From positions 682,001 to 746,000 of the forward strand of contig NZ_JAHCQH010000015.1 of NCBI RefSeq assembly GCF_018449475.1: a stretch of 64,000 nt of DNA. Reading direction: 5' to 3'. Position numbers and translations under genes: made by a program. Below the pieces are notes generated by a model. That model made no database searches. It saw only the letters and a list, made by a program, of their open reading frames with translations, and was not told the DNA's origin. Positions 1 through 64,000 of this stretch are shown here, in pieces; the stretch's first letter is position 1, and every line of letters begins with the position of its first letter. This DNA comes from Ancylobacter radicis (GTDB lineage Bacteria; Pseudomonadota; Alphaproteobacteria; Rhizobiales; Xanthobacteraceae).

Positions 1-14
1 CCCGGCGCGAGGCC

Positions 15-779
15 TCAGGTCCGCGTGATCGACAGGCCGCCATCGACCAGATGCGCGGTTCCCGAGACGAAGGACGAATCGTCCGAGGCGAGATAAAGCA
101 CCGAGCGGGCGAGTTCCTCGGGGCGCGCGACGCGCTTCAGCGCATGCAAGTTGGTGACGAAGGATTGCGCCTCGGGCGTATCATTGGCCTCGCGGTACAT
201 GTCCGTCTCCACCGCCCCGGGCAACACGGCATTGACCCTCACCCCCTGCGGCCCGAACTCGGCGGCCAGCGCCTGGGTGAGGCCGATCAGCCCGGATTTC
301 GAGGCGGCATAGGCGGCAAGGCCCGGAAACGCCGTGGTGTAGCCGACAAAGGTCGAGGTGAAGATCACCGAGCCGCCGCCGGTCTTCAGCATCTGCGCGA
401 TCTGGTGCTTGGCACCGAAGAAGGCGCCGGTGAGGTTAATCGCCAGCGCGTCCTCCCATCCGCTGGCGGAGACGCCGGTGCTCGGCCCCTTCTCGCCCAG
501 CGTGCCGGCATTGTTGAAGGCGATATCGAGCCGACCGAAACGCTCGGCCGCCAGCGCCACCAGCGCCTGCGCGTAGTCTTCCGAGCGCACGTCGCCGGCC
601 AGCGCCACCGCGTCGCCGCCTGCGGCCGCGATTTCGGCGACCAGCGTGTCCAGTTCGGCCTGGCGGCGGGCGCCGACCACGACCTTGGCGCCCTCGGCGG
701 CGAACAGCCGCGCCGTGGCGCGGCCGATACCGGAACTGGCGCCCGTGACAATCGCCACCTTGCCCGTGAGACGTGACAT
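15..779 (-). CDS. SDR family NAD(P)-dependent oxidoreductase
   Basis: The 254-residue protein is a classical short-chain dehydrogenase. The N-terminal TGASSGIG motif binds the nicotinamide cofactor, NNAG follows the fourth strand, and a YAASK motif carries the catalytic Tyr and Lys after the STF serine region. The C-terminal SGTAHLVDGG is typical of the family. The ATG at 779 is chosen because a GGAGA ribosome site lies just upstream and family proteins start with this LTGKVAIVTG run. The substrate cannot be read from the sequence. It is divergent from a LysR regulator, which probably controls it. A role in quinone or alcohol reduction is a guess. Confidence 0.88.
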   Translation of the reverse strand: MSRLTGKVAIVTGASSGIGRATARLFAAEGAKVVVGARRQAELDTLVAEIAAAGGDAVALAGDVRSEDYAQALVALAAERFGRLDIAFNNAGTLGEKGPSTGVSASGWEDALAINLTGAFFGAKHQIAQMLKTGGGSVIFTSTFVGYTTAFPGLAAYAASKSGLIGLTQALAAEFGPQGVRVNAVLPGAVETDMYREANDTPEAQSFVTNLHALKRVARPEELARSVLYLASDDSSFVSGTAHLVDGGLSITRT

Positions 780-914
780 GAGATTTCTCCGTGATTTCAG
801 ACTGATCCGCCACCGGACGATCCCGGCCGACCCGTTTCGCTGGAGAGTATGGCCCGCGCCGTGCGTTCGGATTAGACTACCAAAAGTGGAATTCATGTAC
901 GGAAAAGCCGAACG
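780..914. promoter_or_regulatory. Divergent promoter region, SDR / LysR
   Basis: This 135-base gap separates divergently transcribed genes, the usual arrangement for a LysR regulator and its target. An A-rich stretch near 868-895 is the least GC-rich part and is the likeliest place for a promoter and LysR site. No clear dyad was identified, so no exact site is claimed. Confidence 0.4.
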
Positions 915-1835
915 ATGAAACTGGATGGCATCGCCGCTTTCGTCGCCATCGCCGAGGCCGGCTCGATCAGCGAGGCGGCGCGGCGGCTGCGGCTGTCGAA
1001 ATCGGTGGTCAGCGACCGGCTGGCGCAGCTCGAACACCGTCTCGGCGCACGTCTGGTGCATCGCTCGACCCGCCGGCTGTCGCTGACGGAGGACGGCGCG
1101 GCCTTTCTGGAGATGGCGTCGGAATCGCTGCGCGGCCTCGACGCGGCGGTCGCCACGCTGGCCGAGCGGCGCGGCACCCTGAGCGGCCCGCTCAGGATCT
1201 CCGCCCCGGTGACGCTGACCGCCCTGCATATCGGGCCGGCGCTCTACCCCTTCCTGCGCCGCCACCCGCAGATCGAACTGAGTATCGAGCTTGATGACCG
1301 TGTGGTCGACGCGCAGGCGGAGGGGTATGACGGCGTGATCCGCCACGGGGCGATGCGCGATAGCCCGCTGACCGCGTGGCGCCTCGCCCGCAGCCGGCGC
1401 GTGCTGGTGGCTTCACCCGATTATCTGGAGCAGCACGGCACGCCCCGCGACCTCACTGAGCTGAATGACCATCGCGGGATTTTCTACACCCATCGCGGCC
1501 TTGCCGACTGGCAGTTCATCGTCGAGGGCGGCCGCGTCCAGGTGCGCGCCAAGGTCGGCCTGCAGGTCAATAACGGCATGGTCATGCGCGACGCGGCCAT
1601 CGCCGGGCTCGGCATCACCCTGCTGCCCCTGTTCATCGCCGGGCCCGACATCGGCGCCGGCACGCTGCGGGTGATCGAGGTCGGCGCCGAGCCGGAAGCC
1701 GAGTTCATCTATGTCGCGCATCCCGAGGGTCGCAATCCCACGGCCAAGCTCCGCGCGCTGGCCGACTGCCTGCGCGCGGCTTTCGGCGATCCGCCCTATT
1801 GGGAAGCCGGGATAGATGCCGAGCCGGGCACATAG
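915..1835 (+). CDS. LysR family transcriptional regulator
   Basis: The 306-residue protein has the LysR layout. An N-terminal winged helix-turn-helix covers about residues 1-60 (AEAGSISEAARRLRLSKSVV, then an LEHRLGARLVHRSTRR segment), followed by a substrate-binding domain from about residue 90. It belongs to the large group typified by AaeR and DmlR, whose members often sit beside a divergent oxidoreductase gene, as here. It probably binds the shared intergenic region and regulates the neighbouring SDR gene and itself. The inducer is unknown. The start follows directly on a short A-rich leader and fits the family N terminus. Confidence 0.9.
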   Translation: MKLDGIAAFVAIAEAGSISEAARRLRLSKSVVSDRLAQLEHRLGARLVHRSTRRLSLTEDGAAFLEMASESLRGLDAAVATLAERRGTLSGPLRISAPVTLTALHIGPALYPFLRRHPQIELSIELDDRVVDAQAEGYDGVIRHGAMRDSPLTAWRLARSRRVLVASPDYLEQHGTPRDLTELNDHRGIFYTHRGLADWQFIVEGGRVQVRAKVGLQVNNGMVMRDAAIAGLGITLLPLFIAGPDIGAGTLRVIEVGAEPEAEFIYVAHPEGRNPTAKLRALADCLRAAFGDPPYWEAGIDAEPGT

Positions 1836-1859
1836 CCGGATCGGCAGGGCGCGCTCAGC

Positions 1860-3227
1860 TCACGAGGCGGGCGCGTCGGCCGGCGCGTTGTGGCCCTTGC
1901 GCGGCCAGTTGTGCGAGAGCACGAAGTCGGAGATGCGCGGGGCGATCTCGGCGCGGAAGCGCGAGCCGTTGAACACGCCGTAATGGCCGACGGTCGGCTG
2001 GAGGTAATGCGCGCGCTTGTCGTCAGGCAGGTTCGAGCACAGCGTCTGCGCCGCCCGCGTCTGGCCGACGCCGGAAATGTCGTCGTTCTCGCCCTCGATG
2101 GTGAGCAGCGCGACATTGCGGATCTTCGAGGTGTCGACCTTCGCGCCGCGATGGGTCATCTGGCCGGTCGGCAGCGCATGGTCGATGAACACGGTCTGCA
2201 GCGTCTGGAGATAATATTCCGCCGGCAGGTCCATGACCGAGAGATACTCGTCATAGAATTCCCGGTGCTTGGCGGCGGAATCGCCGTCGCCCTTCACCAG
2301 ATGGCTGAACATGTCGGCATGGGCCTGCAGATGGCGCTCGAAATTCATCGCCATGAAGCCGTGAAGCTGCAGGAAGCCGGGATAGACCTGCCGCATGACG
2401 CCGCCATTGGGCCACGGCACGGTGGTGATGACATTGCGGCGGAACCAGTCGATGCCGCGCTCCTTGGCGAAGTCGTTCACCGCGGTCGGGCTCTCGCGCG
2501 TGTCGATCGGCCCGCCCATCAGCACCATGGAGGCCGGCACGTCCGGGTCGCCCATCTCTTCCATGCGCGCCACGGCGGCGAGCACCGGCACCGCCGGCTG
2601 GCACACGGCAAGCGCGTGAACGCCGCCGCCGAGATGGCGGAAGATGTCGATGACATAGTCGATATAGTCGTCAAGATCGAAGCGCCCGCCGCTCATCGGC
2701 ACGTTGCGGGCGTCAATCCAGTCGGTGATGTAGATGTCGTGGTTCGGCAGCAGCGTCTGCACCGTGCCGCGCAGCAGCGTCGCGTAATGGCCGGAGAGCG
2801 GGGCGACGATCAGCATGCGCGGCTGCGGCCGGCGCGGATTGACCGGAAAGTCGCGCTGGAAATGCAGCAGCCGGCAGAAGGGCCGCTCCCACACCGTCTC
2901 GATATGCACGGGAACGCGGGTGGCGCCGACCACCGTCTCGGTGATGCCCCAGTCCGGCTTGCCGTAGCGGCGCGTGGTGCGCTCGAACATCTCGCAGGCG
3001 GCGGAGATCGACTTGCCGAAGCCGGTATGGGCGAGCGGGTTTGCCGGGTTGCGGTAGTAGAGCCGGTTGGCATCGGCGACCATGCGCAGCGGGTCGAGCG
3101 CCGCGTGGCCCATCTCATACATCCAGTAGAGCGGGCGCGAGAAGGCCGATGCCGCTTCCAGCGTGGCCGCCGGCGGCGGGGCCGCCTCGTCGAGATCCGT
3201 CAGATCGCCGAAGACGCCGATGGCCAT
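1860..3227 (-). CDS. phaZ: Intracellular polyhydroxyalkanoate depolymerase
   Basis: The 455-residue protein matches the intracellular PHA depolymerase family, which mobilises native PHB granules as a carbon reserve. It is an alpha/beta hydrolase in which the usual lipase-box serine is replaced by cysteine: AVCQPAVPV carries the nucleophile. A GENDDISG segment gives the acid and VGHYGVFNG the histidine. The N-terminal YWMYEMGHAALDPLR signature is characteristic. The ATG at 3227 is preferred because GGAGG stands at a good distance; longer in-frame extensions lack family similarity. The gene is divergent from actS. Confidence 0.93.
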   Translation of the reverse strand: MAIGVFGDLTDLDEAAPPPAATLEAASAFSRPLYWMYEMGHAALDPLRMVADANRLYYRNPANPLAHTGFGKSISAACEMFERTTRRYGKPDWGITETVVGATRVPVHIETVWERPFCRLLHFQRDFPVNPRRPQPRMLIVAPLSGHYATLLRGTVQTLLPNHDIYITDWIDARNVPMSGGRFDLDDYIDYVIDIFRHLGGGVHALAVCQPAVPVLAAVARMEEMGDPDVPASMVLMGGPIDTRESPTAVNDFAKERGIDWFRRNVITTVPWPNGGVMRQVYPGFLQLHGFMAMNFERHLQAHADMFSHLVKGDGDSAAKHREFYDEYLSVMDLPAEYYLQTLQTVFIDHALPTGQMTHRGAKVDTSKIRNVALLTIEGENDDISGVGQTRAAQTLCSNLPDDKRAHYLQPTVGHYGVFNGSRFRAEIAPRISDFVLSHNWPRKGHNAPADAPAS

Positions 3228-3275
3228 TGAAGTCCTCCATCCCCGTGCCGGCGGGACTGTCCGCCGGAGACGCGA

Positions 3276-3300
3276 TGCTTTGTGCGTTGCAGCATAAATA
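3276..3300. promoter_or_regulatory. Possible PhaR site and promoter for phaZ
   Basis: A TGC-rich stretch, TGCTTTGTGCGTTGCAGCA, lies in the divergent gap between phaZ and actS. Alphaproteobacterial PhaR, the PHA-responsive repressor, is known to bind TGC-rich pseudo-palindromes of this sort. A TATTTA hexamer on the minus strand overlaps its edge and could be the -10 of phaZ. The assignment rests on resemblance only. Confidence 0.25.
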
Positions 3301-3386
3301 GGCTCTTTCGCCGCGCCGTCAAATCGGGGTCGCCCTCGCCCTTTCGTCGTATCTGCCTGTATAGAGGAAGCGGCGACGGGGAACAC

Positions 3387-4790
3387 ATGACGCTTTCGCT
3401 CGATCATCCCATTGGCGAACGGTTTTTCGGCCTCCGGCTGGACACCCTCATCCGCCTGCGCTGGCTGGCGATTTCCGGCCAGACGCTGGCGATCGTGGTG
3501 GTGCAGTGGCTGCTCGGCTTCACCCTGCCGCTCGGCGCGTGCCTGGCCGTTGTCGCGCTCTCGGCTTGGCTGAACCTTGCATTGCGGCTGCGCAATCCGG
3601 GCGCGCGCCGGCTGTCCGATGTCGAGGCGGCCTGGCTGCTGGCCTATGACATCCTCCAGCTCGCCGCCCTGCTGTTCCTCACCGGCGGCCTCGCCAACCC
3701 CTTCGCGCTGCTGTTTCTGGCCCCGGTGCTGATCTCGGCGACCGCATTGTCGCCGCGCACCACCGTGCTGCTCGGCGTGCTGGCGGCGATCTGCGCGGCG
3801 CTGGTCGGGCTCTGGCAGATGCCGCTGCCCTGGGCGACCGACGGCACCCCGATGGCGCCGGTGCTGCCCCCGCTCTACCTCGCCGCCATCTGGTTAGCGC
3901 TGGCCATCGCCATCGGCTTCATCGGCGTGCATGCCTGGCGGGTGGCGGAGGAGACGCGGGAGCTGTCCGAGGCGCTCGCCGCCACCGAGCTGGTGCTCGC
4001 CCGCGAGCAGCATCTCTCGGCGCTGGACGGGCTCGCCGCCGCCGCCGCCCATGAGCTGGGCACGCCGCTCGCCACCATCACGGTGGTGGCCAAGGAACTC
4101 GCCCGCGCCCTGCCGCCCGACAGCCCGCTCGCCGACGATATCCGCCTGCTGCGCGAACAGGCCGAGCGGTGCCGCACCATCCTGCGGACCCTGACCTCGC
4201 TCGACGCGAGCGATGCCCCGTTCGACCAGATGCCGCTCTCCCACATTCTTGAGGATGTGGTGGCGCCGCACCGCAATTTCGGCATCGCGCTGACCGTCAC
4301 CGTGCCGACCCGCAGCGAGGACGAGCCGATCATCGCCCGCAATCCCGGCCTGCTCTACGGGCTCGGCAACATCATCGAGAACGCCGTCGACTTCGCCGAG
4401 CACCACGTCAACATCGTCGCCAACTGGAGCCGTGACGATGTCACCGTCACCATCACCGATGACGGGCCGGGCTTTCCGCCGGAGCTGATCGATTCCATCG
4501 GCGCGCCCTATGTGACGAGCCGCGGCCGCAAGAGCTGGCGCCGCGAGACCGGCGAGGGCGAGGAGGAGACCCGCCAGGGCCTCGGCCTCGGCGTGTTCAT
4601 CGCCAAGACGCTGCTGGAGCGTTCCGGCGCGGAGCTGAGCTTCGTCAACCGCGCCCCGCCCGCCCATGGCGCCTCGGTCACGGTGCGCTGGCCGCGCCCG
4701 CAGATCGACATCTCCGACGAGCCGGCCACCCCGCCGGCCGCCCCGCCGGCTCGCGACACCGACGCGGCGCCGCCGCCCGCGACCGCCTGA
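3387..4790 (+). CDS. actS: Redox-sensing histidine kinase ActS/RegB
   Basis: The 467-residue membrane kinase has six predicted transmembrane segments in residues 25-185, a dimerisation/phosphoacceptor helix with His222 in AHELGTPLATI, and a C-terminal ATPase domain (NIIENAVDFA; DDGPGFP; GLGLGVF). Two family-specific redox elements are present. The GGLANPF motif at residues 100-106 is the quinone-binding heptad, and Cys262 in EQAERCRTIL corresponds to the redox-active RegB cysteine. It should phosphorylate ActR and control redox, CO2-fixation or acid-tolerance genes, as in Rhodobacter and Sinorhizobium. The C-terminal 30 residues are Pro/Ala rich and variable. actR follows after 114 bases. Confidence 0.94.
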   Translation: MTLSLDHPIGERFFGLRLDTLIRLRWLAISGQTLAIVVVQWLLGFTLPLGACLAVVALSAWLNLALRLRNPGARRLSDVEAAWLLAYDILQLAALLFLTGGLANPFALLFLAPVLISATALSPRTTVLLGVLAAICAALVGLWQMPLPWATDGTPMAPVLPPLYLAAIWLALAIAIGFIGVHAWRVAEETRELSEALAATELVLAREQHLSALDGLAAAAAHELGTPLATITVVAKELARALPPDSPLADDIRLLREQAERCRTILRTLTSLDASDAPFDQMPLSHILEDVVAPHRNFGIALTVTVPTRSEDEPIIARNPGLLYGLGNIIENAVDFAEHHVNIVANWSRDDVTVTITDDGPGFPPELIDSIGAPYVTSRGRKSWRRETGEGEEETRQGLGLGVFIAKTLLERSGAELSFVNRAPPAHGASVTVRWPRPQIDISDEPATPPAAPPARDTDAAPPPATA

Positions 4791-4904
4791 GCACGGCGGG
4801 CCGGATGCGACAATTTTGCGCTCACGACCTTGGTCGTGTAGGTTCGTATCAAAAGCAGGAAAAAGAACTGTCGCCTCTTTGGCGCGGCGCTAGGGAAGGC
4901 CGAA

Positions 4905-5453
4905 ATGCTTGATATCACCTCGGACGTGCAGGATCGCTCGCTGCTGATCGTCGATGATGATCGCCCGTTCCTGCAACGTCTCGCCCGCGCCATGGAAGCG
5001 CGCGGCTTCAATGTCACCACCGCCGAGACCGTCGCCGACGGGCTGGCCAGCGTCGAAGGCACCGCCCCGGCCTATGCCGTGGTCGACATGCGCCTCGGCG
5101 ACGGCAATGGCCTCGACGTCATCTCGGCGCTGAAGCGCCGCCGCCCGGAGGCGCGCGGCATCATCCTCACCGGCTATGGCAACATCGCCACCGCCGTGAC
5201 GGCGGTGAAGATCGGCGCGGTCGACTATCTCGCCAAGCCCGCCGATGCCGACGACATCTGCGCCGCGCTGAACGCGCAGGGCGAGTTCAAGGCGACGCTG
5301 CCGGAAAACCCGATGTCGGCTGACCGGGTGCGCTGGGAACACATCCAGCGCGTCTATGAGCTGTGCGGGCGCAACGTCTCGGAAACCGCGCGGCGCCTGT
5401 CCATGCACCGCCGCACCCTCCAGCGGATTCTCGCCAAACGCGCCCCGCGCTGA
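4905..5453 (+). CDS. actR: Response regulator ActR/RegA
   Basis: The 182-residue regulator pairs with the upstream kinase. The receiver domain has the acidic pocket in LIVDDDRP, the phosphoacceptor Asp61 in VVDMRLGDGNG, a TGYGNIATAV switch region and the conserved Lys in LAKPAD. A proline-containing linker leads to a Fis-type helix-turn-helix at the C terminus (NVSETARRLSMHRRTLQRILAKRAPR), which is nearly invariant in the RegA/PrrA/ActR family. It is a global activator and repressor of redox-dependent genes. A GGGAAGG ribosome site precedes the start. A convergent methyltransferase gene ends 39 bases downstream. Confidence 0.95.
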   Translation: MLDITSDVQDRSLLIVDDDRPFLQRLARAMEARGFNVTTAETVADGLASVEGTAPAYAVVDMRLGDGNGLDVISALKRRRPEARGIILTGYGNIATAVTAVKIGAVDYLAKPADADDICAALNAQGEFKATLPENPMSADRVRWEHIQRVYELCGRNVSETARRLSMHRRTLQRILAKRAPR

Positions 5454-5492
5454 GGGGCCGGGCGCGAACGCGCCGAGCGGGACATCCTTTGG

Positions 5493-6377
5493 TCAGGATA
5501 CCGGCCGGCGGGCCACCAGAGCCCCGCTTTCGCTCACCTCGACGAAGCGTCCTTCCGGCGCCAGCACGGCGAGGCGCGTCCGCAACGCGTCCTCGAAGGC
5601 CGCACGCTCCTCCCCCAAGGCAGCCGGCGACGTGACCGAGCGTGACAGGGCGAGCCCCATCACGCTCTCGACCGTGCGCTCAATGGGCTGGATCCGCGCC
5701 AGCCGCTCGACATCGGCGAAGGGCGAGTCGAGCAGCACCGCCTCGTGGGGCACCCAGTCGGGGGAGCGGCGCAGCGCCCGCTCAGTGGCCCGCGCGCCCG
5801 CATGGCGTTCGGCGAGCTCGTCCAGCGTCGCGCGGTAATCGGGCACCGCGTGCAGCGTGCGGTCGCCCATCAGCACGACGGCGCCGTCCGGCTCCACCAT
5901 GTCATCCAGCACCGCAAGCGTCGCCGGCCGGTCCATCCAGTGGAAGGAGCGGCCCATGGTGACCAGGCGAAAGCGCCCCAGCGCGCCGGGAAGATCATAG
6001 GATGATCCCTCGACGGTGCGGATCACCACGCCCGCCGCCGCGGCTCCCGCCTGTACCGCCTCGAGCATGGACGGCTCAGGGTCCATCGCCGTCACGTCAA
6101 GGCCCAGCCGGGCGAAGGCGATGGCCAGCGGCCCGGGCCCGCTGCCGAGATCGAGCATCCGGTCCGCATAGCGCAGGCCAAGCCGCCGGGCGACGGCGGC
6201 GATCAGTTCGGGCGGGTAAGGCGTCCGAAACCGATCATAATAGTCGACCGTCGAGCGGAAGCGGTCCGGCTCGAAGGGAATGACCGGCGCCGGGGCGGGC
6301 GTGAGCGAGGCATCCATGGCGGGCTCCTGCGAGAGCGCGACGAAAGCGCCAGCATCCGTGCCGATCATGTCGGTCAT
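5493..6377 (-). CDS. Class I SAM-dependent methyltransferase
   Basis: The protein has a methyltransferase fold with motif I MLDLGSGPGPLAIAFARLG, an acidic residue after strand 2 (VTAMDPEPSM) and a motif IV-like region around RFRLVTMGRSFHWMD. The upstream PFEPDRFRSTVDYYDRFR stretch resembles members of the methyltransferase type 11 group. The substrate is unknown. The start is uncertain: ATG at 6377 is used, a second ATG nine bases downstream and one at about 6314 are possible, and none has a strong ribosome site. It is convergent with actR. Confidence 0.8.
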   Translation of the reverse strand: MTDMIGTDAGAFVALSQEPAMDASLTPAPAPVIPFEPDRFRSTVDYYDRFRTPYPPELIAAVARRLGLRYADRMLDLGSGPGPLAIAFARLGLDVTAMDPEPSMLEAVQAGAAAAGVVIRTVEGSSYDLPGALGRFRLVTMGRSFHWMDRPATLAVLDDMVEPDGAVVLMGDRTLHAVPDYRATLDELAERHAGARATERALRRSPDWVPHEAVLLDSPFADVERLARIQPIERTVESVMGLALSRSVTSPAALGEERAAFEDALRTRLAVLAPEGRFVEVSESGALVARRPVS

Positions 6378-6439
6378 AGGACAGCGCTCCGGCGCCACCC
6401 GCGCCAGAGCCGTCCCGACCTATGCCGCAGCTCGCCCCC

Positions 6440-7438
6440 TCACACCCGCAGGCCGTGCTCCAGCGCCAGTTCGCGCAGGTTCTTCTCCGGCCGGGCGCCG
6501 ATATGGCTGATGATCTCGGCGGCGGCGAGCGCGCCGAGCTTCAGGGATTCCTCGGGGGTGAAGCCGCGCGCGAAGCCGTAGAGATAGCCGGCCGCGAACA
6601 GGTCGCCGGCGCCGGTGGTGTCCACCACCTTGGCCACCGGGAAGGCCGGCACCGCGACGAGGTCCTCGCCCGCCACCGACAGCGCGCCCTTCTCGCTGCG
6701 CGTCACCACGGCGCGGCGCGCATCCTGCCGTAGAGCGGCCAGCGCGGCGTCGAAATCGGTCTCGTAGAGCGACATCAGCTCCGTTTCATTGGCGAACACC
6801 AGATCGACCGTGCCGGTGCGGATCAGCTCCAGGAACTCGGCCCGGTAGCGCCCGACGCAGAAGGCATCCGACAGCGTCAGCGCCACGGTGCGCCCGGCGC
6901 CATGGGCGATGCCGGCGGCCTTGAGGAAGGCCTCCTTGGCGGCCGGCGGGTCCCACAGATAGCCTTCGAGATAGGTCACGCTGGCGCCGGCCACCGCCGT
7001 CTCGTCGACATCCGACGGGGAGAGGTCCTGCGCCGCGCCGAGATAGGTGTTCATGGTGCGCTCGCCATCGGGCGTCACCAGAATGAGGCAGCGCGCGGTG
7101 GTCGGGCCGGTGGCGGCGGCCGGCGTGGCATAGGCGACGCCAGCGGCGCGGATGTCGTGGGCGAAGATGCCGCCGAGTTCATCGTCGCGCACCTTGCCGA
7201 CAAAGCCGGAGATGCCGCCGAAGGAGGCGATGCCGACCATGGTGTTGGCCGCCGAGCCGCCGGAAATCTCCACCCCCGGCCCCATGGCGCCATAGACCGC
7301 CTCGGCCCGTTCCTCGTCGATCAGCGTCATGCCGCCCTTGCGCATGGCGTGGCGGTCGAGGAAGCCTTCCTCGGAACGGGCGATCACGTCGACGATGGCA
7401 TTGCCGAAACCGACGACATCAAGCTGCTGGGCGGTCAT
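6440..7438 (-). CDS. Adenosine kinase, PfkB family
   Basis: The 332-residue sugar kinase of the ribokinase/PfkB family resembles alphaproteobacterial adenosine kinases. The N-terminal DVVGFGNAIVDVIA and GGSAANTMVGIASFGG segments form the substrate-binding region. DTTGAGDLFAAGYLYG is the PfkB signature 2 with the catalytic aspartate and anion hole. It should phosphorylate adenosine to AMP, recycling the adenosine left after S-adenosylhomocysteine hydrolysis. An AAGGAAA ribosome site precedes the ATG. It is divergent from murJ. Ribokinase or fructokinase activity cannot be excluded from sequence alone. Confidence 0.85.
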   Translation of the reverse strand: MTAQQLDVVGFGNAIVDVIARSEEGFLDRHAMRKGGMTLIDEERAEAVYGAMGPGVEISGGSAANTMVGIASFGGISGFVGKVRDDELGGIFAHDIRAAGVAYATPAAATGPTTARCLILVTPDGERTMNTYLGAAQDLSPSDVDETAVAGASVTYLEGYLWDPPAAKEAFLKAAGIAHGAGRTVALTLSDAFCVGRYRAEFLELIRTGTVDLVFANETELMSLYETDFDAALAALRQDARRAVVTRSEKGALSVAGEDLVAVPAFPVAKVVDTTGAGDLFAAGYLYGFARGFTPEESLKLGALAAAEIISHIGARPEKNLRELALEHGLRV

Positions 7439-7572
7439 GAAGGTTGTTTCCTTGCGCGCAATCCCTGAGCTTTCGCGGTAGCAGAGCGGACGCCCTCCCG
7501 CAACGGCGGGAAGGTAGCGAAACCGCGCGCGGGCCGCTTTCCGCGCTGCGCCGCGCCGTCTATTGCTGGGGG

Positions 7573-9099
7573 ATGGCCCTGCTGCGTCGCGCCTCCACCG
7601 TCGCCTCCCTCACCCTCGCCTCGCGGCTGCTCGGCTTTGCCCGCGACGCCGGGGTGGCGGCGCTGTTCGGCACCGGGCTGGTGGCCGATGCCTCGGTGGC
7701 CGGCCTGTCGCTGGCCCAGCTCTCCCGCCGCCTGCTGGGCGAGGGCGCGCTCAACGCCGCCGTGCTGCCGGCCATCGCCGGCGCGCAGGGCGCGGCGCGG
7801 CGCAGACGGGCCGGGGCGGCGCTCCTTCTGTTCGCGGCGGCCGGGCTCGCCCTTGCCGGTCTGCTCTGGCTGTTCATGCCGCAGGTCATTGCCGTGCTGG
7901 CGCCGGGCTTTCCCGATGACGGGGAGCGGGTGGCCGGCGCGGTCCATGCGGGGCGGCTCACCGTGATCTGCGTGCCGCTGGCGCTGGTCGCCGGCACGCT
8001 GGCCGCGCTGGCCAATGCCGGCGGCGCTCTCGCCCGCCCGGCCATGGCGCCGGCCGCCGCCAATGTCGCGGTGCTCATTCTGCTCGGCCTGCTCTGGCTG
8101 GCCGGCGCGCATGAGATGGCGCCGGCCGTCGCGCTGGCCTGGCTCGCCGCCGGGGTGATCGCCGGGGCGGTGACGCAGGTGGCGCTGATCTTCGCCGCCG
8201 TGCCCGCCGGCACGCTCGCCCTTCCCTCACGGGGGGCGCTGCGCGCGGCGCTGCCGATGCTCGCCGCCGCCGGGCCGAGCCTGTTCGCCGCCGGCCTGCC
8301 GCAACTGCGCTTCCTGATCGCCGCGGCGGCGGCCTCCACCATTCCCGGCGGGGTCGCCGCGCTGTTCTACGCCACACGTCTGGTCGAGCTGCCGCTCGGG
8401 CTGATCGGCGCCAGCGCCGGGGCGGTGCTGCTGCCGGCGCTCGCCGCGCGGGACGAGAAGGCCGGCACGGTCGAGGCGCAGGGGATGGAAGCGGCGCTGG
8501 CGCTGTCCCTGCCGGCCGCGCTCGGCCTCGCCGTGCTCGCCCATCCCATCGTCGTCGTGCTGTTCCAGCGCGGCGCCTTCGGGGCGGAGGCGGCGACGCT
8601 CACCGCGACGACGCTGTCCTGTCTCGCCCTTACCTTGCCGCTTCAGGCGCTGGAGAAGATCCTCGCCGCCATCGCCTTCGCCGCCGGCTTCGGGCGCGAT
8701 GTCACCCGCGCGGCGCTGATCGGCCTGCCGGTCGGCGCGCTCGCCGGCTTCCTCACCGCCGGCCCGCTGGGCCTTGCCGGTCCCGCCTTCGGCGTGCTGG
8801 CGGCCAGCCTCGTGAGCCTCGCCCTGCTGGCCGGCGCGCTCGCCCGGCGCGGCCGGCTGCCTCTGCCGGCAGCGAGCCGGCGCCGGCTGATCGGGCTCGG
8901 CGCGGCGGGCCTTGCCATGGCGGGGACGATCCTGCTGGCCGCGCGCCTGCTGGCCGCCCCGCTGGCGGCGGGCGGGCTGATCGCGGCGGGCACGCTCGCC
9001 TGCCTGGTGCTCACCGGCATGCTCACCTATGGCGCGACCGCCTTCCTGTGCGGCGGCCTGTCGCCGGCGGCGCTAAAGGCGGGGCTGCGGAACCGCTAG
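7573..9099 (+). CDS. murJ: Lipid II flippase MurJ (MviN)
   Basis: The 508-residue, strongly hydrophobic protein has about 14 transmembrane helices and belongs to the MOP superfamily. It flips lipid II across the inner membrane for peptidoglycan synthesis. The N terminus (STVASLTLASRLLGFARD) has the conserved SRxLGFxRD motif with functional arginines, and FYATRLVELPLGLIGAS is the other MurJ hallmark. The ATG at 7573 matches the family start, although the G-run touches it and the ribosome site is not well spaced. trpS follows after 93 bases, an order common in Hyphomicrobiales. Confidence 0.93.
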   Translation: MALLRRASTVASLTLASRLLGFARDAGVAALFGTGLVADASVAGLSLAQLSRRLLGEGALNAAVLPAIAGAQGAARRRRAGAALLLFAAAGLALAGLLWLFMPQVIAVLAPGFPDDGERVAGAVHAGRLTVICVPLALVAGTLAALANAGGALARPAMAPAAANVAVLILLGLLWLAGAHEMAPAVALAWLAAGVIAGAVTQVALIFAAVPAGTLALPSRGALRAALPMLAAAGPSLFAAGLPQLRFLIAAAAASTIPGGVAALFYATRLVELPLGLIGASAGAVLLPALAARDEKAGTVEAQGMEAALALSLPAALGLAVLAHPIVVVLFQRGAFGAEAATLTATTLSCLALTLPLQALEKILAAIAFAAGFGRDVTRAALIGLPVGALAGFLTAGPLGLAGPAFGVLAASLVSLALLAGALARRGRLPLPAASRRRLIGLGAAGLAMAGTILLAARLLAAPLAAGGLIAAGTLACLVLTGMLTYGATAFLCGGLSPAALKAGLRNR

Positions 9100-9192
9100 G
9101 CCGGCCACGCCCCGCTTGCCCGGCCGGACCCTGTGTGCGATAGCGCCACGCGCGCGGACATCCGGCGCGCGCGACGATCAGGACGGCCCGAC

Positions 9193-10224
9193 ATGGAATT
9201 CAAGCAGCGCGTCTTTTCCGGCGTCCAGCCCACCGGAAACCTGCATCTCGGTAATTATCTCGGCGCCATCAAGCGGTTCGTGGAGCTGCAGGACAGCTTC
9301 GACTGCGTCTATTGCGTCGTCGACATGCACGCCATCACCGTGTGGCAGGACCCGGCCGAGCTGAAGAAGCAGATCCGCGAGGTCACCGCCGCCTTCATCG
9401 CCGCCGGCATCGACCCGGCCAAACATATCGTCTTCAACCAGAGCCAAGTCTCCGGCCATGCGGAACTGGCCTGGGTGTTCAACTGCGTCGCGCGCCTCGG
9501 CTGGCTCAACCGCATGACCCAGTTCAAGGAGAAGGCCGGCAAGGACCGCGAGAACGCCTCGGTCGGGCTCTACGCCTATCCGAACCTGATGGCCGCCGAC
9601 ATCCTGCTGTACCGCGCCACCCATGTGCCGGTCGGCGAGGACCAGAAGCAGCATCTGGAGTTGACCCGCGACATCGCGCAGAAGTTCAACAATGATTTCG
9701 GCCCCTCGATCGCCGCGCACGGGCTCGGCGAGAGCTTCTTCCCGCTGACCGAGCCGCTGATCGGCGGGCCGGCGGCGCGGGTGATGAGCCTGCGCGACGG
9801 CGCCAAGAAGATGTCGAAGTCCGACCCCTCCGATCTCTCGCGCATCAACCTTACCGATGATGCCGACGCGGTCGCCTCGAAGATCCGCAAGGCCAAGACC
9901 GATCCCGAGCCGCTGCCCTCCGAGGCCGAAGGGCTGAAGGGCCGGCCGGAGGCGGAGAACCTCGTCGGCATCTATGCCGCGCTTGCCGGCAACGCCAAGG
10001 AGCAGGTGCTGGCCGATTTCGGCGGCGGCCAGTTCTCCACCTTCAAGGCGGCGCTGGTCGATCTGGCGGTCGCCAAGCTCGGCCCGATCGGCGGCGAGAT
10101 GAAGCGGCTGATGGACGAGCCCGCCCATATCGACGCCATCCTGCGCGACGGCGCCGCCCGCGCCCGCGTCATCGCCGACGAGACGCTCGGCCATGTGAAG
10201 GACATTGTCGGCTTCGTGCGCTGA
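9193..10224 (+). CDS. trpS: Tryptophan-tRNA ligase
   Basis: The 343-residue class I aminoacyl-tRNA synthetase charges tRNA-Trp. The HIGH-type motif appears as TGNLHLGNY near the N terminus and the KMSKS loop as [12 protein letters not shown] in the C-terminal half. The [15 protein letters not shown] segment is specific to bacterial TrpS, and the length is normal. The ATG at 9193 has an AGGA site ten bases upstream. An in-frame upstream extension lacks similarity and is left out. It stands between murJ and usp. Confidence 0.96.
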
Positions 10225-10231
10225 CGGCAGG

Positions 10232-10277
10232 CTTCAGACTTCAGACTTCAGACTTCAGGCTTCAGGCTTCGGGCTTC
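10232..10277 (+). repeat. Short heptanucleotide tandem repeat
   Basis: About seven tandem copies of a 7-base unit, CTTCAGA drifting to CTTCAGG and CTTCGGG, start eight bases after the trpS stop. They lie between trpS and usp and code for nothing obvious. Repeats of this kind can vary in number between strains. Confidence 0.85.
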
Positions 10278-10380
10278 GCGCGCTGACCGCGTCCCGAAAG
10301 GGGCGCCCGCGCCGCGGACATGGTAAAAGCGCGGGGCGCGCGCGCGGGCTGCGCGGCCGCCCTCAGCCTGTGGAGCCTTC

Positions 10381-10875
10381 ATGCCGCGCACCCGCCAGAG
10401 TTTCGCGCCCGGCCACCAGCGCAAATTCCTCGTCGTGGTCGACGACACGCCCGAATGCGACCGTGCCGTCACCTATGCCGCGCGCCGGGCGGCCCGCACG
10501 CAGGGCGGCCTCGTGCTGCTGGCGATGCTGGAACTCAGTGATGCCTCGGCGCAATGGCTCGGCGTCGCCAATCTGATGCGCGCGGAAGAGACCGACAAGG
10601 CAGAGATGCGGCTCGCCCATTTCAAGGCCCGCGCCCGCTCGGTCGCCGGCATCGAGCCGGAAACGGTGATCCGCGAGGGCGCCTTCGCCGAGGCGATCCA
10701 CGCCGTGGTGGAGGCCGACGAGGACATCGCCATCCTCGCGCTGGCCGCCGCCACCGGCCATGAGGGCCCCGGCCCGCTGGTCTCGGCGCTGGTGTCCGGC
10801 CACTGGATGCTGCCCATCCCCATCACCATCGTGCCGGGCGCGCTGACCGATGCCGATATCGAGGCGCTGGCCTAG
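10381..10875 (+). CDS. Universal stress protein family protein
   Basis: The 164-residue protein carries a single UspA domain. It begins with a FLVVVDDTPECDRAVTYAARRA strand-helix unit typical of the fold and ends with LPIPITIVPGAL, the position of the family's last strand. The usual G-2x-G-9x-G(S/T) ATP-binding signature is not clear, so nucleotide binding is uncertain. A GGAG ribosome site precedes the ATG. The gene follows trpS, and in related genomes I recall it lying close to the nifU-like gene, which here is about 25 kb away. Confidence 0.82.
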   Translation: MPRTRQSFAPGHQRKFLVVVDDTPECDRAVTYAARRAARTQGGLVLLAMLELSDASAQWLGVANLMRAEETDKAEMRLAHFKARARSVAGIEPETVIREGAFAEAIHAVVEADEDIAILALAAATGHEGPGPLVSALVSGHWMLPIPITIVPGALTDADIEALA

Positions 10876-10916
10876 GCGCCGGACCGCTCTCGCTGCGCCG
10901 CGAGACTCTTGCCTAG

Positions 10917-10932
10917 ATACTCCCGGCAGTAT
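10917..10932. promoter_or_regulatory. Predicted FrmR operator
   Basis: A perfect dyad, ATACT-CCCGGC-AGTAT, has five-base arms around a GC-rich six-base core. It ends 47 bases before the frmR start. CsoR/RcnR/FrmR proteins bind sites with AT-containing arms around a G or C run (RcnR: TACT, G run, AGTA), so this is a good candidate for autoregulation of frmR-frmA-frmB by formaldehyde. Confidence 0.65.
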
Positions 10933-10979
10933 ATTTCGACCCCCAGTGAACACGCGATCGCTCGCGCTCTGGTGTCGCC

Positions 10980-11261
10980 ATGCCGCATTCGCCCGATGAC
11001 AAGAAACGCGCCTTGACGCGGCTGCGGCGCATCCGCGGACAGGCCGAGGCACTCGAGCGCGCGGTCGAGGCCGGGACCGATTGCCGCCCGCTGCTCCAGC
11101 AGATCGCGGCGCTGCGCGGCGCCGTCGGCGGGCTGATGGCCGAGGTGCTCGAAAGCCATCTGCGCGAGACCTTCGGGCCGGGCGCGCCGGGCCACCAGCC
11201 GGGACCGTTCGATGGCGAGCTCGACGAGATCACCACCATCCTGCGCACCTATCTGAAATAG
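10980..11261 (+). CDS. frmR: Formaldehyde-responsive repressor FrmR
   Basis: The 93-residue all-helical protein of the CsoR/RcnR family closely resembles E. coli FrmR. The residues that define formaldehyde sensing are kept. Pro2 supplies the N-terminal amine after Met removal and Cys35 (in TDCRPLL) is the cross-linking thiol; His60 in VLESHLRETF is also conserved. It should repress the downstream frmA and frmB genes and release DNA when formaldehyde cross-links Pro2 and Cys35. It begins 47 bases after a dyad operator. The ribosome site is weak. frmA starts 45 bases downstream. Confidence 0.92.
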   Translation: MPHSPDDKKRALTRLRRIRGQAEALERAVEAGTDCRPLLQQIAALRGAVGGLMAEVLESHLRETFGPGAPGHQPGPFDGELDEITTILRTYLK

Positions 11262-11306
11262 CGGCGCGAACGCCGCCACACATCGATCCGACAGAGGGAC
11301 AGACCC

Positions 11307-12434
11307 ATGAAATCGCGTGCCGCCGTTGCCTGGGAAGCCAAGAAGCCGCTGACCATCGAGACCATCGAGATCGGCGGGCCGAAGCCCGGCGAGGTGCTGG
11401 TCGAGATCATGGCGACCGGAGTGTGCCACACCGACGCCTATACGCTGGACGGGCTGGATTCCGAGGGCAAATTCCCCGCCATTCTCGGCCATGAGGGCGC
11501 GGGCATCGTGCGCGAGCTCGGCGCCGGCGTCACCTCGCTCAAGGTCGGCGACCATGTCATTCCGCTCTACACGCCGGAATGCCGGAACTGCAAAACCTGC
11601 CTGTCGCAGCGTTCGAATCTGTGCACCTCGATCCGCGCCACGCAGGGCCAGGGCCTGATGCCGGACCGCACGACCCGCTTCTCCTGCGAGTCCGTGGGCG
11701 GGCGCAGCGGCGAGATCTTCCACTATATGGGCTGCTCGACCTTCTCGAACTTCACCGTGCTGCCGGAGATCGCGCTGGCGAAGGTGCGCGAGGACGCCCC
11801 CTTCGACAAGATCTGCTACATCGGCTGCGGCGTCACCACCGGCATCGGCGCGGTGGTCTATACCGGCAAGGTGTGGCCGGGCGCCAATGTCGTGGTGTTC
11901 GGTCTCGGCGGCATCGGCCTCAACGTGATCCAGGGCGCCCGCATGGTTGGCGCCGACAAGATCATCGGCGTCGACATCAACCCGGCCAAGGTCGCCATGG
12001 CCAAGAAGTTCGGCATGACCGACTTCATCAATCCGCTGGAGGTCGGCAACGACAAGGTGGTGCAGGCGATCCAGGACCTCACCGATGGCGGCGCCGACTT
12101 CACCTTCGACTGCACCGGCAATGTCAATGTGATGCGCCAGGCGCTGGAAGCCTGCCATCGCGGCTGGGGCACCTCGATCGTCATCGGCGTGGCGCCGGCC
12201 GGGGCGGAAATCTCCACCCGCCCGTTCCAGCTGGTGACCGGCCGCAACTGGCGCGGCTCGGCCTTTGGCGGCGCGCGCGGGCGCACCGACGTGCCGAAGA
12301 TCGTCGACTGGTACATGGAGGGCAAGATCAACATCGATGATCTGATCACCCACACAATGCCGCTCGACGAGATCAACACCGCCTTCGACCTGATGCATGA
12401 GGGCAAGTCGATCCGCTCCGTGGTGATCTACTGA
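11307..12434 (+). CDS. frmA: S-(hydroxymethyl)glutathione dehydrogenase (class III ADH)
   Basis: The 375-residue zinc-dependent medium-chain dehydrogenase oxidises S-hydroxymethylglutathione to S-formylglutathione with NAD. Catalytic zinc ligands lie in [16 protein letters not shown] and [11 protein letters not shown]. The four structural-zinc cysteines are in [16 protein letters not shown], and the cofactor site is [15 protein letters not shown]. The length matches class III ADH. It lies between its regulator frmR and S-formylglutathione hydrolase, whose start overlaps its stop, so this is a formaldehyde detoxification operon. Confidence 0.96.
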
Positions 12435-13279
12435 TGGGCGCGCTGGAGACCATCTCGACCGCCAAGTCCCATGGCGGCGTGCAGGGCGTCTACCGCCATC
12501 AATCGGCGGTGACGGGCACGCCGATGACCTTCGCCGTCTTCGTGCCGCCGCAGGCGGCCAACGGCCCCGTGCCTGTGCTGTGGTATCTGTCCGGCCTCAC
12601 CTGCAGCCATGCCAATGTCATGGAGAAGGGCGAGTACCGCGCCGCCGCCAGCGCCCATGGCGTCATCATCGTCACGCCCGACACCAGCCCGCGCGGCGAG
12701 GGCGTGCCGGACGAGAAGGACAATTGGCAGTTCGGCTCGGGGGCCGGCTTCTATCTCGACGCGACGCAAGAGCCCTATGCCGCGAATTACCGGATGTACT
12801 CCTACATCGTCGAGGAACTCACCGCGCTGATCGCGGCGGAGTTTCCCGCCGATATGAGCCGGCAGGGCATTTTCGGCCACTCGATGGGCGGGCATGGCGC
12901 GCTGACCATGGCGCTGAAGCACCCGGACCGCTTCGCGAGCTGCTCGGCCTTCGCGCCGATCACCGAGCCGAGCTCGGCGGACTGGTCGCGCCCGGCGCTG
13001 GAAAAGTATCTCGGCGTCGATCAGGCGGCGTGGCGGGCCTATGACGCGGTGGCGCTGATCGCCGATGGCCGGCGTTTCCCGGATTTCCTGGTCGATCAGG
13101 GCACCGCCGACCCGTTCCTGAACACCGGCCTGCGCCCGCAATTGCTGGCTGACGCCTGCCAGAAGGCGGGCATTCCCCTCACGCTCAATCTGCGCGAGGG
13201 CTATGATCATTCCTACTTCTTCATCTCGACCTTCATGGCCGACCACATCGCCTGGCACGCCTCCCGCCTCGCGCGGTAG
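12434..13279 (+). CDS. frmB: S-formylglutathione hydrolase
   Basis: The 281-residue esterase-D-type alpha/beta hydrolase splits S-formylglutathione into glutathione and formate, the step after FrmA. The nucleophile lies in GHSMGGHGA. The acid is in the DQGTADPF region and the histidine in the GYDHSYFFI motif typical of the family. WYLSGLTCSHANVMEKGEYR is the family's oxyanion region. Its ATG shares a base with the frmA TGA, so the two are translationally coupled. Released formate would need a formate dehydrogenase encoded elsewhere. Confidence 0.95.
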   Translation: MGALETISTAKSHGGVQGVYRHQSAVTGTPMTFAVFVPPQAANGPVPVLWYLSGLTCSHANVMEKGEYRAAASAHGVIIVTPDTSPRGEGVPDEKDNWQFGSGAGFYLDATQEPYAANYRMYSYIVEELTALIAAEFPADMSRQGIFGHSMGGHGALTMALKHPDRFASCSAFAPITEPSSADWSRPALEKYLGVDQAAWRAYDAVALIADGRRFPDFLVDQGTADPFLNTGLRPQLLADACQKAGIPLTLNLREGYDHSYFFISTFMADHIAWHASRLAR

Positions 13280-13344
13280 GCCGGCGCGGCATCGAGGACG
13301 GGCGGCGGGCGCAAGGTCCGTCGCCCGCTCAGCCGGTCACCGGC

Positions 13345-14262
13345 TCAGCTTTCGGGATCATCGCTTCCCGCGTCGAACATCGAGCCGGCGCCCAGCGCGC
13401 TCTGGCCGATCAGCCGGGCGATGGCGGTGATGTCGGCCTGCCCGCCCAGCCGGTCGCGCGCGGCGGACCAGGTGGCGAGCAGCGCATCGAGCGTCGGCGT
13501 CTGCGTGTCGGCGCGGTGGGCGAGGTCGGCGGCGATGGCGATGTCCTTGCAGAACAGCTCCAGCGTCTGGCCGAAATCATAGGTGCCGGTCAGCACGTGG
13601 TTCGGCAGCTTGACCTCGGTGGCGTGGCTCTTGCCGGACCCGGCACTCCATACTTTCAGCATCACCTGCGGATCGAGCCCGAGCCGCTGGCCGATGATCA
13701 GCGCCTCGGTGGCGCTCCACAGCGTCGCCGCCGACAGGTAATTGTTGAGCGCCTTGATGACATGGCCGGAGCCGACCGGCCCGACATGGATCACCGTGCC
13801 GCACATGCGCTCAAGCAAGGGGCGCACCCGCGCGAACACCTCCGGCGCGCCGCCGCACATGGCGGTCAGCGTGCCCGCGCGGGCCCCCGCCATGCCCCCG
13901 CTCACCGGCGCGTCGAGCACGGCGATGCCGCGCGGGGCCAGTTCCTGCGCCAACCCGACGATGCCGGCCGGGGCGGCGGTCGACATGTCCACCACCACCG
14001 CGCGCGGCGCCCCGGCCAGAGCGCCCTGCGGCCCGAGCAGCGCCTCCCGCACATGGGCGTCGGTCGGCAGCATGGTGATGACGATGTCGCCGGGCAGACC
14101 GGCCGCCGTTGTCGCTGCCGGGATGCCGCGGGCGCGAAACGGCGCCAGCGCCGCCTCGGCGAGGTCGACCACCGCCAGCCGCACGCCGCTATCGGCGAGG
14201 CGCGCCGCCATCAGGGCGCCCATCCGCCCCACGCCGATGAAAAGCACGCTGTCCTCGGTCAC
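13345..14262 (-). CDS. NAD(P)-dependent oxidoreductase, 3-hydroxyisobutyrate dehydrogenase family
   Basis: The 305-residue beta-hydroxyacid dehydrogenase has an N-terminal Rossmann motif (FIGVGRMGALMAARL), the substrate-binding DAPVSGGMAGARAGTLT, and the catalytic lysine in GSGHVIKALNN. The family includes 3-hydroxyisobutyrate, tartronate semialdehyde and 2-(hydroxymethyl)glutarate dehydrogenases; the exact substrate is not shown. A GTG start at 14262 is chosen because GGGAGG stands nine bases upstream, while the open frame further upstream overlaps the next gene. It follows an enoyl-CoA hydratase-like gene after 31 bases and forms a two-gene operon at the edge of the catabolic block. Confidence 0.88.
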   Translation of the reverse strand: MTEDSVLFIGVGRMGALMAARLADSGVRLAVVDLAEAALAPFRARGIPAATTAAGLPGDIVITMLPTDAHVREALLGPQGALAGAPRAVVVDMSTAAPAGIVGLAQELAPRGIAVLDAPVSGGMAGARAGTLTAMCGGAPEVFARVRPLLERMCGTVIHVGPVGSGHVIKALNNYLSAATLWSATEALIIGQRLGLDPQVMLKVWSAGSGKSHATEVKLPNHVLTGTYDFGQTLELFCKDIAIAADLAHRADTQTPTLDALLATWSAARDRLGGQADITAIARLIGQSALGAGSMFDAGSDDPES

Positions 14263-14293
14263 CTTAGCCTCCCCCGTCCCGGCCCCGCCCCGG

Positions 14294-15001
14294 TCAATGG
14301 GCCCGCGCGGCGAGCGAGATCGCCATGGTGGCGACCGCGTTGCGGGCTTCCGTCTCGTCCGACAGGCCGGCGACGCGGCGCGCAAAGGCGCGCAGCAGGC
14401 GCACCGATTCGCCATCCAGCGCCGCGATGGTACGGGCGAAATCGAGCGCGCGGGCGAGCGCGGTGCCGGGCGCCACAACCTCGGTCACGATGCCGATCTC
14501 CTTCGCCTCCGCCGCGCCGAAATGCCGGCTGGTCAGCGCCAGCTCGAAGGCGCGCTTGAACGGCACGAACTTGCCGAAATAGGACAGCACGATCAGCGGC
14601 GGCAGCCCGTGCGACATTTCCGGCAGGGCGAACACCGCATCCTCAGCGGCAATGGCGATGTCGCATTGGGTGGTGAAACCGCAGCCGAAGCCGAGCGCCT
14701 TGCCCTCCACCGCCGCGATGAAAGGCACGGGCGAGGCGCGCAGCCGGGCGTTCACCTCAAGGATCAGGTTCAGATCGTCGCGCACCTCCGCCGCCGAGGT
14801 CAGTCCGCGCAAACCCACGCGGCCGGCGCAGAAATGCGCGCCCTCGCCCGCCAGCACCACCGCCGTGAGATCGGGCTTGGCCAGCACCTCGTCCAGCGCA
14901 CCCGCAAAGGCGGCGAGCTGGGCCGAGGAAATGTGGTTGCCGTCGGCGGTGTGGGTGAAGGTGACGGCGTAAATGCCCTCGCCATGCGCATCGATCTTCA
15001 T
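14294..15001 (-). CDS. Enoyl-CoA hydratase/isomerase family protein
   Basis: The 235-residue crotonase-fold protein has oxyanion-hole segments around AGEGAHFCAGRV and AVEGKALGFGCGFTTQCDIAIA, the latter being the family signature. FALPEMSHGLPP is where the catalytic acid usually lies, so hydratase, isomerase or hydrolase activity are all possible. An AGGAGAG site precedes the ATG. It is divergent from the alpha/beta hydrolase gene across a gap with a predicted GntR operator, and is followed by the HIBADH-family gene. It may process ring-cleavage products after CoA activation, though no CoA ligase is seen nearby. Confidence 0.87.
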   Translation of the reverse strand: MKIDAHGEGIYAVTFTHTADGNHISSAQLAAFAGALDEVLAKPDLTAVVLAGEGAHFCAGRVGLRGLTSAAEVRDDLNLILEVNARLRASPVPFIAAVEGKALGFGCGFTTQCDIAIAAEDAVFALPEMSHGLPPLIVLSYFGKFVPFKRAFELALTSRHFGAAEAKEIGIVTEVVAPGTALARALDFARTIAALDGESVRLLRAFARRVAGLSDETEARNAVATMAISLAARAH

Positions 15002-15058
15002 CTCAACTCTCCTTGGAACGCCCGGACCGGTCCAGCCGGGCGCGTTTGTCTTGTCGTA

Positions 15059-15069
15059 TTGTATGACGA
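15059..15069. promoter_or_regulatory. Predicted operator of FadR-type GntR regulator
   Basis: TTGTATGACGA exactly fits the TNGTNNNACNA consensus of FadR/FCD-type GntR regulators. It lies in the 130-base divergent promoter between the enoyl-CoA hydratase gene and the hydrolase-GntR-CMD operon, inside the only AT-rich patch there. The GntR gene two positions downstream is the obvious candidate binder and could control both directions. Confidence 0.6.
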
Positions 15070-15131
15070 TAATATGCTAGAAGCAGTTCGCCCCTCGGGG
15101 CCTGTCCATTGTCGAACGAGGAGCACGCCCG

Positions 15132-15902
15132 ATGGCGATGATCGAGCTGAACGGGGAAAGCCTGGGCTATGAGCGGGAGGGCAGCGGCGAGCGGCTCCTG
15201 CTGATCCACAGCCTCGGCACCGGCGCCTGGATGTGGCGCGAGCAGATTCGCCGCTGGTCCGCCGATTTCGAGGTGATCGCCGTGGATGCGCGCGGCCATG
15301 GCCGCTCCACCCGTCGCGGCGGCTTCACCGTGCGCAACGTCGCGGCCGATCTCGCCGCCGTGCTGGAGGCCTTCGGCGGCGAGCCCGCGCGCGTGCTCGC
15401 CATCTCCATGGGCGGGCCGATCGCCGCCCATCTCACCGATCTCGCGCCGCATCTGGTCAGCCGGCTGGTGATCGCCGACAGCTTCGCCACGCAGGGCGAG
15501 GCCGGCGCCACCCGCGCCGCCGCCATTGCCGAGACCATCGCCAAGGGCTCGATGCAGGATTATGCCCGCGCCTATGCCGCCGACACGCTGGTCGAGGACG
15601 ACCCGACCCATGTCGCCGCGCTGGTAGCCAGCATCGCCGGGATGGAGCCTGCCGCCTATGTCGAGGCGGCGCAATCGGTGTTCACCGCCGATGTGGTCGA
15701 TCTCTACAAGGCGGTGCGGGTGCCGACCCGTGTCGTCGTCGGTGCGCGCGACAACCGCACCCCGCCGCGCCTGTCGCAGGAGATCGCCCGGCTCATCCCC
15801 GGCGCCGACTATGCGGAGATCGAGGGCGCCCGGCATCTGGCCAATCTCGACCGGCCGGAGGCGTTCCACGCCGCCGTCGAGCCGTTCCTGCTGGCGCGCT
15901 GA
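15132..15902 (+). CDS. Alpha/beta fold hydrolase, enol-lactonase/deformylase-like
   Basis: The 256-residue alpha/beta hydrolase has the oxyanion HSLGTG segment, the DARGHGRS motif after strand 4, a nucleophile elbow AISMGGPIAA, and acid and histidine near GARDNRTPP and EGARHLANLDRP. It resembles 3-oxoadipate enol-lactonase (PcaD). N-formylmaleamate deformylase (NicD) and acetamidomethylenesuccinate hydrolase of pyridine pathways are also alpha/beta hydrolases. With a NicX gene nearby, a role on a pyridine ring-cleavage product is plausible but unproved. GAGGAG precedes the start. It leads an operon with a GntR regulator and a CMD-family protein. Confidence 0.85.
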   Translation: MAMIELNGESLGYEREGSGERLLLIHSLGTGAWMWREQIRRWSADFEVIAVDARGHGRSTRRGGFTVRNVAADLAAVLEAFGGEPARVLAISMGGPIAAHLTDLAPHLVSRLVIADSFATQGEAGATRAAAIAETIAKGSMQDYARAYAADTLVEDDPTHVAALVASIAGMEPAAYVEAAQSVFTADVVDLYKAVRVPTRVVVGARDNRTPPRLSQEIARLIPGADYAEIEGARHLANLDRPEAFHAAVEPFLLAR

Positions 15903-15914
15903 GAGATCGCCGCG

Positions 15915-16613
15915 ATGAACTCCCCGCTCGGCATCGGCCCCCTCAGCCAGGAAAGCGCGCCGCTGCGCCGCAAGCTGGTGGCGACGCTGCGCCGGCTGAT
16001 CGAAACCGGCGCGCTCGCCGCCGGCCAGCGCCTGATCGAGAAGGACCTCACCGCCGAGCTGGGGGTGAGCCGCACCGTGCTGCGCGAGGCGCTGCGCGAG
16101 CTGGAGGCGGACGGCCTGCTCGCCGCCGGCCCGCGCGGCCTCTCGGTCGCCGTGCTGGCGCAGGGCGAGGCGGAGAACATCTATGCGGTACGCGCCGCGC
16201 TGGAGGCGATGATCGCCCGCCAGTTCTGCCAGCGCGCCGATGCGGCGGGACAGGCGGCGCTGACCGGCGCGCATCACAACCTCGCCCGCGCCTATGACAG
16301 CGGCGGGCTGGGCGCGATCCTCGACGCCAAGCTGGCCTTCTACCGCGCGCTGTGCGCCGGTGCCGGCAATCCGGTGGCGCTCGATCTGCTGGAACGACTG
16401 AACGCCCGCATCAGCCTGCTGCGCGCCCGCTCGCTGGTCGACCCCGGCCGCGCGCAGGCCTCGATCCGCGAAATCGACGCGCTGGTGGCGGCGCTGCTCG
16501 CCCGCGAGGACGCCCGCGCCGCCACGCTGGCCGAACGCCACGTCGCCGCCGCCGCCCGCGCCGCGCTGGCCGCCTCCTCTTCCCCGCTCAATGATTCGGA
16601 GACCGCTCAATGA
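15915..16613 (+). CDS. GntR family regulator, FadR/FCD subfamily
   Basis: The 232-residue regulator has an N-terminal winged helix (LIEKDLTAELGVSRTVLREALRELEADGLL) and an all-helical FCD effector domain from about residue 95. FCD proteins sense small organic acids, often through a bound metal. A site matching the subfamily consensus lies at 15059-15069, so it probably represses the surrounding catabolic genes until a pathway intermediate accumulates. Its stop overlaps the start of the CMD-family gene, indicating coupling. Confidence 0.9.
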   Translation: MNSPLGIGPLSQESAPLRRKLVATLRRLIETGALAAGQRLIEKDLTAELGVSRTVLREALRELEADGLLAAGPRGLSVAVLAQGEAENIYAVRAALEAMIARQFCQRADAAGQAALTGAHHNLARAYDSGGLGAILDAKLAFYRALCAGAGNPVALDLLERLNARISLLRARSLVDPGRAQASIREIDALVAALLAREDARAATLAERHVAAAARAALAASSSPLNDSETAQ

Positions 16614-17008
16614 CCGACGACCTTTTTGAAAAGGGCCTTGAAATCCGCCGCGCCGTGGTCGGCAGCGCCTATGTCGACAAGTCGCTGGCGGAGGCCGACG
16701 ACTTCACCCGCCCGCTGCAGGAGCTGGTGACCAAATATTGCTGGGGCGAGGTGTGGGGCCGCGAGGGTCTGGCCCGCCGCGACCGCTCGCTGCTCAATCT
16801 CGGCATGATCGCGGCGCTGAACCGTCCTCATGAGCTGAAGCTCCATGTGCGCGGCGCCCTCAACAACGGGCTGACGCGCGAGGAAATCCGGGAGGTATTC
16901 CTCCAGGTAGCGATCTATTGCGGCGTCCCCGCCTCACTCGACAGCTTCCGCATCGCCCGCGAAGTGTTCGCCGAGGAAGACGCCAAGGCCGCCGCCGCCA
17001 AGGGGTGA
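16610..17008 (+). CDS. Carboxymuconolactone decarboxylase family protein
   Basis: The 132-residue protein is similar to PcaC, 4-carboxymuconolactone decarboxylase. It has the CMD-fold features LLNLGMIAALNRPHELKLHVRGALNNGLTREEI split across two helices, followed by EVFLQVAIYCGVP. The family also includes peroxidase-like AhpD proteins, but the AhpD CxxC is absent. No protocatechuate genes are present, so the substrate may be another lactone formed in the local catabolic route. It is coupled to the GntR gene by an ATGA overlap and ends the operon. Confidence 0.85.
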   Translation: MTDDLFEKGLEIRRAVVGSAYVDKSLAEADDFTRPLQELVTKYCWGEVWGREGLARRDRSLLNLGMIAALNRPHELKLHVRGALNNGLTREEIREVFLQVAIYCGVPASLDSFRIAREVFAEEDAKAAAAKG

Positions 17009-17040
17009 GCTTTGGGCCTTTCCCGCGCTGAGCGTGCCTT

Positions 17041-17163
17041 GCCCTCTCCCCACTGGGGAGAGGTGGCCCGCGCAGCGGGGTCGGTGAGGGGGAGCCCGGT
17101 CGCGGAGCGGTCGAAGGCCCCTCACCCCAGCCCTCTCCCCCGACGGGGAGAGGGAGAGGCAGT
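17041..17163. repeat. Dispersed GC-rich palindromic repeat (CCTCTCCCC type)
   Basis: Two hairpins, CCTCTCCCC-actGGGGAGAGG and CCTCTCCCC-gacGGGGAGAGG, flank a central segment with further inverted similarity. It fills the gap between two convergent genes. Such CTCTCCCC/GGGGAGAG elements are frequent between alphaproteobacterial genes and may act as bidirectional transcription stops. I see no coding sequence here. Confidence 0.75.
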
Positions 17164-17167
17164 CCCC

Positions 17168-18211
17168 TTACTTCTGGTCCTCGGGGATCACCTTCCCGTC
17201 GATGGTCATCGGCTCGCCGTCCAGCGACAGCGAACAGCCGCGCAGCGGAATGTCCATGTGGCAGGGTGTGTTGCGGGTGCCGCCGGCCTCGGTGTTCGGG
17301 CCGCTCGACCACAGGAAATTGCCCCAGAAGGAGCGCGCATCCATGGAAAGCCCGGCCTCGCGGTCATAGAGGCCGAGCGTCGTCCAGTGCGCGCGCTTGT
17401 GCAGGCCCCAGCCGACATGCGCCATCGCATAGGCGTCGGGGTCGTTGAAGCTTTCCATGTAGCTGCGCAGATATTCCGCCTCGAAGCCGCCCTCGATGGA
17501 GCGGATCCAGCCGCCCTCGATGCCGATGCGGATCGGCTCACGGGCATAGCGTTTGAACGGCAGCAGAATGTCGCCGGTGTCGATGACGATGGTGCCCTCG
17601 CAGGTGCCTTCATCCGGCCAGGTGGCGACGAAGCAGCTCGGCCAGTGGTCCCAGCCGCCGCGCGTGTCGACGAAGCCCTGCTGCTTCAGCACCGGGTACT
17701 GGCCGATGGAGCAGCGGAAATCCGTGCCCGCCTTCGAGGTGACGGTGAGCGTCTTCGCCTTGGCGAGGCGGGCGGCGGCGTTGCCAGCGCGGCGGGCGTC
17801 GTCCAGCGTCGGCTTCATGCGCAGCATCACCTCCGGCGGCTCGCAGGCGAGCAGCATCCGGGCGCCGGTCTTCAGGATCTCGTCCTGCTCGGGCGAGAAC
17901 AGCAGCAGCATGGTGTCGATAACGAGATCGGAATGCTTCATCGCTTCCAGCGCCGCGCGGTTGCCCTTCAGCGCGGTGTGGCCGACATAGCCGGACTTGT
18001 CGCGCGAGAGCGCCACGTCGCCATTGAGCGGCGGCAGGTGAAGGATGGTCAGCACGCCGCCGAGCTGGCCGACCGCCGTGCGGACGGTGGCGACGAGCTG
18101 CGGGTTGCTGTCATCGCTGACCAGCAGGCAGACCTGCTCGCCCGCTGTCAGCTTCGACAGGGTGAGCACATCCTTCCACGCCTCGATGAGCGCCAGATCA
18201 CTGATAGCCAT
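17168..18211 (-). CDS. nicX: 2,5-dihydroxypyridine 5,6-dioxygenase
   Basis: The 347-residue protein closely resembles Pseudomonas putida NicX, the iron(II) dioxygenase that cleaves 2,5-dihydroxypyridine to N-formylmaleamate. The three NicX iron ligands are all kept at identical numbering: His265 in YAMAHVGWG, and His318 and Asp320 in TPCHMDIPLR. Other shared stretches are DLVIDTMLLLFSPEQDEILKTG and GGFEAEYLRSYMESFNDP. GGAAGG precedes the ATG. It is the last gene of the minus-strand operon that contains a flavin reductase, two amidases and an HpaB-like monooxygenase, so the operon probably degrades a hydroxypyridine or related ring. Confidence 0.9.
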   Translation of the reverse strand: MAISDLALIEAWKDVLTLSKLTAGEQVCLLVSDDSNPQLVATVRTAVGQLGGVLTILHLPPLNGDVALSRDKSGYVGHTALKGNRAALEAMKHSDLVIDTMLLLFSPEQDEILKTGARMLLACEPPEVMLRMKPTLDDARRAGNAAARLAKAKTLTVTSKAGTDFRCSIGQYPVLKQQGFVDTRGGWDHWPSCFVATWPDEGTCEGTIVIDTGDILLPFKRYAREPIRIGIEGGWIRSIEGGFEAEYLRSYMESFNDPDAYAMAHVGWGLHKRAHWTTLGLYDREAGLSMDARSFWGNFLWSSGPNTEAGGTRNTPCHMDIPLRGCSLSLDGEPMTIDGKVIPEDQK

Positions 18212-18258
18212 GATTACCTTCCCTGTTGGGAATCCTGCGGAATGTCCGCGCCGCCGGT

Positions 18259-18780
18259 TCAGGCCAGCGAGCGATAGGCGCGGTCGAAATGGATGAGCGG
18301 TGGCTGCGCGCCGCCGAGGCGCACCGCGCGCACGGTGCCGAAGAACACCGTGTGGGTGTAGGCCTCGACGCTCTCGGCCAGCGTGCAGTCGATGCTGACC
18401 AGCGCCCCGTCGAGAGCCGGAGCGCCCGTGACCAGCGAGCGCCAATCGGCCCCGGCGAACTTTTCCGCACCGGCGAGGCCGTGCCGGCCGGCGAAACGGT
18501 CGGCGACCGGCAGGTTCGCTTCCGCCAGCACGTTGACGCAGAAGGCGCGGGAGCGGGCAATGGCGCGATGCGCGTCGCCCTCGCGGTTGACGCAGACCAG
18601 CAAAGTCGGCGGGGCGATCGACACGCTGGCCACCGCCGTGGCGGTGAGCCCGCGCGCCTCCTCGCCCTGCCCGGCGGTGATGACCGTGACCGCGCTGGCG
18701 GTGAGGCCCATGGCGCGCTTGAACGCCTCGACCAGCGCCGGGTCGATCGGCTCCATCGGGGATATCGCCAGCGCGCCCAT
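18259..18780 (-). CDS. Flavin reductase, NADH:FMN/FAD type
   Basis: The 173-residue protein belongs to the flavin reductase-like (HpaC/RutF) family. It has the flavin-binding GLTATAVASVSIAPPTLLVCVN segment, a SRAFCVNVLAEA strand and the C-terminal PPLIHFDRAYRSL. It should supply reduced flavin to a partner monooxygenase; the HpaB-like gene of the same operon is the natural partner. The ATG at 18780 overlaps the upstream amidase stop; a GTG one codon earlier is also possible. nicX follows after 47 bases. Confidence 0.9.
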   Translation of the reverse strand: MGALAISPMEPIDPALVEAFKRAMGLTASAVTVITAGQGEEARGLTATAVASVSIAPPTLLVCVNREGDAHRAIARSRAFCVNVLAEANLPVADRFAGRHGLAGAEKFAGADWRSLVTGAPALDGALVSIDCTLAESVEAYTHTVFFGTVRAVRLGGAQPPLIHFDRAYRSLA

Positions 18781-20060
18781 CACGCCCCCGCCTTCAGCGC
18801 GTCTTCGATGAAGGCGGCGAGCGCCAGCGTTTCCGCATCCGCACCAATGCGCCCGACCACCTGCACGCCGACCGGCAGGCCGAGCGGGCCGACACCCGCG
18901 GGGACCGACAGCGTCGGCACATGCAGCAGCGTCCAGGGCTTGTTGAACACCGGGTCGCCGGTAGCGGTGCCGAGCGGCGCCTCGCCCGGCGCGGCCGGGG
19001 TGATGAGGCCGTCGCAGCCGCCCAGCAGTTCCTCGACGATTGCCTCGCGCTGCCGGAGCACGGCCAGCGCCGCGTCGTACTCGGCCCGCGTCGCCCTGGA
19101 CAGCGTCTCGATGAAGCCGCGCGTGATCGGCGAGATGCGCGCGCCCATCACGCGATGCTCATAGGCCAGCGTGCGCGGCGTCTCGAAGCCCATCACCGCG
19201 TCGAACAGCGCATAGAGCCGCTCGAAATGGTCGGGAACCTCCAGCTCGCGCACCGTGCCGCCGGCCGCCTCGATGGCCGTCACGGTACGGGCGAGCGCGT
19301 CGCGAGTGGCGGGCTCGGCCTGCGCCCAGCGGGAGGTGCGGAACAGGCCGATCAGCGGCGCGCCGCCGGTCCGTCCCTGCGCCAGCGCCGGGCGCTCGGC
19401 CAGCGCGGCGACGGCGAAGGCAGCATCGCGCACGTCGCGGGTCACCAGCCCGAGATGATCGAGCGTGTCGGAGAGCGGCTTGATGCCGGCCCGGTTGAGC
19501 GTGCCGAAGCTCGGCTTATAGCCGACCACGCCGCAATAGGAGGCCGGGCGCAAGATCGAGCCCGCCGTCTGCGTGCCGAAGGCGATTTGCACCATGCCGG
19601 CCGCCACCGCCGCGCAGGAGCCGCTCGACGAGCCGCCGGGCGTGTGGGCGGGGTTGACCGGGTGGCGCGTCTTGCCGGGGCTCGACATGGCGAATTCGGT
19701 CGAGACGGTCTTGCCCATCACCACCCCGCCAAAGGCGCGGGTGAGCGCCACGGCGGGCGCGTCCCACAGGGGGCGATGCCCCTCATAGACCGCCGAGCCA
19801 TAGCCGGTCGGCATGTCCGCCGTGTCGATCACGTCCTTGACGCCGAAGGTGACGCCGGCGAGCGGCCCGGCGGGCGCGGCTTTGGCTTCCGCCAGCGCGC
19901 GCTCCCGGTCGAAAAAGGCGAAGGCCTGCACCTCCAGTTCCATCGCCGCGATGCGGTCGGCGAAGGCGGCGGTCACGGCTTCGGCCGTCATCTCGCCGGC
20001 AGAAACGCGCCGGGCGGTCTCGCGGGCGGAGAGGTCGGCGAGGTGGGTCACGTCCGTCAT
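18780..20060 (-). CDS. Amidase, amidase-signature family
   Basis: The 426-residue amidase-signature enzyme has the Ser-cisSer-Lys triad: Lys75 in GVKDVID, a serine in PGGSSSGSCAAVAAG, and the nucleophile Ser168 in TQTAGSILRPA. The tyrosine-containing region after it is normal for the family. It hydrolyses an unknown amide. In this operon, candidates are maleamate or another open-chain amide from pyridine cleavage, although the characterised maleamate amidase NicF belongs to a different fold. It overlaps both neighbours by ATGA and is therefore coupled to the first amidase and the flavin reductase. Confidence 0.9.
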   Translation of the reverse strand: MTDVTHLADLSARETARRVSAGEMTAEAVTAAFADRIAAMELEVQAFAFFDRERALAEAKAAPAGPLAGVTFGVKDVIDTADMPTGYGSAVYEGHRPLWDAPAVALTRAFGGVVMGKTVSTEFAMSSPGKTRHPVNPAHTPGGSSSGSCAAVAAGMVQIAFGTQTAGSILRPASYCGVVGYKPSFGTLNRAGIKPLSDTLDHLGLVTRDVRDAAFAVAALAERPALAQGRTGGAPLIGLFRTSRWAQAEPATRDALARTVTAIEAAGGTVRELEVPDHFERLYALFDAVMGFETPRTLAYEHRVMGARISPITRGFIETLSRATRAEYDAALAVLRQREAIVEELLGGCDGLITPAAPGEAPLGTATGDPVFNKPWTLLHVPTLSVPAGVGPLGLPVGVQVVGRIGADAETLALAAFIEDALKAGA

Positions 20061-21523
20061 GGGGAAACTCCCGCCGAGAGGTTCGGGCGGGTGCCGAACC
20101 AGGGCCGCGCCCGCTCCAATTGCCCGGCCAGGCTGAACAGCAGCCCGTCCTGCCCGAGCCCGGCGCCGAACTGCACCCCGACCGGCAGGCCACCGCCGGA
20201 CATGCCGAGCGGCACGCTCATCGCCGGGAAGCCGGAGGCGTTGAAGGCGCAGGTGAAGGGCGCATGGGTCCAGAAGGCGTCGTAGAAGGCATCAAGGCTC
20301 TTGTCCCCGCCGGCCAGCACGCCGAGCGGCGGCGGCAGTTCGGCGGCGGTGGGCGAGAGCAGCACGTCATAGCGGGTGAAGAAGCGCCCGAGCGCGCGCG
20401 CCGTCTGGTGCAGCACATTGACCGCGCCGAGATAGGCGGTGGCCGGCAAGGCGCGCGCCTCGCGCACCCATTGCGCATTCACCGGCTCGATCGCGCCAAG
20501 CGGATCATCCAGCCCCAGCGCCCGCCCGCGCCCCTCAACCGCCGGGGCGACATTGACCCCGACGATGATGCGCCAGGCCGCTTTCAGCGCATGGGCGTCA
20601 TAGCCCGGCTCGCAGATCTCGACTTTGTGGCCGAGCGCCTCGCACAGCCGCGCGGCGGCTTCCGCGACGCGCCGGCATTCCGGGTCGACCGGCGTGCCGA
20701 GCGGCGAGTCGGGGGTGAAGCCGATACGCAGCGGGCGGGGATCGCGGCCCACCTGCGACAGGTAGCTCTCAGGTCCCACGGGCGAAAAATAGGGATCGCC
20801 CACGTCCGGCCCGGCGGTCGCGTCGAGCAGGGCGGCGTTGTCGCGCACGCTCCAGCTCGCGGCATGGGGGGTCGACATGCCGGCAATCGCCTCGACGACC
20901 ACCGGGCCGAGCGGGTTGAGCATCCGGCTCGGCTTGAAGCCGAACAGGCCACAATGGGAGGCCGGCAAGCGGGTCGAACCGGCGCCGTCCGAGGTGTTGG
21001 CCATCGGCACATAGCCGGCGGCGATGGCGGCGGTGGAGCCGCCCGACGAGCCGCCGGGGCTGCGCGCCGTGTCCCACGGGTTGCGCGAGGGGCCGAAGGC
21101 GTCCGGCTCGGTGGTGAAGCTGAGCGCGAATTCCGGCGTGTTGGACTTCGCCAGGATCACCAGCCCGGCCGCCTTGTAGCGGGCGACCAGCGTGCCGTCG
21201 CGCGCCGAGACATTGTCGCGGAACAGGTTCGAGCCGGTCGAGAGCACCGTGCCGGCCATCTCGAAGCCGGTGTTCTTCAGCAGGAACGGCACGCCGGTAA
21301 ACGGGCCGTCCGGCAGTCCCTCGGCAACGGCCTCTCGCGCCAGATCCTCGAAGCGATGCACGAGGGCATGGAGCGTCGGCTCATGCGCCTCGACGCGCGA
21401 CAGCGCGGCATCGAGCAGGTCGGCGGGCTTCACCTCGCCGGCGCGCACCAGCTCGGCGAGGCCGATGGCGTCATAGTCTTCATAGCCGGCAAAGCCTTCA
21501 TGGGAGACGGGCGCCGTGCTCAT
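20057..21523 (-). CDS. Amidase, amidase-signature family
   Basis: This 488-residue second amidase-signature enzyme of the operon has Lys83 in VPFLLKNTG, a serine in SPGGSSGGSTAAIAAG and the nucleophile Ser183 in SDGAGSTRLPAS. It resembles 6-aminohexanoate-cyclic-dimer hydrolase and related broad-range amidases. It is not GatA: no gatB or gatC is adjacent and the context is catabolic. The ATG at 21523 has GGGAGG upstream and overlaps the SnoaL-like gene. Two amidases side by side suggest two sequential amide cleavages or different substrates. Confidence 0.9.
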   Translation of the reverse strand: MSTAPVSHEGFAGYEDYDAIGLAELVRAGEVKPADLLDAALSRVEAHEPTLHALVHRFEDLAREAVAEGLPDGPFTGVPFLLKNTGFEMAGTVLSTGSNLFRDNVSARDGTLVARYKAAGLVILAKSNTPEFALSFTTEPDAFGPSRNPWDTARSPGGSSGGSTAAIAAGYVPMANTSDGAGSTRLPASHCGLFGFKPSRMLNPLGPVVVEAIAGMSTPHAASWSVRDNAALLDATAGPDVGDPYFSPVGPESYLSQVGRDPRPLRIGFTPDSPLGTPVDPECRRVAEAAARLCEALGHKVEICEPGYDAHALKAAWRIIVGVNVAPAVEGRGRALGLDDPLGAIEPVNAQWVREARALPATAYLGAVNVLHQTARALGRFFTRYDVLLSPTAAELPPPLGVLAGGDKSLDAFYDAFWTHAPFTCAFNASGFPAMSVPLGMSGGGLPVGVQFGAGLGQDGLLFSLAGQLERARPWFGTRPNLSAGVSP

Positions 21524-21978
21524 GCCGTCCTCCCCGCTTGCGCCCCGGCGCCGCTGATCTGCCGCTGGAAATCGGCCGGATCCCAATAATCGCGCGTGCC
21601 TGAAATGGCGCCGTCCGCGAGGTCGAAGACATGCACGCCGCGCAGTTCGATCGGCAGGCCGCGCGTCGGCGCGCCGCGCAGGTCGACGCCCAGCCGGCCG
21701 GTCAGCGTGTAGACCACGGCGACGCGCGGGCCGGAATCGATCCGCTCGCGCATCTGCCAATGGGCATCGGTGATGAAGCCGAAGAAACGCTCCAGCCCCT
21801 CGCGCAGCGCCTCGCGGCCCTGGCGGCGCGTGCCGTTATGGGCTTCCTCGTGCCAGCCATCGCACAGATAGAGCGCGCTCGCGGCTTCCGCGCTCCCCCG
21901 GTTATAGGCGTCGTAGAACACGTCCACCACATCCGGGGCGGCGGCGGCACGCGCGGCGGCGCCGTGGGATGAAGCCAT
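21520..21978 (-). CDS. SnoaL/NTF2-like protein
   Basis: The 152-residue protein has the cone-shaped NTF2-like fold pattern: an N-terminal helix with FYDAYNRGSAEAASALY, a WHEEAHNGTRRQGREALREGL segment typical of SnoaL-like proteins, then antiparallel strands ending in GTRDYWDPADFQRQI. Members act as isomerases, hydrolases or small binding proteins. Its position between an HpaB-like monooxygenase and two amidases suggests it handles a reactive oxygenated intermediate. GGAGG precedes the start. The exact role is unknown. Confidence 0.82.
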   Translation of the reverse strand: MASSHGAAARAAAAPDVVDVFYDAYNRGSAEAASALYLCDGWHEEAHNGTRRQGREALREGLERFFGFITDAHWQMRERIDSGPRVAVVYTLTGRLGVDLRGAPTRGLPIELRGVHVFDLADGAISGTRDYWDPADFQRQISGAGAQAGRTA

Positions 21979-22061
21979 GGAGTGCCTCCGGTCGGTTCAG
22001 GGCGGGAGAAGCGCCGGACCGTCAGATGAACGGCCCGGCAGCGCGCGGGATCGCAACACCA

Positions 22062-22080
22062 TACCCCCCGCGAGGGGGTA
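22062..22080. terminator. Intra-operon hairpin
   Basis: A perfect inverted repeat, TACCCCC-CGCGA-GGGGGTA, lies in the 111-base gap between the HpaB-like gene and the SnoaL-like gene. It has no T-run, so it may stabilise or partly terminate the upstream message rather than end it. Confidence 0.45.
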
Positions 22081-22089
22081 CGGGCCCGC

Positions 22090-23574
22090 TCAGGGCATGC
22101 CGGCGAGCTTCTTCACCTGGCCGATGAAAGCGTCGCGCTTCACCTCATTATAGAGGCGCTCGCGCAGGCGCGGGGCGGGGCTGGCATTGACGTTCTCGAA
22201 CAGGGCCACCCGCCCCGCGAGGGACGAGGAGGTCATGTCCCAGATGAAGTTCATCAGCAGTTCCTTGACCTCGGCGCTGACCCCCTTGCCGGGCAACAGG
22301 TCGTGCAAATGATGGCCGATCTCGGGATTGTCGAAGGCCGCCTTGCCGAAGCGCATGACGAGACCCTGGCCGCACAGTTCCTGCAGCGTGTGGATGATGC
22401 GCGGGTAGTGCTCGATGGAATAGAGTCGGCCGGCGGTGAGCATGCCGACATCCGGCGCCATCACCTCGCCCTCGGTCGGCTTGGCCAGCGCCTCGGCGGC
22501 GGTCACGAAAGCGCGCAGCGTCTGGGCGTACTGGATGATCTCGCCGAGCATGCCCTGCACCGCCGGGATGTGCGAGGTGCCGAGAATGTCCAGCACGAGC
22601 TGGCCGGCGCCGACGAACAGCTCGGCCTTCACGGTCAGGCGGGTCAGCACGTGCCAATGCGCGAAGACGCAGACCGGCCCGTAATAGGACATGGCCGTCG
22701 GGTCGCCGAGGTTGAAGATACGGTCGGTCGGCACGAACACGTTGTCGAAGATGATGAGCTGGTCGGCTTCCTCGCCGAGGCGGGCGACCGGGTGGTCGAA
22801 CGGGTCGGCGCCGGGATGGGAGACCATCTCGCGCGAGATCAGCTTGATGCCCTCGGCATTGATCGGCACCGAGGCCCAGATGCAGGCTTCCGCCGGGGTC
22901 TCGCGGATGCCGCCGAGATTGGTGAAGAATATCTCATTGGCCTGCGCCGAGATCGAACCGACCGTCTTGGCGCCGGAAACGCGGATGCCGCCCTTCTCGA
23001 CGCTCTTGACCTTCAGCAGCGAGGCTTCCGCGCCCTTGGCGCTGGAGCGGTCATTCTGCGGGCCGGTCAGGCTTTCCGAGGCGGTGAGGTTGGTGTCGCG
23101 GCCATAGGCGACATAGGCCTCGATATTCTCGGCGAAATCGGGGTTGCAGCCCTCGATCAGCGACTTCTTCGACTTGAAGGTCGGCAGATAGGCCAGCAGG
23201 CCGACGGCGATGGCGGGAGCCAGATCCGGCGGGCGGCCAAAGGTGCCGGCGGTCTTCAGGCTGGTATATTCGATCATCTTGCGACGGTCGGCGAGGTCTT
23301 CCTTGGTGCGCGGCACCTGCCAGGAACGGCTCGCCACCGCGCCGCTATCGTCGATATAGGTCGTGGCATCGGCGAATTCCGGCGTGAACTGGTCGTCGAA
23401 CATCGAGGCGATCAGGTCGACGCCGGCCGACAGCGCCGGGTTATCGAAGACGCTGGCGATGCGCTTGCCGCCGACCCACAAGGCGCGACCGTCGTCGAGC
23501 GACTTCTTGAATTCATCACCGGTCTTGAGCTTGTGGCCTACGGGAAGATCCCGCTTCGGCGTCTGCGCGTTCAT
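22090..23574 (-). CDS. HpaB-family FADH2-dependent monooxygenase
   Basis: The 494-residue protein belongs to the 4-hydroxyphenylacetate 3-hydroxylase large-subunit family. Characteristic stretches include SESLTGPQNDRS, AKTVGSISAQANEIFF, DEADQLIIFDNVFVPTDRIF-like ordering (residues about 280-300) and a C-terminal acyl-CoA-dehydrogenase-like helical domain. It needs reduced flavin from a separate reductase, and one is encoded later in the operon. The hpa pathway is absent and NicX is present, so the substrate is more likely a pyridine or hydroxypyridine. Pyridine ring monooxygenases of this family have been described. GGAG precedes the ATG. It is the first gene of the six-gene operon. Confidence 0.88.
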   Translation of the reverse strand: MNAQTPKRDLPVGHKLKTGDEFKKSLDDGRALWVGGKRIASVFDNPALSAGVDLIASMFDDQFTPEFADATTYIDDSGAVASRSWQVPRTKEDLADRRKMIEYTSLKTAGTFGRPPDLAPAIAVGLLAYLPTFKSKKSLIEGCNPDFAENIEAYVAYGRDTNLTASESLTGPQNDRSSAKGAEASLLKVKSVEKGGIRVSGAKTVGSISAQANEIFFTNLGGIRETPAEACIWASVPINAEGIKLISREMVSHPGADPFDHPVARLGEEADQLIIFDNVFVPTDRIFNLGDPTAMSYYGPVCVFAHWHVLTRLTVKAELFVGAGQLVLDILGTSHIPAVQGMLGEIIQYAQTLRAFVTAAEALAKPTEGEVMAPDVGMLTAGRLYSIEHYPRIIHTLQELCGQGLVMRFGKAAFDNPEIGHHLHDLLPGKGVSAEVKELLMNFIWDMTSSSLAGRVALFENVNASPAPRLRERLYNEVKRDAFIGQVKKLAGMP

Positions 23575-24097
23575 CGTCCGCTCTCCTCTGAAGAACCCGT
23601 TCCCGGACGCCGTCGTGGTCGATCTCAGTCGCTGCATTCACCGCGTTGCGCGCCACCGGATGACGCCTGTGGCACGCGCCGCCTGTCGGGCTCGGGTGAA
23701 GCGATCCAACCATTGATTGGCTGAAATGGTCAAGCCCCTATTGCACGCCCCGCCAATGCCTAAACTTCGCACATATCCGCCGGATAAGAAACTTTCTTAC
23801 ACATATGACCGCTATAATCGCCTTAGAATATCGCTTTATTCCGCTCAAACGCACCAATTCGCCGCACAAAAAAGAAGCATAACAAAATGGCGTGCGGCTC
23901 GAAGCCCCTCGCGACTGACCAAATTCAGCCACCAACCGCTTGACCAAAAAAAATGGTTCTGTCTTTTTGGTTGAGGACGACAGACAGTTCAGCGCGGTGG
24001 AGCCATCGCGGGAGAGGTCGGCATGGGCAGCCTCGACATGGGCAACGTCGACACGGCGAGCGCCGGCATGGGCAGCGCCGGGCACGGAACCGGCCGA
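23575..24097. promoter_or_regulatory. Long upstream region of the monooxygenase operon
   Basis: This 523-base stretch has no convincing gene. Its middle part (about 23741-23970) is strikingly AT-rich for this genome and probably holds the operon promoter. A CCAACCATTGATTGG dyad lies near 23708-23722. TGACCAAA occurs twice (23916-23923 and 23941-23948), and ACCAAAA (23943-23949) is mirrored by TTTTGGT (23965-23971). These are candidate regulator sites. At 24023-24085 there is an imperfect 15-base tandem repeat. Confidence 0.5.
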
Positions 24098-24559
24098 TCA
24101 GTCGGCCGCGCGCCGCTGGCAGTCCAGCGCCTGCGCCGTGGCGCCCGCCCGGCAGTCCAGTTCCACGCCCGGCTCGCGCGCGCCGGCGCGCCGCTCCAGC
24201 CGGATCATGCTGCGGGTGGAAACATCCGCCCCCTCATAGCCGCACCACAGGGTCTGGATCGGCATCCGGTCCTGCTGCGCATTGAGCAGGAACACCTCGC
24301 CGCTCGCCGCCTTGGACCACAATTGCGCGTCCAGCCGCCCGCCGGGCGCGACCGTGCCGATGGCGGCGGAGTACCAATGGGCGATGGCGGCGGCGCAGGC
24401 GAGCGGGCGATCGGTCGCGTTGCGCACACGGAACGGCACCGCCTCCAGCCCCTCCACGCCGCGCTCCACCACGAGCGCCTCCTGCGCCAGCGCCCGGCCG
24501 GCGACCGGCGCGGCGCTGGCGGCGAGACCCGCAAAACCCAGAACAAGAAACGCCCGCAT
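24098..24559 (-). CDS. Small exported protein of unknown function
   Basis: The 153-residue protein has a clear Sec signal peptide (MRAFLVLGFAGLAASAAPVA, cleavage likely after GRALA). The mature part has four cysteines, fitting two periplasmic disulfides, and a beta-rich pattern without a domain I recognise. It faces the importer genes across a short divergent gap but codes in the opposite direction. Codon use is normal for the genome. The assignment as a real gene rests on the signal peptide and spaced cysteines. Confidence 0.65.
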   Translation of the reverse strand: MRAFLVLGFAGLAASAAPVAGRALAQEALVVERGVEGLEAVPFRVRNATDRPLACAAAIAHWYSAAIGTVAPGGRLDAQLWSKAASGEVFLLNAQQDRMPIQTLWCGYEGADVSTRSMIRLERRAGAREPGVELDCRAGATAQALDCQRRAAD

Positions 24560-24628
24560 GCCGCACCTTTTCTATCTACTACTGGATCGATACGCTTTCT
24601 AGACCATGGAAAGACGCTGATCTACAGT

Positions 24629-24649
24629 CGTGAAATAATATAATTCACG
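24629..24649. promoter_or_regulatory. Dyad operator overlapping the importer -10
   Basis: A perfect inverted repeat, CGTGAA-N9-TTCACG, contains a consensus -10 hexamer TATAAT at 24639-24644. It ends 22 bases before the start of the substrate-binding protein gene. A regulator bound here would block RNA polymerase directly, so this looks like a repressor site for the ABC importer operon. No good -35 is visible. Confidence 0.6.
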
Positions 24650-24671
24650 TATAACATAAAGAGGGCCTTCC

Positions 24672-25730
24672 ATGAGACACCGCATCTTCAAGACCACGGC
24701 ATTGACGATACTTGGAATCACCTCGCTTGCCCTGATGTCGACGGCGCTGACCGCCGTGACCCAGGCGGCCGAGCTGAAGTCGATCGCCATTCTCACCCCC
24801 GAGCCCGGCACGGATTATGGCTGGAACCAGCAGGGCGTCGATGCCGCCAAGGCCGCCGGCAAGGCGGCGGGCGTCGAGGTGCTGGTGGCCGAGAATCTCG
24901 GCTATGGCGATGTGCGCCCGACGCTGCGCGAGATGGCGCAGGATGGCGCCGGGCTGCTGATCGCCCATGCCAGCGGCTACAACACCGCCGCCCCCGAGAT
25001 CGGCGCCGAGATGAAGGTGCCGGTCGCCATCGTCGACCTGCCGGACGCCCGCAAGCCCGGCGCGGTCGCCGACTACACCGCCAGCGGCCATGAGGGCGCG
25101 TATCTGGCCGGCCGCCTCGCCGCCAAGATGAGCAAGACCGGCACGGTCGGCATTGTCGTCTCCGGCGAGCCGCCGTCCTGGAACTCGCAGTCCTCCGCCT
25201 TCGCCGAGGGTGCCAAGGCCGAGAAGCCCGGCATCAATGTGCGCTACGCGGTGATCGGACCGGCGGCCTATTCGGACGCGGCCGGCGGCAAGCGCGTCAC
25301 CGAGGCGCTGATCGCGGCCGGCGCCGATATCATCTTCGGCCAGGGCAACGGCTCGAGCTTCGGCATGTTGCAGGCGGTCGAGACCAACAAGGCGACCAAT
25401 GGCGGCAAGGTCTATTTCATCGACGTGATCGGCGACAAGACCGCCATCGACAAGGGCAACCTGCTCTCGTCCGTGGTGTGGAACCTGACCCCGGTCTATG
25501 CGGCGATGATCGCCGACGTGAAGGCCGACAAATACGGCTCGCGCAACTACGACATCAACCTCAAGGACGGCTCGGTCACGCTGCTCAAGACCACGCACAT
25601 CCCGGCCGATGTGTGGGCGCAGATCGAGGCGCTGAAGAAGGACATCATCGACGGCAAGATCAAGGTGACCGCGCATTACGATGCCGACACCGTGCACAAG
25701 ATGGTGTCGCAGCTTCCCACCGCCCAGTGA
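24672..25730 (+). CDS. BMP family ABC transporter substrate-binding protein
   Basis: The 352-residue periplasmic binding protein has an N-terminal signal sequence of about 33 residues ending in TQAAEL. The mature protein follows the basic-membrane-protein/PnrA family, with SIAILTPEPGTDYGWNQQGV and FGQGNGSSFGMLQAV segments. Characterised members bind nucleosides or similar heterocycles. Next to vitamin B6 catabolic genes, a pyridine-type ligand is an alternative. A GAGGG site precedes the ATG. It is the first gene of a four-gene importer operon. Confidence 0.92.
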   Translation: MRHRIFKTTALTILGITSLALMSTALTAVTQAAELKSIAILTPEPGTDYGWNQQGVDAAKAAGKAAGVEVLVAENLGYGDVRPTLREMAQDGAGLLIAHASGYNTAAPEIGAEMKVPVAIVDLPDARKPGAVADYTASGHEGAYLAGRLAAKMSKTGTVGIVVSGEPPSWNSQSSAFAEGAKAEKPGINVRYAVIGPAAYSDAAGGKRVTEALIAAGADIIFGQGNGSSFGMLQAVETNKATNGGKVYFIDVIGDKTAIDKGNLLSSVVWNLTPVYAAMIADVKADKYGSRNYDINLKDGSVTLLKTTHIPADVWAQIEALKKDIIDGKIKVTAHYDADTVHKMVSQLPTAQ

Positions 25731-25842
25731 CGCGTTGGCCACGGCCCGCCTGCGGGCCGGCCGTGGCCTCCCGCCGTCGCCCGGCGTTCCCCTCCGATTT
25801 TTGCCCTGCTCCCTCCGGCGCCGGGACGACCAGCAGCAGATC

Positions 25843-27420
25843 ATGACCCAGCCCGCCCCCGCGCACCCACCGCACAATGACCCATCGGCGGCGCCCCGGC
25901 CGATCGTCACGCTCGACCATGTGACCAAACGCTTCCCCGGCGTGGTCGCCAATGATCGCGTCGCCTTCGATCTGTTTCCGGGCGAGGTGCATGTGCTGCT
26001 GGGCGAGAACGGCGCGGGCAAGTCGACGCTGGTCGGCATGCTCTCCGGCCTGCAGACGCCCGATGAGGGCGGCATTCTCATCGACCATCGCGAGGTGCGC
26101 ATCGCCTCCCCCGCCCGCGCGCTGGAACTCGGCATCGGCACGGTGTTCCAGCATTCCATGCTCGTGCCCTCGCTCAGCGTGGCCGACAACATGGCGCTGG
26201 GCGGCCCCTGGTGGTCGCGCCCCGACCGCGCGGGCGTCGCCCGCCGCATGGCGCAGGTCTGCGCCGATATCGGCGTCACCATCGACCCCGCCGCCAAGGT
26301 CGGCACGCTCTCGCTCGGCGAGCAGCAGCAGGTGGAGATCGTCCGCGCGCTGATGCGCGGCTCGCGCGTGCTGATCCTCGATGAAGCGACCGCGATGCTG
26401 ACGCCCAAGGGAGCGGAGGATCTCGGCGCGCTGATGGGCCGGCTGACCCGGCTCGGCATCGCCGTCGTCTTCATCACCCACAAGCTCAACGAGGCGCTGT
26501 CCTTCGGCAACCGCATCACCGTCCTGCGGCTCGGCCGCAAGGTCGGCGAGATCGCGCCGGAGCGCCTCGCCGCCCTCGGCCCGGCCGCCGCCACCGCCGA
26601 GATCATCCGCCTGATGTTCGGCACCGATGCAGGCGCGCCGGCCGATGCCGCGCCGCGTCGCGCCCGCCCCGGCGCCGCCCCGCTGCTGGTGATCGAGGGC
26701 CTCGCTGTGGACGACCCCGCCGTGCCGGTCGAGCGCGTCGACCTCGCGGTCGCGCCGGGCGAAATCCTCGGCCTCGCCGGCATTGACGGTAACGGCCAGA
26801 AGCAGTTCGCCGAGGCGCTCGCCGGCCAGCGCCCGCTCCGGGCGGGACGCATCACACTCGCTGGCACGTCGCTGGAGCGCCTCGATGTCGGCGCCCGCCG
26901 CGCCCATGGCCTGCGCTATGTCACCGACGATCGTCTGGGCGAGGGCACCATTGGCGGCTTCGCCATCTCGCTCAATTTGCTGCTGAAACAGGTGGGCGAG
27001 TCGCCCTTCTGGCGCGCCGGGTTCGACCAGCCCGAGGCCATCGCCGCCCATGCCCGGCGACTGGTCGGCGAATTCGACGTGCGCACCCCAAGCATCGAGA
27101 CGCCCATCGGCAAGCTCTCCGGCGGCAACATCCAGAAGGCGCTCTTGGCCCGCGAGCTCTCCGGCGCGGCCAAGGCGGTGATCTTCGCCAAGCCGACCTA
27201 TGGGCTCGACGTGAACAATATCCGCGCCACCCGCCAGCGCATCCGCGAGGCGGCGGATCGCGGCCTCGCCGTCATCCTGATCTCGACGGATCTTGAAGAG
27301 GTGCTGGAGCTTTCCGACCGCATCGCCGTGATGTCGCGCGGCGCGGTGGTCGGGGTGGTCGAGAATGATGCCGCGGCCCGTGGCCGGGTCGGTGAACTGA
27401 TGAGCGGCGTGACGGCATGA
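25843..27420 (+). CDS. Nucleoside-type ABC transporter ATP-binding protein
   Basis: The 525-residue protein has two fused ABC domains, as usual for BMP/CUT2-like importers. The first has Walker A GENGAGKST, signature LSLGEQQQVEIVRAL and Walker B VLILDEATAML. The second has a degenerate Walker A (GIDGNGQKQ) and signature LSGGNIQKALLAREL, so ATP hydrolysis probably relies mainly on one site. The ATG at 25843 follows an untranslated 112-base gap after the binding-protein gene and lacks a strong ribosome site. Its stop overlaps the first permease gene. Confidence 0.92.
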   Translation: MTQPAPAHPPHNDPSAAPRPIVTLDHVTKRFPGVVANDRVAFDLFPGEVHVLLGENGAGKSTLVGMLSGLQTPDEGGILIDHREVRIASPARALELGIGTVFQHSMLVPSLSVADNMALGGPWWSRPDRAGVARRMAQVCADIGVTIDPAAKVGTLSLGEQQQVEIVRALMRGSRVLILDEATAMLTPKGAEDLGALMGRLTRLGIAVVFITHKLNEALSFGNRITVLRLGRKVGEIAPERLAALGPAAATAEIIRLMFGTDAGAPADAAPRRARPGAAPLLVIEGLAVDDPAVPVERVDLAVAPGEILGLAGIDGNGQKQFAEALAGQRPLRAGRITLAGTSLERLDVGARRAHGLRYVTDDRLGEGTIGGFAISLNLLLKQVGESPFWRAGFDQPEAIAAHARRLVGEFDVRTPSIETPIGKLSGGNIQKALLARELSGAAKAVIFAKPTYGLDVNNIRATRQRIREAADRGLAVILISTDLEEVLELSDRIAVMSRGAVVGVVENDAAARGRVGELMSGVTA

Positions 27421-28532
27421 CGGATACCCAGATCTCCACCCCCGACCTCACCGAGGCCGACCGCCGCGACCAAACGGCCCGCGCGGAAGCCCGCGCCGAG
27501 CTCTGGCGCGGCCGTGCGCGCGTCGCCCTGCTGGGCATCGGCCCGGTGATCGGCGCGCTGCTGCTGTCGGCCCTCGTGCTGCTGGCGCTCGGCGTCGACC
27601 CCATCGCCTATTACGGCTTCGTCATCGAGCGCGGGCTGATCAATCCTTACGGCCTTCAGGCGACGCTGACGCGCATGGGCCCGCTGCTGCTGCTCGCCGC
27701 CGGTCTCATCGTGGCGTTTCGTGCCGGCATCTGGAATCTCGGCGGCGACGGTCAGTTCCTGCTCAGCGCCGTGGTGGTGGCCGCGCTCTGCCCGCTGCTC
27801 GCGCCGCATCTGCCGGTATGGCTGGTGCTGCTGGTCGGGCTGGTGGTCGGCGCGCTGGTCGGCGCCGTCTGGTCGGTGCTGCCGGCGCTGCTCAAGGCCT
27901 ATCAGGGCGTCAACGAGATCATCACCACGCTGATGATGACCTTTCTCGGCGTCTCCTTCGCCAATGTGCTGGTGAAGCTCGCCTTCCGCGACCCCGCGAC
28001 CACCGTGCCGCAGACCCGCACGCTGGCGGTCGCCGACCGTCTGCCGCGCCTGTTCGACACCACCGTGTCGAGCGGCCTTCTCATCGGCCTCGTCGCGGTG
28101 ATCGCGGTGCATCTCGTCATGACCCGCACCGCCTTCGGGCTGAAGCTGCGCATTGTCGGCGCCAATCCGCGCGCGGCGATCCATGCCGGCCTGCCGGTGC
28201 CGGCGCTCACCGTCGCCGTGTTCGCCCTCTCCGCGGCGCTGGCGGGGCTCGCCGGGGCGGTGGAGATATTGGGCGTGCAGGGCAATGTGCGCGCCGACTG
28301 GAACCCGCATTACGCGATGACGGTGATCCCGCTGGTGTTCCTCGCCCGCTTCAACGGCTTCGGCTCGATCGCCTTTGTTTTCCTGTTCTCGGTGCTGTCG
28401 ATCGGCGGCGAGAGCGCGGCGCGGCGCACCGGCGTGCCGAATTTCTTCACCCTCGTCGTGGTGGCCATCCTGCTCGTGATGCTCGGCGTCGCCGAATATC
28501 TCGACCAGCGCCGCCGCGCCGCCGGCAAGTGA
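27417..28532 (+). CDS. ABC transporter permease (BMP/nucleoside type)
   Basis: The 371-residue membrane protein has about ten transmembrane helices after a 35-residue cytoplasmic N terminus. Family markers include FRAGIWNLGGDGQFLLSA and GVNEIITTLMMTFLGVSFANVL, found in permeases that pair with PnrA-type binding proteins. It overlaps the ATPase gene by four bases and is followed after 12 bases by a second permease, giving the heterodimeric channel expected for this importer class. Confidence 0.92.
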   Translation: MTDTQISTPDLTEADRRDQTARAEARAELWRGRARVALLGIGPVIGALLLSALVLLALGVDPIAYYGFVIERGLINPYGLQATLTRMGPLLLLAAGLIVAFRAGIWNLGGDGQFLLSAVVVAALCPLLAPHLPVWLVLLVGLVVGALVGAVWSVLPALLKAYQGVNEIITTLMMTFLGVSFANVLVKLAFRDPATTVPQTRTLAVADRLPRLFDTTVSSGLLIGLVAVIAVHLVMTRTAFGLKLRIVGANPRAAIHAGLPVPALTVAVFALSAALAGLAGAVEILGVQGNVRADWNPHYAMTVIPLVFLARFNGFGSIAFVFLFSVLSIGGESAARRTGVPNFFTLVVVAILLVMLGVAEYLDQRRRAAGK

Positions 28533-28544
28533 GGGGGAGAGACC

Positions 28545-29480
28545 ATGTCCGCTCTGTTCACCGACGCCTTCCTCACCTCCCTCGTTCTCGGCGCGCTGAC
28601 CGCCGGCATCCCGCTGATGCTGGCCGGGCTCGGCGAGCAGATCTCCGAGAAGGCCGGCGTGCTCAATATCGGCATCGAAGGCATGATGCTGTTCGGCGCC
28701 TATGCCGGCTTCCTCGTCGCCTACCACACCGGCTCCATCTGGCTCGGCTTCCTCGGCGGCGCCGTGGGCGGCATGGCGGTGGCGGTACCGATGGCGGTGC
28801 TGTGCATCCGCATGGGGCTGAGCCAGATCGTCATCGGCATCGCGCTGACGCTCGGCGCGGAAGGGCTCACCGCCCTGCTCCACCATTTCCAGTTCGCCCA
28901 GAGCTACCCGCGCCTGCCGGCGGTGGAGACGCTGCCGATTCCTGTGCTGTCGAGCCTGCCGGTCGTCGGCCCGGCCTTGTTCGACCGGCCGCCCATCGTC
29001 TATCTCGCGGTGCTGGCGGTGTTCGTCACGGCCTATGTGTTCCGCGCGACCCAGTTCGGCCTGGCGCTTCAGGCGGCGGGCGACAAGCCGGCGGCGCTGG
29101 ATGCGGCGGGCGTCGACGTGGTGCGCGTGCGCACCATCGCCGTGCTCATCACCGGCGGCCTTGCCGGCGTCGGCGGCGCCTTCATGGCGGAGGTCGGGGC
29201 CGGGATCTTCGTGCCGTTCATGACCAATGGCGCCGGCTTCATCGGCATCGTTCTGGCCATGCAGGCGCGCGGCAAGCCGTTGTGGGTGCTGTGCGGCGCG
29301 CTGCTGTTCGGCGCGTGCCTCTCCGCCACCACGGCGCTGCAGGTGGCGGGCGTCAGCATCCCGACCGACGTGATCCAGATGCTGCCCTTCGCCGCCGTGC
29401 TCACCGTGCTGGTGCTGTTCGGCCGCAAGGCGAGCCTGCCGCCGGCCCTCGGCACCCATTATGTGCGGGGCGCGCGATGA
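28545..29480 (+). CDS. ABC transporter permease (BMP/nucleoside type)
   Basis: The 311-residue permease is hydrophobic throughout and has the characteristic EKAGVLNIGIEGMMLFGAYA and LSQIVIGIALTLGAEGLTALL segments of the second subunit in BMP-type importers. GGGGGAGA precedes the start. It completes the importer. The convergent aminotransferase gene ends 17 bases after its stop, with no visible terminator between them. Confidence 0.92.
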   Translation: MSALFTDAFLTSLVLGALTAGIPLMLAGLGEQISEKAGVLNIGIEGMMLFGAYAGFLVAYHTGSIWLGFLGGAVGGMAVAVPMAVLCIRMGLSQIVIGIALTLGAEGLTALLHHFQFAQSYPRLPAVETLPIPVLSSLPVVGPALFDRPPIVYLAVLAVFVTAYVFRATQFGLALQAAGDKPAALDAAGVDVVRVRTIAVLITGGLAGVGGAFMAEVGAGIFVPFMTNGAGFIGIVLAMQARGKPLWVLCGALLFGACLSATTALQVAGVSIPTDVIQMLPFAAVLTVLVLFGRKASLPPALGTHYVRGAR

Positions 29481-29497
29481 ACACGCCCCGCCCGTCC

Positions 29498-30673
29498 TCA
29501 GCCGGCGTCGATCACCGCCAGCGCGGCGGCGACACCCGCGCCGACATCAACGCTGTGGCCGAGCGCGCCCAGCGCCCCGGCGAGAGCCGTCAGCGCGACC
29601 ACGGCGTAGAGCGGCTGCGCGGTCGGGCCCATATGGCCGATGCGGGTGAGCTTGCCGAGCGTCTCGCCGCGCCCGGAGGAAAGCACGACGCCGTAGCGGG
29701 CGCGCACGGTGGCGCGCAGTTCGGCCTCGTCGATGCCTTCGGGCGTGCGCATGGCGGTCGCGGTGGGCGAGGCGAAGCTCTCTTCAGCGGCCCAGATCGC
29801 CAGCCCCATGGCCTTCAGCCCGGCGCGGCAGGCGGCCGCGGTCAGCGCATGGCGCGCCCAGACCTGTTCCGGCCCTTCCGCGAGATAGAGGTCGAGCGCC
29901 GCCTCAAGCCCGTTGATCTCGGCGACCGAGGGGGTGAAGGGGAACGGCTTGTCGGCGCGCCAGGCGTCTTCCCAATCGAGAATGCTCAGGATCGAGCCGC
30001 GCGGCGCCAGCTTGTTGGCCTTCATCGTCGCCCAGGCGCGGTTCGACACGCCGAGGATGGAGAGGCCCGGCGGACAGCCCAGGCATTTGTTCGGCCCGGT
30101 GATCAGCAGGTCGATCTGCGCCGAGGCGGCATCCACCATCATGCCGCCGAAGGACGAGACCGCATCGACCAGGAACAGCGCGCCATGGGCGGCCACCACC
30201 GCGCCGATCTCCGCGATCGGGTTGATGGTGCCCGAGGGCGTGTCGTGATGGCAGGCGGCGACAATCGTGATGTCCGGGCGCGCGGTCAGCACGCGGGCCA
30301 CCTCGGCGGGGTCGATCACCCGGTCATAGGGCACGGCGAGCTCAAGGATGGTGGCGCCGTTGCGCGCGGCCCAGCCTTCAAAACCCTTGGAATAGACGCC
30401 GTTGACGAGGTTCAGCACGACATCGTCGGCGCCGATCAGCGAGGCGGCCGCCGCCTCCAGCCCCAGCACCGGCTCGCCCTGCAGAATGACCGGCATGGTC
30501 TGCGCCTTCACCACGGTCGCCAGCTTCTCGCTGACCCGCTGATAGGTCGCCTGGAAGGCCGGGTCGTAATCATACAGCACCGTCGAGGCGAGGCCGCGCA
30601 GCACCGCCGGATAGGCGTCGACGGGGCCGGTGGTGAGGGTGAAAACCGGAAGATCGGAAGGCGCGTATCGCAT
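29498..30673 (-). CDS. Pyridoxamine-pyruvate aminotransferase-like enzyme
   Basis: The 391-residue fold-type I PLP enzyme belongs to the alanine-glyoxylate aminotransferase group. From memory it agrees over long stretches with Mesorhizobium loti pyridoxamine-pyruvate aminotransferase (393 residues), including the start TLTTGPVDAYPAVLRGL, the HHDTPSGTINPI loop, the lysine region in TGPNKCLGCPPGL and the end SSGRGETLGKLTRIGHMGPT. That enzyme converts pyridoxamine and pyruvate to pyridoxal and alanine in vitamin B6 catabolism. The ATG at 30673 is chosen by this match. Ureidoglycine-glyoxylate aminotransferase (PucG) is the main alternative. It is divergent from a GntR gene. Confidence 0.82.
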   Translation of the reverse strand: MRYAPSDLPVFTLTTGPVDAYPAVLRGLASTVLYDYDPAFQATYQRVSEKLATVVKAQTMPVILQGEPVLGLEAAAASLIGADDVVLNLVNGVYSKGFEGWAARNGATILELAVPYDRVIDPAEVARVLTARPDITIVAACHHDTPSGTINPIAEIGAVVAAHGALFLVDAVSSFGGMMVDAASAQIDLLITGPNKCLGCPPGLSILGVSNRAWATMKANKLAPRGSILSILDWEDAWRADKPFPFTPSVAEINGLEAALDLYLAEGPEQVWARHALTAAACRAGLKAMGLAIWAAEESFASPTATAMRTPEGIDEAELRATVRARYGVVLSSGRGETLGKLTRIGHMGPTAQPLYAVVALTALAGALGALGHSVDVGAGVAAALAVIDAG

Positions 30674-31068
30674 GGCGTTGCCCTGGCTCATCGACGGGAC
30701 GGCAGACATCCGGGGGAAATCGCGGCGAGGGGAGCCAACCAAAATCCAACCGAATTTGCCTCAATGGTTTCAGATTGGCACTGCCGGCGGCGCGGGGCAA
30801 CCGTGATCCTGCGGCCCGGCGTTTCATATGCGGCATATGGCTTCCCGGCGCCTGCCGAGCCGTCGTCGCGGCGCGCGGCGGGCCGGGCGATCCCGCCCTG
30901 CACCGGCGAAAGCGGGGAAGGCGGCGGGGCGCATCTCGACCAGAAGCCAACCAATATTGTAACTGGGACGAACCGGCCATACATTTGGCGGCGGGCCTCG
31001 CCCTCGACCTGCCCTCCGACCGCGGCGGCGGAGCGGGCGGGCCGCACAGCAGAACGGAAGTGACCTCG
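30674..31068. promoter_or_regulatory. Divergent promoter region, aminotransferase / GntR
   Basis: This 395-base gap has no gene. It contains two direct repeats AGCCAACCAAWAT at 30733-30745 and 30945-30957, 212 bases apart, and a dyad CATATG-CGG-CATATG at 30825-30839. Paired distant sites suggest DNA looping by a regulator, most simply the adjacent GntR protein. The CCAACCA core also occurs upstream of the HpaB-like operon. Confidence 0.5.
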
Positions 31069-31782
31069 ATGGACGCGATAGCGGACAAGACCGGACGCAA
31101 GACGCGCGGCGACGCAGGGGCCGGCACCGTTGAGGCCGCCGGCATCGAGGAACTGGTGGACTCGATCCGCGCCATCATCGCCCGCACCGGCAGCGTGCCG
31201 CCGGAGCGCGTGGTCGCCGAGGAACTCAGCGTCAAGCGCCACACGCTGCGCCGCGCGCTCGGCGTGCTCAGGGCGCGCGGCGAGCTGGAGCCGGCGCGGG
31301 CCGGACGGCGCGCCTCGACCGCCATCGACAGCAGCCGCAGCCTGGTCAACTCCACCAACCCGCTCGAGGTGATGGAGCTGCGCCTGATGCTGGAGCCCTC
31401 GCTGGCCCGGCTCGCCGCGCTGCGCGCCAGCCCGGTGGAGATCGACCGCATCCTGCGCGCCGCCACCACCCCGCCGGACGCCGACCCGATCGAGGCGGAC
31501 ATGGTGTTCCATAAATCGGTCGCCGCCGGCGCCCGCAACGCGCTGGCCTCCGAGCTTTACGTGCTGCTGCACCGCGTCGCCAATGATGGCCGGCTGCGCT
31601 TCACCGACAGCGACGCCACGCTGCTGCCCGAGCGCGTGCGGCTGCGCGATGCCGAGCACCGGCAGATCGCCGAGGCGATCGCCGCGCGCGACCCGGAAGC
31701 GGCCGAGCGCGGCATGTGGCAGCACCTCGCGACGCTGCAGCAGAAGATCATGGGGCGGCTGGCGCCGGGCGGCTCGCTCTAG
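31069..31782 (+). CDS. GntR family regulator, FCD type
   Basis: The 237-residue regulator has a winged helix (PPERVVAEELSVKRHTLRRALGVLRARGEL) after a charged 30-residue N-terminal tail, and an FCD-type helical effector domain with DMVFHKSVAAGARN and AEHRQIAEAIAARDPEAAE. It lies between the pyridoxamine-pyruvate aminotransferase-like gene and a GMC oxidase, so it probably controls vitamin B6 catabolism. GGAAG precedes the ATG at 31069; an upstream in-frame extension lacks similarity. Confidence 0.88.
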   Translation: MDAIADKTGRKTRGDAGAGTVEAAGIEELVDSIRAIIARTGSVPPERVVAEELSVKRHTLRRALGVLRARGELEPARAGRRASTAIDSSRSLVNSTNPLEVMELRLMLEPSLARLAALRASPVEIDRILRAATTPPDADPIEADMVFHKSVAAGARNALASELYVLLHRVANDGRLRFTDSDATLLPERVRLRDAEHRQIAEAIAARDPEAAERGMWQHLATLQQKIMGRLAPGGSL

Positions 31783-31873
31783 CGCCTCCCGCCTCCCCTC
31801 CCGCACCGCGCTGACACCCGCGCCGCCGCGCGGAACGCCCCTTCATGCCCGTTCGCACCCGGAGACGCCTTCG

Positions 31874-33427
31874 ATGACCTCCTTCGACATTCTTATCATC
31901 GGCGCCGGCTCGGCCGGCTGCGTGCTGGCGGCGCGGTTCTCGGAGAATCCCGCTATCCGCGTCGGCGTGCTGGAGGCCGGCGAGCACCCGAGCGACCCGG
32001 ACATCGCCATCCCGCAGAAATGGCCGTCCCTGCCGGACCGCCCCTATGACTGGGCCTACCGCACCATCCCCCAGCCGGGCACGGCGAACCGCGTCCATCC
32101 CTGGCCGCGCGGGCGCATTGTCGGCGGGTCGAGCTGCCTGCACGCCATGGCCCATGTGCGCGGCCATGCGGACGATTTCGCGCCCTGGGCGCTGGCGACC
32201 GGGGATGCCCGCTGGTCCTATGCGGGCCTGCTGCCGGGCTTTCGCCGCAGCGAGGCGTTCTCGCGCGGCGCGGACGCCCATCATGGCGGCGACGGCCCGC
32301 TCACCGTCTATCTGCCGGATGACGAGCTCAGCCCGGTGGTGCGCGCCTATATGGCGGCGGGGGTGGCGCGCGGCGTGCCGCTGATCGGCGATCACAATGC
32401 CGGCCCGCTCAACGGCGTCGCCGCCAATTCGCTGACCATCCGCGATGGCAAGCGCGTCAGCGCGGCCGATGCCTATCTGCTGCCGGCACTCGAGCGGCCG
32501 AACCTCACCCTGATCACCGGCGCGCGCGTGCACCGGCTGGTGGTCGCCGGCTCCCGCATCACCGGCGTGGAGGCGGAGATCGCCGGCGCGCCCGCGACCT
32601 TCTCGGCCGGCATGATCTGCCTGTGCGCCGGCGCCATCGCCTCGCCGCTGCTGCTGATGCGCTCCGGCATCGGCCCGGCGTCCGATCTGAAGGCGGCCGG
32701 CATCGCCTGCATCGCCGATAGGCCCGGTCTCGGCGGCAATCTGCATGATCACCTGCTGACCGCCGGCAATGTCTACCGCGCGCGCCGGCCGGTGCCGCCG
32801 TCACGGCTGCAGCATTCGGAATCGCTGATGTATCTGAACGCCGCCGACCCGACCCGGCCGGACGGGCGCCCGGATGTGGTGCTCGGCTGCGTCGCCGCGC
32901 CCAGCGTCTCGGAGTGCCTGGCGCCCCCCGCCTATGGCACCGCCTACACACTCCTGTCCGGCGTCACCCACCCGACCAGCCGGGGCCGGCTCACCGTCAC
33001 CGGACCTGACCTCGACGACGCCCCGCGCATCGACCCGGCCTATCTCTCCACCGATCATGACCGCGCGATGGCCCGCCGGGCGCTGCAACTCGCCCGCGAG
33101 ATCGGCCATTCGCCGGCGCTGGACGAGTGGCGGGCGGAGGAAATCCATCCCGGCCTTGATGTGCGCAGCGAAACGGAAATCGACGCCTTTCTGGCCCGCG
33201 CGGTCATCACCCATCACCACCCGGTCGGCACCTGCCGCATGGGGGCGGAAGCTATGGGCGCCGACAGTCTGGGAGCGGACAGCCCGAGCGTGGTCGACCC
33301 CGACCTCAAGCTGCACGGCTTCGAGGGCCTGCACGTGGTCGACGCCTCGGTGATCCCGACCATCCCCTCCGGCCCCGTCCACGCCGCCATCCTCGCCATC
33401 GCGGAGACCTTTGCGGCGGGGCGGTGA
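31874..33427 (+). CDS. GMC family FAD oxidoreductase, possibly pyridoxine 4-oxidase
   Basis: The 517-residue flavoprotein has the N-terminal FAD motif DILIIGAGSAGCVLAARFSE, GMC signature 1 around PWPRGRIVGGSSCLHAMAHVRG, and the C-terminal catalytic His region ITHHHPVGTCRMG with LHVVDASVIPTIPSGPVHA. GMC enzymes oxidise alcohols to aldehydes. Pyridoxine 4-oxidase of Mesorhizobium is a GMC enzyme of about this size, and the neighbouring aminotransferase-like gene makes pyridoxal from pyridoxamine, so pyridoxine oxidation to pyridoxal is a reasonable inference. Choline dehydrogenase-like substrates are the alternative. Confidence 0.85.
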   Translation: MTSFDILIIGAGSAGCVLAARFSENPAIRVGVLEAGEHPSDPDIAIPQKWPSLPDRPYDWAYRTIPQPGTANRVHPWPRGRIVGGSSCLHAMAHVRGHADDFAPWALATGDARWSYAGLLPGFRRSEAFSRGADAHHGGDGPLTVYLPDDELSPVVRAYMAAGVARGVPLIGDHNAGPLNGVAANSLTIRDGKRVSAADAYLLPALERPNLTLITGARVHRLVVAGSRITGVEAEIAGAPATFSAGMICLCAGAIASPLLLMRSGIGPASDLKAAGIACIADRPGLGGNLHDHLLTAGNVYRARRPVPPSRLQHSESLMYLNAADPTRPDGRPDVVLGCVAAPSVSECLAPPAYGTAYTLLSGVTHPTSRGRLTVTGPDLDDAPRIDPAYLSTDHDRAMARRALQLAREIGHSPALDEWRAEEIHPGLDVRSETEIDAFLARAVITHHHPVGTCRMGAEAMGADSLGADSPSVVDPDLKLHGFEGLHVVDASVIPTIPSGPVHAAILAIAETFAAGR

Positions 33428-33879
33428 GGGGGTGGCAGTCAATTGGGGGAAGCTGGGTCGCTTCGGGATCGAAACTGTAGTGACTATGATCCCTGCTAAG
33501 GACGGGCCAACCGGCACGTGCCAGATTGTCGGCCGTCGGCTTTGCACCAGAAGCGGCCGCTTGCCGAGGTCGCAACCCATATCGGCTTTGGGGTGGAAAG
33601 CCGAATTGCAGCTTTTGCGGGACCGTCCGGGAAAGCGGACGTCATTCTAGACAAAGTCTGCTCCGCAATCAGTCCGCCGCACTTGGTGACGGCCCTATGG
33701 AAATGGAAATGCAGCACGCTGATCGCCTCTCCTGTGGCGTCGCGCAAGCTCAAGAATTTTGCCCTCACGAACTGACTTGAGGGATGCATGTTGCGGCCCA
33801 GATAGCATTGGAGAGACAAAGTTCGGTGGAACGGCTAAACGTGGCGGTCAACCGACTCATGTAGGGACATTCTACGCCG
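33428..33879. other. Gene-free left flank of the low-GC insert
   Basis: This 452-base stretch has lower GC than the genes to its left. Only short overlapping open frames occur on both strands, with no start signals or recognisable domains. It may be the remnant of an integrated element or of a decayed gene. No transposase, inverted terminal repeat or attachment site could be identified. Confidence 0.5.
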
Positions 33880-34935
33880 ATGCGAGTTTCAGCGTTGAAC
33901 CATATACGCAATGGCGACGACGAACGCTGGCCACAAATTGCGGCAGCAGAGGTACGCAGCGGTGAGAAGTTGCAGGAGCTCGCTGCGTTGATGGGTGATT
34001 TGTTACCAACGGATGAGGGTAGCGCGGTCGTCTTCGGCTCGATGGCTCGAGGAGAGTTTACCGGTGGGAGCGACCTCGACTGGACGATCTTGATCGACGG
34101 GCGGGCGGATTCCCTCCATCAAAAGCTCGTTCATCAGCTCAGCGGGAGGCTGACCGATGCAAATTTCATCAAGCCAGGTCCTACCGGGGTTTTCGGCGGG
34201 CTGATATTCAGCCATGACCTCGTGCACGCAGTCGGTGGGGACGAAGACAGCAACAAGAACATGACGAGGCGCTTGCTGCTCTTGTTGGAATCCCGCGCCG
34301 TTCAAACTGCCAGCAGCGAAGAGGTGCGGGCACGTATCATCAATGCCATCTTGAGCAGATACGTCGAGGAGGATGCGAGCTTCATTCGAAGCAACACTCG
34401 TGCGGACAAGATTCCGAGGTTCCTTCTTAATGACGTGGTCCGGTTCTGGCGCACAATGGCGGTGGACTACGCAAATAAGTATCGCGCTCGCGCCGGAGAC
34501 AAGTGGGCTCTGCGCAATATCAAGCTTCGCATGTCCCGCAAACTGTTGTTCGTTTCAGGTTTTTTCATGTGTATCTCATGGGCTTTGCGTGAGAGCAGTT
34601 GCGAGGAAGGGGCGTTTCTCACACAGGATCTGGTAAGCCACCTGACTACGTGGACCAACAGAACGCCGTTGGAGTCCTTGGCAGCAATGGTTACAGCTCA
34701 CGCGCCGGATCTCGCTGGACAAATTTTCGATAACTACGACGCATTTATCGCGCTTCTGAACGACACCCAAAAGCGAGAACGGCTTGAAAATCTGTCTCCC
34801 TACGCCGCCTACGAAGATGATATATTCTTACAGGCTCGTTCAATTTCTTTGAGTTTCGACGATGCTCTCACGAAGCTGCTATTCGATTCCAGTGACGACG
34901 TAACGAAACTAGTCAAGAAATATGGGGTCTTCTGA
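33880..34935 (+). CDS. Nucleotidyltransferase-domain protein, function unknown
   Basis: The 351-residue protein has a pol-beta-type nucleotidyltransferase motif at residues 51-67, VFGSMARGEFTGGSDLDW. The catalytic Gly-Ser pair is 53-54 and the metal-binding acids are Asp65 and Asp67. A third acid is not obvious; Asp121 or Asp123 are candidates. From about residue 125 it is helical, including a NMTRRLLLLLESRAV segment and an RFWRTMAVDYANKYR helix. I do not recognise the full-length family. Base composition and codon use are clearly more AT-rich than the neighbours, suggesting transfer. The stop overlaps the start of the TIM-barrel gene, so the two are coupled. Confidence 0.8.
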   Translation: MRVSALNHIRNGDDERWPQIAAAEVRSGEKLQELAALMGDLLPTDEGSAVVFGSMARGEFTGGSDLDWTILIDGRADSLHQKLVHQLSGRLTDANFIKPGPTGVFGGLIFSHDLVHAVGGDEDSNKNMTRRLLLLLESRAVQTASSEEVRARIINAILSRYVEEDASFIRSNTRADKIPRFLLNDVVRFWRTMAVDYANKYRARAGDKWALRNIKLRMSRKLLFVSGFFMCISWALRESSCEEGAFLTQDLVSHLTTWTNRTPLESLAAMVTAHAPDLAGQIFDNYDAFIALLNDTQKRERLENLSPYAAYEDDIFLQARSISLSFDDALTKLLFDSSDDVTKLVKKYGVF

Positions 34936-35678
34936 TGAGCGTTATTGGGTTCTCGACAGGCGCAATCGCCTTGGATGACTTTGAAACTGCATTGAGGCTA
35001 TTAGCCCCCACGCGTGCGAACGCCGTTGAACTCTCGGCTTTAAGAGCCGCAGAACTTCCCGCGCTTCTTGCCGCCCTTCCGCTTAAATTCTCGGAACTGC
35101 AGCGCCGATACAAGTACATAAGCTTTCACGCACCCACTAATTTTGATGATGAGCGCGGCCTGGTACAGCAGTTAAAAGTCATTGCTAACATGGGACTGAA
35201 CATAGTCGTCCATCCGGATACCATGCACGATTTCGCCGCCTGGCGGTTGTTGGGTGCGCGACTTTGCATTGAAAACATGGACTCTCGCAAACCAACCGGT
35301 AGAACCGCCGATGAACTGGCTCCGTTCTTTGACCTTTTGCCGGAAGCTCAGCTCTGTTTTGACGTAGCGCATGCCAGGCAGGTCGACTCGTCTATGACAG
35401 AAGCGGTGCGAATTTTACGCCGGTACGCGGGGCGCTTAGCCCAAGTTCATATCAGCGAGGTTAACAGCAAAGGTCGACACTTCACAATGTCCTTCGCTGC
35501 GAAGTTGGCATACGCGCCGTTCGCCGCGCAGCTGTCGCGAATTCCTGTCATCATCGAAGCAATGGTCAAACGAGATGAGATCGGCAGTGAGATCGTGGCG
35601 ACGGAGGGCATCCTGACCGCAGGCACCGAGAGGGCCTTAGGGGGGGGGGCGAGATCAGGCGGTATGGCCCTTGCGTAA
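34935..35678 (+). CDS. Xylose-isomerase-like TIM-barrel protein
   Basis: The 247-residue protein has the metal-binding pattern of the sugar phosphate isomerase/endonuclease IV superfamily: Glu32, His65 (SFHAP), His93 (VVHPD), Glu113 (CIENMD), Asp143 and His146 (CFDVAHARQ), His172 (QVHISEVN) and Glu209 (VIIEAM). It is probably a metal-dependent isomerase, epimerase or hydrolase. It overlaps the nucleotidyltransferase gene by one base. A run of ten G at 35640-35649 lies near the 3' end; losing two or gaining one G would replace the last 10 residues by a tail ending at 35863, so the true C terminus is uncertain. Confidence 0.8.
   Translation: MSVIGFSTGAIALDDFETALRLLAPTRANAVELSALRAAELPALLAALPLKFSELQRRYKYISFHAPTNFDDERGLVQQLKVIANMGLNIVVHPDTMHDFAAWRLLGARLCIENMDSRKPTGRTADELAPFFDLLPEAQLCFDVAHARQVDSSMTEAVRILRRYAGRLAQVHISEVNSKGRHFTMSFAAKLAYAPFAAQLSRIPVIIEAMVKRDEIGSEIVATEGILTAGTERALGGGARSGGMALA
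35640..35649 (+). repeat. Homopolymeric G10 tract in coding sequence
   Basis: Ten consecutive G lie within codons 236-239 of the TIM-barrel gene. Such tracts slip during replication and can switch reading frame. In one other frame the coding sequence stays open for 70 more codons to a stop at 35861-35863, with composition like the rest of the gene. Confidence 0.8.
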
Positions 35679-35877
35679 CACAAGCCTCCCAAGCCCTATC
35701 AGCATTTATAAATGAGGTCCGAAAGCAACGTCCGCTTTTCGTGATTTACAGAAATCATGCAAATGACCGAGATGGGGTCGCACGCGAACATAATGAGCAA
35801 AGCGCCCGAGCGGCAGCAACGGCCCCCCACCCCTTCCCCTCCGCCTCACGACCGCTTATCTAAAACGCGATCCATTC

Positions 35878-35907
35878 CCGTCGCCCCGGCCTTGAACCGG
35901 GGTTGGC
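35878..35907. repeat. REP-like half element upstream of nifU
   Basis: CCCCGG-CCTTGAA-CCGGGG forms a hairpin whose sequence resembles half of the palindromic elements near 54 kb (CCCCGGGCTTGACCCGGGG). It ends about 20 bases before the start of the NifU-like gene, at the junction between the low-GC insert and the core cluster. Confidence 0.55.
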
Positions 35908-35921
35908 AAGGAGCGCCAGAC

Positions 35922-36476
35922 ATGTTCATCCAGACCGAAGCCACGCCCAATCCTGCCACGCTGAAATTCCTGCCCGGCCGTTCCGTGCTCGGGGCCGGGA
36001 CGTTCGAGGCGCGCGATGCCGGGGAGGCGGCGCGTTCGCCGCTCGCCGCCCGGCTGTTCGAGGTGCCGGGCGTCACCGGCGTGTTCTTCGGCTCGGATTT
36101 CGTCACCGTGACCAAGGAACAGGGCGAGTGGGCGCATCTCAAGCCCGCCATCCTCGGCGCCATCATGGAGCATTTCGTCTCCGGCCAGGCGCTGCTGCCC
36201 GAGGACCATCAGCATGTCGCCGATGACGCCTTCTTCGAGGCCAAGGACGCCGGAATCGTCGACACGATCCGCGAGCTGATCGACACAAGGGTGCGCCCAG
36301 CGGTGGCCAATGATGGCGGCGACATCACCTTCCGCGGCTATAAGGACGGGATCGTTTTTCTGGCGATGAAGGGCTCCTGCGCCGGCTGCCCCTCCTCCAC
36401 CGCGACGCTGAAGAACGGCATCGAGAACCTGCTGCGCCATTTCGTGCCGGATGTGGTCGAGGTGCGACCGGTCTGA
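35922..36476 (+). CDS. NifU family Fe-S scaffold protein
   Basis: The 184-residue protein has an N-terminal Nfu/NifU-N domain (MFIQTEATPNPATLKFLPG) and a C-terminal NifU-type domain with DTRVRPAVANDGGDI and the cluster-binding CxxC in KGSCAGCPSST. It is a house-keeping iron-sulfur carrier of the Nfu type, not a nitrogen-fixation gene. The ATG at 35922 has AAGGAG upstream and matches relatives; an upstream in-frame extension is unlikely. It opens the conserved core run that continues with tsaB and rimI. Confidence 0.94.
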   Translation: MFIQTEATPNPATLKFLPGRSVLGAGTFEARDAGEAARSPLAARLFEVPGVTGVFFGSDFVTVTKEQGEWAHLKPAILGAIMEHFVSGQALLPEDHQHVADDAFFEAKDAGIVDTIRELIDTRVRPAVANDGGDITFRGYKDGIVFLAMKGSCAGCPSSTATLKNGIENLLRHFVPDVVEVRPV

Positions 36477-36654
36477 TCGGCCGGGCGCGCCCGTTTCGGT
36501 GTTTTTATACCTCCAGATGGCGGCCGGGCCGGCCACACTGGCCTCATCGTCCGCCTGACTGCACTGACCGGCCGGCGGTTCCGGCGGCCCGGCGCGCGCT
36601 CTTTTCATCCGGCGCCGGCCATGCGCATGGTGGGGGTCCGGTGAAGGATGTTCC

Positions 36655-37338
36655 ATGCTGATTCTGGCCCTCGATACCGCCCTTGAGGCCTGTTCCGTCG
36701 CGCTGCACGACACGCTGACCGACCGCACGCTCGCCAGCGACAGCCGCGACATGGCGCGCGGCCATGCCGAGGCGCTGGTGCCGATGGTCGAGGAGGTGAT
36801 GCGCGCGAGCGGGCTAAGCTTCGGGGATATCGAGCTTTTCGCCGTCACCGTGGGGCCGGGCAGCTTCACCGGGCTGCGGGTCGGGCTGTCCGCCGCGCGC
36901 GGTTTCGGCCTCGCCACCGGGCGGCCGGTGATCGGCGTCACGACGCTGGCGACGCTCGCCGCGCCGCTGCTGGCGGAGGACGATTCCATCCCCGTCGCCG
37001 CCGCCATCGACGCCCGGCACGGCAATGTCTACCTGCAGATGATCGGCGCCTCCGGGCGCATTCTGGTGGGCGCGCGGGCGATGGCGGTCAAGGATGCTGC
37101 ACGCGTTGTCGCCATCGGCCCCGTCCGCCTCGTAGGCTCCGGCGCCCCCCTCCTCACCGAGGTCTGGCCGCCCGGCGAGCGCCCGCCCTTGGAGGTATAT
37201 AAATACTCCACGCCGGACCCTGTCTGGCTGGCGCGGCTCGCCAGCGTGGCCGATCCGACCCGCTCGGAGCCGCGCCCGCTCTATCTGCGGGACGCCGACG
37301 CCAAGCCGCAGACGGCCGGCCGCATCGCCCGGCGATGA
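36655..37338 (+). CDS. tsaB: tRNA t6A biosynthesis protein TsaB
   Basis: The 227-residue ASKHA-fold protein has the N-terminal LILALDTALEACSVAL and the VGPGSFTGLRVGLSAARGF signature. TsaB binds TsaD and TsaE to form threonylcarbamoyladenosine on tRNAs that read ANN codons. The length is normal. Its last codon overlaps rimI by four bases, a common bacterial arrangement. The 178-base gap upstream holds a probable promoter but no clear elements. Confidence 0.93.
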   Translation: MLILALDTALEACSVALHDTLTDRTLASDSRDMARGHAEALVPMVEEVMRASGLSFGDIELFAVTVGPGSFTGLRVGLSAARGFGLATGRPVIGVTTLATLAAPLLAEDDSIPVAAAIDARHGNVYLQMIGASGRILVGARAMAVKDAARVVAIGPVRLVGSGAPLLTEVWPPGERPPLEVYKYSTPDPVWLARLASVADPTRSEPRPLYLRDADAKPQTAGRIARR

Positions 37339-37832
37339 CGCGCAAGTTATTGGAAAGGCTCGGCTTTGGCCGACAGAATCCGACGCTGCGCGCCGCCCGG
37401 CCGGACGACGCGCCGGCGCTGGCGCAGCTTCACGCGGCCGCTTTCCGCATCGGCTGGGGCGCGGACGAGTTCGAGCGACTGCTGACCAACCGGCTCACCC
37501 GCGCCCTCGTCGCGACCGACCGGCCGGGAGGTGCCATTGTAGGGTTCGTGTTGTTAAGTGGCGTGAATCCGGAAATCGAGATTTTATCCATCGCGGTATT
37601 AAAACACCGGCGCGGCGCCGGCATCGGCCGCCTTCTGATCGACACCGCCTTCGGCGCGCTGGCGGCGGAGGGCTTCACCACGGTGTTTCTGGAGGTGGAA
37701 GAGGGCAATGCGGCGGCGATCAAGCTCTATCAGCGCAGCGGTTTCCACGAGATCGGCAGGCGCCAGGGCTATTATCGCGACGCCGCCGGCGAGCCCCGCG
37801 CGGCCCTGATGATGCGCCGGGATATCGCCTGA
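37335..37832 (+). CDS. rimI: Ribosomal protein N-acetyltransferase RimI
   Basis: The 165-residue GNAT protein has the acetyl-CoA-binding motif A in ILSIAVLKHRRGAGIGRLLI and a C-terminal YQRSGFHEIGRRQGYY segment typical of RimI. The enzyme acetylates the N-terminal alanine of ribosomal protein S18, and many GNAT relatives have wider specificity. It overlaps tsaB, supporting the assignment. An 18-residue N-terminal extension precedes the GNAT core. Confidence 0.9.
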   Translation: MTRKLLERLGFGRQNPTLRAARPDDAPALAQLHAAAFRIGWGADEFERLLTNRLTRALVATDRPGGAIVGFVLLSGVNPEIEILSIAVLKHRRGAGIGRLLIDTAFGALAAEGFTTVFLEVEEGNAAAIKLYQRSGFHEIGRRQGYYRDAAGEPRAALMMRRDIA

Positions 37833-37906
37833 ACCGTTCCCACGAAACGATTGCCCTTTGCCACCGCCATGCGCCATAACGCGTCAACGACGGAGACCAG
37901 CCGTAG

Positions 37907-38332
37907 ATGAACGACAAGCCGACCGCCATCGAGGAAGCCTGCATCACGCGGGGTCTGCGCATGACGGACCAGCGGCGGGTCATCGCCCGCATCATCGCCG
38001 ACGCGCAGGACCATCCCGACGTGGAGGAACTGCACCGACGCGCTGTCGCGATCGACGATCGCATCTCCATTTCAACCGTCTACCGGACCGTCAAGCTGTT
38101 CGAGGATTCCGGTATCATCGAACGCCACGACTTCCGCGACGGCCGCTCGCGCTATGAGCCGGTGCCCGATGAGCACCATGACCACCTGATCGACCTGCGT
38201 TCGGGCCATGTGGTGGAGTTCCGCTCGGAGGAAATCGAGCGGCTGCAGGAAGAAATCGCCCGCCAGCTCGGCTACCGTCTGGTCGGCCATCGCCTGGAAC
38301 TCTACGGCGTGCCGCTCGACAAGAAGAGCTGA
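37907..38332 (+). CDS. Fur/Mur family metal-responsive repressor
   Basis: The 141-residue Fur-family regulator has a winged helix (RMTDQRRVIARII, ISISTVYRTVKLFEDSGII) and a metal site in DEHHDHLIDL with a following His in GHVVEF. The CxxC structural-zinc pairs of classical Fur are missing, as in the manganese regulator Mur of Hyphomicrobiales, so Mn-dependent repression of mntH or sitABCD is likely. It could equally be annotated fur. It follows rimI after 74 bases and precedes plsC. Confidence 0.92.
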   Translation: MNDKPTAIEEACITRGLRMTDQRRVIARIIADAQDHPDVEELHRRAVAIDDRISISTVYRTVKLFEDSGIIERHDFRDGRSRYEPVPDEHHDHLIDLRSGHVVEFRSEEIERLQEEIARQLGYRLVGHRLELYGVPLDKKS

Positions 38333-38341
38333 GCGGGCCCC

Positions 38342-39112
38342 ATGCGCGCCTGGCTGGTGCTGGTGCCTGTGGTGCTGGTGACGCTCATCGGCCTGCCGCT
38401 GCAGTGGCTCTCCCTCGCCTTCCGCCTCCCCACAAGCCGCACTATCCCTTTGATATATCATCGAATTTTGTTGGCGCTGATCGGCGTGCGGGTCACAGTG
38501 AAAGGCTCCGTGTCGCGCCAGCGGCCGCTGCTGGTGGTCTCCAACCATGTCTCCTGGCTCGACATCATGGTGCTCGGCGCGCAGATGCCGCTCTGCTTCG
38601 TGGCCAAGAGCGAGGTGGGTCGCTGGCCGGGCATTGGCCTGCTCGCCCGGCTTCAGCGCACCATCTTCGTCGACCGATCTTCACGCACGGCCACCGCACG
38701 GGTCGCCGGCGAGATGGCCGAGCGGATGAAGAGTGGCGATCCTGTCGTGCTATTCGCCGAGGGGACGTCGAGCGATGGTAATCGAGTGCTGCCTTTCCGC
38801 TCGGCGCTGATCGGCGCGGCCCGGCAGGCGATGGGGGGCGGCGCAGACGCCGCAACCATCCAGCCGCTCGCCATCGCCTATGTCGGGCAGGCGGGCATCC
38901 CGCTCGGCCGGCCCCGCCGGCCCCTCACCGCCTGGTATGGTGATATGGATTTGGTGCCGCATTTGATGGAGGTGCTGCGTCGCGGCGCCATTGATGTCGA
39001 ACTCCATTTCGGCCCGCCGCTCGATGGTGCGAACCGCAAGGCAGCGACGGTGCAGGCGGAAGCCTCTGCCCGCCGCATGCTGGCCCAGGCCCTCACCGGC
39101 CGCGCGCGCTGA
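38342..39112 (+). CDS. plsC: 1-acyl-sn-glycerol-3-phosphate acyltransferase
   Basis: The 256-residue membrane enzyme acylates lysophosphatidic acid to phosphatidic acid. An N-terminal transmembrane helix precedes the HX4D catalytic motif in SNHVSWLDI. The second conserved block is FAEGTSSDGNRVLPFRSAL. It follows the Fur-family gene after nine bases, so it is cotranscribed. In some relatives this paralogue makes ornithine lipids (OlsA), so lipid specificity is open. Confidence 0.9.
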   Translation: MRAWLVLVPVVLVTLIGLPLQWLSLAFRLPTSRTIPLIYHRILLALIGVRVTVKGSVSRQRPLLVVSNHVSWLDIMVLGAQMPLCFVAKSEVGRWPGIGLLARLQRTIFVDRSSRTATARVAGEMAERMKSGDPVVLFAEGTSSDGNRVLPFRSALIGAARQAMGGGADAATIQPLAIAYVGQAGIPLGRPRRPLTAWYGDMDLVPHLMEVLRRGAIDVELHFGPPLDGANRKAATVQAEASARRMLAQALTGRAR

Positions 39113-39360
39113 GGCGCAACAGGAGTCGTGAAAATCCTCATCGGCGCCCGATGCCGGCCGCCTGCGCATTTCCTTTTCGAGGGAATCCCGTTACACAAGG
39201 GGTAGGGCGTTCTTTGTGGAGACATAGGCGATCTCGACCTCGGTGCGAGTGGCGATTTGCGGGAGCGCCTTTTCAGGGGCGCGCCTGCCGCGTGCCCGGA
39301 GCTTCAACGGGATGACCGCAGGCGCCCGACGGGCGGCGCGGGCCGGGTCGATCAACACGC
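39113..39360. other. Intergenic region upstream of miaB
   Basis: This 248-base gap between plsC and miaB has no gene. It probably holds the promoter of the miaB-phoH-ybeY run. A TACACAAGGGGTAGGG stretch at about 39192-39207 is the least GC-rich part. I see no dyad or riboswitch that I can name. Confidence 0.35.
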
Positions 39361-40785
39361 ATGAGTGAGCCGCGCAAACTTTACGTCCGCTCCTTTGGTT
39401 GCCAGATGAACGTCTATGACGCCCAGCGCATGACGGACACGCTCGCCAAGGAAGGTTATGTCGAGACCGACACGCCGGACGACGCCGATCTGGTGATTCT
39501 CAACACCTGCCATATCCGCGAGAAGGCCGCCGAGAAGGTCTATTCCGAGCTCGGCCGGCTGCGCAAAGGGCAGGAAGAGTCCGGGCGCCGCTCCATGATT
39601 GCTGTCACCGGCTGCGTTGCGCAGGCCGAGGGCGCGGAGATCGTCAAGCGTGCCCGCGCGGTCGATCTGGTGATCGGCCCGCAGAGCTATCACAAGCTAC
39701 CCGAACTGATCGCACAGGCCGAGGCGCGCGGCAGCAACCGCCGCGCCGGCATCGTCGAAACCGAGTTCCCGGTCGAGGACAAGTTCGACTTCCTGCCCCC
39801 GCCGACCCGCGCCGCCATCGCCAAGCGCGGCCCGACCGCCTTCGTGACCGTGCAGGAGGGTTGCGACAAGTTCTGCACCTTCTGCGTCGTGCCCTATACG
39901 CGCGGCGCCGAAGTCTCGCGCCCGCTGTCCAAAATCCTCGACGAAGTGATCCGCCTTGCCGATGGCGGGGTGCGCGAGATCACTCTCATCGGCCAGAACG
40001 TCAATGCCTATCACGGCCCGGATGCCACCGGCCAGCCGGTGGGCCTCCCGGAACTCGTGCGCCGCATCGCCGAAGTGCCGGGCATCGCCCGCGTGCGCTA
40101 CACGACCAGCCACCCGCGCGACATGGACGAGGAGCTGATCGCCGCCCATCGCGACATGCCCGCGCTCATGCCCTATCTGCACCTGCCGGTTCAGTCGGGC
40201 TCGAACCGCATTCTCGCGGCGATGAACCGCAAGCATGACCGCGAGCTGTTCTTCGAGATCGTGGCCAAGGTACGCGCCGCGCGGCCGGACATCGCGTTCT
40301 CCTCGGATTTCATCGTCGGGTTTCCCGGTGAGACCGACGAGGATTTCGCCGACACGATGGATCTCGTGGAAAAGGTCGGCTTCGCCAGCGCCTTCTCGTT
40401 CAAGTACTCGTCGCGGCCGGGCACGCCGGCAGCGGGTCTGGGCGAGCAGGTGCCGGAAGACGTGAAGTCGCAGCGAATCTACGCGCTCCAGGCATTGCTC
40501 GACCGCCAGAAGGCCGCCTTCGACGCGGCCTGCCGCGGGCGCCGCTTCGACATCCTGCTGGAAAAAGTGGGTCGCTTTCCGGGTCAACTTATCGGCCGCT
40601 CGCCCTATCTCCAGTCGGTGGTGGTCGAGGCCCCGGCCGAGGCTATCGGCACGCTGGCCAGCGTCATCGTGCGGGATGTGAGCACCAAGAGTCTTTCCGG
40701 TGAGATCCTCGGCGGGGAATTCTTCGCCACGGAAGCCGGGATGGAAACGCGTATCCGAGGACAGAGCGAGAAGGTGGAGGCGTGA
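39361..40785 (+). CDS. miaB: tRNA-2-methylthio-N6-dimethylallyladenosine synthase
   Basis: The 474-residue radical-SAM methylthiotransferase modifies A37 of tRNAs. The N-terminal UPF0004 domain has the three auxiliary-cluster cysteines in [18 protein letters not shown] and [10 protein letters not shown]. The radical-SAM cluster is in [21 protein letters not shown] domain forms the C terminus. The stop overlaps the GTG start of phoH, so the two are coupled. Confidence 0.96.
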
Positions 40786-41951
40786 GCGTGCGTCGACCGG
40801 GTTCCTATCCTGACCGTGCCTTGGTTCCCGCCCGCGGCAATGCGGGCGCAACGACGCCGCCGAAACCGAACCGTGTCGAGGCCCGCTGGACAGAAACACG
40901 GGACGATGCGACCGGGCAGATCGTGCTGGCTTTCGACGACAACCGGCTGGCGAGCCTGCTGTTTGGCCATTACGGCCAGAACCTTGCCCTGATCGAGCGG
41001 CGGCTGGAAATCGTCGCCGAGCAGCGGGGCAACCACGTCACGCTGGAAGGCCCGCGCGACGTCTGCGACCAGGCCCGCCATGTGCTGGAAACGCTGTATG
41101 CCCGGCTGAAGAAGGGTGGCGAGATTGCTCCCGGCGATGTCGAGGGCGTGCTGCGCGAGGCCGCCTCGCAGGGCGTGCTGTTCGAGTTCGATCCCGCCGC
41201 GCGGCGCCAGAGCTTCGACGAGATCCAGGTGCGCCGGCGCCCAGTGCGCGCACGTACGGCCGCGCAGGATGCCTATATCCGCGCGCTGAAGCGCCACACG
41301 CTGGTGTTCGGCGTTGGTCCGGCGGGCACCGGCAAGACCTGGCTGGCGGTCGCTCATGCGGTCCATCTGCTGGAGCGGCGAGTGGTCGACAAGCTCATTC
41401 TCTCGCGCCCCGCGGTGGAGGCGGGCGAGCGGCTCGGCTTCCTGCCCGGCGACATGAAGGAGAAGGTGGATCCATACCTCCGCCCGATCTACGACGCGCT
41501 GCACGACCTGATGGACCGCGCCTTTGTCGAGCGCGCGCTCATCTCCGGCGAGATCGAGATCGCCCCGCTCGCCTTCATGCGTGGGCGCACGCTGGCCAAT
41601 GCCTGCGTGATCCTCGACGAGGCCCAGAACACCACCTCGATGCAGATGAAGATGTTCCTCACCCGCCTCGGCGAGAACTCGCACATGATCGTGACCGGCG
41701 ATCCCAGCCAGATCGACCTGCCGCCCGGCCAGACCTCGGGCCTTGGCGAGGCGGTCGCGCTGCTGAAGAATGTCGAAGGCGTCGAGGTCTGCCATTTCGA
41801 AGCCGCCGACGTGGTGCGCCATGAACTGGTGGGCCGGATCGTCGCCGCCTATGATGGCAAGCTTGCCGCGCAGCGTGCCCGGGCAGAGACGCGCGCCAAC
41901 GTGCTCGCCGAAGGCACACCGACGGCGGAAGCCGAGGCCCCGCCGCGATGA
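40782..41951 (+). CDS. phoH: PhoH-like ATPase
   Basis: The 389-residue protein has an N-terminal KH-like RNA-binding region and a C-terminal PhoH P-loop ATPase domain. Walker A is [13 protein letters not shown], Walker B is [10 protein letters not shown], and [20 protein letters not shown] is the family hallmark. It works with YbeY in ribosome and RNA quality control. The GTG start at 40782 has GGTGGAGG upstream and overlaps miaB; ybeY overlaps its end. Confidence 0.95.
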
Positions 41952-42469
41952 GCGAGGAGCCATTCATAGAGGTCGATGTGCTCGTGGAGGCCGACGCGTG
42001 GTCGGCCCACCCGCTCGCAGCCGATCTCGTGGCCAGAGCGGTACGTGCCGCCTGCGCGGGCGTACTTGGTGCCTATGAACTCGACATCGAGAGCGGCGCC
42101 GAGATCGCGGTGAAGCTCACTGACGACGCCACGATCCAGGCGCTCAACCGCGACTGGCGGGGCAAGGACTACGCGACCAACGTGCTGTCCTTTCCCACAC
42201 CGGAAGTGGTACGCGCTGGCGGCGATCCCCATCTGGGCGATATCGCCATCGCTCTTGAGACGCTGACGCGCGAGGCGCAGGAGGAGGGCAAACCCTTCGC
42301 CGACCACCTCCAGCATCTTGCGGTCCATGGTACGCTGCATCTCCTCGGCTTCGATCATGAAGTCGCAGAGGAGGCCGAGGAGATGGAGGCGATGGAGCGT
42401 GACATCCTTGCCGAACTCGGCGTACCCGATCCCTATGCCGACACCGAACCCGTTCAACAGCTGCATTGA
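41948..42469 (+). CDS. ybeY: Endoribonuclease YbeY
   Basis: The 173-residue zinc enzyme for 16S rRNA 3' maturation and ribosome quality control has the HX3HX5H metal motif in VHGTLHLLGFDHE. The conserved Arg in NRDWRGKDYATNVLSFP lies upstream of it. It is coupled to phoH by an ATGA overlap and followed immediately by the CBS-domain gene, the usual phoH-ybeY-CBS-lnt order. Confidence 0.95.
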   Translation: MSEEPFIEVDVLVEADAWSAHPLAADLVARAVRAACAGVLGAYELDIESGAEIAVKLTDDATIQALNRDWRGKDYATNVLSFPTPEVVRAGGDPHLGDIAIALETLTREAQEEGKPFADHLQHLAVHGTLHLLGFDHEVAEEAEEMEAMERDILAELGVPDPYADTEPVQQLH

Positions 42470-42477
42470 AAAGGCCA

Positions 42478-43731
42478 ATGTCCGACCCTGTTTCCACCGC
42501 CGCCTCCTCCCCCTCGGGCAGCGAAGGCGCTGCCAACGGCCCAAGTAGCGGACCCAGTAGCGGCCCGAGCCAGAGTAGAAGCGCCGCTTCGGCCGGCGCG
42601 GGTGACCATCGCCCTGCCGACCCTCGCGGCGGCCTTTTCGATCGGCTGCGCCAACTGATTGGCGGCCGACGCTTCTCCGGTTCGCTGCGCACCGATCTCG
42701 CCGAGGCGCTCTCGGCCAATATCGACACCGCGGCCGACCTCACCGCTACCGAACGCTCGATGCTGAAGAGCGTGCTTGGCCTGCGCGAATTGCGCATTGG
42801 CGACCTCATGGTGCCAAGGGCCGACATCGTCGCGGTGCAGAAGGACATCACGCTCGGCGAATTGCTGACCGTCTTCGCCAATGCCGGCCATTCGCGGCTC
42901 GTGGTCTATGACGACACGCTCGATGACCCGGTCGGCATGGTCCATATCCGCGACCTCGTCGCCTATCTCACCCAACGCGCCATGACGCCGCGCAAGGATG
43001 GCGGCAAGGCGCTCGGCGGTGCGGCAAGGCGCAGCGACGGCATCCGGGAAGACGGAACCAGGGCCGAAACGGCCAAGCATGTCCCCGCCTTCAATCTGAA
43101 GGCGATCGACCTCGCGGCCTCGCTCAGTGCGGCGAAGCTGATCCGCCGGCTGCTCTTTGTGCCACCCTCCATGCCCTCCATCGAGTTGCTGGCCAGCATG
43201 CAGGCGAGCCGCATCCATCTCGCCCTTGTCATCGACGAGTATGGCGGCACAGACGGCATCGTCTCGATGGAAGATCTGGTCGAGGTGATCGTCGGCGACA
43301 TTGAGGACGAGCATGACGACGATGACGGCCCGCTGATCCTGCGCCAGGCGGATGGCAGCTTCATCGCGGATGCCCGTGCGGGCCTCGAGGAAGTGGCGGA
43401 ATTGGTGGATCCGGCCTTCGCTCTTGGCGAGGAGGCCGAAGAGGTCGACACGCTGGGCGGCCTTCTGGTTACGCTTGCCGGGCGTGTGCCGGTGCGCGGC
43501 GAGATCGTGCCGGGGCCGGGCAATTTCGAGATCGAGGTGCTCGATGCCGACCCTCGCCGCGTCAAGCGGCTGAGGCTCAGCCCGAGCGGAACGGGCACAA
43601 ATAAGGCGGCGCATGCGCTTCGTGTCGCCGGCCGGGAGGAGCGATCGTCCTCCACCAGCCTTCCGCCGCCGGCTGAACAGGGCGGAGGGCCGCGTCCCGG
43701 CTCCCAACAGGACCCGGATGCGGCGGCGTAA
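42478..43731 (+). CDS. CBS-domain protein, CorC/TlyC (hemolysin C) family
   Basis: The 417-residue cytosolic protein has a Ser/Pro/Gly-rich N terminus with GPSSGPSSGPS repeats, two CBS domains (LMVPRADIVAVQ; HLALVIDEYGGTDGIVSMEDL) and a C-terminal CorC_HlyC domain (EEVDTLGGLLVTLAGRVPVRGE). Although often labelled hemolysin, the family is linked to magnesium/cobalt homeostasis. A roughly 55-residue low-complexity stretch interrupts the CBS pair (about residues 175-205). An in-frame TTG at 42466 could start it four codons earlier; the ATG with AAAAGG is preferred. Confidence 0.9.
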   Translation: MSDPVSTAASSPSGSEGAANGPSSGPSSGPSQSRSAASAGAGDHRPADPRGGLFDRLRQLIGGRRFSGSLRTDLAEALSANIDTAADLTATERSMLKSVLGLRELRIGDLMVPRADIVAVQKDITLGELLTVFANAGHSRLVVYDDTLDDPVGMVHIRDLVAYLTQRAMTPRKDGGKALGGAARRSDGIREDGTRAETAKHVPAFNLKAIDLAASLSAAKLIRRLLFVPPSMPSIELLASMQASRIHLALVIDEYGGTDGIVSMEDLVEVIVGDIEDEHDDDDGPLILRQADGSFIADARAGLEEVAELVDPAFALGEEAEEVDTLGGLLVTLAGRVPVRGEIVPGPGNFEIEVLDADPRRVKRLRLSPSGTGTNKAAHALRVAGREERSSSTSLPPPAEQGGGPRPGSQQDPDAAA

Positions 43732-43743
43732 GAGAGCCTCGCA

Positions 43744-45336
43744 ATGCTGATCTCAGAGGTTCTGCGGGCCGCGTCCGGACGCCGACGCGGGTTCGCGGCC
43801 CTTGTGGCAGGCGCCATGTCGGCACTCGCCATGCCCCCCTTCGGGTTGTGGCCGGTGCTGGCCCTGACGCTGCCGGTGCTGGTCTGGCTGATCGACCAGG
43901 CCGCGACCCATGCCAGCCCATGGCGCCGGTTCCGCGCGGCCTTCGGCATGGGTTGGCTGTTCGGGTTCGGCTATTTCATCGCCGGGCTCTGGTGGATCGG
44001 GATGGCGTTTCTGGTCCAGGCGGACATGTTCGTCTGGCTCATGCCTTTCGCCGTCATCGGCGTGCCGGCCTTTCTGGCTCTGTTTGTCGCGCTCGGTTGC
44101 GGCCTTGCCAGCTTCGCCTGGAGCCGCGGCGCCGGACGGGTGCTGGTGTTCGCGATCGCGCTGACCCTCACCGAATGGCTGCGCGGCCATGCACTGACCG
44201 GTTTCCCCTGGAACAATTTCGGCTATGCCTTGGCCGATGACCTGCGCTTTGCACAGGCCAGCGCGGTCATCGGACTGTCTGGCCTATGCCTTCTCACTCT
44301 GGCGACGCTCGCCACGCCCGCCCTGCTGTTCGACCGGGATCGGCCCCGTGCAGCGCGCCAGCGCCCGCTAGGGCTGGCGGTGCTGCTTCTGGCGCTGGTT
44401 TGGGGTGCCGGACAATGGCGCCTCGCCACCACCGAGATCGGCACCGTGCCGGGTGCGCGGCTACGGATCATGCAGCCTGACCTGCCGCAGGATCAGAAGT
44501 TCCGCTACGACGCCCGGCGCAGCGTCATGGACCTCTACATCGCCACCAGCGAGAGCCAAGGCGGGCTTGCTGAGGTTACCCATCTGTTCTGGCCGGAATC
44601 GGCCTTTCCCTTCTTCCTTGAACGCGAGCCCGAGGCGCTGGCGCGCATTGCCGCCATGCTCCCGGATGGCGCGGTGCTGGTGACGGGCGCGGTGCGGCTG
44701 GGAGCGAGTGGAAGCAATGGCCGCCCGCAAGCCTTCAACAGCCTGCGCATCATCGACAGCCAGGGAGGCTTTGCTGGCTCGGCCGACAAGGTGCATCTCG
44801 TTCCGTTCGGCGAATATCTGCCGTTTCAGGAAACGCTCGAGACTCTCGGCATCGAGCAACTCACCCGCCAGCGCGGTGGCTTCACCGCCGGTGAAACACG
44901 CCGCCTGATGCCGATCCCCGGCCTGCCGGATGCGGTGCCGCTGATCTGCTATGAAGCGATCTTTCCCGAAGACCTCGTCCCGCGCGGCGCACCCGGCGCG
45001 GGCCGTCCCGGCTTCCTCCTGAACATGTCCAACGATGCCTGGTTCGGTCTGACGCCGGGCCCTTACCAGCATTTCGAACAGGCGCGATTGCGTGCGGTCG
45101 AACAAGGTTTGCCGCTCATTCGCGCCACCAATAACGGCATTTCCGCCATTATCGATCCGCTCGGGCGAGCGGTCGGATTGCTACCCCTTGGTGTGCGCGG
45201 CGTGCTTGACGGGGAACTGCCGACGGCTCTCCCGATGACGATTTATGCCCGCTTCGGCAACGGGGTACCGATCGCGCTTCTGGTATGTGCTGCTGTGCTA
45301 GCACTTATGCTGCAACGCCGCGATATGCACGCCTAG
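43744..45336 (+). CDS. lnt: Apolipoprotein N-acyltransferase
   Basis: The 530-residue inner-membrane enzyme adds the third acyl chain to lipoproteins. About seven N-terminal transmembrane helices precede a nitrilase-like periplasmic domain with the Glu-Lys-Cys triad: Glu in FWPESAFPF, Lys in ADKVHLVPFGEYLPF and Cys in PLICYEAIFPE. One hydrophobic helix closes the protein. The Sinorhizobium homologue is ActA, needed for acid tolerance, and phrR lies downstream there as here. Confidence 0.95.
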   Translation: MLISEVLRAASGRRRGFAALVAGAMSALAMPPFGLWPVLALTLPVLVWLIDQAATHASPWRRFRAAFGMGWLFGFGYFIAGLWWIGMAFLVQADMFVWLMPFAVIGVPAFLALFVALGCGLASFAWSRGAGRVLVFAIALTLTEWLRGHALTGFPWNNFGYALADDLRFAQASAVIGLSGLCLLTLATLATPALLFDRDRPRAARQRPLGLAVLLLALVWGAGQWRLATTEIGTVPGARLRIMQPDLPQDQKFRYDARRSVMDLYIATSESQGGLAEVTHLFWPESAFPFFLEREPEALARIAAMLPDGAVLVTGAVRLGASGSNGRPQAFNSLRIIDSQGGFAGSADKVHLVPFGEYLPFQETLETLGIEQLTRQRGGFTAGETRRLMPIPGLPDAVPLICYEAIFPEDLVPRGAPGAGRPGFLLNMSNDAWFGLTPGPYQHFEQARLRAVEQGLPLIRATNNGISAIIDPLGRAVGLLPLGVRGVLDGELPTALPMTIYARFGNGVPIALLVCAAVLALMLQRRDMHA

Positions 45337-45390
45337 ATTGATCGACGCTGTGGCGAGCTTTGCCTAGACTGACGTTCTCTCGGGTTCGCT

Positions 45391-45425
45391 TCTCCCATTC
45401 CATCGGTTGGGAGAGGTATTTTTTT
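45391..45425 (+). terminator. Intrinsic terminator or attenuator before phrR-like gene
   Basis: A stem TCTCCCA (45391-45397) / TGGGAGA (45408-45414) is followed by GGTA and seven T. It ends only 20 bases before the ATG of the next gene. It can end the lnt transcript, or act as an attenuator in the leader of the phrR-like gene. Confidence 0.65.
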
Positions 45426-45445
45426 GCTTGCCGTTGAGGAAGCCT

Positions 45446-45856
45446 ATGACGAAGAAGTCTCCCAATCCGATCGATAAGCATGTGGGCAGCCGAGTGCGGA
45501 TGCGCCGCATGATGATCGCCATGAGTCAGGAAAAATTGGGGGAGAATCTCGGCATCACGTTTCAGCAGATTCAGAAATACGAGAAGGGCACGAACCGTAT
45601 CGGCGCCAGTCGTCTGCAGCATATTTCGTCGGTACTAGGGGTACCGATTTCGTTCTTTTTCGACGGCGCCCCGAACGTTCAGCCAATGGCCCAGGGTTTC
45701 GCGGACGATGCGTCCCCGGCCTATGTTTCGGACTTCCTCGCAACCTCTGAAGGCATTGCCCTGACGCGGGCCTTCCTTAAAATCACCGACAGCAAGGTGC
45801 GCCGCCGCATCGTCGACCTCGTGGAGGCCCTGGCTGGGAACGACGTTGCAACCTGA
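45446..45856 (+). CDS. XRE-family helix-turn-helix regulator, PhrR-like
   Basis: The 136-residue protein has a Cro/CI-type DNA-binding domain (RVRMRRMMIAMSQEKLGENLG, then ITFQQIQKYEKGTNRI) and a C-terminal helical tail with SKVRRRIVDLVEAL. It resembles the alphaproteobacterial regulators found between lnt and metK; PhrR of Sinorhizobium is induced by low pH and other stresses. A GAGGAAG ribosome site supports the ATG at 45446. An intrinsic terminator lies directly upstream, so expression may depend on read-through. Confidence 0.88.
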   Translation: MTKKSPNPIDKHVGSRVRMRRMMIAMSQEKLGENLGITFQQIQKYEKGTNRIGASRLQHISSVLGVPISFFFDGAPNVQPMAQGFADDASPAYVSDFLATSEGIALTRAFLKITDSKVRRRIVDLVEALAGNDVAT

Positions 45857-45872
45857 GGTGCGGGTTGCCGCA

Positions 45873-45892
45873 GCGTTCTTTTTTCCGAACGC
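45873..45892. other. Hairpin downstream of phrR-like gene
   Basis: A perfect inverted repeat GCGTTC-TTTTTTCC-GAACGC starts 17 bases after the stop of the phrR-like gene. The T-run is in the loop rather than after the stem, so it is a poor intrinsic terminator on either strand and may instead be a regulator site before metK. Confidence 0.4.
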
Positions 45893-45987
45893 GTCCGCCA
45901 TAAAGGCTTGACCCGCTGGCGACCACTTGTCAAACAAGTAGGCGCCGGACGCTATGGAACGCGCCGGTCTGACGTGAGGAGCGACAC

Positions 45988-47181
45988 GTGTCCCGGCAAT
46001 CCTATGTTTTTACTAGTGAATCGGTTTCGGAAGGGCATCCTGACAAGGTTTGCGACCGCATCTCCGATGAGGTGGTCGATGCCTTTTTCAAGTACGGCCC
46101 CGAATATGGCTGGGATCCGAGCCATCTGCGTGTCGCCAGCGAGACCCTCGCCACCACCAATCGGGTGGTGATCGCGGGCGAGACCCGCGGCCCCTCGCAG
46201 ATCACCCATGACTTCCTGTCCCACATCGCCCGGCTGGCGATCAAGGACATCGGCTATGAGCAGGACGGCTTCCATTGGGAAGACTGCGACATCGAGGTGC
46301 TGCTGCACGCGCAGTCGGCCGACATCGCCCAGGGCGTCGATTCCGCCAGCAACAAGGATGAAGGCGCCGGCGACCAGGGCATCATGTTCGGTTACGCCTG
46401 TCGCGAGACCCCGGAGCTGATGCCGGCCCCGATCTTTTACGCCCACAAGATCCTGAAGCTGCTCGCGGATGCGCGCCACTCCGGCGAGAGCTCGGTGCTC
46501 GGCCCGGATGCTAAGAGCCAGGTCACGGTCCGCTATGAGGGCGGCAAGCCGGTCGAAGTCACGCAGATCGTGCTCTCCACCCAGCACCTCGACGCCGATC
46601 TGTCGTCGCATGACGTTCAGTCGATCGTCGAGCCCTATATTCGCCAGGCGCTGCCGGACGGCTGGGTGACGCCCTCGACCATCTGGCACGTCAACCCGAC
46701 CGGCAAGTTCGTGATCGGCGGCCCGGATGGCGATTGCGGCCTCACCGGCCGCAAGATCATTGTCGACACCTATGGTGGGGCGGCCCCGCATGGCGGCGGC
46801 GCCTTCTCGGGCAAGGACCCGACCAAGGTGGACCGCTCGGCCGCCTATGCCGCGCGCTATCTCGCCAAGAATGTCGTGGCCGCCGAACTGGCCGACCGCT
46901 GCACCATCCAGCTCGCCTATGCCATCGGCGTGTCGGACCCGCTGGCGGTCTATGTCGACCTTCACGGCACCGGCCAGGTCGAGGAAGCCAAGCTCGAGAA
47001 GGTGCTGCGCGAGGTCATGAACCTGCGCCCGCGCGGCATTCGCGAGCATCTCGGCCTCAACAAGCCGATCTATGCCCGGACCGCCGCCTATGGCCATTTC
47101 GGCCGCGCCCCCGAAGCCGATGGCGGCTTCTCCTGGGAGCGCACCGACCTCGCCGGTGCGATCAAGGCTGCGGTGTCCTGA
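45988..47181 (+). CDS. metK: S-adenosylmethionine synthase
   Basis: The 397-residue enzyme makes S-adenosylmethionine from methionine and ATP. Signature motifs are [32 protein letters not shown] (ATP-binding hexapeptide region) and [20 protein letters not shown]. The GTG start at 45988 has GAGGAG upstream and matches the family N terminus. The 131-base leader was examined for SAM riboswitch features, and none could be assigned. A strong terminator follows the gene. Confidence 0.97.
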
Positions 47182-47214
47182 ACCTCACGCGTCCCCTAGG
47201 GCGCGACGCTCAAA

Positions 47215-47247
47215 GGGGCGGACGGCAACGTCCGCCCTTCTCTTTTT
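47215..47247 (+). terminator. Rho-independent terminator of metK
   Basis: A GGGCGGAC stem with loop GGCAAC and its complement GTCCGCCC is followed by TTCTCTTTTT. This is a textbook intrinsic terminator 34 bases after the metK stop. Confidence 0.9.
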
Positions 47248-47274
47248 GGTGAGGCTTCTATATTCCGCCTGCCG

Positions 47275-48045
47275 ATGACCAACACTGACAAGCCTGTGCT
47301 CCCCAACCGCGCCGCCGTTGACCCTGCGGTGGACCACGCTTCCGCTTCGGCCTCCCTGCGCCCCTCCCCGCGCGAGGCCGCGTTCTACGGCCGGCGCAAA
47401 GGCAAACCGCTGCGAGCCCAGCAGGCGGCGCATCTGGCGCAGGAACTGCCCTCGCTCGCCATCGACGTCGCGGAACTGGACGGGCGCGCCCTGACCCAGC
47501 TTTTCCGCGTGCCGGTCACCGCTGTACGGCTCGAAATCGGCTTCGGCGGCGGCGAGCATCTGCTGGCTGCAGCGCAGCGAAATCCCGATATCGGCTATAT
47601 CGGCGCCGAAGCCTTCCTGAACGGCATCGCCAAGGTGACAGCCTCCGTTGCCGAGAGTGGGCTCGCCAATCTGCGCCTGCACGGCGACGACGTCGTGCCG
47701 CTGCTCGACCGGCTGCCGCCCGCCAGCCTCGACCGCATCGACCTGCTCTATCCCGACCCCTGGCCCAAGCGGCGCCACTGGAAGCGGCGCTTCGTGCAGG
47801 CGGACAATATTGATCGCATCGCCCGCCTGCTCCCCATCGGCGGGCGCTTCCGCTTCGCGACCGACATCGAACACTATGCCGCCTGGACGCTGGCGCGCCT
47901 GCTGGCAGACCCGCGCTTCGCCTGGACAGCGCAACGGGCGGATGACTGGCGTCTGCCTTGGGAGGGCTGGCCTGGCACACGCTACGAAGCCAAGGCCAAG
48001 CGCGAAGGCCGCACACCGGGCTATTACGAGTTCCTGCGCATCTGA
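47275..48045 (+). CDS. trmB: tRNA (guanine-N7-)-methyltransferase
   Basis: The 256-residue SAM enzyme methylates G46 of tRNAs. The SAM-binding motif is LEIGFGGGEHLL and the family-specific LLYPDPWPKRRHWKRRF carries catalytic residues. A 45-residue basic N-terminal extension is usual in Hyphomicrobiales. It follows metK, separated by a terminator, so it needs its own promoter in the short gap before 47275. Confidence 0.94.
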   Translation: MTNTDKPVLPNRAAVDPAVDHASASASLRPSPREAAFYGRRKGKPLRAQQAAHLAQELPSLAIDVAELDGRALTQLFRVPVTAVRLEIGFGGGEHLLAAAQRNPDIGYIGAEAFLNGIAKVTASVAESGLANLRLHGDDVVPLLDRLPPASLDRIDLLYPDPWPKRRHWKRRFVQADNIDRIARLLPIGGRFRFATDIEHYAAWTLARLLADPRFAWTAQRADDWRLPWEGWPGTRYEAKAKREGRTPGYYEFLRI

Positions 48046-48124
48046 TTACCTCGTAAGCTGGAACCTCACGGGCGTGCCCGCGTTGTCAGGCGCATTCCCC
48101 GGGGACTTGGCGAAGGAGACGATC

Positions 48125-48472
48125 ATGGCCGATACCAACGCGCAGGAAGATTTCTCGAAGCTCACCGCCGACCTTGCGGTACTGCGCGCCGATGTCGCGA
48201 AACTTGCCGACACGCTGACGACGCTCGCCCGCAGCCAGGGCGAAGCGGCGGCCGATGCCGTGAGCAGCCGCGTCCGGCAGGGCAAGGCCAAGGCCGAGGC
48301 AACCGCCTCCGAGCTGATGGATGAAGGCCGCGCCGCTTATGACGAGGCCCGCGAGCGCGCCGGCAAGATCGGTGGCGATGTGACCGCCGTGATCGAGCGC
48401 AACCCGCTCGGCGCCGTCGCGGCCGCTCTCGGCGTCGGCTTCCTGATTGGCCTGCTGTCGCGGGGCCGCTGA
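48125..48472 (+). CDS. DUF883-like (ElaB/YqjD type) membrane-anchored protein
   Basis: The 115-residue protein has an amphipathic, Ala- and charge-rich helical region and a single C-terminal transmembrane helix (NPLGAVAAALGVGFLIGLLSRGR). This is the layout of DUF883/ElaB/YqjD proteins, of which some tether ribosomes to the inner membrane in stationary phase. AAGGAG precedes the ATG. The stop overlaps the start of the next membrane protein. Confidence 0.85.
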   Translation: MADTNAQEDFSKLTADLAVLRADVAKLADTLTTLARSQGEAAADAVSSRVRQGKAKAEATASELMDEGRAAYDEARERAGKIGGDVTAVIERNPLGAVAAALGVGFLIGLLSRGR

Positions 48473-48894
48473 TGTTCCGCTTTCTGCTGGGCATGGTTGG
48501 CGTCGAGCTGCGCTACACCGCACGCCGCGCCGCCGTAACGGGTCTGCTGGTCGCGCTCGGCGCGTTGATGCTGAGCGGGGCCGCCATCGCCTTCCTCACC
48601 GCCTGCTACATCCTGCTGGCGGTCCGATACGACCCGATCGTTGCCGGCTTCATCATTTCCGGCATCTGCCTGATCCTGGCGCTGGTGTTCTTCATCATCG
48701 CCTATGTACGTCTGCGGTCACCGCGTCGCGCCGCCGGCCTCGGAAATGTCGCGGCCTATGCCGCCCGCCCGGCGACTCCCCCGCCCGGCACTAGCGCCGA
48801 TCCGGCGGCCCGCCCCCCGGCCAGTACGTCAACTGTGATCGCTGTTGCCGCGGGAGCAGCACTCCTCGGCCTTATTCTTGGCCGACGCATCTGA
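48472..48894 (+). CDS. Small membrane protein, DUF1469/phage-holin-like family
   Basis: The 140-residue protein has two adjacent transmembrane helices (about residues 20-48 and 55-80), a proline-rich linker and a third hydrophobic helix at the C terminus. It resembles DUF1469 (YqjE-like) proteins, sometimes labelled holin superfamily III. The pairing with a DUF883 protein parallels the yqjD-yqjE order in E. coli, which argues against a phage origin. It is coupled to the upstream gene by an ATG/TGA overlap. Confidence 0.82.
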   Translation: MFRFLLGMVGVELRYTARRAAVTGLLVALGALMLSGAAIAFLTACYILLAVRYDPIVAGFIISGICLILALVFFIIAYVRLRSPRRAAGLGNVAAYAARPATPPPGTSADPAARPPASTSTVIAVAAGAALLGLILGRRI

Positions 48895-48898
48895 AACG

Positions 48899-48930
48899 GT
48901 CTCGGCGGTCGGCAAGTGAACCGCTGAGAC
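48899..48930. terminator. Hairpin after the DUF883/DUF1469 pair
   Basis: An 11-base inverted repeat GTCTCGGCGGT / ACCGCTGAGAC, with one mismatch and a ten-base loop, starts five bases after the stop. No T-run follows, so termination strength is unclear. Confidence 0.5.
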
Positions 48931-49040
48931 GCGCCTCGATTGTTGCAGGGGACGTCAAAAAGGACCAATCTGCCGGCAATTCGTGAGCCGCGAGTCACTT
49001 TTCGCCGGCTTCTTTTTGCGCGCCGCAGGAGGCTTCCAAT

Positions 49041-50876
49041 TTGACGTTCCGCCGTTTGTCGCTGCGGCCCGGTGCGGCCCTTCTCGCGACCCTCGCCGCG
49101 CTCGGCGCGACGCCGGTTCTGGCGGAGGCGCCCCCGGACGCCTTCATCGCCCACTCCGCGCCCGCCGGCAATTATCTCGCCGCACGCCTTGCCACAGCCG
49201 AGCGGGATACGCCGGCTGCCGCATCTTATTACCGTGCGCTGGCTCGCACCTTCCCGCGCAGCGGTGAAATTCTCGAGCGCGCCTTCCTCGCTGTTCTGTC
49301 GGAAGGCAACATCGACGAAGCGGTCGATTACGCCCAACGCATCGTGCGCATCGACCCCGACCATTCGCTGGCGCGGCTTGTGCTGGGCGTCCGCGCCATC
49401 AAGGCCAAACAGTTCGTCACGGCCCGCAGCAATCTGCGCCGGGCCGGCGGGCAGGGGGCGATCGCCGAATTGAACGCCACGCTGCTCGGCGCCTGGACCC
49501 AATACGGGTCCGGCAATCCGCGCGCTGGCGTCACCGCCATTGACGAGCTGAAAGGCCCGGAATGGTATGCGGGCTTCAAGGACTTCCACGCCGGCCTGTT
49601 GCTTGATGCCTCCGGCGCCAAGCGCGACGCCGGCCCGCGGCTGGAAGCGGCACTCAAGCTCGATCCGCGGACGTTGCGTGTGGTCGACGCGTATGGCCGA
49701 TGGGCCTCACGCTCGGGGAACAAGAAGCTCGCCATCGAGACCTATGAGGCGTTCGACAAGCTGGTGCCGAACGATCCGATGGTCGCGCAGGAACTGGCCC
49801 AGCTGAACGCCGGCAAGACCCTCACGCCGCTTGTGACGACGCCGGCGGCGGGCGCGGCCGAGGTGCTTTATGGGCTTGGCGCGGCACTCGGGCGCCAGGG
49901 GGGCGAAGATCTTGCCCTGATCTATCTCCAACTCGGTCGCTGGCTCGACCCGTCGCATCCGCTGATCCAGATCACGCTCGCCGATCTGTTCGAGGGGCTG
50001 AAGCGGCATGACGAGGCCATCGCGCTCTATCGCGGGGTGCCGAAGGACTCGCCGTTCAAGGTCAATGCCGACGTGCAACTTGGCTTAAACCTTGAACAGA
50101 TTGGGGAATTCGACGAGGCCCGGAAGACGCTCACGAGCGTCGTCGAGGCCAATCCGAAGGATCTGCGCGCCATGATGGCGCTCGGCGACATTCTGCGGTC
50201 AAACGAGAAATATGCCGAGGCGGCCGCCGTCTATACGCAGGCGATTGATGAACTTCAGGCGCCGACCGCCAATAACTGGATGCTCTATTACTTCCGGGGC
50301 ACCTGTTACGAGCGCACCAAGCAGTGGGAAAAGTCCGAGGCCGACCTGAAGAAGGCGCTCGAACTCAAGCCCGATCAGCCGCATGTGCTGAATTACCTTG
50401 GTTATAGCTGGGTTGATCAGGGCATCAACCTGGAACCGGGCCTCGACATGATCCGCAAGGCGGTCGAACTGCGCCCCGATGACGGCTTCTTCATCGACAG
50501 CCTCGGCTGGGCCTATTACCGGCTCGGGCGTTACGATGATGCGGTTCGCGAACTTGAGCGCGCCGTCGAGTTGAAGCCCAATGAAACCGTGATCAACGAC
50601 CATCTCGGCGACGCTTATTGGAAGGTCGGCCGTAAGCTTGAAGCGCGCTTCAAGTGGAATCACGCGCGAGACCTGAAGCCGGACGCGGATGAGCTTGCCC
50701 AGATCCAGCGCAAGATCGCGGTAGGGCTGGATGAAGCCGATAAAATCAAGGACCAGAAACCCGACATCCAGAAGACCGAAACGGATGGCGCCGCTGAGCC
50801 GACCCAGAAAGCCGAGGCCGTGACCCCGGCCACGCCGCCCGCGCCCACCCCGGCGAAGCCGGATGGCGGCGGCTAA
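49041..50876 (+). CDS. Exported tetratricopeptide repeat protein
   Basis: The 611-residue protein has a signal peptide (cleavage near PVLA-EAPPD) and TPR helices through most of its length, for example AAAVYTQAIDEL, YFRGTCYERTKQWEKSEADL and YDDAVRELERAVELKPNE. It ends in a Lys/Pro/Thr-rich tail. TPR proteins of this size in alphaproteobacteria are periplasmic or outer-membrane scaffolds. A TTG start at 49041 is chosen because AGGAGG stands at the right distance. A strong terminator follows the gene. Confidence 0.88.
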   Translation: MTFRRLSLRPGAALLATLAALGATPVLAEAPPDAFIAHSAPAGNYLAARLATAERDTPAAASYYRALARTFPRSGEILERAFLAVLSEGNIDEAVDYAQRIVRIDPDHSLARLVLGVRAIKAKQFVTARSNLRRAGGQGAIAELNATLLGAWTQYGSGNPRAGVTAIDELKGPEWYAGFKDFHAGLLLDASGAKRDAGPRLEAALKLDPRTLRVVDAYGRWASRSGNKKLAIETYEAFDKLVPNDPMVAQELAQLNAGKTLTPLVTTPAAGAAEVLYGLGAALGRQGGEDLALIYLQLGRWLDPSHPLIQITLADLFEGLKRHDEAIALYRGVPKDSPFKVNADVQLGLNLEQIGEFDEARKTLTSVVEANPKDLRAMMALGDILRSNEKYAEAAAVYTQAIDELQAPTANNWMLYYFRGTCYERTKQWEKSEADLKKALELKPDQPHVLNYLGYSWVDQGINLEPGLDMIRKAVELRPDDGFFIDSLGWAYYRLGRYDDAVRELERAVELKPNETVINDHLGDAYWKVGRKLEARFKWNHARDLKPDADELAQIQRKIAVGLDEADKIKDQKPDIQKTETDGAAEPTQKAEAVTPATPPAPTPAKPDGGG

Positions 50877-50896
50877 GTTTTTGTTTTCTAAATGAT

Positions 50897-50932
50897 AAAG
50901 GGCGGGCGCCGGAAGGCGGCCCGCCCTTTTTC
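50897..50932 (+). terminator. Rho-independent terminator after TPR gene
   Basis: A GGGCGGGC stem, loop GCCGGAAGGCG and complement GCCCGCCC is followed by TTTTT, with AAA before the stem. It may serve in both directions, since the doxX gene converges on it. Confidence 0.9.
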
Positions 50933-50951
50933 GTGAGGGATCGCGGCGATG

Positions 50952-51377
50952 TCAGGCGCGCGCCGGGCGGCCCGCGAAGAACAGCGGACGCGAGCGCAGG
51001 GCGAACGCGCCATCGCCAATAAGCCAGAGCGCAAAAGAGGTTACGATCAGGAAGGCGGGATATTCCCAGCCGCCGCCGGTGGTGGAGAACAGCCAGCCAT
51101 TGGGGATGTGGGCGCTCATCGCGCCGGCCATCACCGGGATCAGCAGCAGGGCCACGTGGCGGGCGTAAACCCCTGAAATGATGAGGATTCCGCCGATCAG
51201 TTCGGCGAGGAAGACCGGCCAGGCGAGCGCGGTCGGCAGGCCGAGGCTACCGAGATAGCCCGCAAAGCCGGGAATGGTGAAAACCACATATTTCAGAAGG
51301 GCATGGGAGATCCACATGGCGCCGAGCGCGACGCGGAGCAGAAACACGCCATAGGGGGCGGAACGGGTGTCGATCAT
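50952..51377 (-). CDS. DoxX family membrane protein
   Basis: The 141-residue protein has four predicted transmembrane helices and the DoxX pattern: an RVALGAMWISHALLKY helix, LAELIGGILIISGVYARHVAL, and a periplasmic loop with HIPNGWLF. Members are linked to thiosulfate:quinone reduction or sulfur and oxidative-stress responses, but the physiological role is mostly unknown. The start at 51377 is the first Met of the family core; its ribosome site is weak. It stands alone. Confidence 0.87.
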   Translation of the reverse strand: MIDTRSAPYGVFLLRVALGAMWISHALLKYVVFTIPGFAGYLGSLGLPTALAWPVFLAELIGGILIISGVYARHVALLLIPVMAGAMSAHIPNGWLFSTTGGGWEYPAFLIVTSFALWLIGDGAFALRSRPLFFAGRPARA

Positions 51378-51492
51378 GGCTGGAATCCGTGGCTGATGAG
51401 TGCAGTGAGGTGGACGATCAGGCCGATCCGTCCGGTGTGGCTCATTGCTAGCCGGTGGAAACAAGCAAGGCGATAGCCGCAATTACCGTTCC

Positions 51493-51514
51493 GACATTGC
51501 ATTTCCGCAATGTC
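51493..51514. promoter_or_regulatory. Perfect dyad upstream of doxX
   Basis: GACATTGC-ATTTCC-GCAATGTC has eight-base arms and a six-base centre and lies 116 bases upstream of the doxX start. No T-run follows on either strand, so an operator is more likely than a terminator. The cognate regulator is unknown. Confidence 0.5.
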
Positions 51515-51613
51515 TCGCGACTCCGATCAGGCCGCCATTGCAAAGCGCCGCGCGGCGGCGACAGGCCGGGCGGGGAACGCGGAAGCGGGCGAGCAGTGGA
51601 CGGGTAAGAACGC

Positions 51614-52165
51614 TCAGTTGCCGCCGGTCGGGGCGGGGATCGGCTCGGCGGCCACGGTGACTTCTACCGTCGGGGCGCGGCCGGTCACCGGCGCGGCCAT
51701 CTCCGGCGTCTCGCGCGGCACGCTGCGCGAGGCGAGGCGGGTGCGCCCGCTGCCGCCGCGCTTGAACTCGCACCACAGCTTCTCGGCGCCGGCGAGATTG
51801 CCGCGGAAGCTCTGCTCGCTGGTCTTCTCCAGCTCGAAGCAGGGCTGGAAGGCGAGGCCCTTCATCTTGGCGCAGACCTTCTCGCCCTTCACCATGATGG
51901 TGCCGGCCGGCAGCGTCACATAGCGGACATTGCCCTTGCCGCGCATCTGCACGGTGCCGGCCACCGAGCCGTCCGGCATGATGCGCCCGGCGCCGGCGGT
52001 GCCCTCATAGCAGCTATAGGAAAAGGTGCGGCCCATCACGAAACGCTGCGCCGCCACGGCTGTCAGCGTCTCCCCGGCCACCGCCGGCGCCAGCGGCGCG
52101 AGGGCGGGAGCGGCGAGCGACACGGCAGCCAGAAGGACGGAAGAGGCGCGCATGAGGACGTCCAT
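51614..52165 (-). CDS. Exported protein of unknown function
   Basis: The 183-residue protein has an N-terminal signal peptide (SSVLLAAVSLAAPALAPLA, cleavage near AVAGE). The mature part has four Cys (YSCYE, EKVCAK, FQPCFE, KLWCEF), suggesting disulfides, and a Pro/Thr-rich C terminus. Similar proteins are widespread hypotheticals in Hyphomicrobiales. The start is taken at 52165; ATG at 52153 is almost as good and neither has a strong ribosome site. Confidence 0.75.
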   Translation of the reverse strand: MDVLMRASSVLLAAVSLAAPALAPLAPAVAGETLTAVAAQRFVMGRTFSYSCYEGTAGAGRIMPDGSVAGTVQMRGKGNVRYVTLPAGTIMVKGEKVCAKMKGLAFQPCFELEKTSEQSFRGNLAGAEKLWCEFKRGGSGRTRLASRSVPRETPEMAAPVTGRAPTVEVTVAAEPIPAPTGGN

Positions 52166-52364
52166 GGATGGTTGATCGGCTACGATGCGCTGCGAAAGCC
52201 CCGTCTTGTCAAGGCGCGCACGCCCCGCCGGCGCCTGTGGCAGGCAAGGCGGGACGCGCCTGTGGCCGCCGCGCAACGTCTTCGGCACCACTGCACCGCA
52301 AGATGCGCGAAGAGGGTTAATGTCCGGCAAACACCGCGCCGGTAAAGGAGACGAAAGCCTGTCG

Positions 52365-53621
52365 TCAGGCCGGCTGCGGCGCGCGCGCCACCGGCCGCTC
52401 GACGATCGGCAGGTTGATCGCGGCGGAGGCGAAGCTCAGCGCCACCGACAGCCACCAGACCAGGTTGTAGGAACCGAGCTGCTCATAGAGCAGGCCGCCC
52501 AGCCACACGCCGAGGAAGCCGCCGACCTGATGGCTGAAGAAGGCGAAGCCATAGAGCATGGCGAGATAGCGCGTGCCGAACATCAGCATCACCAGACCGG
52601 AGGTCGGCGGCACGGTGGAGAGCCAGAGCAGGCCGATGACGATGCCGAAGCCGATGGAGGTGACGGGGCTCGCTGGCAGCAGCACGAACACGGCGATGGC
52701 GATGCCGCGCGCGAAATAGATCGCGGCCAGCAGATAGCGCCGCGACATGCGGCTCGACAGCCAGCCGGAGGAGAGCGAGCCCACCATATTGGCAAGACCG
52801 ATCACCGCCAGGGTCCAGCCGCCAATGGTCAGCGACAGGCCGCGATCGGCGAGATAGGCCGGCAGATGGGTGGTGACGAAAGCGAGCTGGAAGCCGCAGG
52901 TGAAGAAGCCGAGCACGAGGAAGATGTAGCTGGGGTGACGGAACGCCTCGCCCAGCGCCGCGCGAATAGATTGCGGGCGCGCCTCGCCCGGCCGGGGGCC
53001 GCTCGCCGGGGTGGCCAGCGCCAGAGCGAAAGGCATGACCAGCAGCATGGTCACGCCGAACACGATCAGCGTCTCGTGCCAGCCAATGCTGGCGTTCAGC
53101 CCGGCCGCCAGCGGGGGAAACAGGAACTGGCCGAACGAGCCGGCCGCCGTGCCCGCGCCGAAGGCCATGGGACGCCACTTCTCCGGCAGCGTCTTGCCGA
53201 AGGCGGCGAGCACGATGTTGAAGGAGCAGCCGGACAGGCCGAAGCCGATCATCATGCCGGCCGACAGATGCAGCGCGCCCGGCGTCACCGCATAGGCCAT
53301 GGCGATCAGCCCGAGCGCATAGAGCGCCGCGCCAGCCCACAGCACCCGGACCACGCCGAACCGGTCCGCCACCGCGCCGGCAAAGGGCGTGCCGACGCCC
53401 CAGAGCAGGTTCTGAATGGCGATGGCGAGGCCGAACGTGTCGCGCCCCCAGCCATATTCCCCGGTCATCGGCAGCATGAAGATGCCGGAGGAAGCGCGCG
53501 GCCCGAAGGTGAGCATGGCGATCATGCAGCCGCACAGCACCACCAGAAGCGGCGCGCGGGTGGCGAGAGACGGGCGGGCGGAGGGGGAGGCGGGAGGAGA
53601 GGCGGAAGGGGCGGTGCTCAT
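52365..53621 (-). CDS. MFS transporter
   Basis: The 418-residue, 12-helix major facilitator resembles oxalate/formate antiporter-like and monocarboxylate-type transporters. The cytoplasmic loop 2-3 motif appears as GAVADRFGVVRVLWAGA, and a central loop separates the two six-helix halves at about residues 205-225. The ATG at 53621 has GAGG upstream. No catabolic genes are adjacent, so the substrate is not indicated. Confidence 0.88.
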   Translation of the reverse strand: MSTAPSASPPASPSARPSLATRAPLLVVLCGCMIAMLTFGPRASSGIFMLPMTGEYGWGRDTFGLAIAIQNLLWGVGTPFAGAVADRFGVVRVLWAGAALYALGLIAMAYAVTPGALHLSAGMMIGFGLSGCSFNIVLAAFGKTLPEKWRPMAFGAGTAAGSFGQFLFPPLAAGLNASIGWHETLIVFGVTMLLVMPFALALATPASGPRPGEARPQSIRAALGEAFRHPSYIFLVLGFFTCGFQLAFVTTHLPAYLADRGLSLTIGGWTLAVIGLANMVGSLSSGWLSSRMSRRYLLAAIYFARGIAIAVFVLLPASPVTSIGFGIVIGLLWLSTVPPTSGLVMLMFGTRYLAMLYGFAFFSHQVGGFLGVWLGGLLYEQLGSYNLVWWLSVALSFASAAINLPIVERPVARAPQPA

Positions 53622-53814
53622 GACGGGCCTCGGCAACCGGATGCGGCGCAGCCTCGCACTCCGCCTGATCTTCGATTAGGCCCGGCGCTTCGGCGAGGGA
53701 AACAAAATGTTTTGAGGATGAGCATCAGGATTGGTGATGGATGCCGCCTCTCCCCGCGCCCATCGCTGGCGTCTCCCTTGTCCCGCGCCCCTTCGCTCGC
53801 TCCCCCCCAACAAC

Positions 53815-53898
53815 GTCAGGGCCGGGCTTGACCCGGCCATCCACGCCTTTGGCCGGGGCGCGAAGACATGGATCCCCGGGTCAAGCCCGGGGATGACG
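53815..53898. repeat. Palindromic element, copy 1
   Basis: Outer arms CCGGGCTTGACCCGG and CCCCGGGTCAAGCCCGGGG form local hairpins, and GGCCATCCACG pairs roughly with CATGGATCC. The whole unit is bounded by GTCA and TGAC, typical of the group. It is the first of four copies. Confidence 0.85.
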
Positions 53899-53959
53899 GT
53901 GTTTTGGGTGGAACACCTCGGAGAGGAAGCTGAGGCCGCACCACAACCGCCTCCACCAC

Positions 53960-54052
53960 GTCATGGCCGGGCTTGACCCGGCCATCCACGTCTTTGGATG
54001 GGCGCGCGAGGGGGCGCGAAGACGTGGATCCCCGGGTCACGCCCGGGGATGA
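53960..54052. repeat. Palindromic element, copy 2
   Basis: It has the same structure as copy 1, with a longer centre and one change in the right arm (GTCACGCCCGG). The 61-base spacer before it is nearly repeated before copy 3, so the duplication unit is about 155 bases. Confidence 0.85.
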
Positions 54053-54114
54053 GGGGCGTTGGGTGGAACACCTCGGAGAGGGAGCTGAGGCCGCGCCACA
54101 ACCGCCTCCACCAC

Positions 54115-54202
54115 GTCATGGCCGGGCTTGACCCGGCCATCCACGTCTTCCCTGCGACGCTCCCGACCAAGACGTGGATCCCCGGGTCAAGCCCGGGGAT
54201 GA
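54115..54202. repeat. Palindromic element, copy 3
   Basis: The left arm is identical to copy 2, and its right arm matches copy 1. The preceding spacer, GGTGGAACACCTCGGAGAG onwards, is shared with the spacer before copy 2. Confidence 0.85.
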
Positions 54203-54293
54203 GGGGAGTTGGGTGGTGTGCCGTTGCCGGAGGCCGATGTGCCTCTCGCTGTCGAGCGATGGGCACCCCCCACCCCCGACCATCCCAAGCAAC

Positions 54294-54379
54294 GTCATGG
54301 CCGGGCTTGACCCGGCCATCCACGTCATTGGCCGGGTGCGCGAGGAAGTGTGGATCCCCGGGTCGAGCCCGGGGATGAC
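54294..54379. repeat. Palindromic element, copy 4
   Basis: It has the same left arm. The right arm carries GTCGAGCCCGGGG, one change from the others. The spacer before it is unrelated to the other two, so this copy may have arrived independently. Confidence 0.85.
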
Positions 54380-54575
54380 GACGTGTGGGCGGGGAGCGGT
54401 CGCGGGTGAGCCGAAGCGCGCCTCCGTCCCGCGCCGCGCAGGTGAGGCGCGCGGGCCACAGGGGGGCGGGGAATCCCGCCATAACGCCACCGTGAACCCC
54501 GTCTTAGGAGCAAAGCAACGCTCTGCGGGTATAGGTGAGACCTGCTGTCCCAATCACATTGCGTATTGATCCCCC

Positions 54576-55253
54576 ATGCTCCTCGACCGCCGTCTGTTCC
54601 TGCTCGCCGCTCCCATCGCCCTCGCCGGCTGCACCACGACCGGAAGCCCCCGCGTCAGCCAGATGCTGCCTCCGGCGCTCGATCCGCAATATGTGCGGAT
54701 GTACGGGGCGATCACCGACGAGCCGTTCCCGATCCCGGCGGTCGACATCAGCCAGATCGATCCGCGCTTCCTGCGCCAGGAAGTGGCGTACAACTCCCCC
54801 TATCAGCCGGGCACGATCGTGGTCGATCCCAATGAGCGATTCGCCTATCTCGTCATGGCCAATGGCCGGGCGCTGCGCTACGGCGTCGGCGTCGGCCGGC
54901 AGGAAGGCTTCAATTTCCGTGGCGAGGGCATCGTCGCCCGCAAGGCGGAATGGCCGCGCTGGACGCCGACCCCGGACATGATCGCCCGCGAGCCGGAGCG
55001 TTACGGCCCCTATGCCGGCGGCCTAGCCGGCGGGCTGGACAACCCGCTCGGGCCGCGCGCGCTCTATCTCTACAAGAACGGGCGCGACACCTATTATCGG
55101 CTGCACGGCACGACCGAGCCGCTGACCATCGGCACCATGGTGTCCTCCGGCTGCATCCGCTTCATCAATCAGGACATCATCGACCTGTACCGCCGCGTTC
55201 CCACTGGCTCGCGCGTGGTGGTGCTGCCGGCGACCGGCGGGGCGATGAGCTGA
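54576..55253 (+). CDS. L,D-transpeptidase family lipoprotein
   Basis: The 225-residue protein has a lipobox LAGC with Cys19 as the lipidation site, followed by a YkuD/ErfK domain. The catalytic motif is HGTTEP...SSGCIRF, with the nucleophilic Cys in SGCIR and the His upstream. It should form 3-3 peptidoglycan cross-links or attach proteins to the cell wall. It lies directly after the REP array with a short leader. Confidence 0.92.
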   Translation: MLLDRRLFLLAAPIALAGCTTTGSPRVSQMLPPALDPQYVRMYGAITDEPFPIPAVDISQIDPRFLRQEVAYNSPYQPGTIVVDPNERFAYLVMANGRALRYGVGVGRQEGFNFRGEGIVARKAEWPRWTPTPDMIAREPERYGPYAGGLAGGLDNPLGPRALYLYKNGRDTYYRLHGTTEPLTIGTMVSSGCIRFINQDIIDLYRRVPTGSRVVVLPATGGAMS

Positions 55254-55276
55254 GGGCGGGGGCGGTCAGCCTCTGC

Positions 55277-55392
55277 GTCCTTCGAGGCGCGCCGATGGCG
55301 CGCGCCTCAGGATGACGGGCGACAGCGACGGGCCCAAACCATTCCGCCCATCGTCATGCTGAGGCGCCGGCGCAAGCCGGCCTCGAAGCACG
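55277..55392. repeat. Second family of palindromic element
   Basis: CTTCGAGGCGCGCC...GCGCCTCAGGATGAC is followed by GTCATGCTGAGGCGCC...GCCTCGAAGCACG. The two halves are mirror images that share the TTCGAGG/CTCAGGATGAC arms. It lies between two convergent genes and differs in sequence from the array at 54 kb. Confidence 0.75.
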
Positions 55393-55399
55393 TAAGCGA

Positions 55400-55906
55400 T
55401 TACCCGACCCGCAGCTCGAACGGCTCGTTCTCCATCGCCTCCCTGCCGCGGCCGATGGCGGCAATGGCGGCGCTCATGCGGCCCTGGCGGCCGAGCGCGG
55501 CGTCGGCGAGCGCCACCAGCAGCGCGTTCGGCGTGGCGATGGGCGAGGCGGCGCGCAGCTCGCGGGCGATCTCCGCCTCGTCGCGCTCGGGCGCCAGCGC
55601 GCAGGCGGCGATATAGGCCGAGGCGGTCGAGCGGCTGACGCCGAGATAGCAATGCACCACCAGCGGCGCGCGGCGCGGCCAGCGTCGGGCAAAGCCGAGA
55701 ATGGCGTCGACATGCGCCTCGGAGGGGTGGACCAGCCCGTCCTGGGGGGCGAGGATGTCGTTGAAGCCGATGAAGAGGTGGTTATCGGCCAGCACGCGCG
55801 CCGGCCGCGTCACCGGCGTGCCGACATTGATGACGCTCAGCACATGCTCGGCGCCGGTGCGCTCGACGGTCTCGGCAAGGCGCGAGAGCGGGCAGACATG
55901 GATCAT
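55400..55906 (-). CDS. Tyrosine phosphatase family protein
   Basis: The 168-residue protein has a CX5R phosphatase loop in VVHCYLGVSRSTASAYIAA and a conserved acidic HPSEAHVDAI segment upstream. It resembles compact alphaproteobacterial dual-specificity-like phosphatases of about this length. Its start overlaps the end of the HD-domain gene by four bases, so the two are coupled. The substrate is unknown. Confidence 0.88.
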   Translation of the reverse strand: MIHVCPLSRLAETVERTGAEHVLSVINVGTPVTRPARVLADNHLFIGFNDILAPQDGLVHPSEAHVDAILGFARRWPRRAPLVVHCYLGVSRSTASAYIAACALAPERDEAEIARELRAASPIATPNALLVALADAALGRQGRMSAAIAAIGRGREAMENEPFELRVG

Positions 55907-56568
55907 GACGGACTCCGAAGGTCAGGCGCGGCGCGCGTCAGTTCCGCGAGCTCGCGGAAGCGGGCGAGGAAACGGTCCTTGGCCTCCCCGGCGCTCCAGG
56001 GGGTGAGATAATCGCTCTCAAGCGCCGGGTCGAGCGGGCAGGGCGCGCCGAAGAAGGCACGGGCTTCGCTGATCTCGAAGCCGGCGAGGCGCGTCGCCTC
56101 CAGAAAGGCGCTGGCGCGGTCGGCGGCCTTCACCAGTTTCACCAGCGCCGCCGGCCAGAGCGCGGGCAGGCCGAAGCGCAGGCTGACGGCGGCGAGCAGG
56201 CGCGCCTCCACCTCCTTATAGTCGCCGCCCAGCACCGCCTTGAACGGGCTGATCATGTCGCCGACCACATATTCCGGCGCGTCGTGCAGGAGCGTCGCGA
56301 GCAACCAGCGCGGCGCGAGGTCGGCTCCGCGCGCGCTGGCCTGCCGGCGGGCGATCAGCTCCACCAGCACCGAATGCTGGGCGACCGAGAAGATGTGCGC
56401 GCCGGCCGTCTGCCCGTTCCAGCGGGCGACGCGGGCGAGGCCATGGGCGATGTCCTCGATCTCGATGTCGAGCGGCGACGGGTCGATCAGGTCGAGCCGG
56501 CGCCCGGACAGCATGCGCTGCCAGACACGTTGGGGTTTTACACGGGCAGGCTTTGCGGGAGACGTCAT
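55903..56568 (-). CDS. HD domain phosphohydrolase, YfbR-like
   Basis: The 221-residue metal-dependent HD protein has HIFSVAQHSVLV (first His), LLHDAPEYVVGDM (His-Asp) and a distal Asp in VKAADRASAFLEATRL. The group includes E. coli YfbR, a 5'-deoxynucleotidase. The ATG at 56568 is chosen so that the gene follows tag without long overlap. It is part of a minus-strand run with tag and ygfZ. Confidence 0.87.
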   Translation of the reverse strand: MTSPAKPARVKPQRVWQRMLSGRRLDLIDPSPLDIEIEDIAHGLARVARWNGQTAGAHIFSVAQHSVLVELIARRQASARGADLAPRWLLATLLHDAPEYVVGDMISPFKAVLGGDYKEVEARLLAAVSLRFGLPALWPAALVKLVKAADRASAFLEATRLAGFEISEARAFFGAPCPLDPALESDYLTPWSAGEAKDRFLARFRELAELTRAAPDLRSPS

Positions 56569-56578
56569 TGCCGGCGCC

Positions 56579-57163
56579 TCAGGACCGGGCGCCATGGCGG
56601 TGGCAGGTCACCGCGTGGTCGTCGACCATGCCGACCGCCTGCATGAAGGCGTAGACGATGGTCGGGCCGACAAAGTTGAAGCCGCGCGCCTTCAGCTCCT
56701 TCGACATGGCCTGCGCCACCTCCGAGGTGACCAGCGGCGGATCGTCCGGCGCGCGGGCATTGTCCAGCACCGGGCCGTTGATACCCCAGAGCAGCGCGGA
56801 GAAACCCGGCCCGCGCTCCTGGATATCGAGCCAGACCTGCGCCGAGCGGATGGTCGAGACGATCTTGGAGCGGTTGCGGACGATGCCGGAATCCTGCATG
56901 AGCGCCTCGACCTTGTCGGGCGTGTAGCGGGCGATGATCTCCGGGTTGAAGCCGTCAAACGCCGCGCGGAAGCCGTCGCGCTTGCGCAAAATGGTGATCC
57001 AGGCGAGGCCGGCCTGAAAGCCGTCGAGGATCAGCTTTTCGAACAGAGCGCGGTCGTCATATTCCGGCACGCCCCATTCGGTGTCGTGATAGGCCATATA
57101 GAACGGATCGGTGCCGCACCAGGCGCAGCGGGTCACGCCGTCGGGATGATGATGCACCCTCAC
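56579..57163 (-). CDS. tag: DNA-3-methyladenine glycosylase I
   Basis: The 194-residue base-excision enzyme removes 3-methyladenine. Zinc-binding Cys and His positions appear in TRCAWCG, YHDTEWG and DHAVTCHRH. The catalytic Glu lies in DTEWGVPEYDD. A GTG start at 57163 is used because GGAGG stands upstream and the codon overlaps the ygfZ stop as GTGA. Confidence 0.93.
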   Translation of the reverse strand: MRVHHHPDGVTRCAWCGTDPFYMAYHDTEWGVPEYDDRALFEKLILDGFQAGLAWITILRKRDGFRAAFDGFNPEIIARYTPDKVEALMQDSGIVRNRSKIVSTIRSAQVWLDIQERGPGFSALLWGINGPVLDNARAPDDPPLVTSEVAQAMSKELKARGFNFVGPTIVYAFMQAVGMVDDHAVTCHRHGARS

Positions 57164-58029
57164 GCCCTGTCCTCCGTGCCGGCTATATCCTCCGTCCCCG
57201 GAATGGCGAAACGCGCCCAGCCCGGCCGCTCCGGCACCAGCGCCGCGCCATCCGCCTCCACCACCTGCCCGCTCGCGCGGGCCTCCGCCAGCCGGTCGAG
57301 CCGGACCAGCGCCAAGGCGCGGCCCTCGACGCCCGAGCCCAGCCGGCCGATGGTCTTGCCGCCGGCCATGATCGGCGTCCCCTCGGCCGGCGGCGGGCCG
57401 CACAGCGCGACGGGGATGATGCGGGTGCGCGCCGTGCCGCGATGCTGCATGCGGCTGACGATCTCCTGCCCGACATAGCAGCCCTTGTCGAAGTCGATGC
57501 CGCCGAGCTGGTCCATATCCGCCTCATGCGGGAAGGCGTCGCCATAGAGGAAATCGCGCCCGCCCTCGGGCACGCCGAGATTGACGCGGTGCGCCTGCCA
57601 CTCATCCTCCGGCACCATCGCGATCTGCGCCGCCTCGGCTACGGGGAGCAGGAAGCGCCGGCCGAGCGCGGCAAGGCGCGGGTCGTCATAGGCGAGCGTG
57701 TCGACCAGCGGGGCGGCCGCGCCCCACGCCACCGCGACCGCGAGGTCGTCGAGCGGGCCGATCTCCACCTTCGCCCGCAGGCGGTAGAGCTGGAGCCGCT
57801 TCAGCAGGTCCGGCAGCGCCGCGCGCGGCACATCGAGGCGGAAACCGCCCTCGGTGGCGAGCACGATCATGTCGGCGACGATCTTGCCCTGCGGCGTCAG
57901 CAGCGCAGCGTAGCGCGCCTCGCCGGGCGCGGCGGGCACGCGGGCGGTGAGCAGATTATCCAGAAAATGGGCGGCATCGGCCCCGGCAATGCGCGCGACG
58001 GCACGGGCGGGTAGGACAGCGATCGGCAT
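57160..58029 (-). CDS. ygfZ: tRNA-modifying/Fe-S repair protein YgfZ
   Basis: The 289-residue folate-binding GcvT-like protein helps maintain Fe-S enzymes such as MiaB. The YgfZ signature KGCYVGQE, with the functional Cys, is intact. The start at 58029 matches the family; longer in-frame extensions are not supported. It heads the ygfZ-tag-HD-phosphatase operon, in which the genes overlap or nearly so. Confidence 0.93.
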   Translation of the reverse strand: MPIAVLPARAVARIAGADAAHFLDNLLTARVPAAPGEARYAALLTPQGKIVADMIVLATEGGFRLDVPRAALPDLLKRLQLYRLRAKVEIGPLDDLAVAVAWGAAAPLVDTLAYDDPRLAALGRRFLLPVAEAAQIAMVPEDEWQAHRVNLGVPEGGRDFLYGDAFPHEADMDQLGGIDFDKGCYVGQEIVSRMQHRGTARTRIIPVALCGPPPAEGTPIMAGGKTIGRLGSGVEGRALALVRLDRLAEARASGQVVEADGAALVPERPGWARFAIPGTEDIAGTEDRA

Positions 58030-58264
58030 GGGCGCCTGGCCTCGTCTGGCGGGTCGCATACAGGTTGGACAGGACAGGTAAGCCCTGCATGGCGCGGGGG
58101 CAAGCGGAAAGGAACAAAGACGGAACGGCTCAGGACGCAGATCCGGCGCGCCGCGCCCCGCTTGCCGCCCCCGCTTGCCGGCCCCGCTTGCCTCCCGGCG
58201 CTGTCGCACCATTTCAACAGGCGCGCCCTAGACTGGGTGCTCCAGTCAAGATCAGGAGGTTTTC

Positions 58265-58681
58265 ATGTCCGGCACGGTTCTGTTCACCGGCACCGCCACC
58301 GCCATTGGCGGGCGCAACGGCCATTCGCAGACCAGCGACGGCTCGGTTTCGGTCGATCTCGGCATGCCCAAGGGCGGCACGCTCGACGCCGGCAAGACGA
58401 CGCCCGAGCATCTCTTCGCCACCGGCTACGCCGCCTGCTTCGGCTCGGCGGTCGAGGCGGTCGGCCACCAGAAGAAGCTGGACGTCACCGGCGCCGCCGT
58501 GACGGTCGCGGTCTCGCTGGTGAAGGGCGATGACGGCTTCAGCCTCGCCGCCAAGCTCTCCCTCAAGGCCCCCGCCCTGAGCGCGGAAGAGACCCGCACG
58601 GTGCTGGAAGCCGCGCACCAGATGTGCCCCTATTCCAAGGCGACGCGCGGCAACATCCCGGTCGAACTCAGCGTCGGCTGA
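58265..58681 (+). CDS. ohr: Organic hydroperoxide resistance protein Ohr
   Basis: The 138-residue OsmC-fold thiol peroxidase reduces organic hydroperoxides. The two catalytic Cys are Cys58 (YAACFGSA) and Cys121 (MCPYSKATRGN). Arg17 and Glu48, which activate the peroxidatic Cys, are present. AGGAGG precedes the ATG. No ohrR is adjacent, and a palindromic repeat follows the gene. Confidence 0.93.
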   Translation: MSGTVLFTGTATAIGGRNGHSQTSDGSVSVDLGMPKGGTLDAGKTTPEHLFATGYAACFGSAVEAVGHQKKLDVTGAAVTVAVSLVKGDDGFSLAAKLSLKAPALSAEETRTVLEAAHQMCPYSKATRGNIPVELSVG

Positions 58682-58698
58682 GGCCCGTCTCGCAAGCC

Positions 58699-58780
58699 GT
58701 CATGCCCGGCATCTAGCCGGGCATCCACGACTTGGGTGCGAAGGAAGACGTGGATGGCCGGATCACGTCCGGCCATGACG
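58699..58780. repeat. Palindromic element between ohr and polA
   Basis: A copy of the GTCATG...CATGACG type, with arms ATGCCCGGCATCTAGCCGGG and TGGCCGGATCACGTCCGG. It lies between convergent ohr and polA and could end transcription from both. Confidence 0.75.
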
Positions 58781-58822
58781 CGGTTGGAGGCGGGATGCCG
58801 CGACGGCGCACCCTTTAGTCCC

Positions 58823-61801
58823 CTAGTGCGCCTCGTCCCAGTTCAGGGCGGCGCGGGCGTCGACCTTGAGCGGGACTTTCAGCGCCATGGCGGGCAGCGG
58901 CGCGCGCTCCATCACCGCGCGCACCACCGGGATGGTCGCGGCGATCTCGTCCTCCGGCACCTCGAAGATCAGTTCGTCATGCACCTGGAGCAGCATCCGC
59001 GCCGACAGACCGGCCGTCTCCAGCGCGCCTTCCATGCGCACCATGGCGCGGCGGATGATGTCGGCGGCCGAGCCCTGAAGCCGGGCATTGATCGCCGCGC
59101 GCTCGTTGAAGGCGCGGATCGACGGGTTCTTGGCGTTGATATCGGGATAGTGGCAGCGCCGGCCGAACAGGGTTTCCACATAGCCGTGGTCGCGGGCGAA
59201 CAGGCGGGTCTCGTCCATATAGGCGCGGATGCCGGGGAAACGCTCGAAATAGCGTTTGATATAGGCGCCGGCCTCCTCGCGCGGGATCGAGAGCTGGTTG
59301 GCCAGCCCGAAGGCCGAAATGCCGTAGATGATGCCGAAATTGATCGCCTTGGCGCGCCGGCGCACCTCGCTCGGCATGCCCTCGATCGGCACGCCGAACA
59401 TTTCCGACGCCGTCATGGCGTGGATGTCGAGCCCATCCTGGAACGCCTGGCGCAGCGACGGCGTGTCGGCGATCTCGGCCAGAAGGCGCAGCTCGATCTG
59501 CGAATAATCGGCCGAGATCAGCTTGCAGCCCGGCGCGGGGATGAAGGCCTTGCGGATCTTGCGGCCTTCCTCGGTGCGCACCGGAATGTTCTGCAGGTTC
59601 GGCTCGGAGGAGGACAGCCGGCCGGTGGTGGTGGCGGCCAGCGCGAAGGAGGTGTGGACCCGGCCGGTCTGGCTGTTCACATAGCCCGGCAGCGCGTCGG
59701 TATAGGTCGATTTCAGCTTCTGCAGCTGGCGCCAGTCGAGGATGCGGCGGGGCAGTTCATGGCCCTGCTCGGCCAGTTCCTCCAGCACGTCGGCGCCGGT
59801 CGACCACGCGCCCGTCGGGGTCTTGCGCCCGCCGGGAATCTGCATCTTGCCGAACAATATGTCGCCGAGCTGCTTGGGCGAGCCGGGATTGAAGCTCTCC
59901 CCGGCCATGGCGGAGATTTCCGCCTCCAGCCGCGCCATCCCTTGAGCGAACTCACCGGACAGGCGCGAGAGCATCTGCCGGTCGATCATGATGCCGCGCG
60001 CCTCCATGCGGGCGAGCACGGTGACGAGCGGGCGCTCCAGCGTCTCATAGACGGCGCTCTTGCCCTCGGCGGCAAGGCGCGGCTTGAGCACGCGCCACAG
60101 CCGCAGCGTCACATCCGCGTCCTCGGCGGCATAGTCGGTCGCCTTGTCGAGCGCGACGCGATCAAAGCAGATCTGCCCCTTGCCCTTGCCGCACACCTCC
60201 TCGAACTTGATCGGCGTATGGCCGAGCCAGCGCATCGACAGCGGGTCCATGCCGTGCGGCGAGGCGCCGGCATCGAGCACATAGGAGAGCAGCATCGTGT
60301 CGTCGTAAGGCCCGACCTCGATGCCCCACCGCTTCAGCACCAGCCAGTCATATTTCAGGTTCTGGCCGACCTTGAGCACGCCGGGATGTTCCAGCAGCGG
60401 CTTCAGCGCATCGATGGCGGCGCCGATCGGGATCTGGTCGGCCAGCAGGCCCTCGCTGAACAGCCCGTCATCGCCGCCCTTATGGGTGAGCGGGATGTAG
60501 CAGGCCTCGTTCGGGGCGATGGCGAGCGAGACGCCGACCAGTTCGGCGGTCATCGGGTCGAGGCCGGTGGTCTCGGTATCCACCGCGACGATGCCCGCCT
60601 CGAAGGCGTTGATGATCCAGTCCTGCAACCGCGCGAGGCTGCGCACGGTCTCGTATTTCGAGCGGTCGACCGGGGTGGCGAGGGCTTCGGCCTGCCGTTT
60701 GGCGGAGAGTGCGGCGGGGGCGAGCGCGGGCGCGCCCGCCTGTACGCCCTCATCCCCGGGCTTGACCCGGGGATCCATCTGCGCTGTGGCGCCCGGCTCG
60801 TGGATCCCCGGGTCAAGCCCGGCGGCGACGAGGCCGCTCTCGTGGCCGCCCGCCTTCAGGCCGGGATCGGGGTCGATGGCGGCAATGTCGATCTCATAAG
60901 CCTCGCCGACGCGGCGGGTCAGGGTGGTGAACTCCATCGCCTTGAGGAAGGCGATCAGCTTGCGGCCCTCCGGCTCGACCACGGCGATGTCGTCGAGCGG
61001 CACGTCGAGCGCCACGTCGCGCTTCAGCGTCACCAGCTCGCGCGACAGGCGGGCCTGATCGGCGAATTCGATCAGGTTCTCGCGGCGCTTGGTCTGTTTG
61101 ATCTCGCCGGCGCGGGCGAGCAGCGTGTCGAGATCGCCGAATTCGCCGAGCAGCTGGGCGGCGGTCTTGATGCCGATGCCGGGCACGCCCGGCACGTTGT
61201 CCACCGAATCGCCGGCGAGCGACTGCACGTCGACCACCTTCTCCGGGGCGACGCCGAACTTCTCCAGCACCTCGTCGGGACCGATCGCCTTGTCCTTCAT
61301 CGGGTCGTACATGCGCACCCGGTCATCGACGAGCTGCATCAGATCCTTGTCGGAGGAGATGATGGTGACCAGCGCGCCCTTGGCCTTGGCCTGCTCGGCA
61401 TAGGTCGCCATCAAATCGTCGGCCTCGAAGCCGGCCTGCTCGACGCAGGCGAGGTCGAAGGCGCGCGTCGCCTCGCGGATCAGCGGGAATTGCGGGCGCA
61501 GATCCTCCGGCAGGTCCGGGCGCTGCGCCTTGTAGAGCGGGTAGATGTCCTTGCGGAAGGTCTGCTCGGACATGTCGAACACGACCGCCAGATGTGTCGG
61601 CTTCGGCGAGAAGCCAGAGCCGTTATTTCCGGCGCGCACCAGCTTCCACAGCATGTTGCAGAAGCCCGCCACCGCGCCGACCGGCAGCTTGTCCGAGGAG
61701 CGGGTGAGCGGGGGCAGCGCGTGATAGGCGCGGAAGATATAGGCGGAACCGTCGATCAGGACGACGTGGTCGCCGGCTTCCAGCGGGTCATGCTCGGGCA
61801 T
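58823..61801 (-). CDS. polA: DNA polymerase I
   Basis: The 992-residue polymerase has all three activities. The 5' nuclease covers residues 1-300 (DGSAYIFRAYHALP, FEADDLMATYAEQA). The 3'-5' exonuclease starts near residue 400 with an intact VDTETTGLD motif. The polymerase domain has motif A DYSQIELRLLAEI, motif B RRRAKAINFGIIYGIS and motif C LLQVHDELIFEVP. Residues about 324-352 (AAGLDPGIHE ... DPRVKPGDEG) are encoded by an in-frame palindromic repeat in the linker between the first two domains. It stands alone. Confidence 0.97.
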   Translation of the reverse strand: MPEHDPLEAGDHVVLIDGSAYIFRAYHALPPLTRSSDKLPVGAVAGFCNMLWKLVRAGNNGSGFSPKPTHLAVVFDMSEQTFRKDIYPLYKAQRPDLPEDLRPQFPLIREATRAFDLACVEQAGFEADDLMATYAEQAKAKGALVTIISSDKDLMQLVDDRVRMYDPMKDKAIGPDEVLEKFGVAPEKVVDVQSLAGDSVDNVPGVPGIGIKTAAQLLGEFGDLDTLLARAGEIKQTKRRENLIEFADQARLSRELVTLKRDVALDVPLDDIAVVEPEGRKLIAFLKAMEFTTLTRRVGEAYEIDIAAIDPDPGLKAGGHESGLVAAGLDPGIHEPGATAQMDPRVKPGDEGVQAGAPALAPAALSAKRQAEALATPVDRSKYETVRSLARLQDWIINAFEAGIVAVDTETTGLDPMTAELVGVSLAIAPNEACYIPLTHKGGDDGLFSEGLLADQIPIGAAIDALKPLLEHPGVLKVGQNLKYDWLVLKRWGIEVGPYDDTMLLSYVLDAGASPHGMDPLSMRWLGHTPIKFEEVCGKGKGQICFDRVALDKATDYAAEDADVTLRLWRVLKPRLAAEGKSAVYETLERPLVTVLARMEARGIMIDRQMLSRLSGEFAQGMARLEAEISAMAGESFNPGSPKQLGDILFGKMQIPGGRKTPTGAWSTGADVLEELAEQGHELPRRILDWRQLQKLKSTYTDALPGYVNSQTGRVHTSFALAATTTGRLSSSEPNLQNIPVRTEEGRKIRKAFIPAPGCKLISADYSQIELRLLAEIADTPSLRQAFQDGLDIHAMTASEMFGVPIEGMPSEVRRRAKAINFGIIYGISAFGLANQLSIPREEAGAYIKRYFERFPGIRAYMDETRLFARDHGYVETLFGRRCHYPDINAKNPSIRAFNERAAINARLQGSAADIIRRAMVRMEGALETAGLSARMLLQVHDELIFEVPEDEIAATIPVVRAVMERAPLPAMALKVPLKVDARAALNWDEAH
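60750..60830. repeat. Palindromic element inserted in frame within polA
   Basis: ATCCCCGGGCTTGACCCGGGG and its mirror TGGATCCCCGGGTCAAGCCCGG lie inside polA. The sequence is the same family as at 54 kb. Read with the gene it has no stop and keeps frame, adding about 28 residues at a domain linker. Confidence 0.9.
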
Positions 61802-61914
61802 GGAGGGCTCCGTTACGGGCGCGCACGATGCCCCCCCCGCCGCGCCGGGGCAAGGGGGTGGGAGCGGCGGGCGGGCGCCGGCTGTCCCTCATAGACGATT
61901 CCCGAGCTCACACC

Positions 61915-62001
61915 GTCATGGCCGGACTTGACCCGGCCATCCACGTCTGTCGGTGCGAGAGTGGGGAAATCATGGATGCCCGGCCCAAGGCCGGGCATGA
62001 C
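61915..62001. repeat. Palindromic element between polA and truA
   Basis: GTCATGGCCGGACTTGACCCGGCC and the mirror CATGGATGCCCGGCCCAAGGCCGGGCATGAC (in two hairpins) occupy the divergent gap. It is of the same family as at 54 kb. Confidence 0.8.
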
Positions 62002-62070
62002 GGCGCTTCGAGAATTCGGATCAGGTGACGGCGGGCCCGGCGGGCGCTACAGAGCGGGCAGGAAACCATC

Positions 62071-62823
62071 ATGCCGCGCTACAAGCTCACCATCGAATAT
62101 GACGGCACGCCCTTTGTCGGCTGGCAGATCCAGGCGGCGGGGGAGAGCGTGCAGGGCGCGCTCGCCCGCGCGGTGGAGCGGTTCTGCGGCGAGGCGGTGA
62201 GCGTGCAGGGCGCCGGGCGCACCGATGCCGGGGTGCACGCCACGGGCCAAGTCGCCCATGTGGAACTCGCCAAGGACTGGAAGCCGGACACGGTGCGCGA
62301 CGCGATCAACGCGCATCTGCGCCCGCTGCCGATCGCCGTGCTGGCGGCGGAGCGCGCGGCCGACGATTTCCACGCCCGCTTCTCGGCGACCGGGCGGCGC
62401 TATGTCTACCGCATCATCGCCCGCCGGCCCTCTCTCGTGCTGGAGCGCGACCGGGCCTGGCGGGTGCTGCGCCCGCTCGACGCGCCGGCGATGGCCGAAG
62501 GCGCGGCGCGGCTGATCGGCCGGCACGATTTCACCACCTTCCGCGCCATTGGCTGCCAGGCCGCCTTGCCGGTGAAGACGCTGGACCGGCTGGAAGTGGA
62601 GACGGTGCCGATCGAAGGGCCGGGGATGGAAATCCGCGTCCACGCGCAGGCCCGCTCCTTCCTGCACCATCAGGTGCGCTCCCTGGTCGGCACGCTGGTG
62701 AAGGTGGGCGAGGGCGCGTGGACGGCGGATGATGTGAGCGCCGCACTGGAGGCAAAGGACCGCACCCGCTGCGGGCCGATGGCGCCGTCGGCCGGGCTTT
62801 ATCTGGCGGAAGTGACCTATTGA
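62071..62823 (+). CDS. truA: tRNA pseudouridine synthase A
   Basis: The 250-residue enzyme makes pseudouridine at positions 38-40 of tRNAs. The catalytic Asp lies in [12 protein letters not shown], with a conserved FVGWQIQ near the N terminus and [15 protein letters not shown] in the C-terminal half. Length is normal. It is separated from polA by a palindromic element and is convergent with the following small gene. Confidence 0.95.
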
Positions 62824-62830
62824 GGGGGCC

Positions 62831-63160
62831 CTACTGGGCGGCCGCCTTGTAGTCGGACTGCGCGTCGCGATAGGCGCACCAGTCGGCCCAGGCGGTGTGC
62901 GGGGCGATGTGGAAACGCTCGCGCGCCCGGATCGCCTCGGCCTCGCCGGGCGGAACCCGCACGCAGACCGCATTGTCGCGCGCCTGCCAGACTTCGGCCT
63001 CGCTCAGCGGCGCGCCCTTGGCGGCTTCCAGTTCTTCCAGCACGTCGACCAGCGCCGGAACCGGCATGATGACCAGCGGTTCCGGCTGGGCGGGTTTTGC
63101 CGTCTTCCGGCGGAACAGTTTCGCAATCAATCGGGTCAACCTTTTCCCATTCCGTGACAA
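62831..63160 (-). CDS. Conserved hypothetical protein
   Basis: The 109-residue protein has a basic N terminus (SRNGKRLTRLIAKLFRRKTAKP) and an acidic, helical core ending in AWADWCAYRDAQSD. I recognise no domain. It has normal codon use and ends seven bases after truA on the other strand, so it looks like a real gene. It could be an alphaproteobacterial orphan family. Confidence 0.6.
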   Translation of the reverse strand: MSRNGKRLTRLIAKLFRRKTAKPAQPEPLVIMPVPALVDVLEELEAAKGAPLSEAEVWQARDNAVCVRVPPGEAEAIRARERFHIAPHTAWADWCAYRDAQSDYKAAAQ

Positions 63161-63209
63161 CGGAAAATGGGGGAAAAAGTTCCCGCCTGCCCCGCTCAGC
63201 GGGGCAGGA

Positions 63210-64000
63210 TCAGCCGAGCCGTTCGATCAGGGTCGGCGTGCGGCTCGCGGTGGAGGCACCCAGCGCCTCAAGGAAGCGGATCGGCGCGCCCGAGGCGGGC
63301 GTCACCAGCTCGCCCTCCCACATCACGCGGTTGCCGCGAATGAGGGTGCCGACCGGCCAGCCGGTGACCTCGACCCCGTCATAAGGCGTCCAGCCGGGCT
63401 TGGAGGCGATCCAGGCGTTGGTGATGGTCTGGCGCCGCTTCAGGTCGACAATGGTGAAATCCGCGTCATAGCCCACCGCGATGCGGCCCTTGGTGGCGAT
63501 GCCGAAGATGCGGGCGGGGCCGGCGCTGGACAGGTCGACGAACCGCTCCAGCGACAGGCGGCCGGCATTCACATGGTCGAGCATCATCGGCACGAAGGTC
63601 TGCACGCCGGTCATGCCCGAGGGGCTTTCCGGGTAGGGCTTGGCCTTTTCTTCGAGGGTGTGCGGGGCGTGATCGGAGCCGAGCACGTCGACCACGCCCT
63701 CAGCGAGGCCGCGCCACAGCGCCGCCTTGTGGCGGGCGTCGCGGACGGGGGGATTCATCTGCACCAGCGAGCCGAGGCGGGCATACCAGTCGGCATCCAT
63801 GGTGAGGTGGTGCGGGGTGACCTCGACGGTGGCGACATCCTTGTGGCCGCGCAGGAACGCGATCTCCTCGGCGGAGGTGACGTGCAGCACATGGACGCGC
63901 TTGCCCTCCTCGCGGGCGAGGTTGACGAGGCGCGTCGTCGCAGTCAGCGCGGCGATCTCGTCGCGCCAGACCGGGTGGGACGAGGCATCGCCCGGCACGC
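63210..64000 (-). CDS. Dihydroorotase (class I), truncated by the window
   Basis: The visible 263 residues are the C-terminal part of an amidohydrolase of the dihydroorotase/allantoinase group. Zinc-binding His lie in VHVLHVTSAEE and EVTPHHLTMD and the Asp is in LGSDHAPHTLEEK. Segments PSGMTGVQTF and GRIAVGYDADFTIVDL are typical of class I dihydroorotases. The start lies beyond 64000. It would form dihydroorotate in pyrimidine synthesis; an allantoinase-type role is less likely. Confidence 0.88.
   Translation of the reverse strand, partial: VPGDASSHPVWRDEIAALTATTRLVNLAREEGKRVHVLHVTSAEEIAFLRGHKDVATVEVTPHHLTMDADWYARLGSLVQMNPPVRDARHKAALWRGLAEGVVDVLGSDHAPHTLEEKAKPYPESPSGMTGVQTFVPMMLDHVNAGRLSLERFVDLSSAGPARIFGIATKGRIAVGYDADFTIVDLKRRQTITNAWIASKPGWTPYDGVEVTGWPVGTLIRGNRVMWEGELVTPASGAPIRFLEALGASTASRTPTLIERLG

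What the first reader, a model, noticed from the sequence alone, without database searches (positions are those of the whole stretch)
13345..23574. Putative hydroxypyridine catabolic cluster with an unusual enzyme set
NicX with all three iron ligands stands in one coupled operon with an HpaB-like monooxygenase, its flavin reductase, a SnoaL-like protein and two amidase-signature enzymes. A GntR-controlled hydrolase/CMD operon and a hydratase/dehydrogenase pair adjoin. Known routes to and from 2,5-dihydroxypyridine (nic, hpd, pic) use other enzymes for the first hydroxylation and for maleamate hydrolysis, and maleate isomerase is not seen. The combination may be a new route from a substituted pyridine to central metabolism.
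Basis: partly seen in the sequence, partly recalled or inferred. Interest (0 to 1): 0.78.

Follow-up and report, generated by a model that had tools for sequence, protein, structure and literature searches.

The report
Third pathway for breaking down vitamin B6
This stretch of DNA from an Ancylobacter bacterium appears to encode an undescribed way of eating vitamin B6: it shares import and entry enzymes with the known B6 pathway but seems to open the ring with an enzyme set related to nicotinate breakdown, and this can be tested directly.

Summary
The operon is real: HpaB-SnoaL-AmiB-AmiA-flavin reductase-NicX, with intact NicX iron ligands and amidase triads. The hydroxypyridine reading is only partly right. 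Within 10 kb beyond hpaB the window holds a BMP-type importer, a pyridoxamine-pyruvate transaminase (PPAT, above the NCBIfam cut-off) and a pyridoxine 4-oxidase homologue. PPAT and oxidase occur in 30 of 30 tested genomes with this NicX clade, within 16 kb of nicX, against 1 and 0 of 20 genomes with other NicX. In 397 genomes of the order, all 8 with the clade carry PPAT beside it, and none of the 8 has the Mesorhizobium B6 marker FHMPC dehydrogenase over its cut-off. Both kinds of B6 cluster share the importer. Best explanation: a third vitamin B6 catabolic route. HpaB hydroxylates C6, the only free ring carbon, para to the 3-OH; NicX cleaves C2-C3 to an N-acetyl imide; amidases release acetate and ammonia. 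The known pyridoxal-oxidising enzymes have no close homologue in the 8. NicX Glu177, a substrate contact, is Gln in 40 of 40 clade rows and Glu in 30 of 30 others. Nothing was assayed.

The parts
22090..23574 (-). HpaB-like FADH2-dependent monooxygenase; proposed C6 hydroxylase of pyridoxal (or 4-pyridoxate)
   Evidence: PF11794/PF03241; PDB 7dbw, 9j9j (4-nitrophenol 4-monooxygenase) and chlorophenol monooxygenases; in 38 of 39 clade loci
21520..21978 (-). SnoaL-like protein, role unknown (isomerase/hydrolase helper?)
   Evidence: PF12680/PF07366; 36 of 39 clade loci
20057..21523 (-). AmiB, amidase-signature hydrolase; proposed imide/amide hydrolase
   Evidence: PF01425; K-S-S triad in 36 of 36 rows
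18780..20060 (-). AmiA, amidase-signature hydrolase; proposed imide/amide hydrolase
   Evidence: PF01425; K-S-S triad in 33 of 33 rows
18259..18783 (-). flavin reductase, proposed partner of HpaB
   Evidence: PF01613; 35 of 39 clade loci
17168..18211 (-). NicX-family Fe(II) ring-cleavage dioxygenase, E177Q clade
   Evidence: PDB 7cn3 401 bits; ligands and E177Q; clade 100/99
16610..17008 (+). CMD, 4-carboxymuconolactone decarboxylase-like
   Evidence: TIGR02425 158.6 bits, cut-off 155.7; 28 of 39 clade loci
15915..16613 (+). GntR/FCD regulator
   Evidence: PF00392, PF07729
15132..15902 (+). alpha/beta hydrolase, PcaD-like; proposed lactonase
   Evidence: PF00561; TIGR02427 162.5 bits, below cut-off 255.85; 9 of 39 clade loci
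14294..15001 (-). enoyl-CoA hydratase/isomerase-like protein
   Evidence: PF00378; in 15 of the fetched loci, all of the window's type
13345..14262 (-). 3-hydroxyisobutyrate dehydrogenase-like enzyme
   Evidence: PF03446/PF14833; 35-39% relatives in Brucella/Ciceribacter-type loci
24098..24559 (-). small, probably exported all-beta protein with 4 invariant Cys, paired with the importer
   Evidence: beside Bmp in 37 of 37 loci that hold it; alignment; AF2 pLDDT 87.5; no Pfam/NCBIfam/PHROGs hit; no signal-peptide predictor was run
24672..25730 (+). BMP/PnrA-type substrate-binding protein, proposed B6 importer
   Evidence: PF02608; 65-74% identical copies in 10 of 11 Mesorhizobium-type B6 regions
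25681..27420 (+). ABC ATPase of the importer (open frame; the true start is probably some way in)
   Evidence: PF00005, two stretches
27417..28532 (+). ABC permease 1
   Evidence: PF02653
28545..29480 (+). ABC permease 2
   Evidence: PF02653
29498..30742 (-). pyridoxamine-pyruvate transaminase (PPAT), open frame
   Evidence: NF046070 631.9 bits, cut-off 600; PDB 2z9u 583 bits, next 151
31874..33427 (+). pyridoxine 4-oxidase (GMC) homologue
   Evidence: PDB 4ha6 569 bits, next enzyme 277

Best explanation
A third vitamin B6 catabolic route, spread over about 20 kb (13.3-33.4 kb). Supported by homology and linkage: PPAT turns pyridoxamine, and the GMC oxidase turns pyridoxine, into pyridoxal; the BMP-type ABC transporter imports B6 vitamers (substrate inferred from its place in both kinds of B6 cluster). 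Inferred: HpaB plus flavin reductase hydroxylates C6, the only unsubstituted ring carbon and para to the 3-OH, which creates the 2,5-dihydroxypyridine pattern. NicX then cleaves C2-C3; because C2 carries a methyl group the product is an N-acetyl (not N-formyl) imide. The two amidases release acetate and ammonia. The remaining hydroxymethyl-substituted unsaturated acid would close to a butenolide and be handled by CMD, a lactonase (PcaD-like in Ancylobacter, metallo-beta-lactamase fold in Brucella-type loci) and HIBADH/ECH-like enzymes. The branch point is probably pyridoxal itself, because the known pyridoxal-to-4-pyridoxate enzymes have no close homologue; hydroxylation after an unlinked oxidation to 4-pyridoxate remains possible.
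For: PPAT over the cut-off in 30 of 30 clade genomes against 1 of 20 with other NicX; pyridoxine 4-oxidase homologue 30 of 30 against 0 of 20; 2.7-13.4 and 1.0-16.0 kb from nicX. Order sample of 397: PPAT 24, clade NicX 8, all PPAT+ on the same contig 1.3-13 kb away, Fisher p 5e-11 (not corrected for kinship). FHMPC dehydrogenase over its cut-off in 10 of 397 plus one at 467 bits, none of these 11 among the 8. MHPC oxygenase, 4-pyridoxolactonase and pyridoxal 4-dehydrogenase: close homologues in 5, 10 and 10 of 24 PPAT+ genomes, 0 of the 8. BMP protein, permeases and small protein shared with 10 of 11 Mesorhizobium-type regions. E177Q in 40 of 40 clade rows, E in 30 of 30 others; Glu177 contacts N1 and O1 of the substrate in P. 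putida NicX. Single-origin clade 100/99. HadA, a TftD/TcpA homologue, hydroxylates phenols at the para position.
Against: No biochemical or expression data. No enzyme for pyridoxal oxidation is linked, and no step after the amidases is fixed. FlRed is missing from 4 of 39 clade loci and both amidases from 2 (L045, L056). CMD, hydrolase, HIBADH and ECH are not in all loci, so the lower part may differ by lineage. Below-cut-off FHMPC dehydrogenase matches (212-232 bits, cut-off 500) occur in 2 of the 8 (G456, G530), and 30-33% lactonase-family matches in 2 of the 8 (G281, G283). MHPC oxygenase is not close even in 6 of the 11 genomes with FHMPC dehydrogenase. E177Q changes a residue that contacts DHP, and activity of this NicX is not shown. 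PPAT also occurs without either route (5 of 24; G599).
Confidence: 0.8

Rival explanations
1. Hydroxypyridine catabolism as first proposed: HpaB makes 2,5-dihydroxypyridine from 2- or 3-hydroxypyridine, NicX gives N-formylmaleamate, and the amidases (or the alpha/beta hydrolase) replace NicD and NicF.
For: NicX 401 bits to P. putida NicX with all ligands; a Neobacillus locus (L098) pairs NicX with two HpaB homologues, an alpha/beta hydrolase and an Amdase/maleate isomerase-like protein.
Against: PPAT and pyridoxine 4-oxidase linkage in 30 of 30; E177Q; importer shared with Mesorhizobium-type B6 clusters.
Confidence: 0.1
2. B6 route that first oxidises pyridoxal to 4-pyridoxate by an unlinked or unrecognised dehydrogenase or oxidase; HpaB then hydroxylates 4-pyridoxate. 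(A variant of the best explanation, not exclusive of it.)
For: 4-Pyridoxate is the intermediate of the known Pseudomonas/Mesorhizobium route, where a pyridoxal oxidase is also mentioned (PMC6253932, passages); loss of the Glu177 charge would suit an anionic substrate (inference).
Against: No close pyridoxal 4-dehydrogenase or 4-pyridoxolactonase in the 8 clade genomes; no dehydrogenase constant beside the operon.
Confidence: 0.4
3. Two independent neighbours: PPAT, oxidase and importer salvage or degrade B6, while the HpaB-NicX operon degrades another aromatic.
For: In the window PPAT and oxidase begin about 6 and 8 kb beyond hpaB, in separate transcription units.
Against: Linkage kept in 30 of 30 genomes from several families; 8 of 8 clade genomes in the order sample; complementarity with FHMPC dehydrogenase.
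Confidence: 0.1

Closest known systems
Mesorhizobium loti / Pseudomonas MA-1 vitamin B6 degradation (pathway I)
   Same: Pyridoxine 4-oxidase, PPAT, BMP-type importer and small periplasmic protein.
   Different: No close pyridoxal 4-dehydrogenase, 4-pyridoxolactonase or MHPC oxygenase, and no FHMPC dehydrogenase over the cut-off, in the 8 clade genomes of the order sample; HpaB, NicX and amidases instead.
Nicotinate (nic) pathway of P. putida with NicX
   Same: Ring-cleavage enzyme family and the para-dihydroxypyridine logic.
   Different: E177Q; hydroxylation by an HpaB-type enzyme; amidase-signature enzymes in the operon; no protein of the families recalled for NicC, NicE or NicF among the genes scanned here.
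Vitamin B6 pathway II (Pseudomonas IA, Arthrobacter Cr-7)
   Same: B6 as growth substrate.
   Different: Ends in 2-(hydroxymethyl)-4-oxobutanoate (PMC3538738, passages); its genes were not compared here.
HadA/TftD/TcpA two-component phenol monooxygenases
   Same: HpaB superfamily; para hydroxylation (PMC6180312, passages).
   Different: Proposed substrate is a hydroxypyridine aldehyde, not a halo- or nitrophenol.

Membership tests
NicX 2,5-dihydroxypyridine 5,6-dioxygenase family | sequence similarity and Fe ligands H265, S302, H318, D320 | tested here: met
NicX 2,5-dihydroxypyridine 5,6-dioxygenase family | substrate contacts Glu177 and His189 | tested here: not met
   H189 kept, E177 is Gln in 40 of 40; so a family member by sequence, not shown to be a DHP dioxygenase
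NicX 2,5-dihydroxypyridine 5,6-dioxygenase family | activity on 2,5-dihydroxypyridine | not testable with these tools
   needs assay
Mesorhizobium-type B6 pathway I | PPAT and pyridoxine 4-oxidase | tested here: met
Mesorhizobium-type B6 pathway I | pyridoxal 4-dehydrogenase and 4-pyridoxolactonase | tested here: not met
   none close in G000 or the other 7 clade genomes of the order sample
Mesorhizobium-type B6 pathway I | FHMPC dehydrogenase and MHPC oxygenase | tested here: not met
   G000: no match at the limits used; in the other 7 none over the cut-off, weak matches in 2
nic nicotinate pathway | NicC, NicD, NicE, NicF around NicX | tested here: not met
   Pfam of the neighbouring genes shows no FAD_binding_3, isochorismatase or Asp/Glu racemase-type protein (family names recalled); the alpha/beta hydrolase at 15132 could be a NicD analogue; not searched for genome-wide
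pyridoxamine-pyruvate transaminase | NCBIfam equivalog cut-off | tested here: met
   631.9 vs 600 bits
amidase signature family | Lys-cisSer-Ser triad | tested here: met
   36 of 36 AmiB rows, 33 of 33 AmiA rows (triad motifs recalled)
two-component HpaB-type monooxygenase | oxygenase plus flavin reductase | tested here: met
   reductase in 35 of 39 loci

The most novel reading that the evidence does not exclude
A third natural route for mineralising vitamin B6 that branches at pyridoxal: C6 hydroxylation by an HpaB-type enzyme gives a 6-hydroxypyridoxal, a re-tuned NicX (E177Q) opens the ring to an N-acetyl imide, and amidase-signature enzymes plus a carboxymuconolactone-type decarboxylase and lactonase finish the job, bypassing 4-pyridoxolactone and 4-pyridoxate.
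Probability: 0.45. Interest if true: 0.88.

Novelty: new variant of a known kind. Interest (0 to 1): 0.82.

Why it matters
[quoted passage not shown] This would be a third, with a known entry module and a clear chemical reason for each core enzyme. It would extend NicX chemistry beyond 2,5-dihydroxypyridine, explain the HpaB-NicX operons in 38 of the 71 NicX loci fetched here, and suggest a B6-specific BMP-type importer, a candidate for the poorly understood import of the vitamin into bacteria (so called in PMC6253932, passage).

Tried and rejected
Considered and dropped: simple 2-/3-hydroxypyridine or nicotinate route (linkage and E177Q against it); an indole-3-acetate (iac)-like system, considered because it also pairs a flavin enzyme, an amidase and a SnoaL-like protein (recalled, not tested), but the ring enzyme here is NicX; coincidental neighbours (30 of 30 linkage). 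The metallo-beta-lactamase-fold protein of L060 is not 4-pyridoxolactonase (27 bits to 3aj3), and the SDR of L060 is closest to 3-hydroxybutyrate dehydrogenases. The SDR beside the oxidase in L048 showed no pyridoxal 4-dehydrogenase model or entry among the rows listed (25 of 210 and 60 of 691). Fold search with the small periplasmic protein gave nothing at E <= 0.001. Paper searches showed no paper linking NicX or HpaB to vitamin B6 by title or start of abstract among the rows listed; the library lacks most subscription journals, and one search listed 25 of 326, search 30 40 of 83, search 75 15 of 86 and search 88 10 of 20.

Faults of my own calls: the ATPase and HIBADH queries of the tables were cut out of frame (seen for the ATPase), so those columns are not used; HIBADH was repeated in frame, the ATPase was not. 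The table of clade loci uses bit thresholds set by me (100; SnoaL 60; FlRed and CMD 80). Two of 32 other NicX rows were too short and were dropped from alignment and tree. Searches used 30 of 39 clade loci and 20 of 32 others, because a call takes at most 50. By coordinates, three of the 8 clade genomes of the order sample (G349, G456, G530) are the same as genomes, so the two counts are not independent; some of the 37 loci are likewise one genome twice. Fisher values ignore kinship.
Full report
1. Observation. The window is 68% G+C and lies in a 4.2 Mb genome. The nearest named relatives of its NicX, 88-93% identical, are seven Ancylobacter and one Chthonobacter, so the host is most likely an Ancylobacter. 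The minus-strand genes HpaB (22090-23574), SnoaL-like (21520-21978), AmiB (20057-21523), AmiA (18780-20060), flavin reductase (18259-18783) and NicX (17168-18211) overlap or lie close. Pfam and PDB searches confirm each family; NicX has no Pfam or NCBIfam match at the limit used but scores 401 bits against the P. putida enzyme. The plus-strand hydrolase/GntR/CMD genes and the HIBADH/ECH pair are also as described.

2. Conservation. A scan of genome contigs with NicX gave 71 loci. Thirty-nine of these plus the window form one clade in a tree of 71 rows, support 100/99, and the characterised P. putida NicX lies outside. Beside clade NicX stand HpaB 38, SnoaL 36, AmiB 36, AmiA 37 (one a fragment), FlRed 35 and CMD 28 of 39; beside the 32 other NicX genes, HpaB once (Neobacillus L098) and the others never at my thresholds. 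The other loci share families of their own. One more, L134, from a family member with a 55% NicX, has none of the operon's other genes.

3. The clue. In Brucella/Ciceribacter-type loci a GMC oxidase follows nicX. That of L060 matches pyridoxine 4-oxidase 4ha6 at 748 bits, next enzyme 254. The window's class-V aminotransferase (29498-30742) passes NCBIfam NF046070, pyridoxamine--pyruvate transaminase, with 631.9 bits against a cut-off of 600, and matches 2z9u at 583 bits against 151 for the next; that 2z9u is the Mesorhizobium PPAT is recalled, as the table calls it aspartate aminotransferase. The window's own GMC oxidase (31874-33427) matches 4ha6 at 569 bits against 277.

4. Co-occurrence. 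PPAT over the cut-off: 30 of 30 clade genomes, 1 of 20 other NicX genomes. Pyridoxine 4-oxidase homologue at E <= 1e-105: 30 of 30 and 0 of 20. Distances to nicX: PPAT 2.7-13.4 kb, oxidase 1.0-16.0 kb. In 397 genomes drawn from the order, PPAT is over the cut-off in 24 and NicX at E <= 1e-100 in 9: 8 of the clade (66-100% identity), all among the 24, on the same contig 1.3-13 kb from PPAT, and one at 55% (G138) without PPAT. Fisher p = 5e-11, without correction for kinship; three of the 8 are also. Within the genus, 11 of 30 genomes have PPAT. Three of these have NicX (G000, G062, G084), five share size and PPAT coordinates with clade genomes, and two show operon, importer and PPAT when fetched (L155, L156); the eleventh, G599, has a more distant PPAT with no NicX in the 20 kb fetched. 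Four genus members without strong NicX (G022, G103, G120, G136) have no PPAT; the other 15 without PPAT were not searched for NicX.

5. Complementarity with the known route. FHMPC dehydrogenase (NF042925), a marker of the Mesorhizobium route, is over its cut-off in 10 of 397 and at 467 bits (cut-off 500) in an eleventh; all 11 have PPAT and none has clade NicX; Fisher p 0.002, or 0.006 without the eleventh. Weak matches of 212-232 bits, in the range seen in many genomes of the order, occur in 2 of the 8 clade genomes. Five PPAT genomes have neither. A Mesorhizobium-type cluster (L129) holds MHPC oxygenase (3alj, 844 bits), 4-pyridoxolactonase (3aj3, 604 bits; NF047925 491.6 vs 325) and pyridoxal 4-dehydrogenase (NF047923 424.4 vs 325). 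In the 24 PPAT genomes close homologues are found in 5 (MHPC oxygenase, 86% or more), 10 (lactonase, 67% or more) and 10 (dehydrogenase at E <= 1e-50), none in the 8 clade genomes; G331 holds only pieces of the lactonase. MHPC oxygenase is not close in 6 of the 11 FHMPC genomes, so that marker alone is weak.

6. Shared import module. The window's BMP protein has 65-74% identical copies, with both permeases and the small periplasmic protein, in 10 of 11 Mesorhizobium-type regions fetched (the eleventh, L149, holds PPAT only). The small protein stands beside the BMP gene in all 37 loci where it was found. It has four invariant cysteines, an all-beta model and no family match. The same import module thus goes with two different sets of catabolic enzymes, which is hard to explain unless both act on the same substrate class. 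Twenty of 39 clade loci show no BMP gene in the stretch held.

7. Mechanism. Shown by sequence: intact NicX iron ligands in 40 of 40, amidase triads in 36 of 36 and 33 of 33. In the NicX structure paper (PMC7910607, passages seen) Glu177 contacts N1 and O1 of the substrate and is named with His105 and His189 as a determinant of specificity. Glu177 is Gln in all 40 clade rows and Glu in all 30 others; Cys193 and Ala264 are also fixed in the clade, where 29 of 30 others have Gly and Ser. His105 is Phe in the clade but also in 23 of 30 others, so it does not discriminate. Inferred from chemistry: vitamin B6 has a single free ring carbon, C6, para to the 3-hydroxyl. Hydroxylation there gives the 2,5-dihydroxypyridine pattern that NicX needs. 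HadA, a homologue of TftD and TcpA, hydroxylates para to the phenol group (PMC6180312, passages), and chlorophenol and nitrophenol monooxygenases are the closest PDB relatives of this HpaB besides 7dbw. Cleavage between the hydroxylated carbon and its neighbour next to N would yield an N-acetyl imide because C2 bears the methyl. Two amidase-signature enzymes fit that product. The lower steps (lactone, CMD, lactonase, HIBADH, ECH) are proposals only.

8. Known routes. Two routes for B6 are named in PMC3538738 (passages); PMC6253932 (passages) describes pyridoxal to 4-pyridoxate. Ten paper searches listed no paper that by title or abstract start joins NicX or HpaB to B6; most hits were seen as listings only, and the library is partial.

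9. Verdict. A vitamin B6 catabolic island with a new core. B6 as substrate: about 0.88. The HpaB to NicX to amidase order acting on a C6-hydroxylated B6 compound: about 0.8. Branching at pyridoxal rather than 4-pyridoxate: about 0.5. Nothing was assayed.

Noticed in passing
L098 (Neobacillus sp. PS3-12), 2.5-12.5 kb: Gram-positive cluster with two HpaB homologues, a weak flavin reductase match, NicX (43%), an alpha/beta hydrolase, an Amdase/maleate isomerase-like protein and a cytosine/purine-type permease: looks like a true hydroxypyridine or nicotinate-type route with HpaB as hydroxylase.
   Followed up: partly
window 24098-24559 (-): Small, probably exported protein of unknown family, four invariant Cys and an AHW[YF]S motif, beside the BMP importer in both kinds of B6 cluster.
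   Followed up: partly
G247, G316, G344, G390 (one genus) and G599: PPAT with neither clade NicX nor FHMPC dehydrogenase in the order sample (G599: no NicX in the stretch fetched); where fetched (G247, G390, G599) PPAT stands in another context, possibly a further B6 use.
   Followed up: partly
G213, G315, G326, G374, G401, G417: FHMPC dehydrogenase-type B6 clusters without a close MHPC oxygenase, so the ring-opening enzyme may differ there too.
   Followed up: no
L045, L056 (Neorhizobium): Shortened cluster HpaB-SnoaL-AbrB-type permease-NicX; amidases and flavin reductase are not in the locus.
   Followed up: no
L042-L047, L049, L056, L095: AbrB-family membrane protein (PF05145, tested on L043) beside nicX or within the operon in nine loci.
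   Followed up: no
window 11307-13279 (+): Class III alcohol dehydrogenase and S-formylglutathione hydrolase pair above their NCBIfam cut-offs next to the island; probably unrelated formaldehyde detoxification.
   Followed up: no
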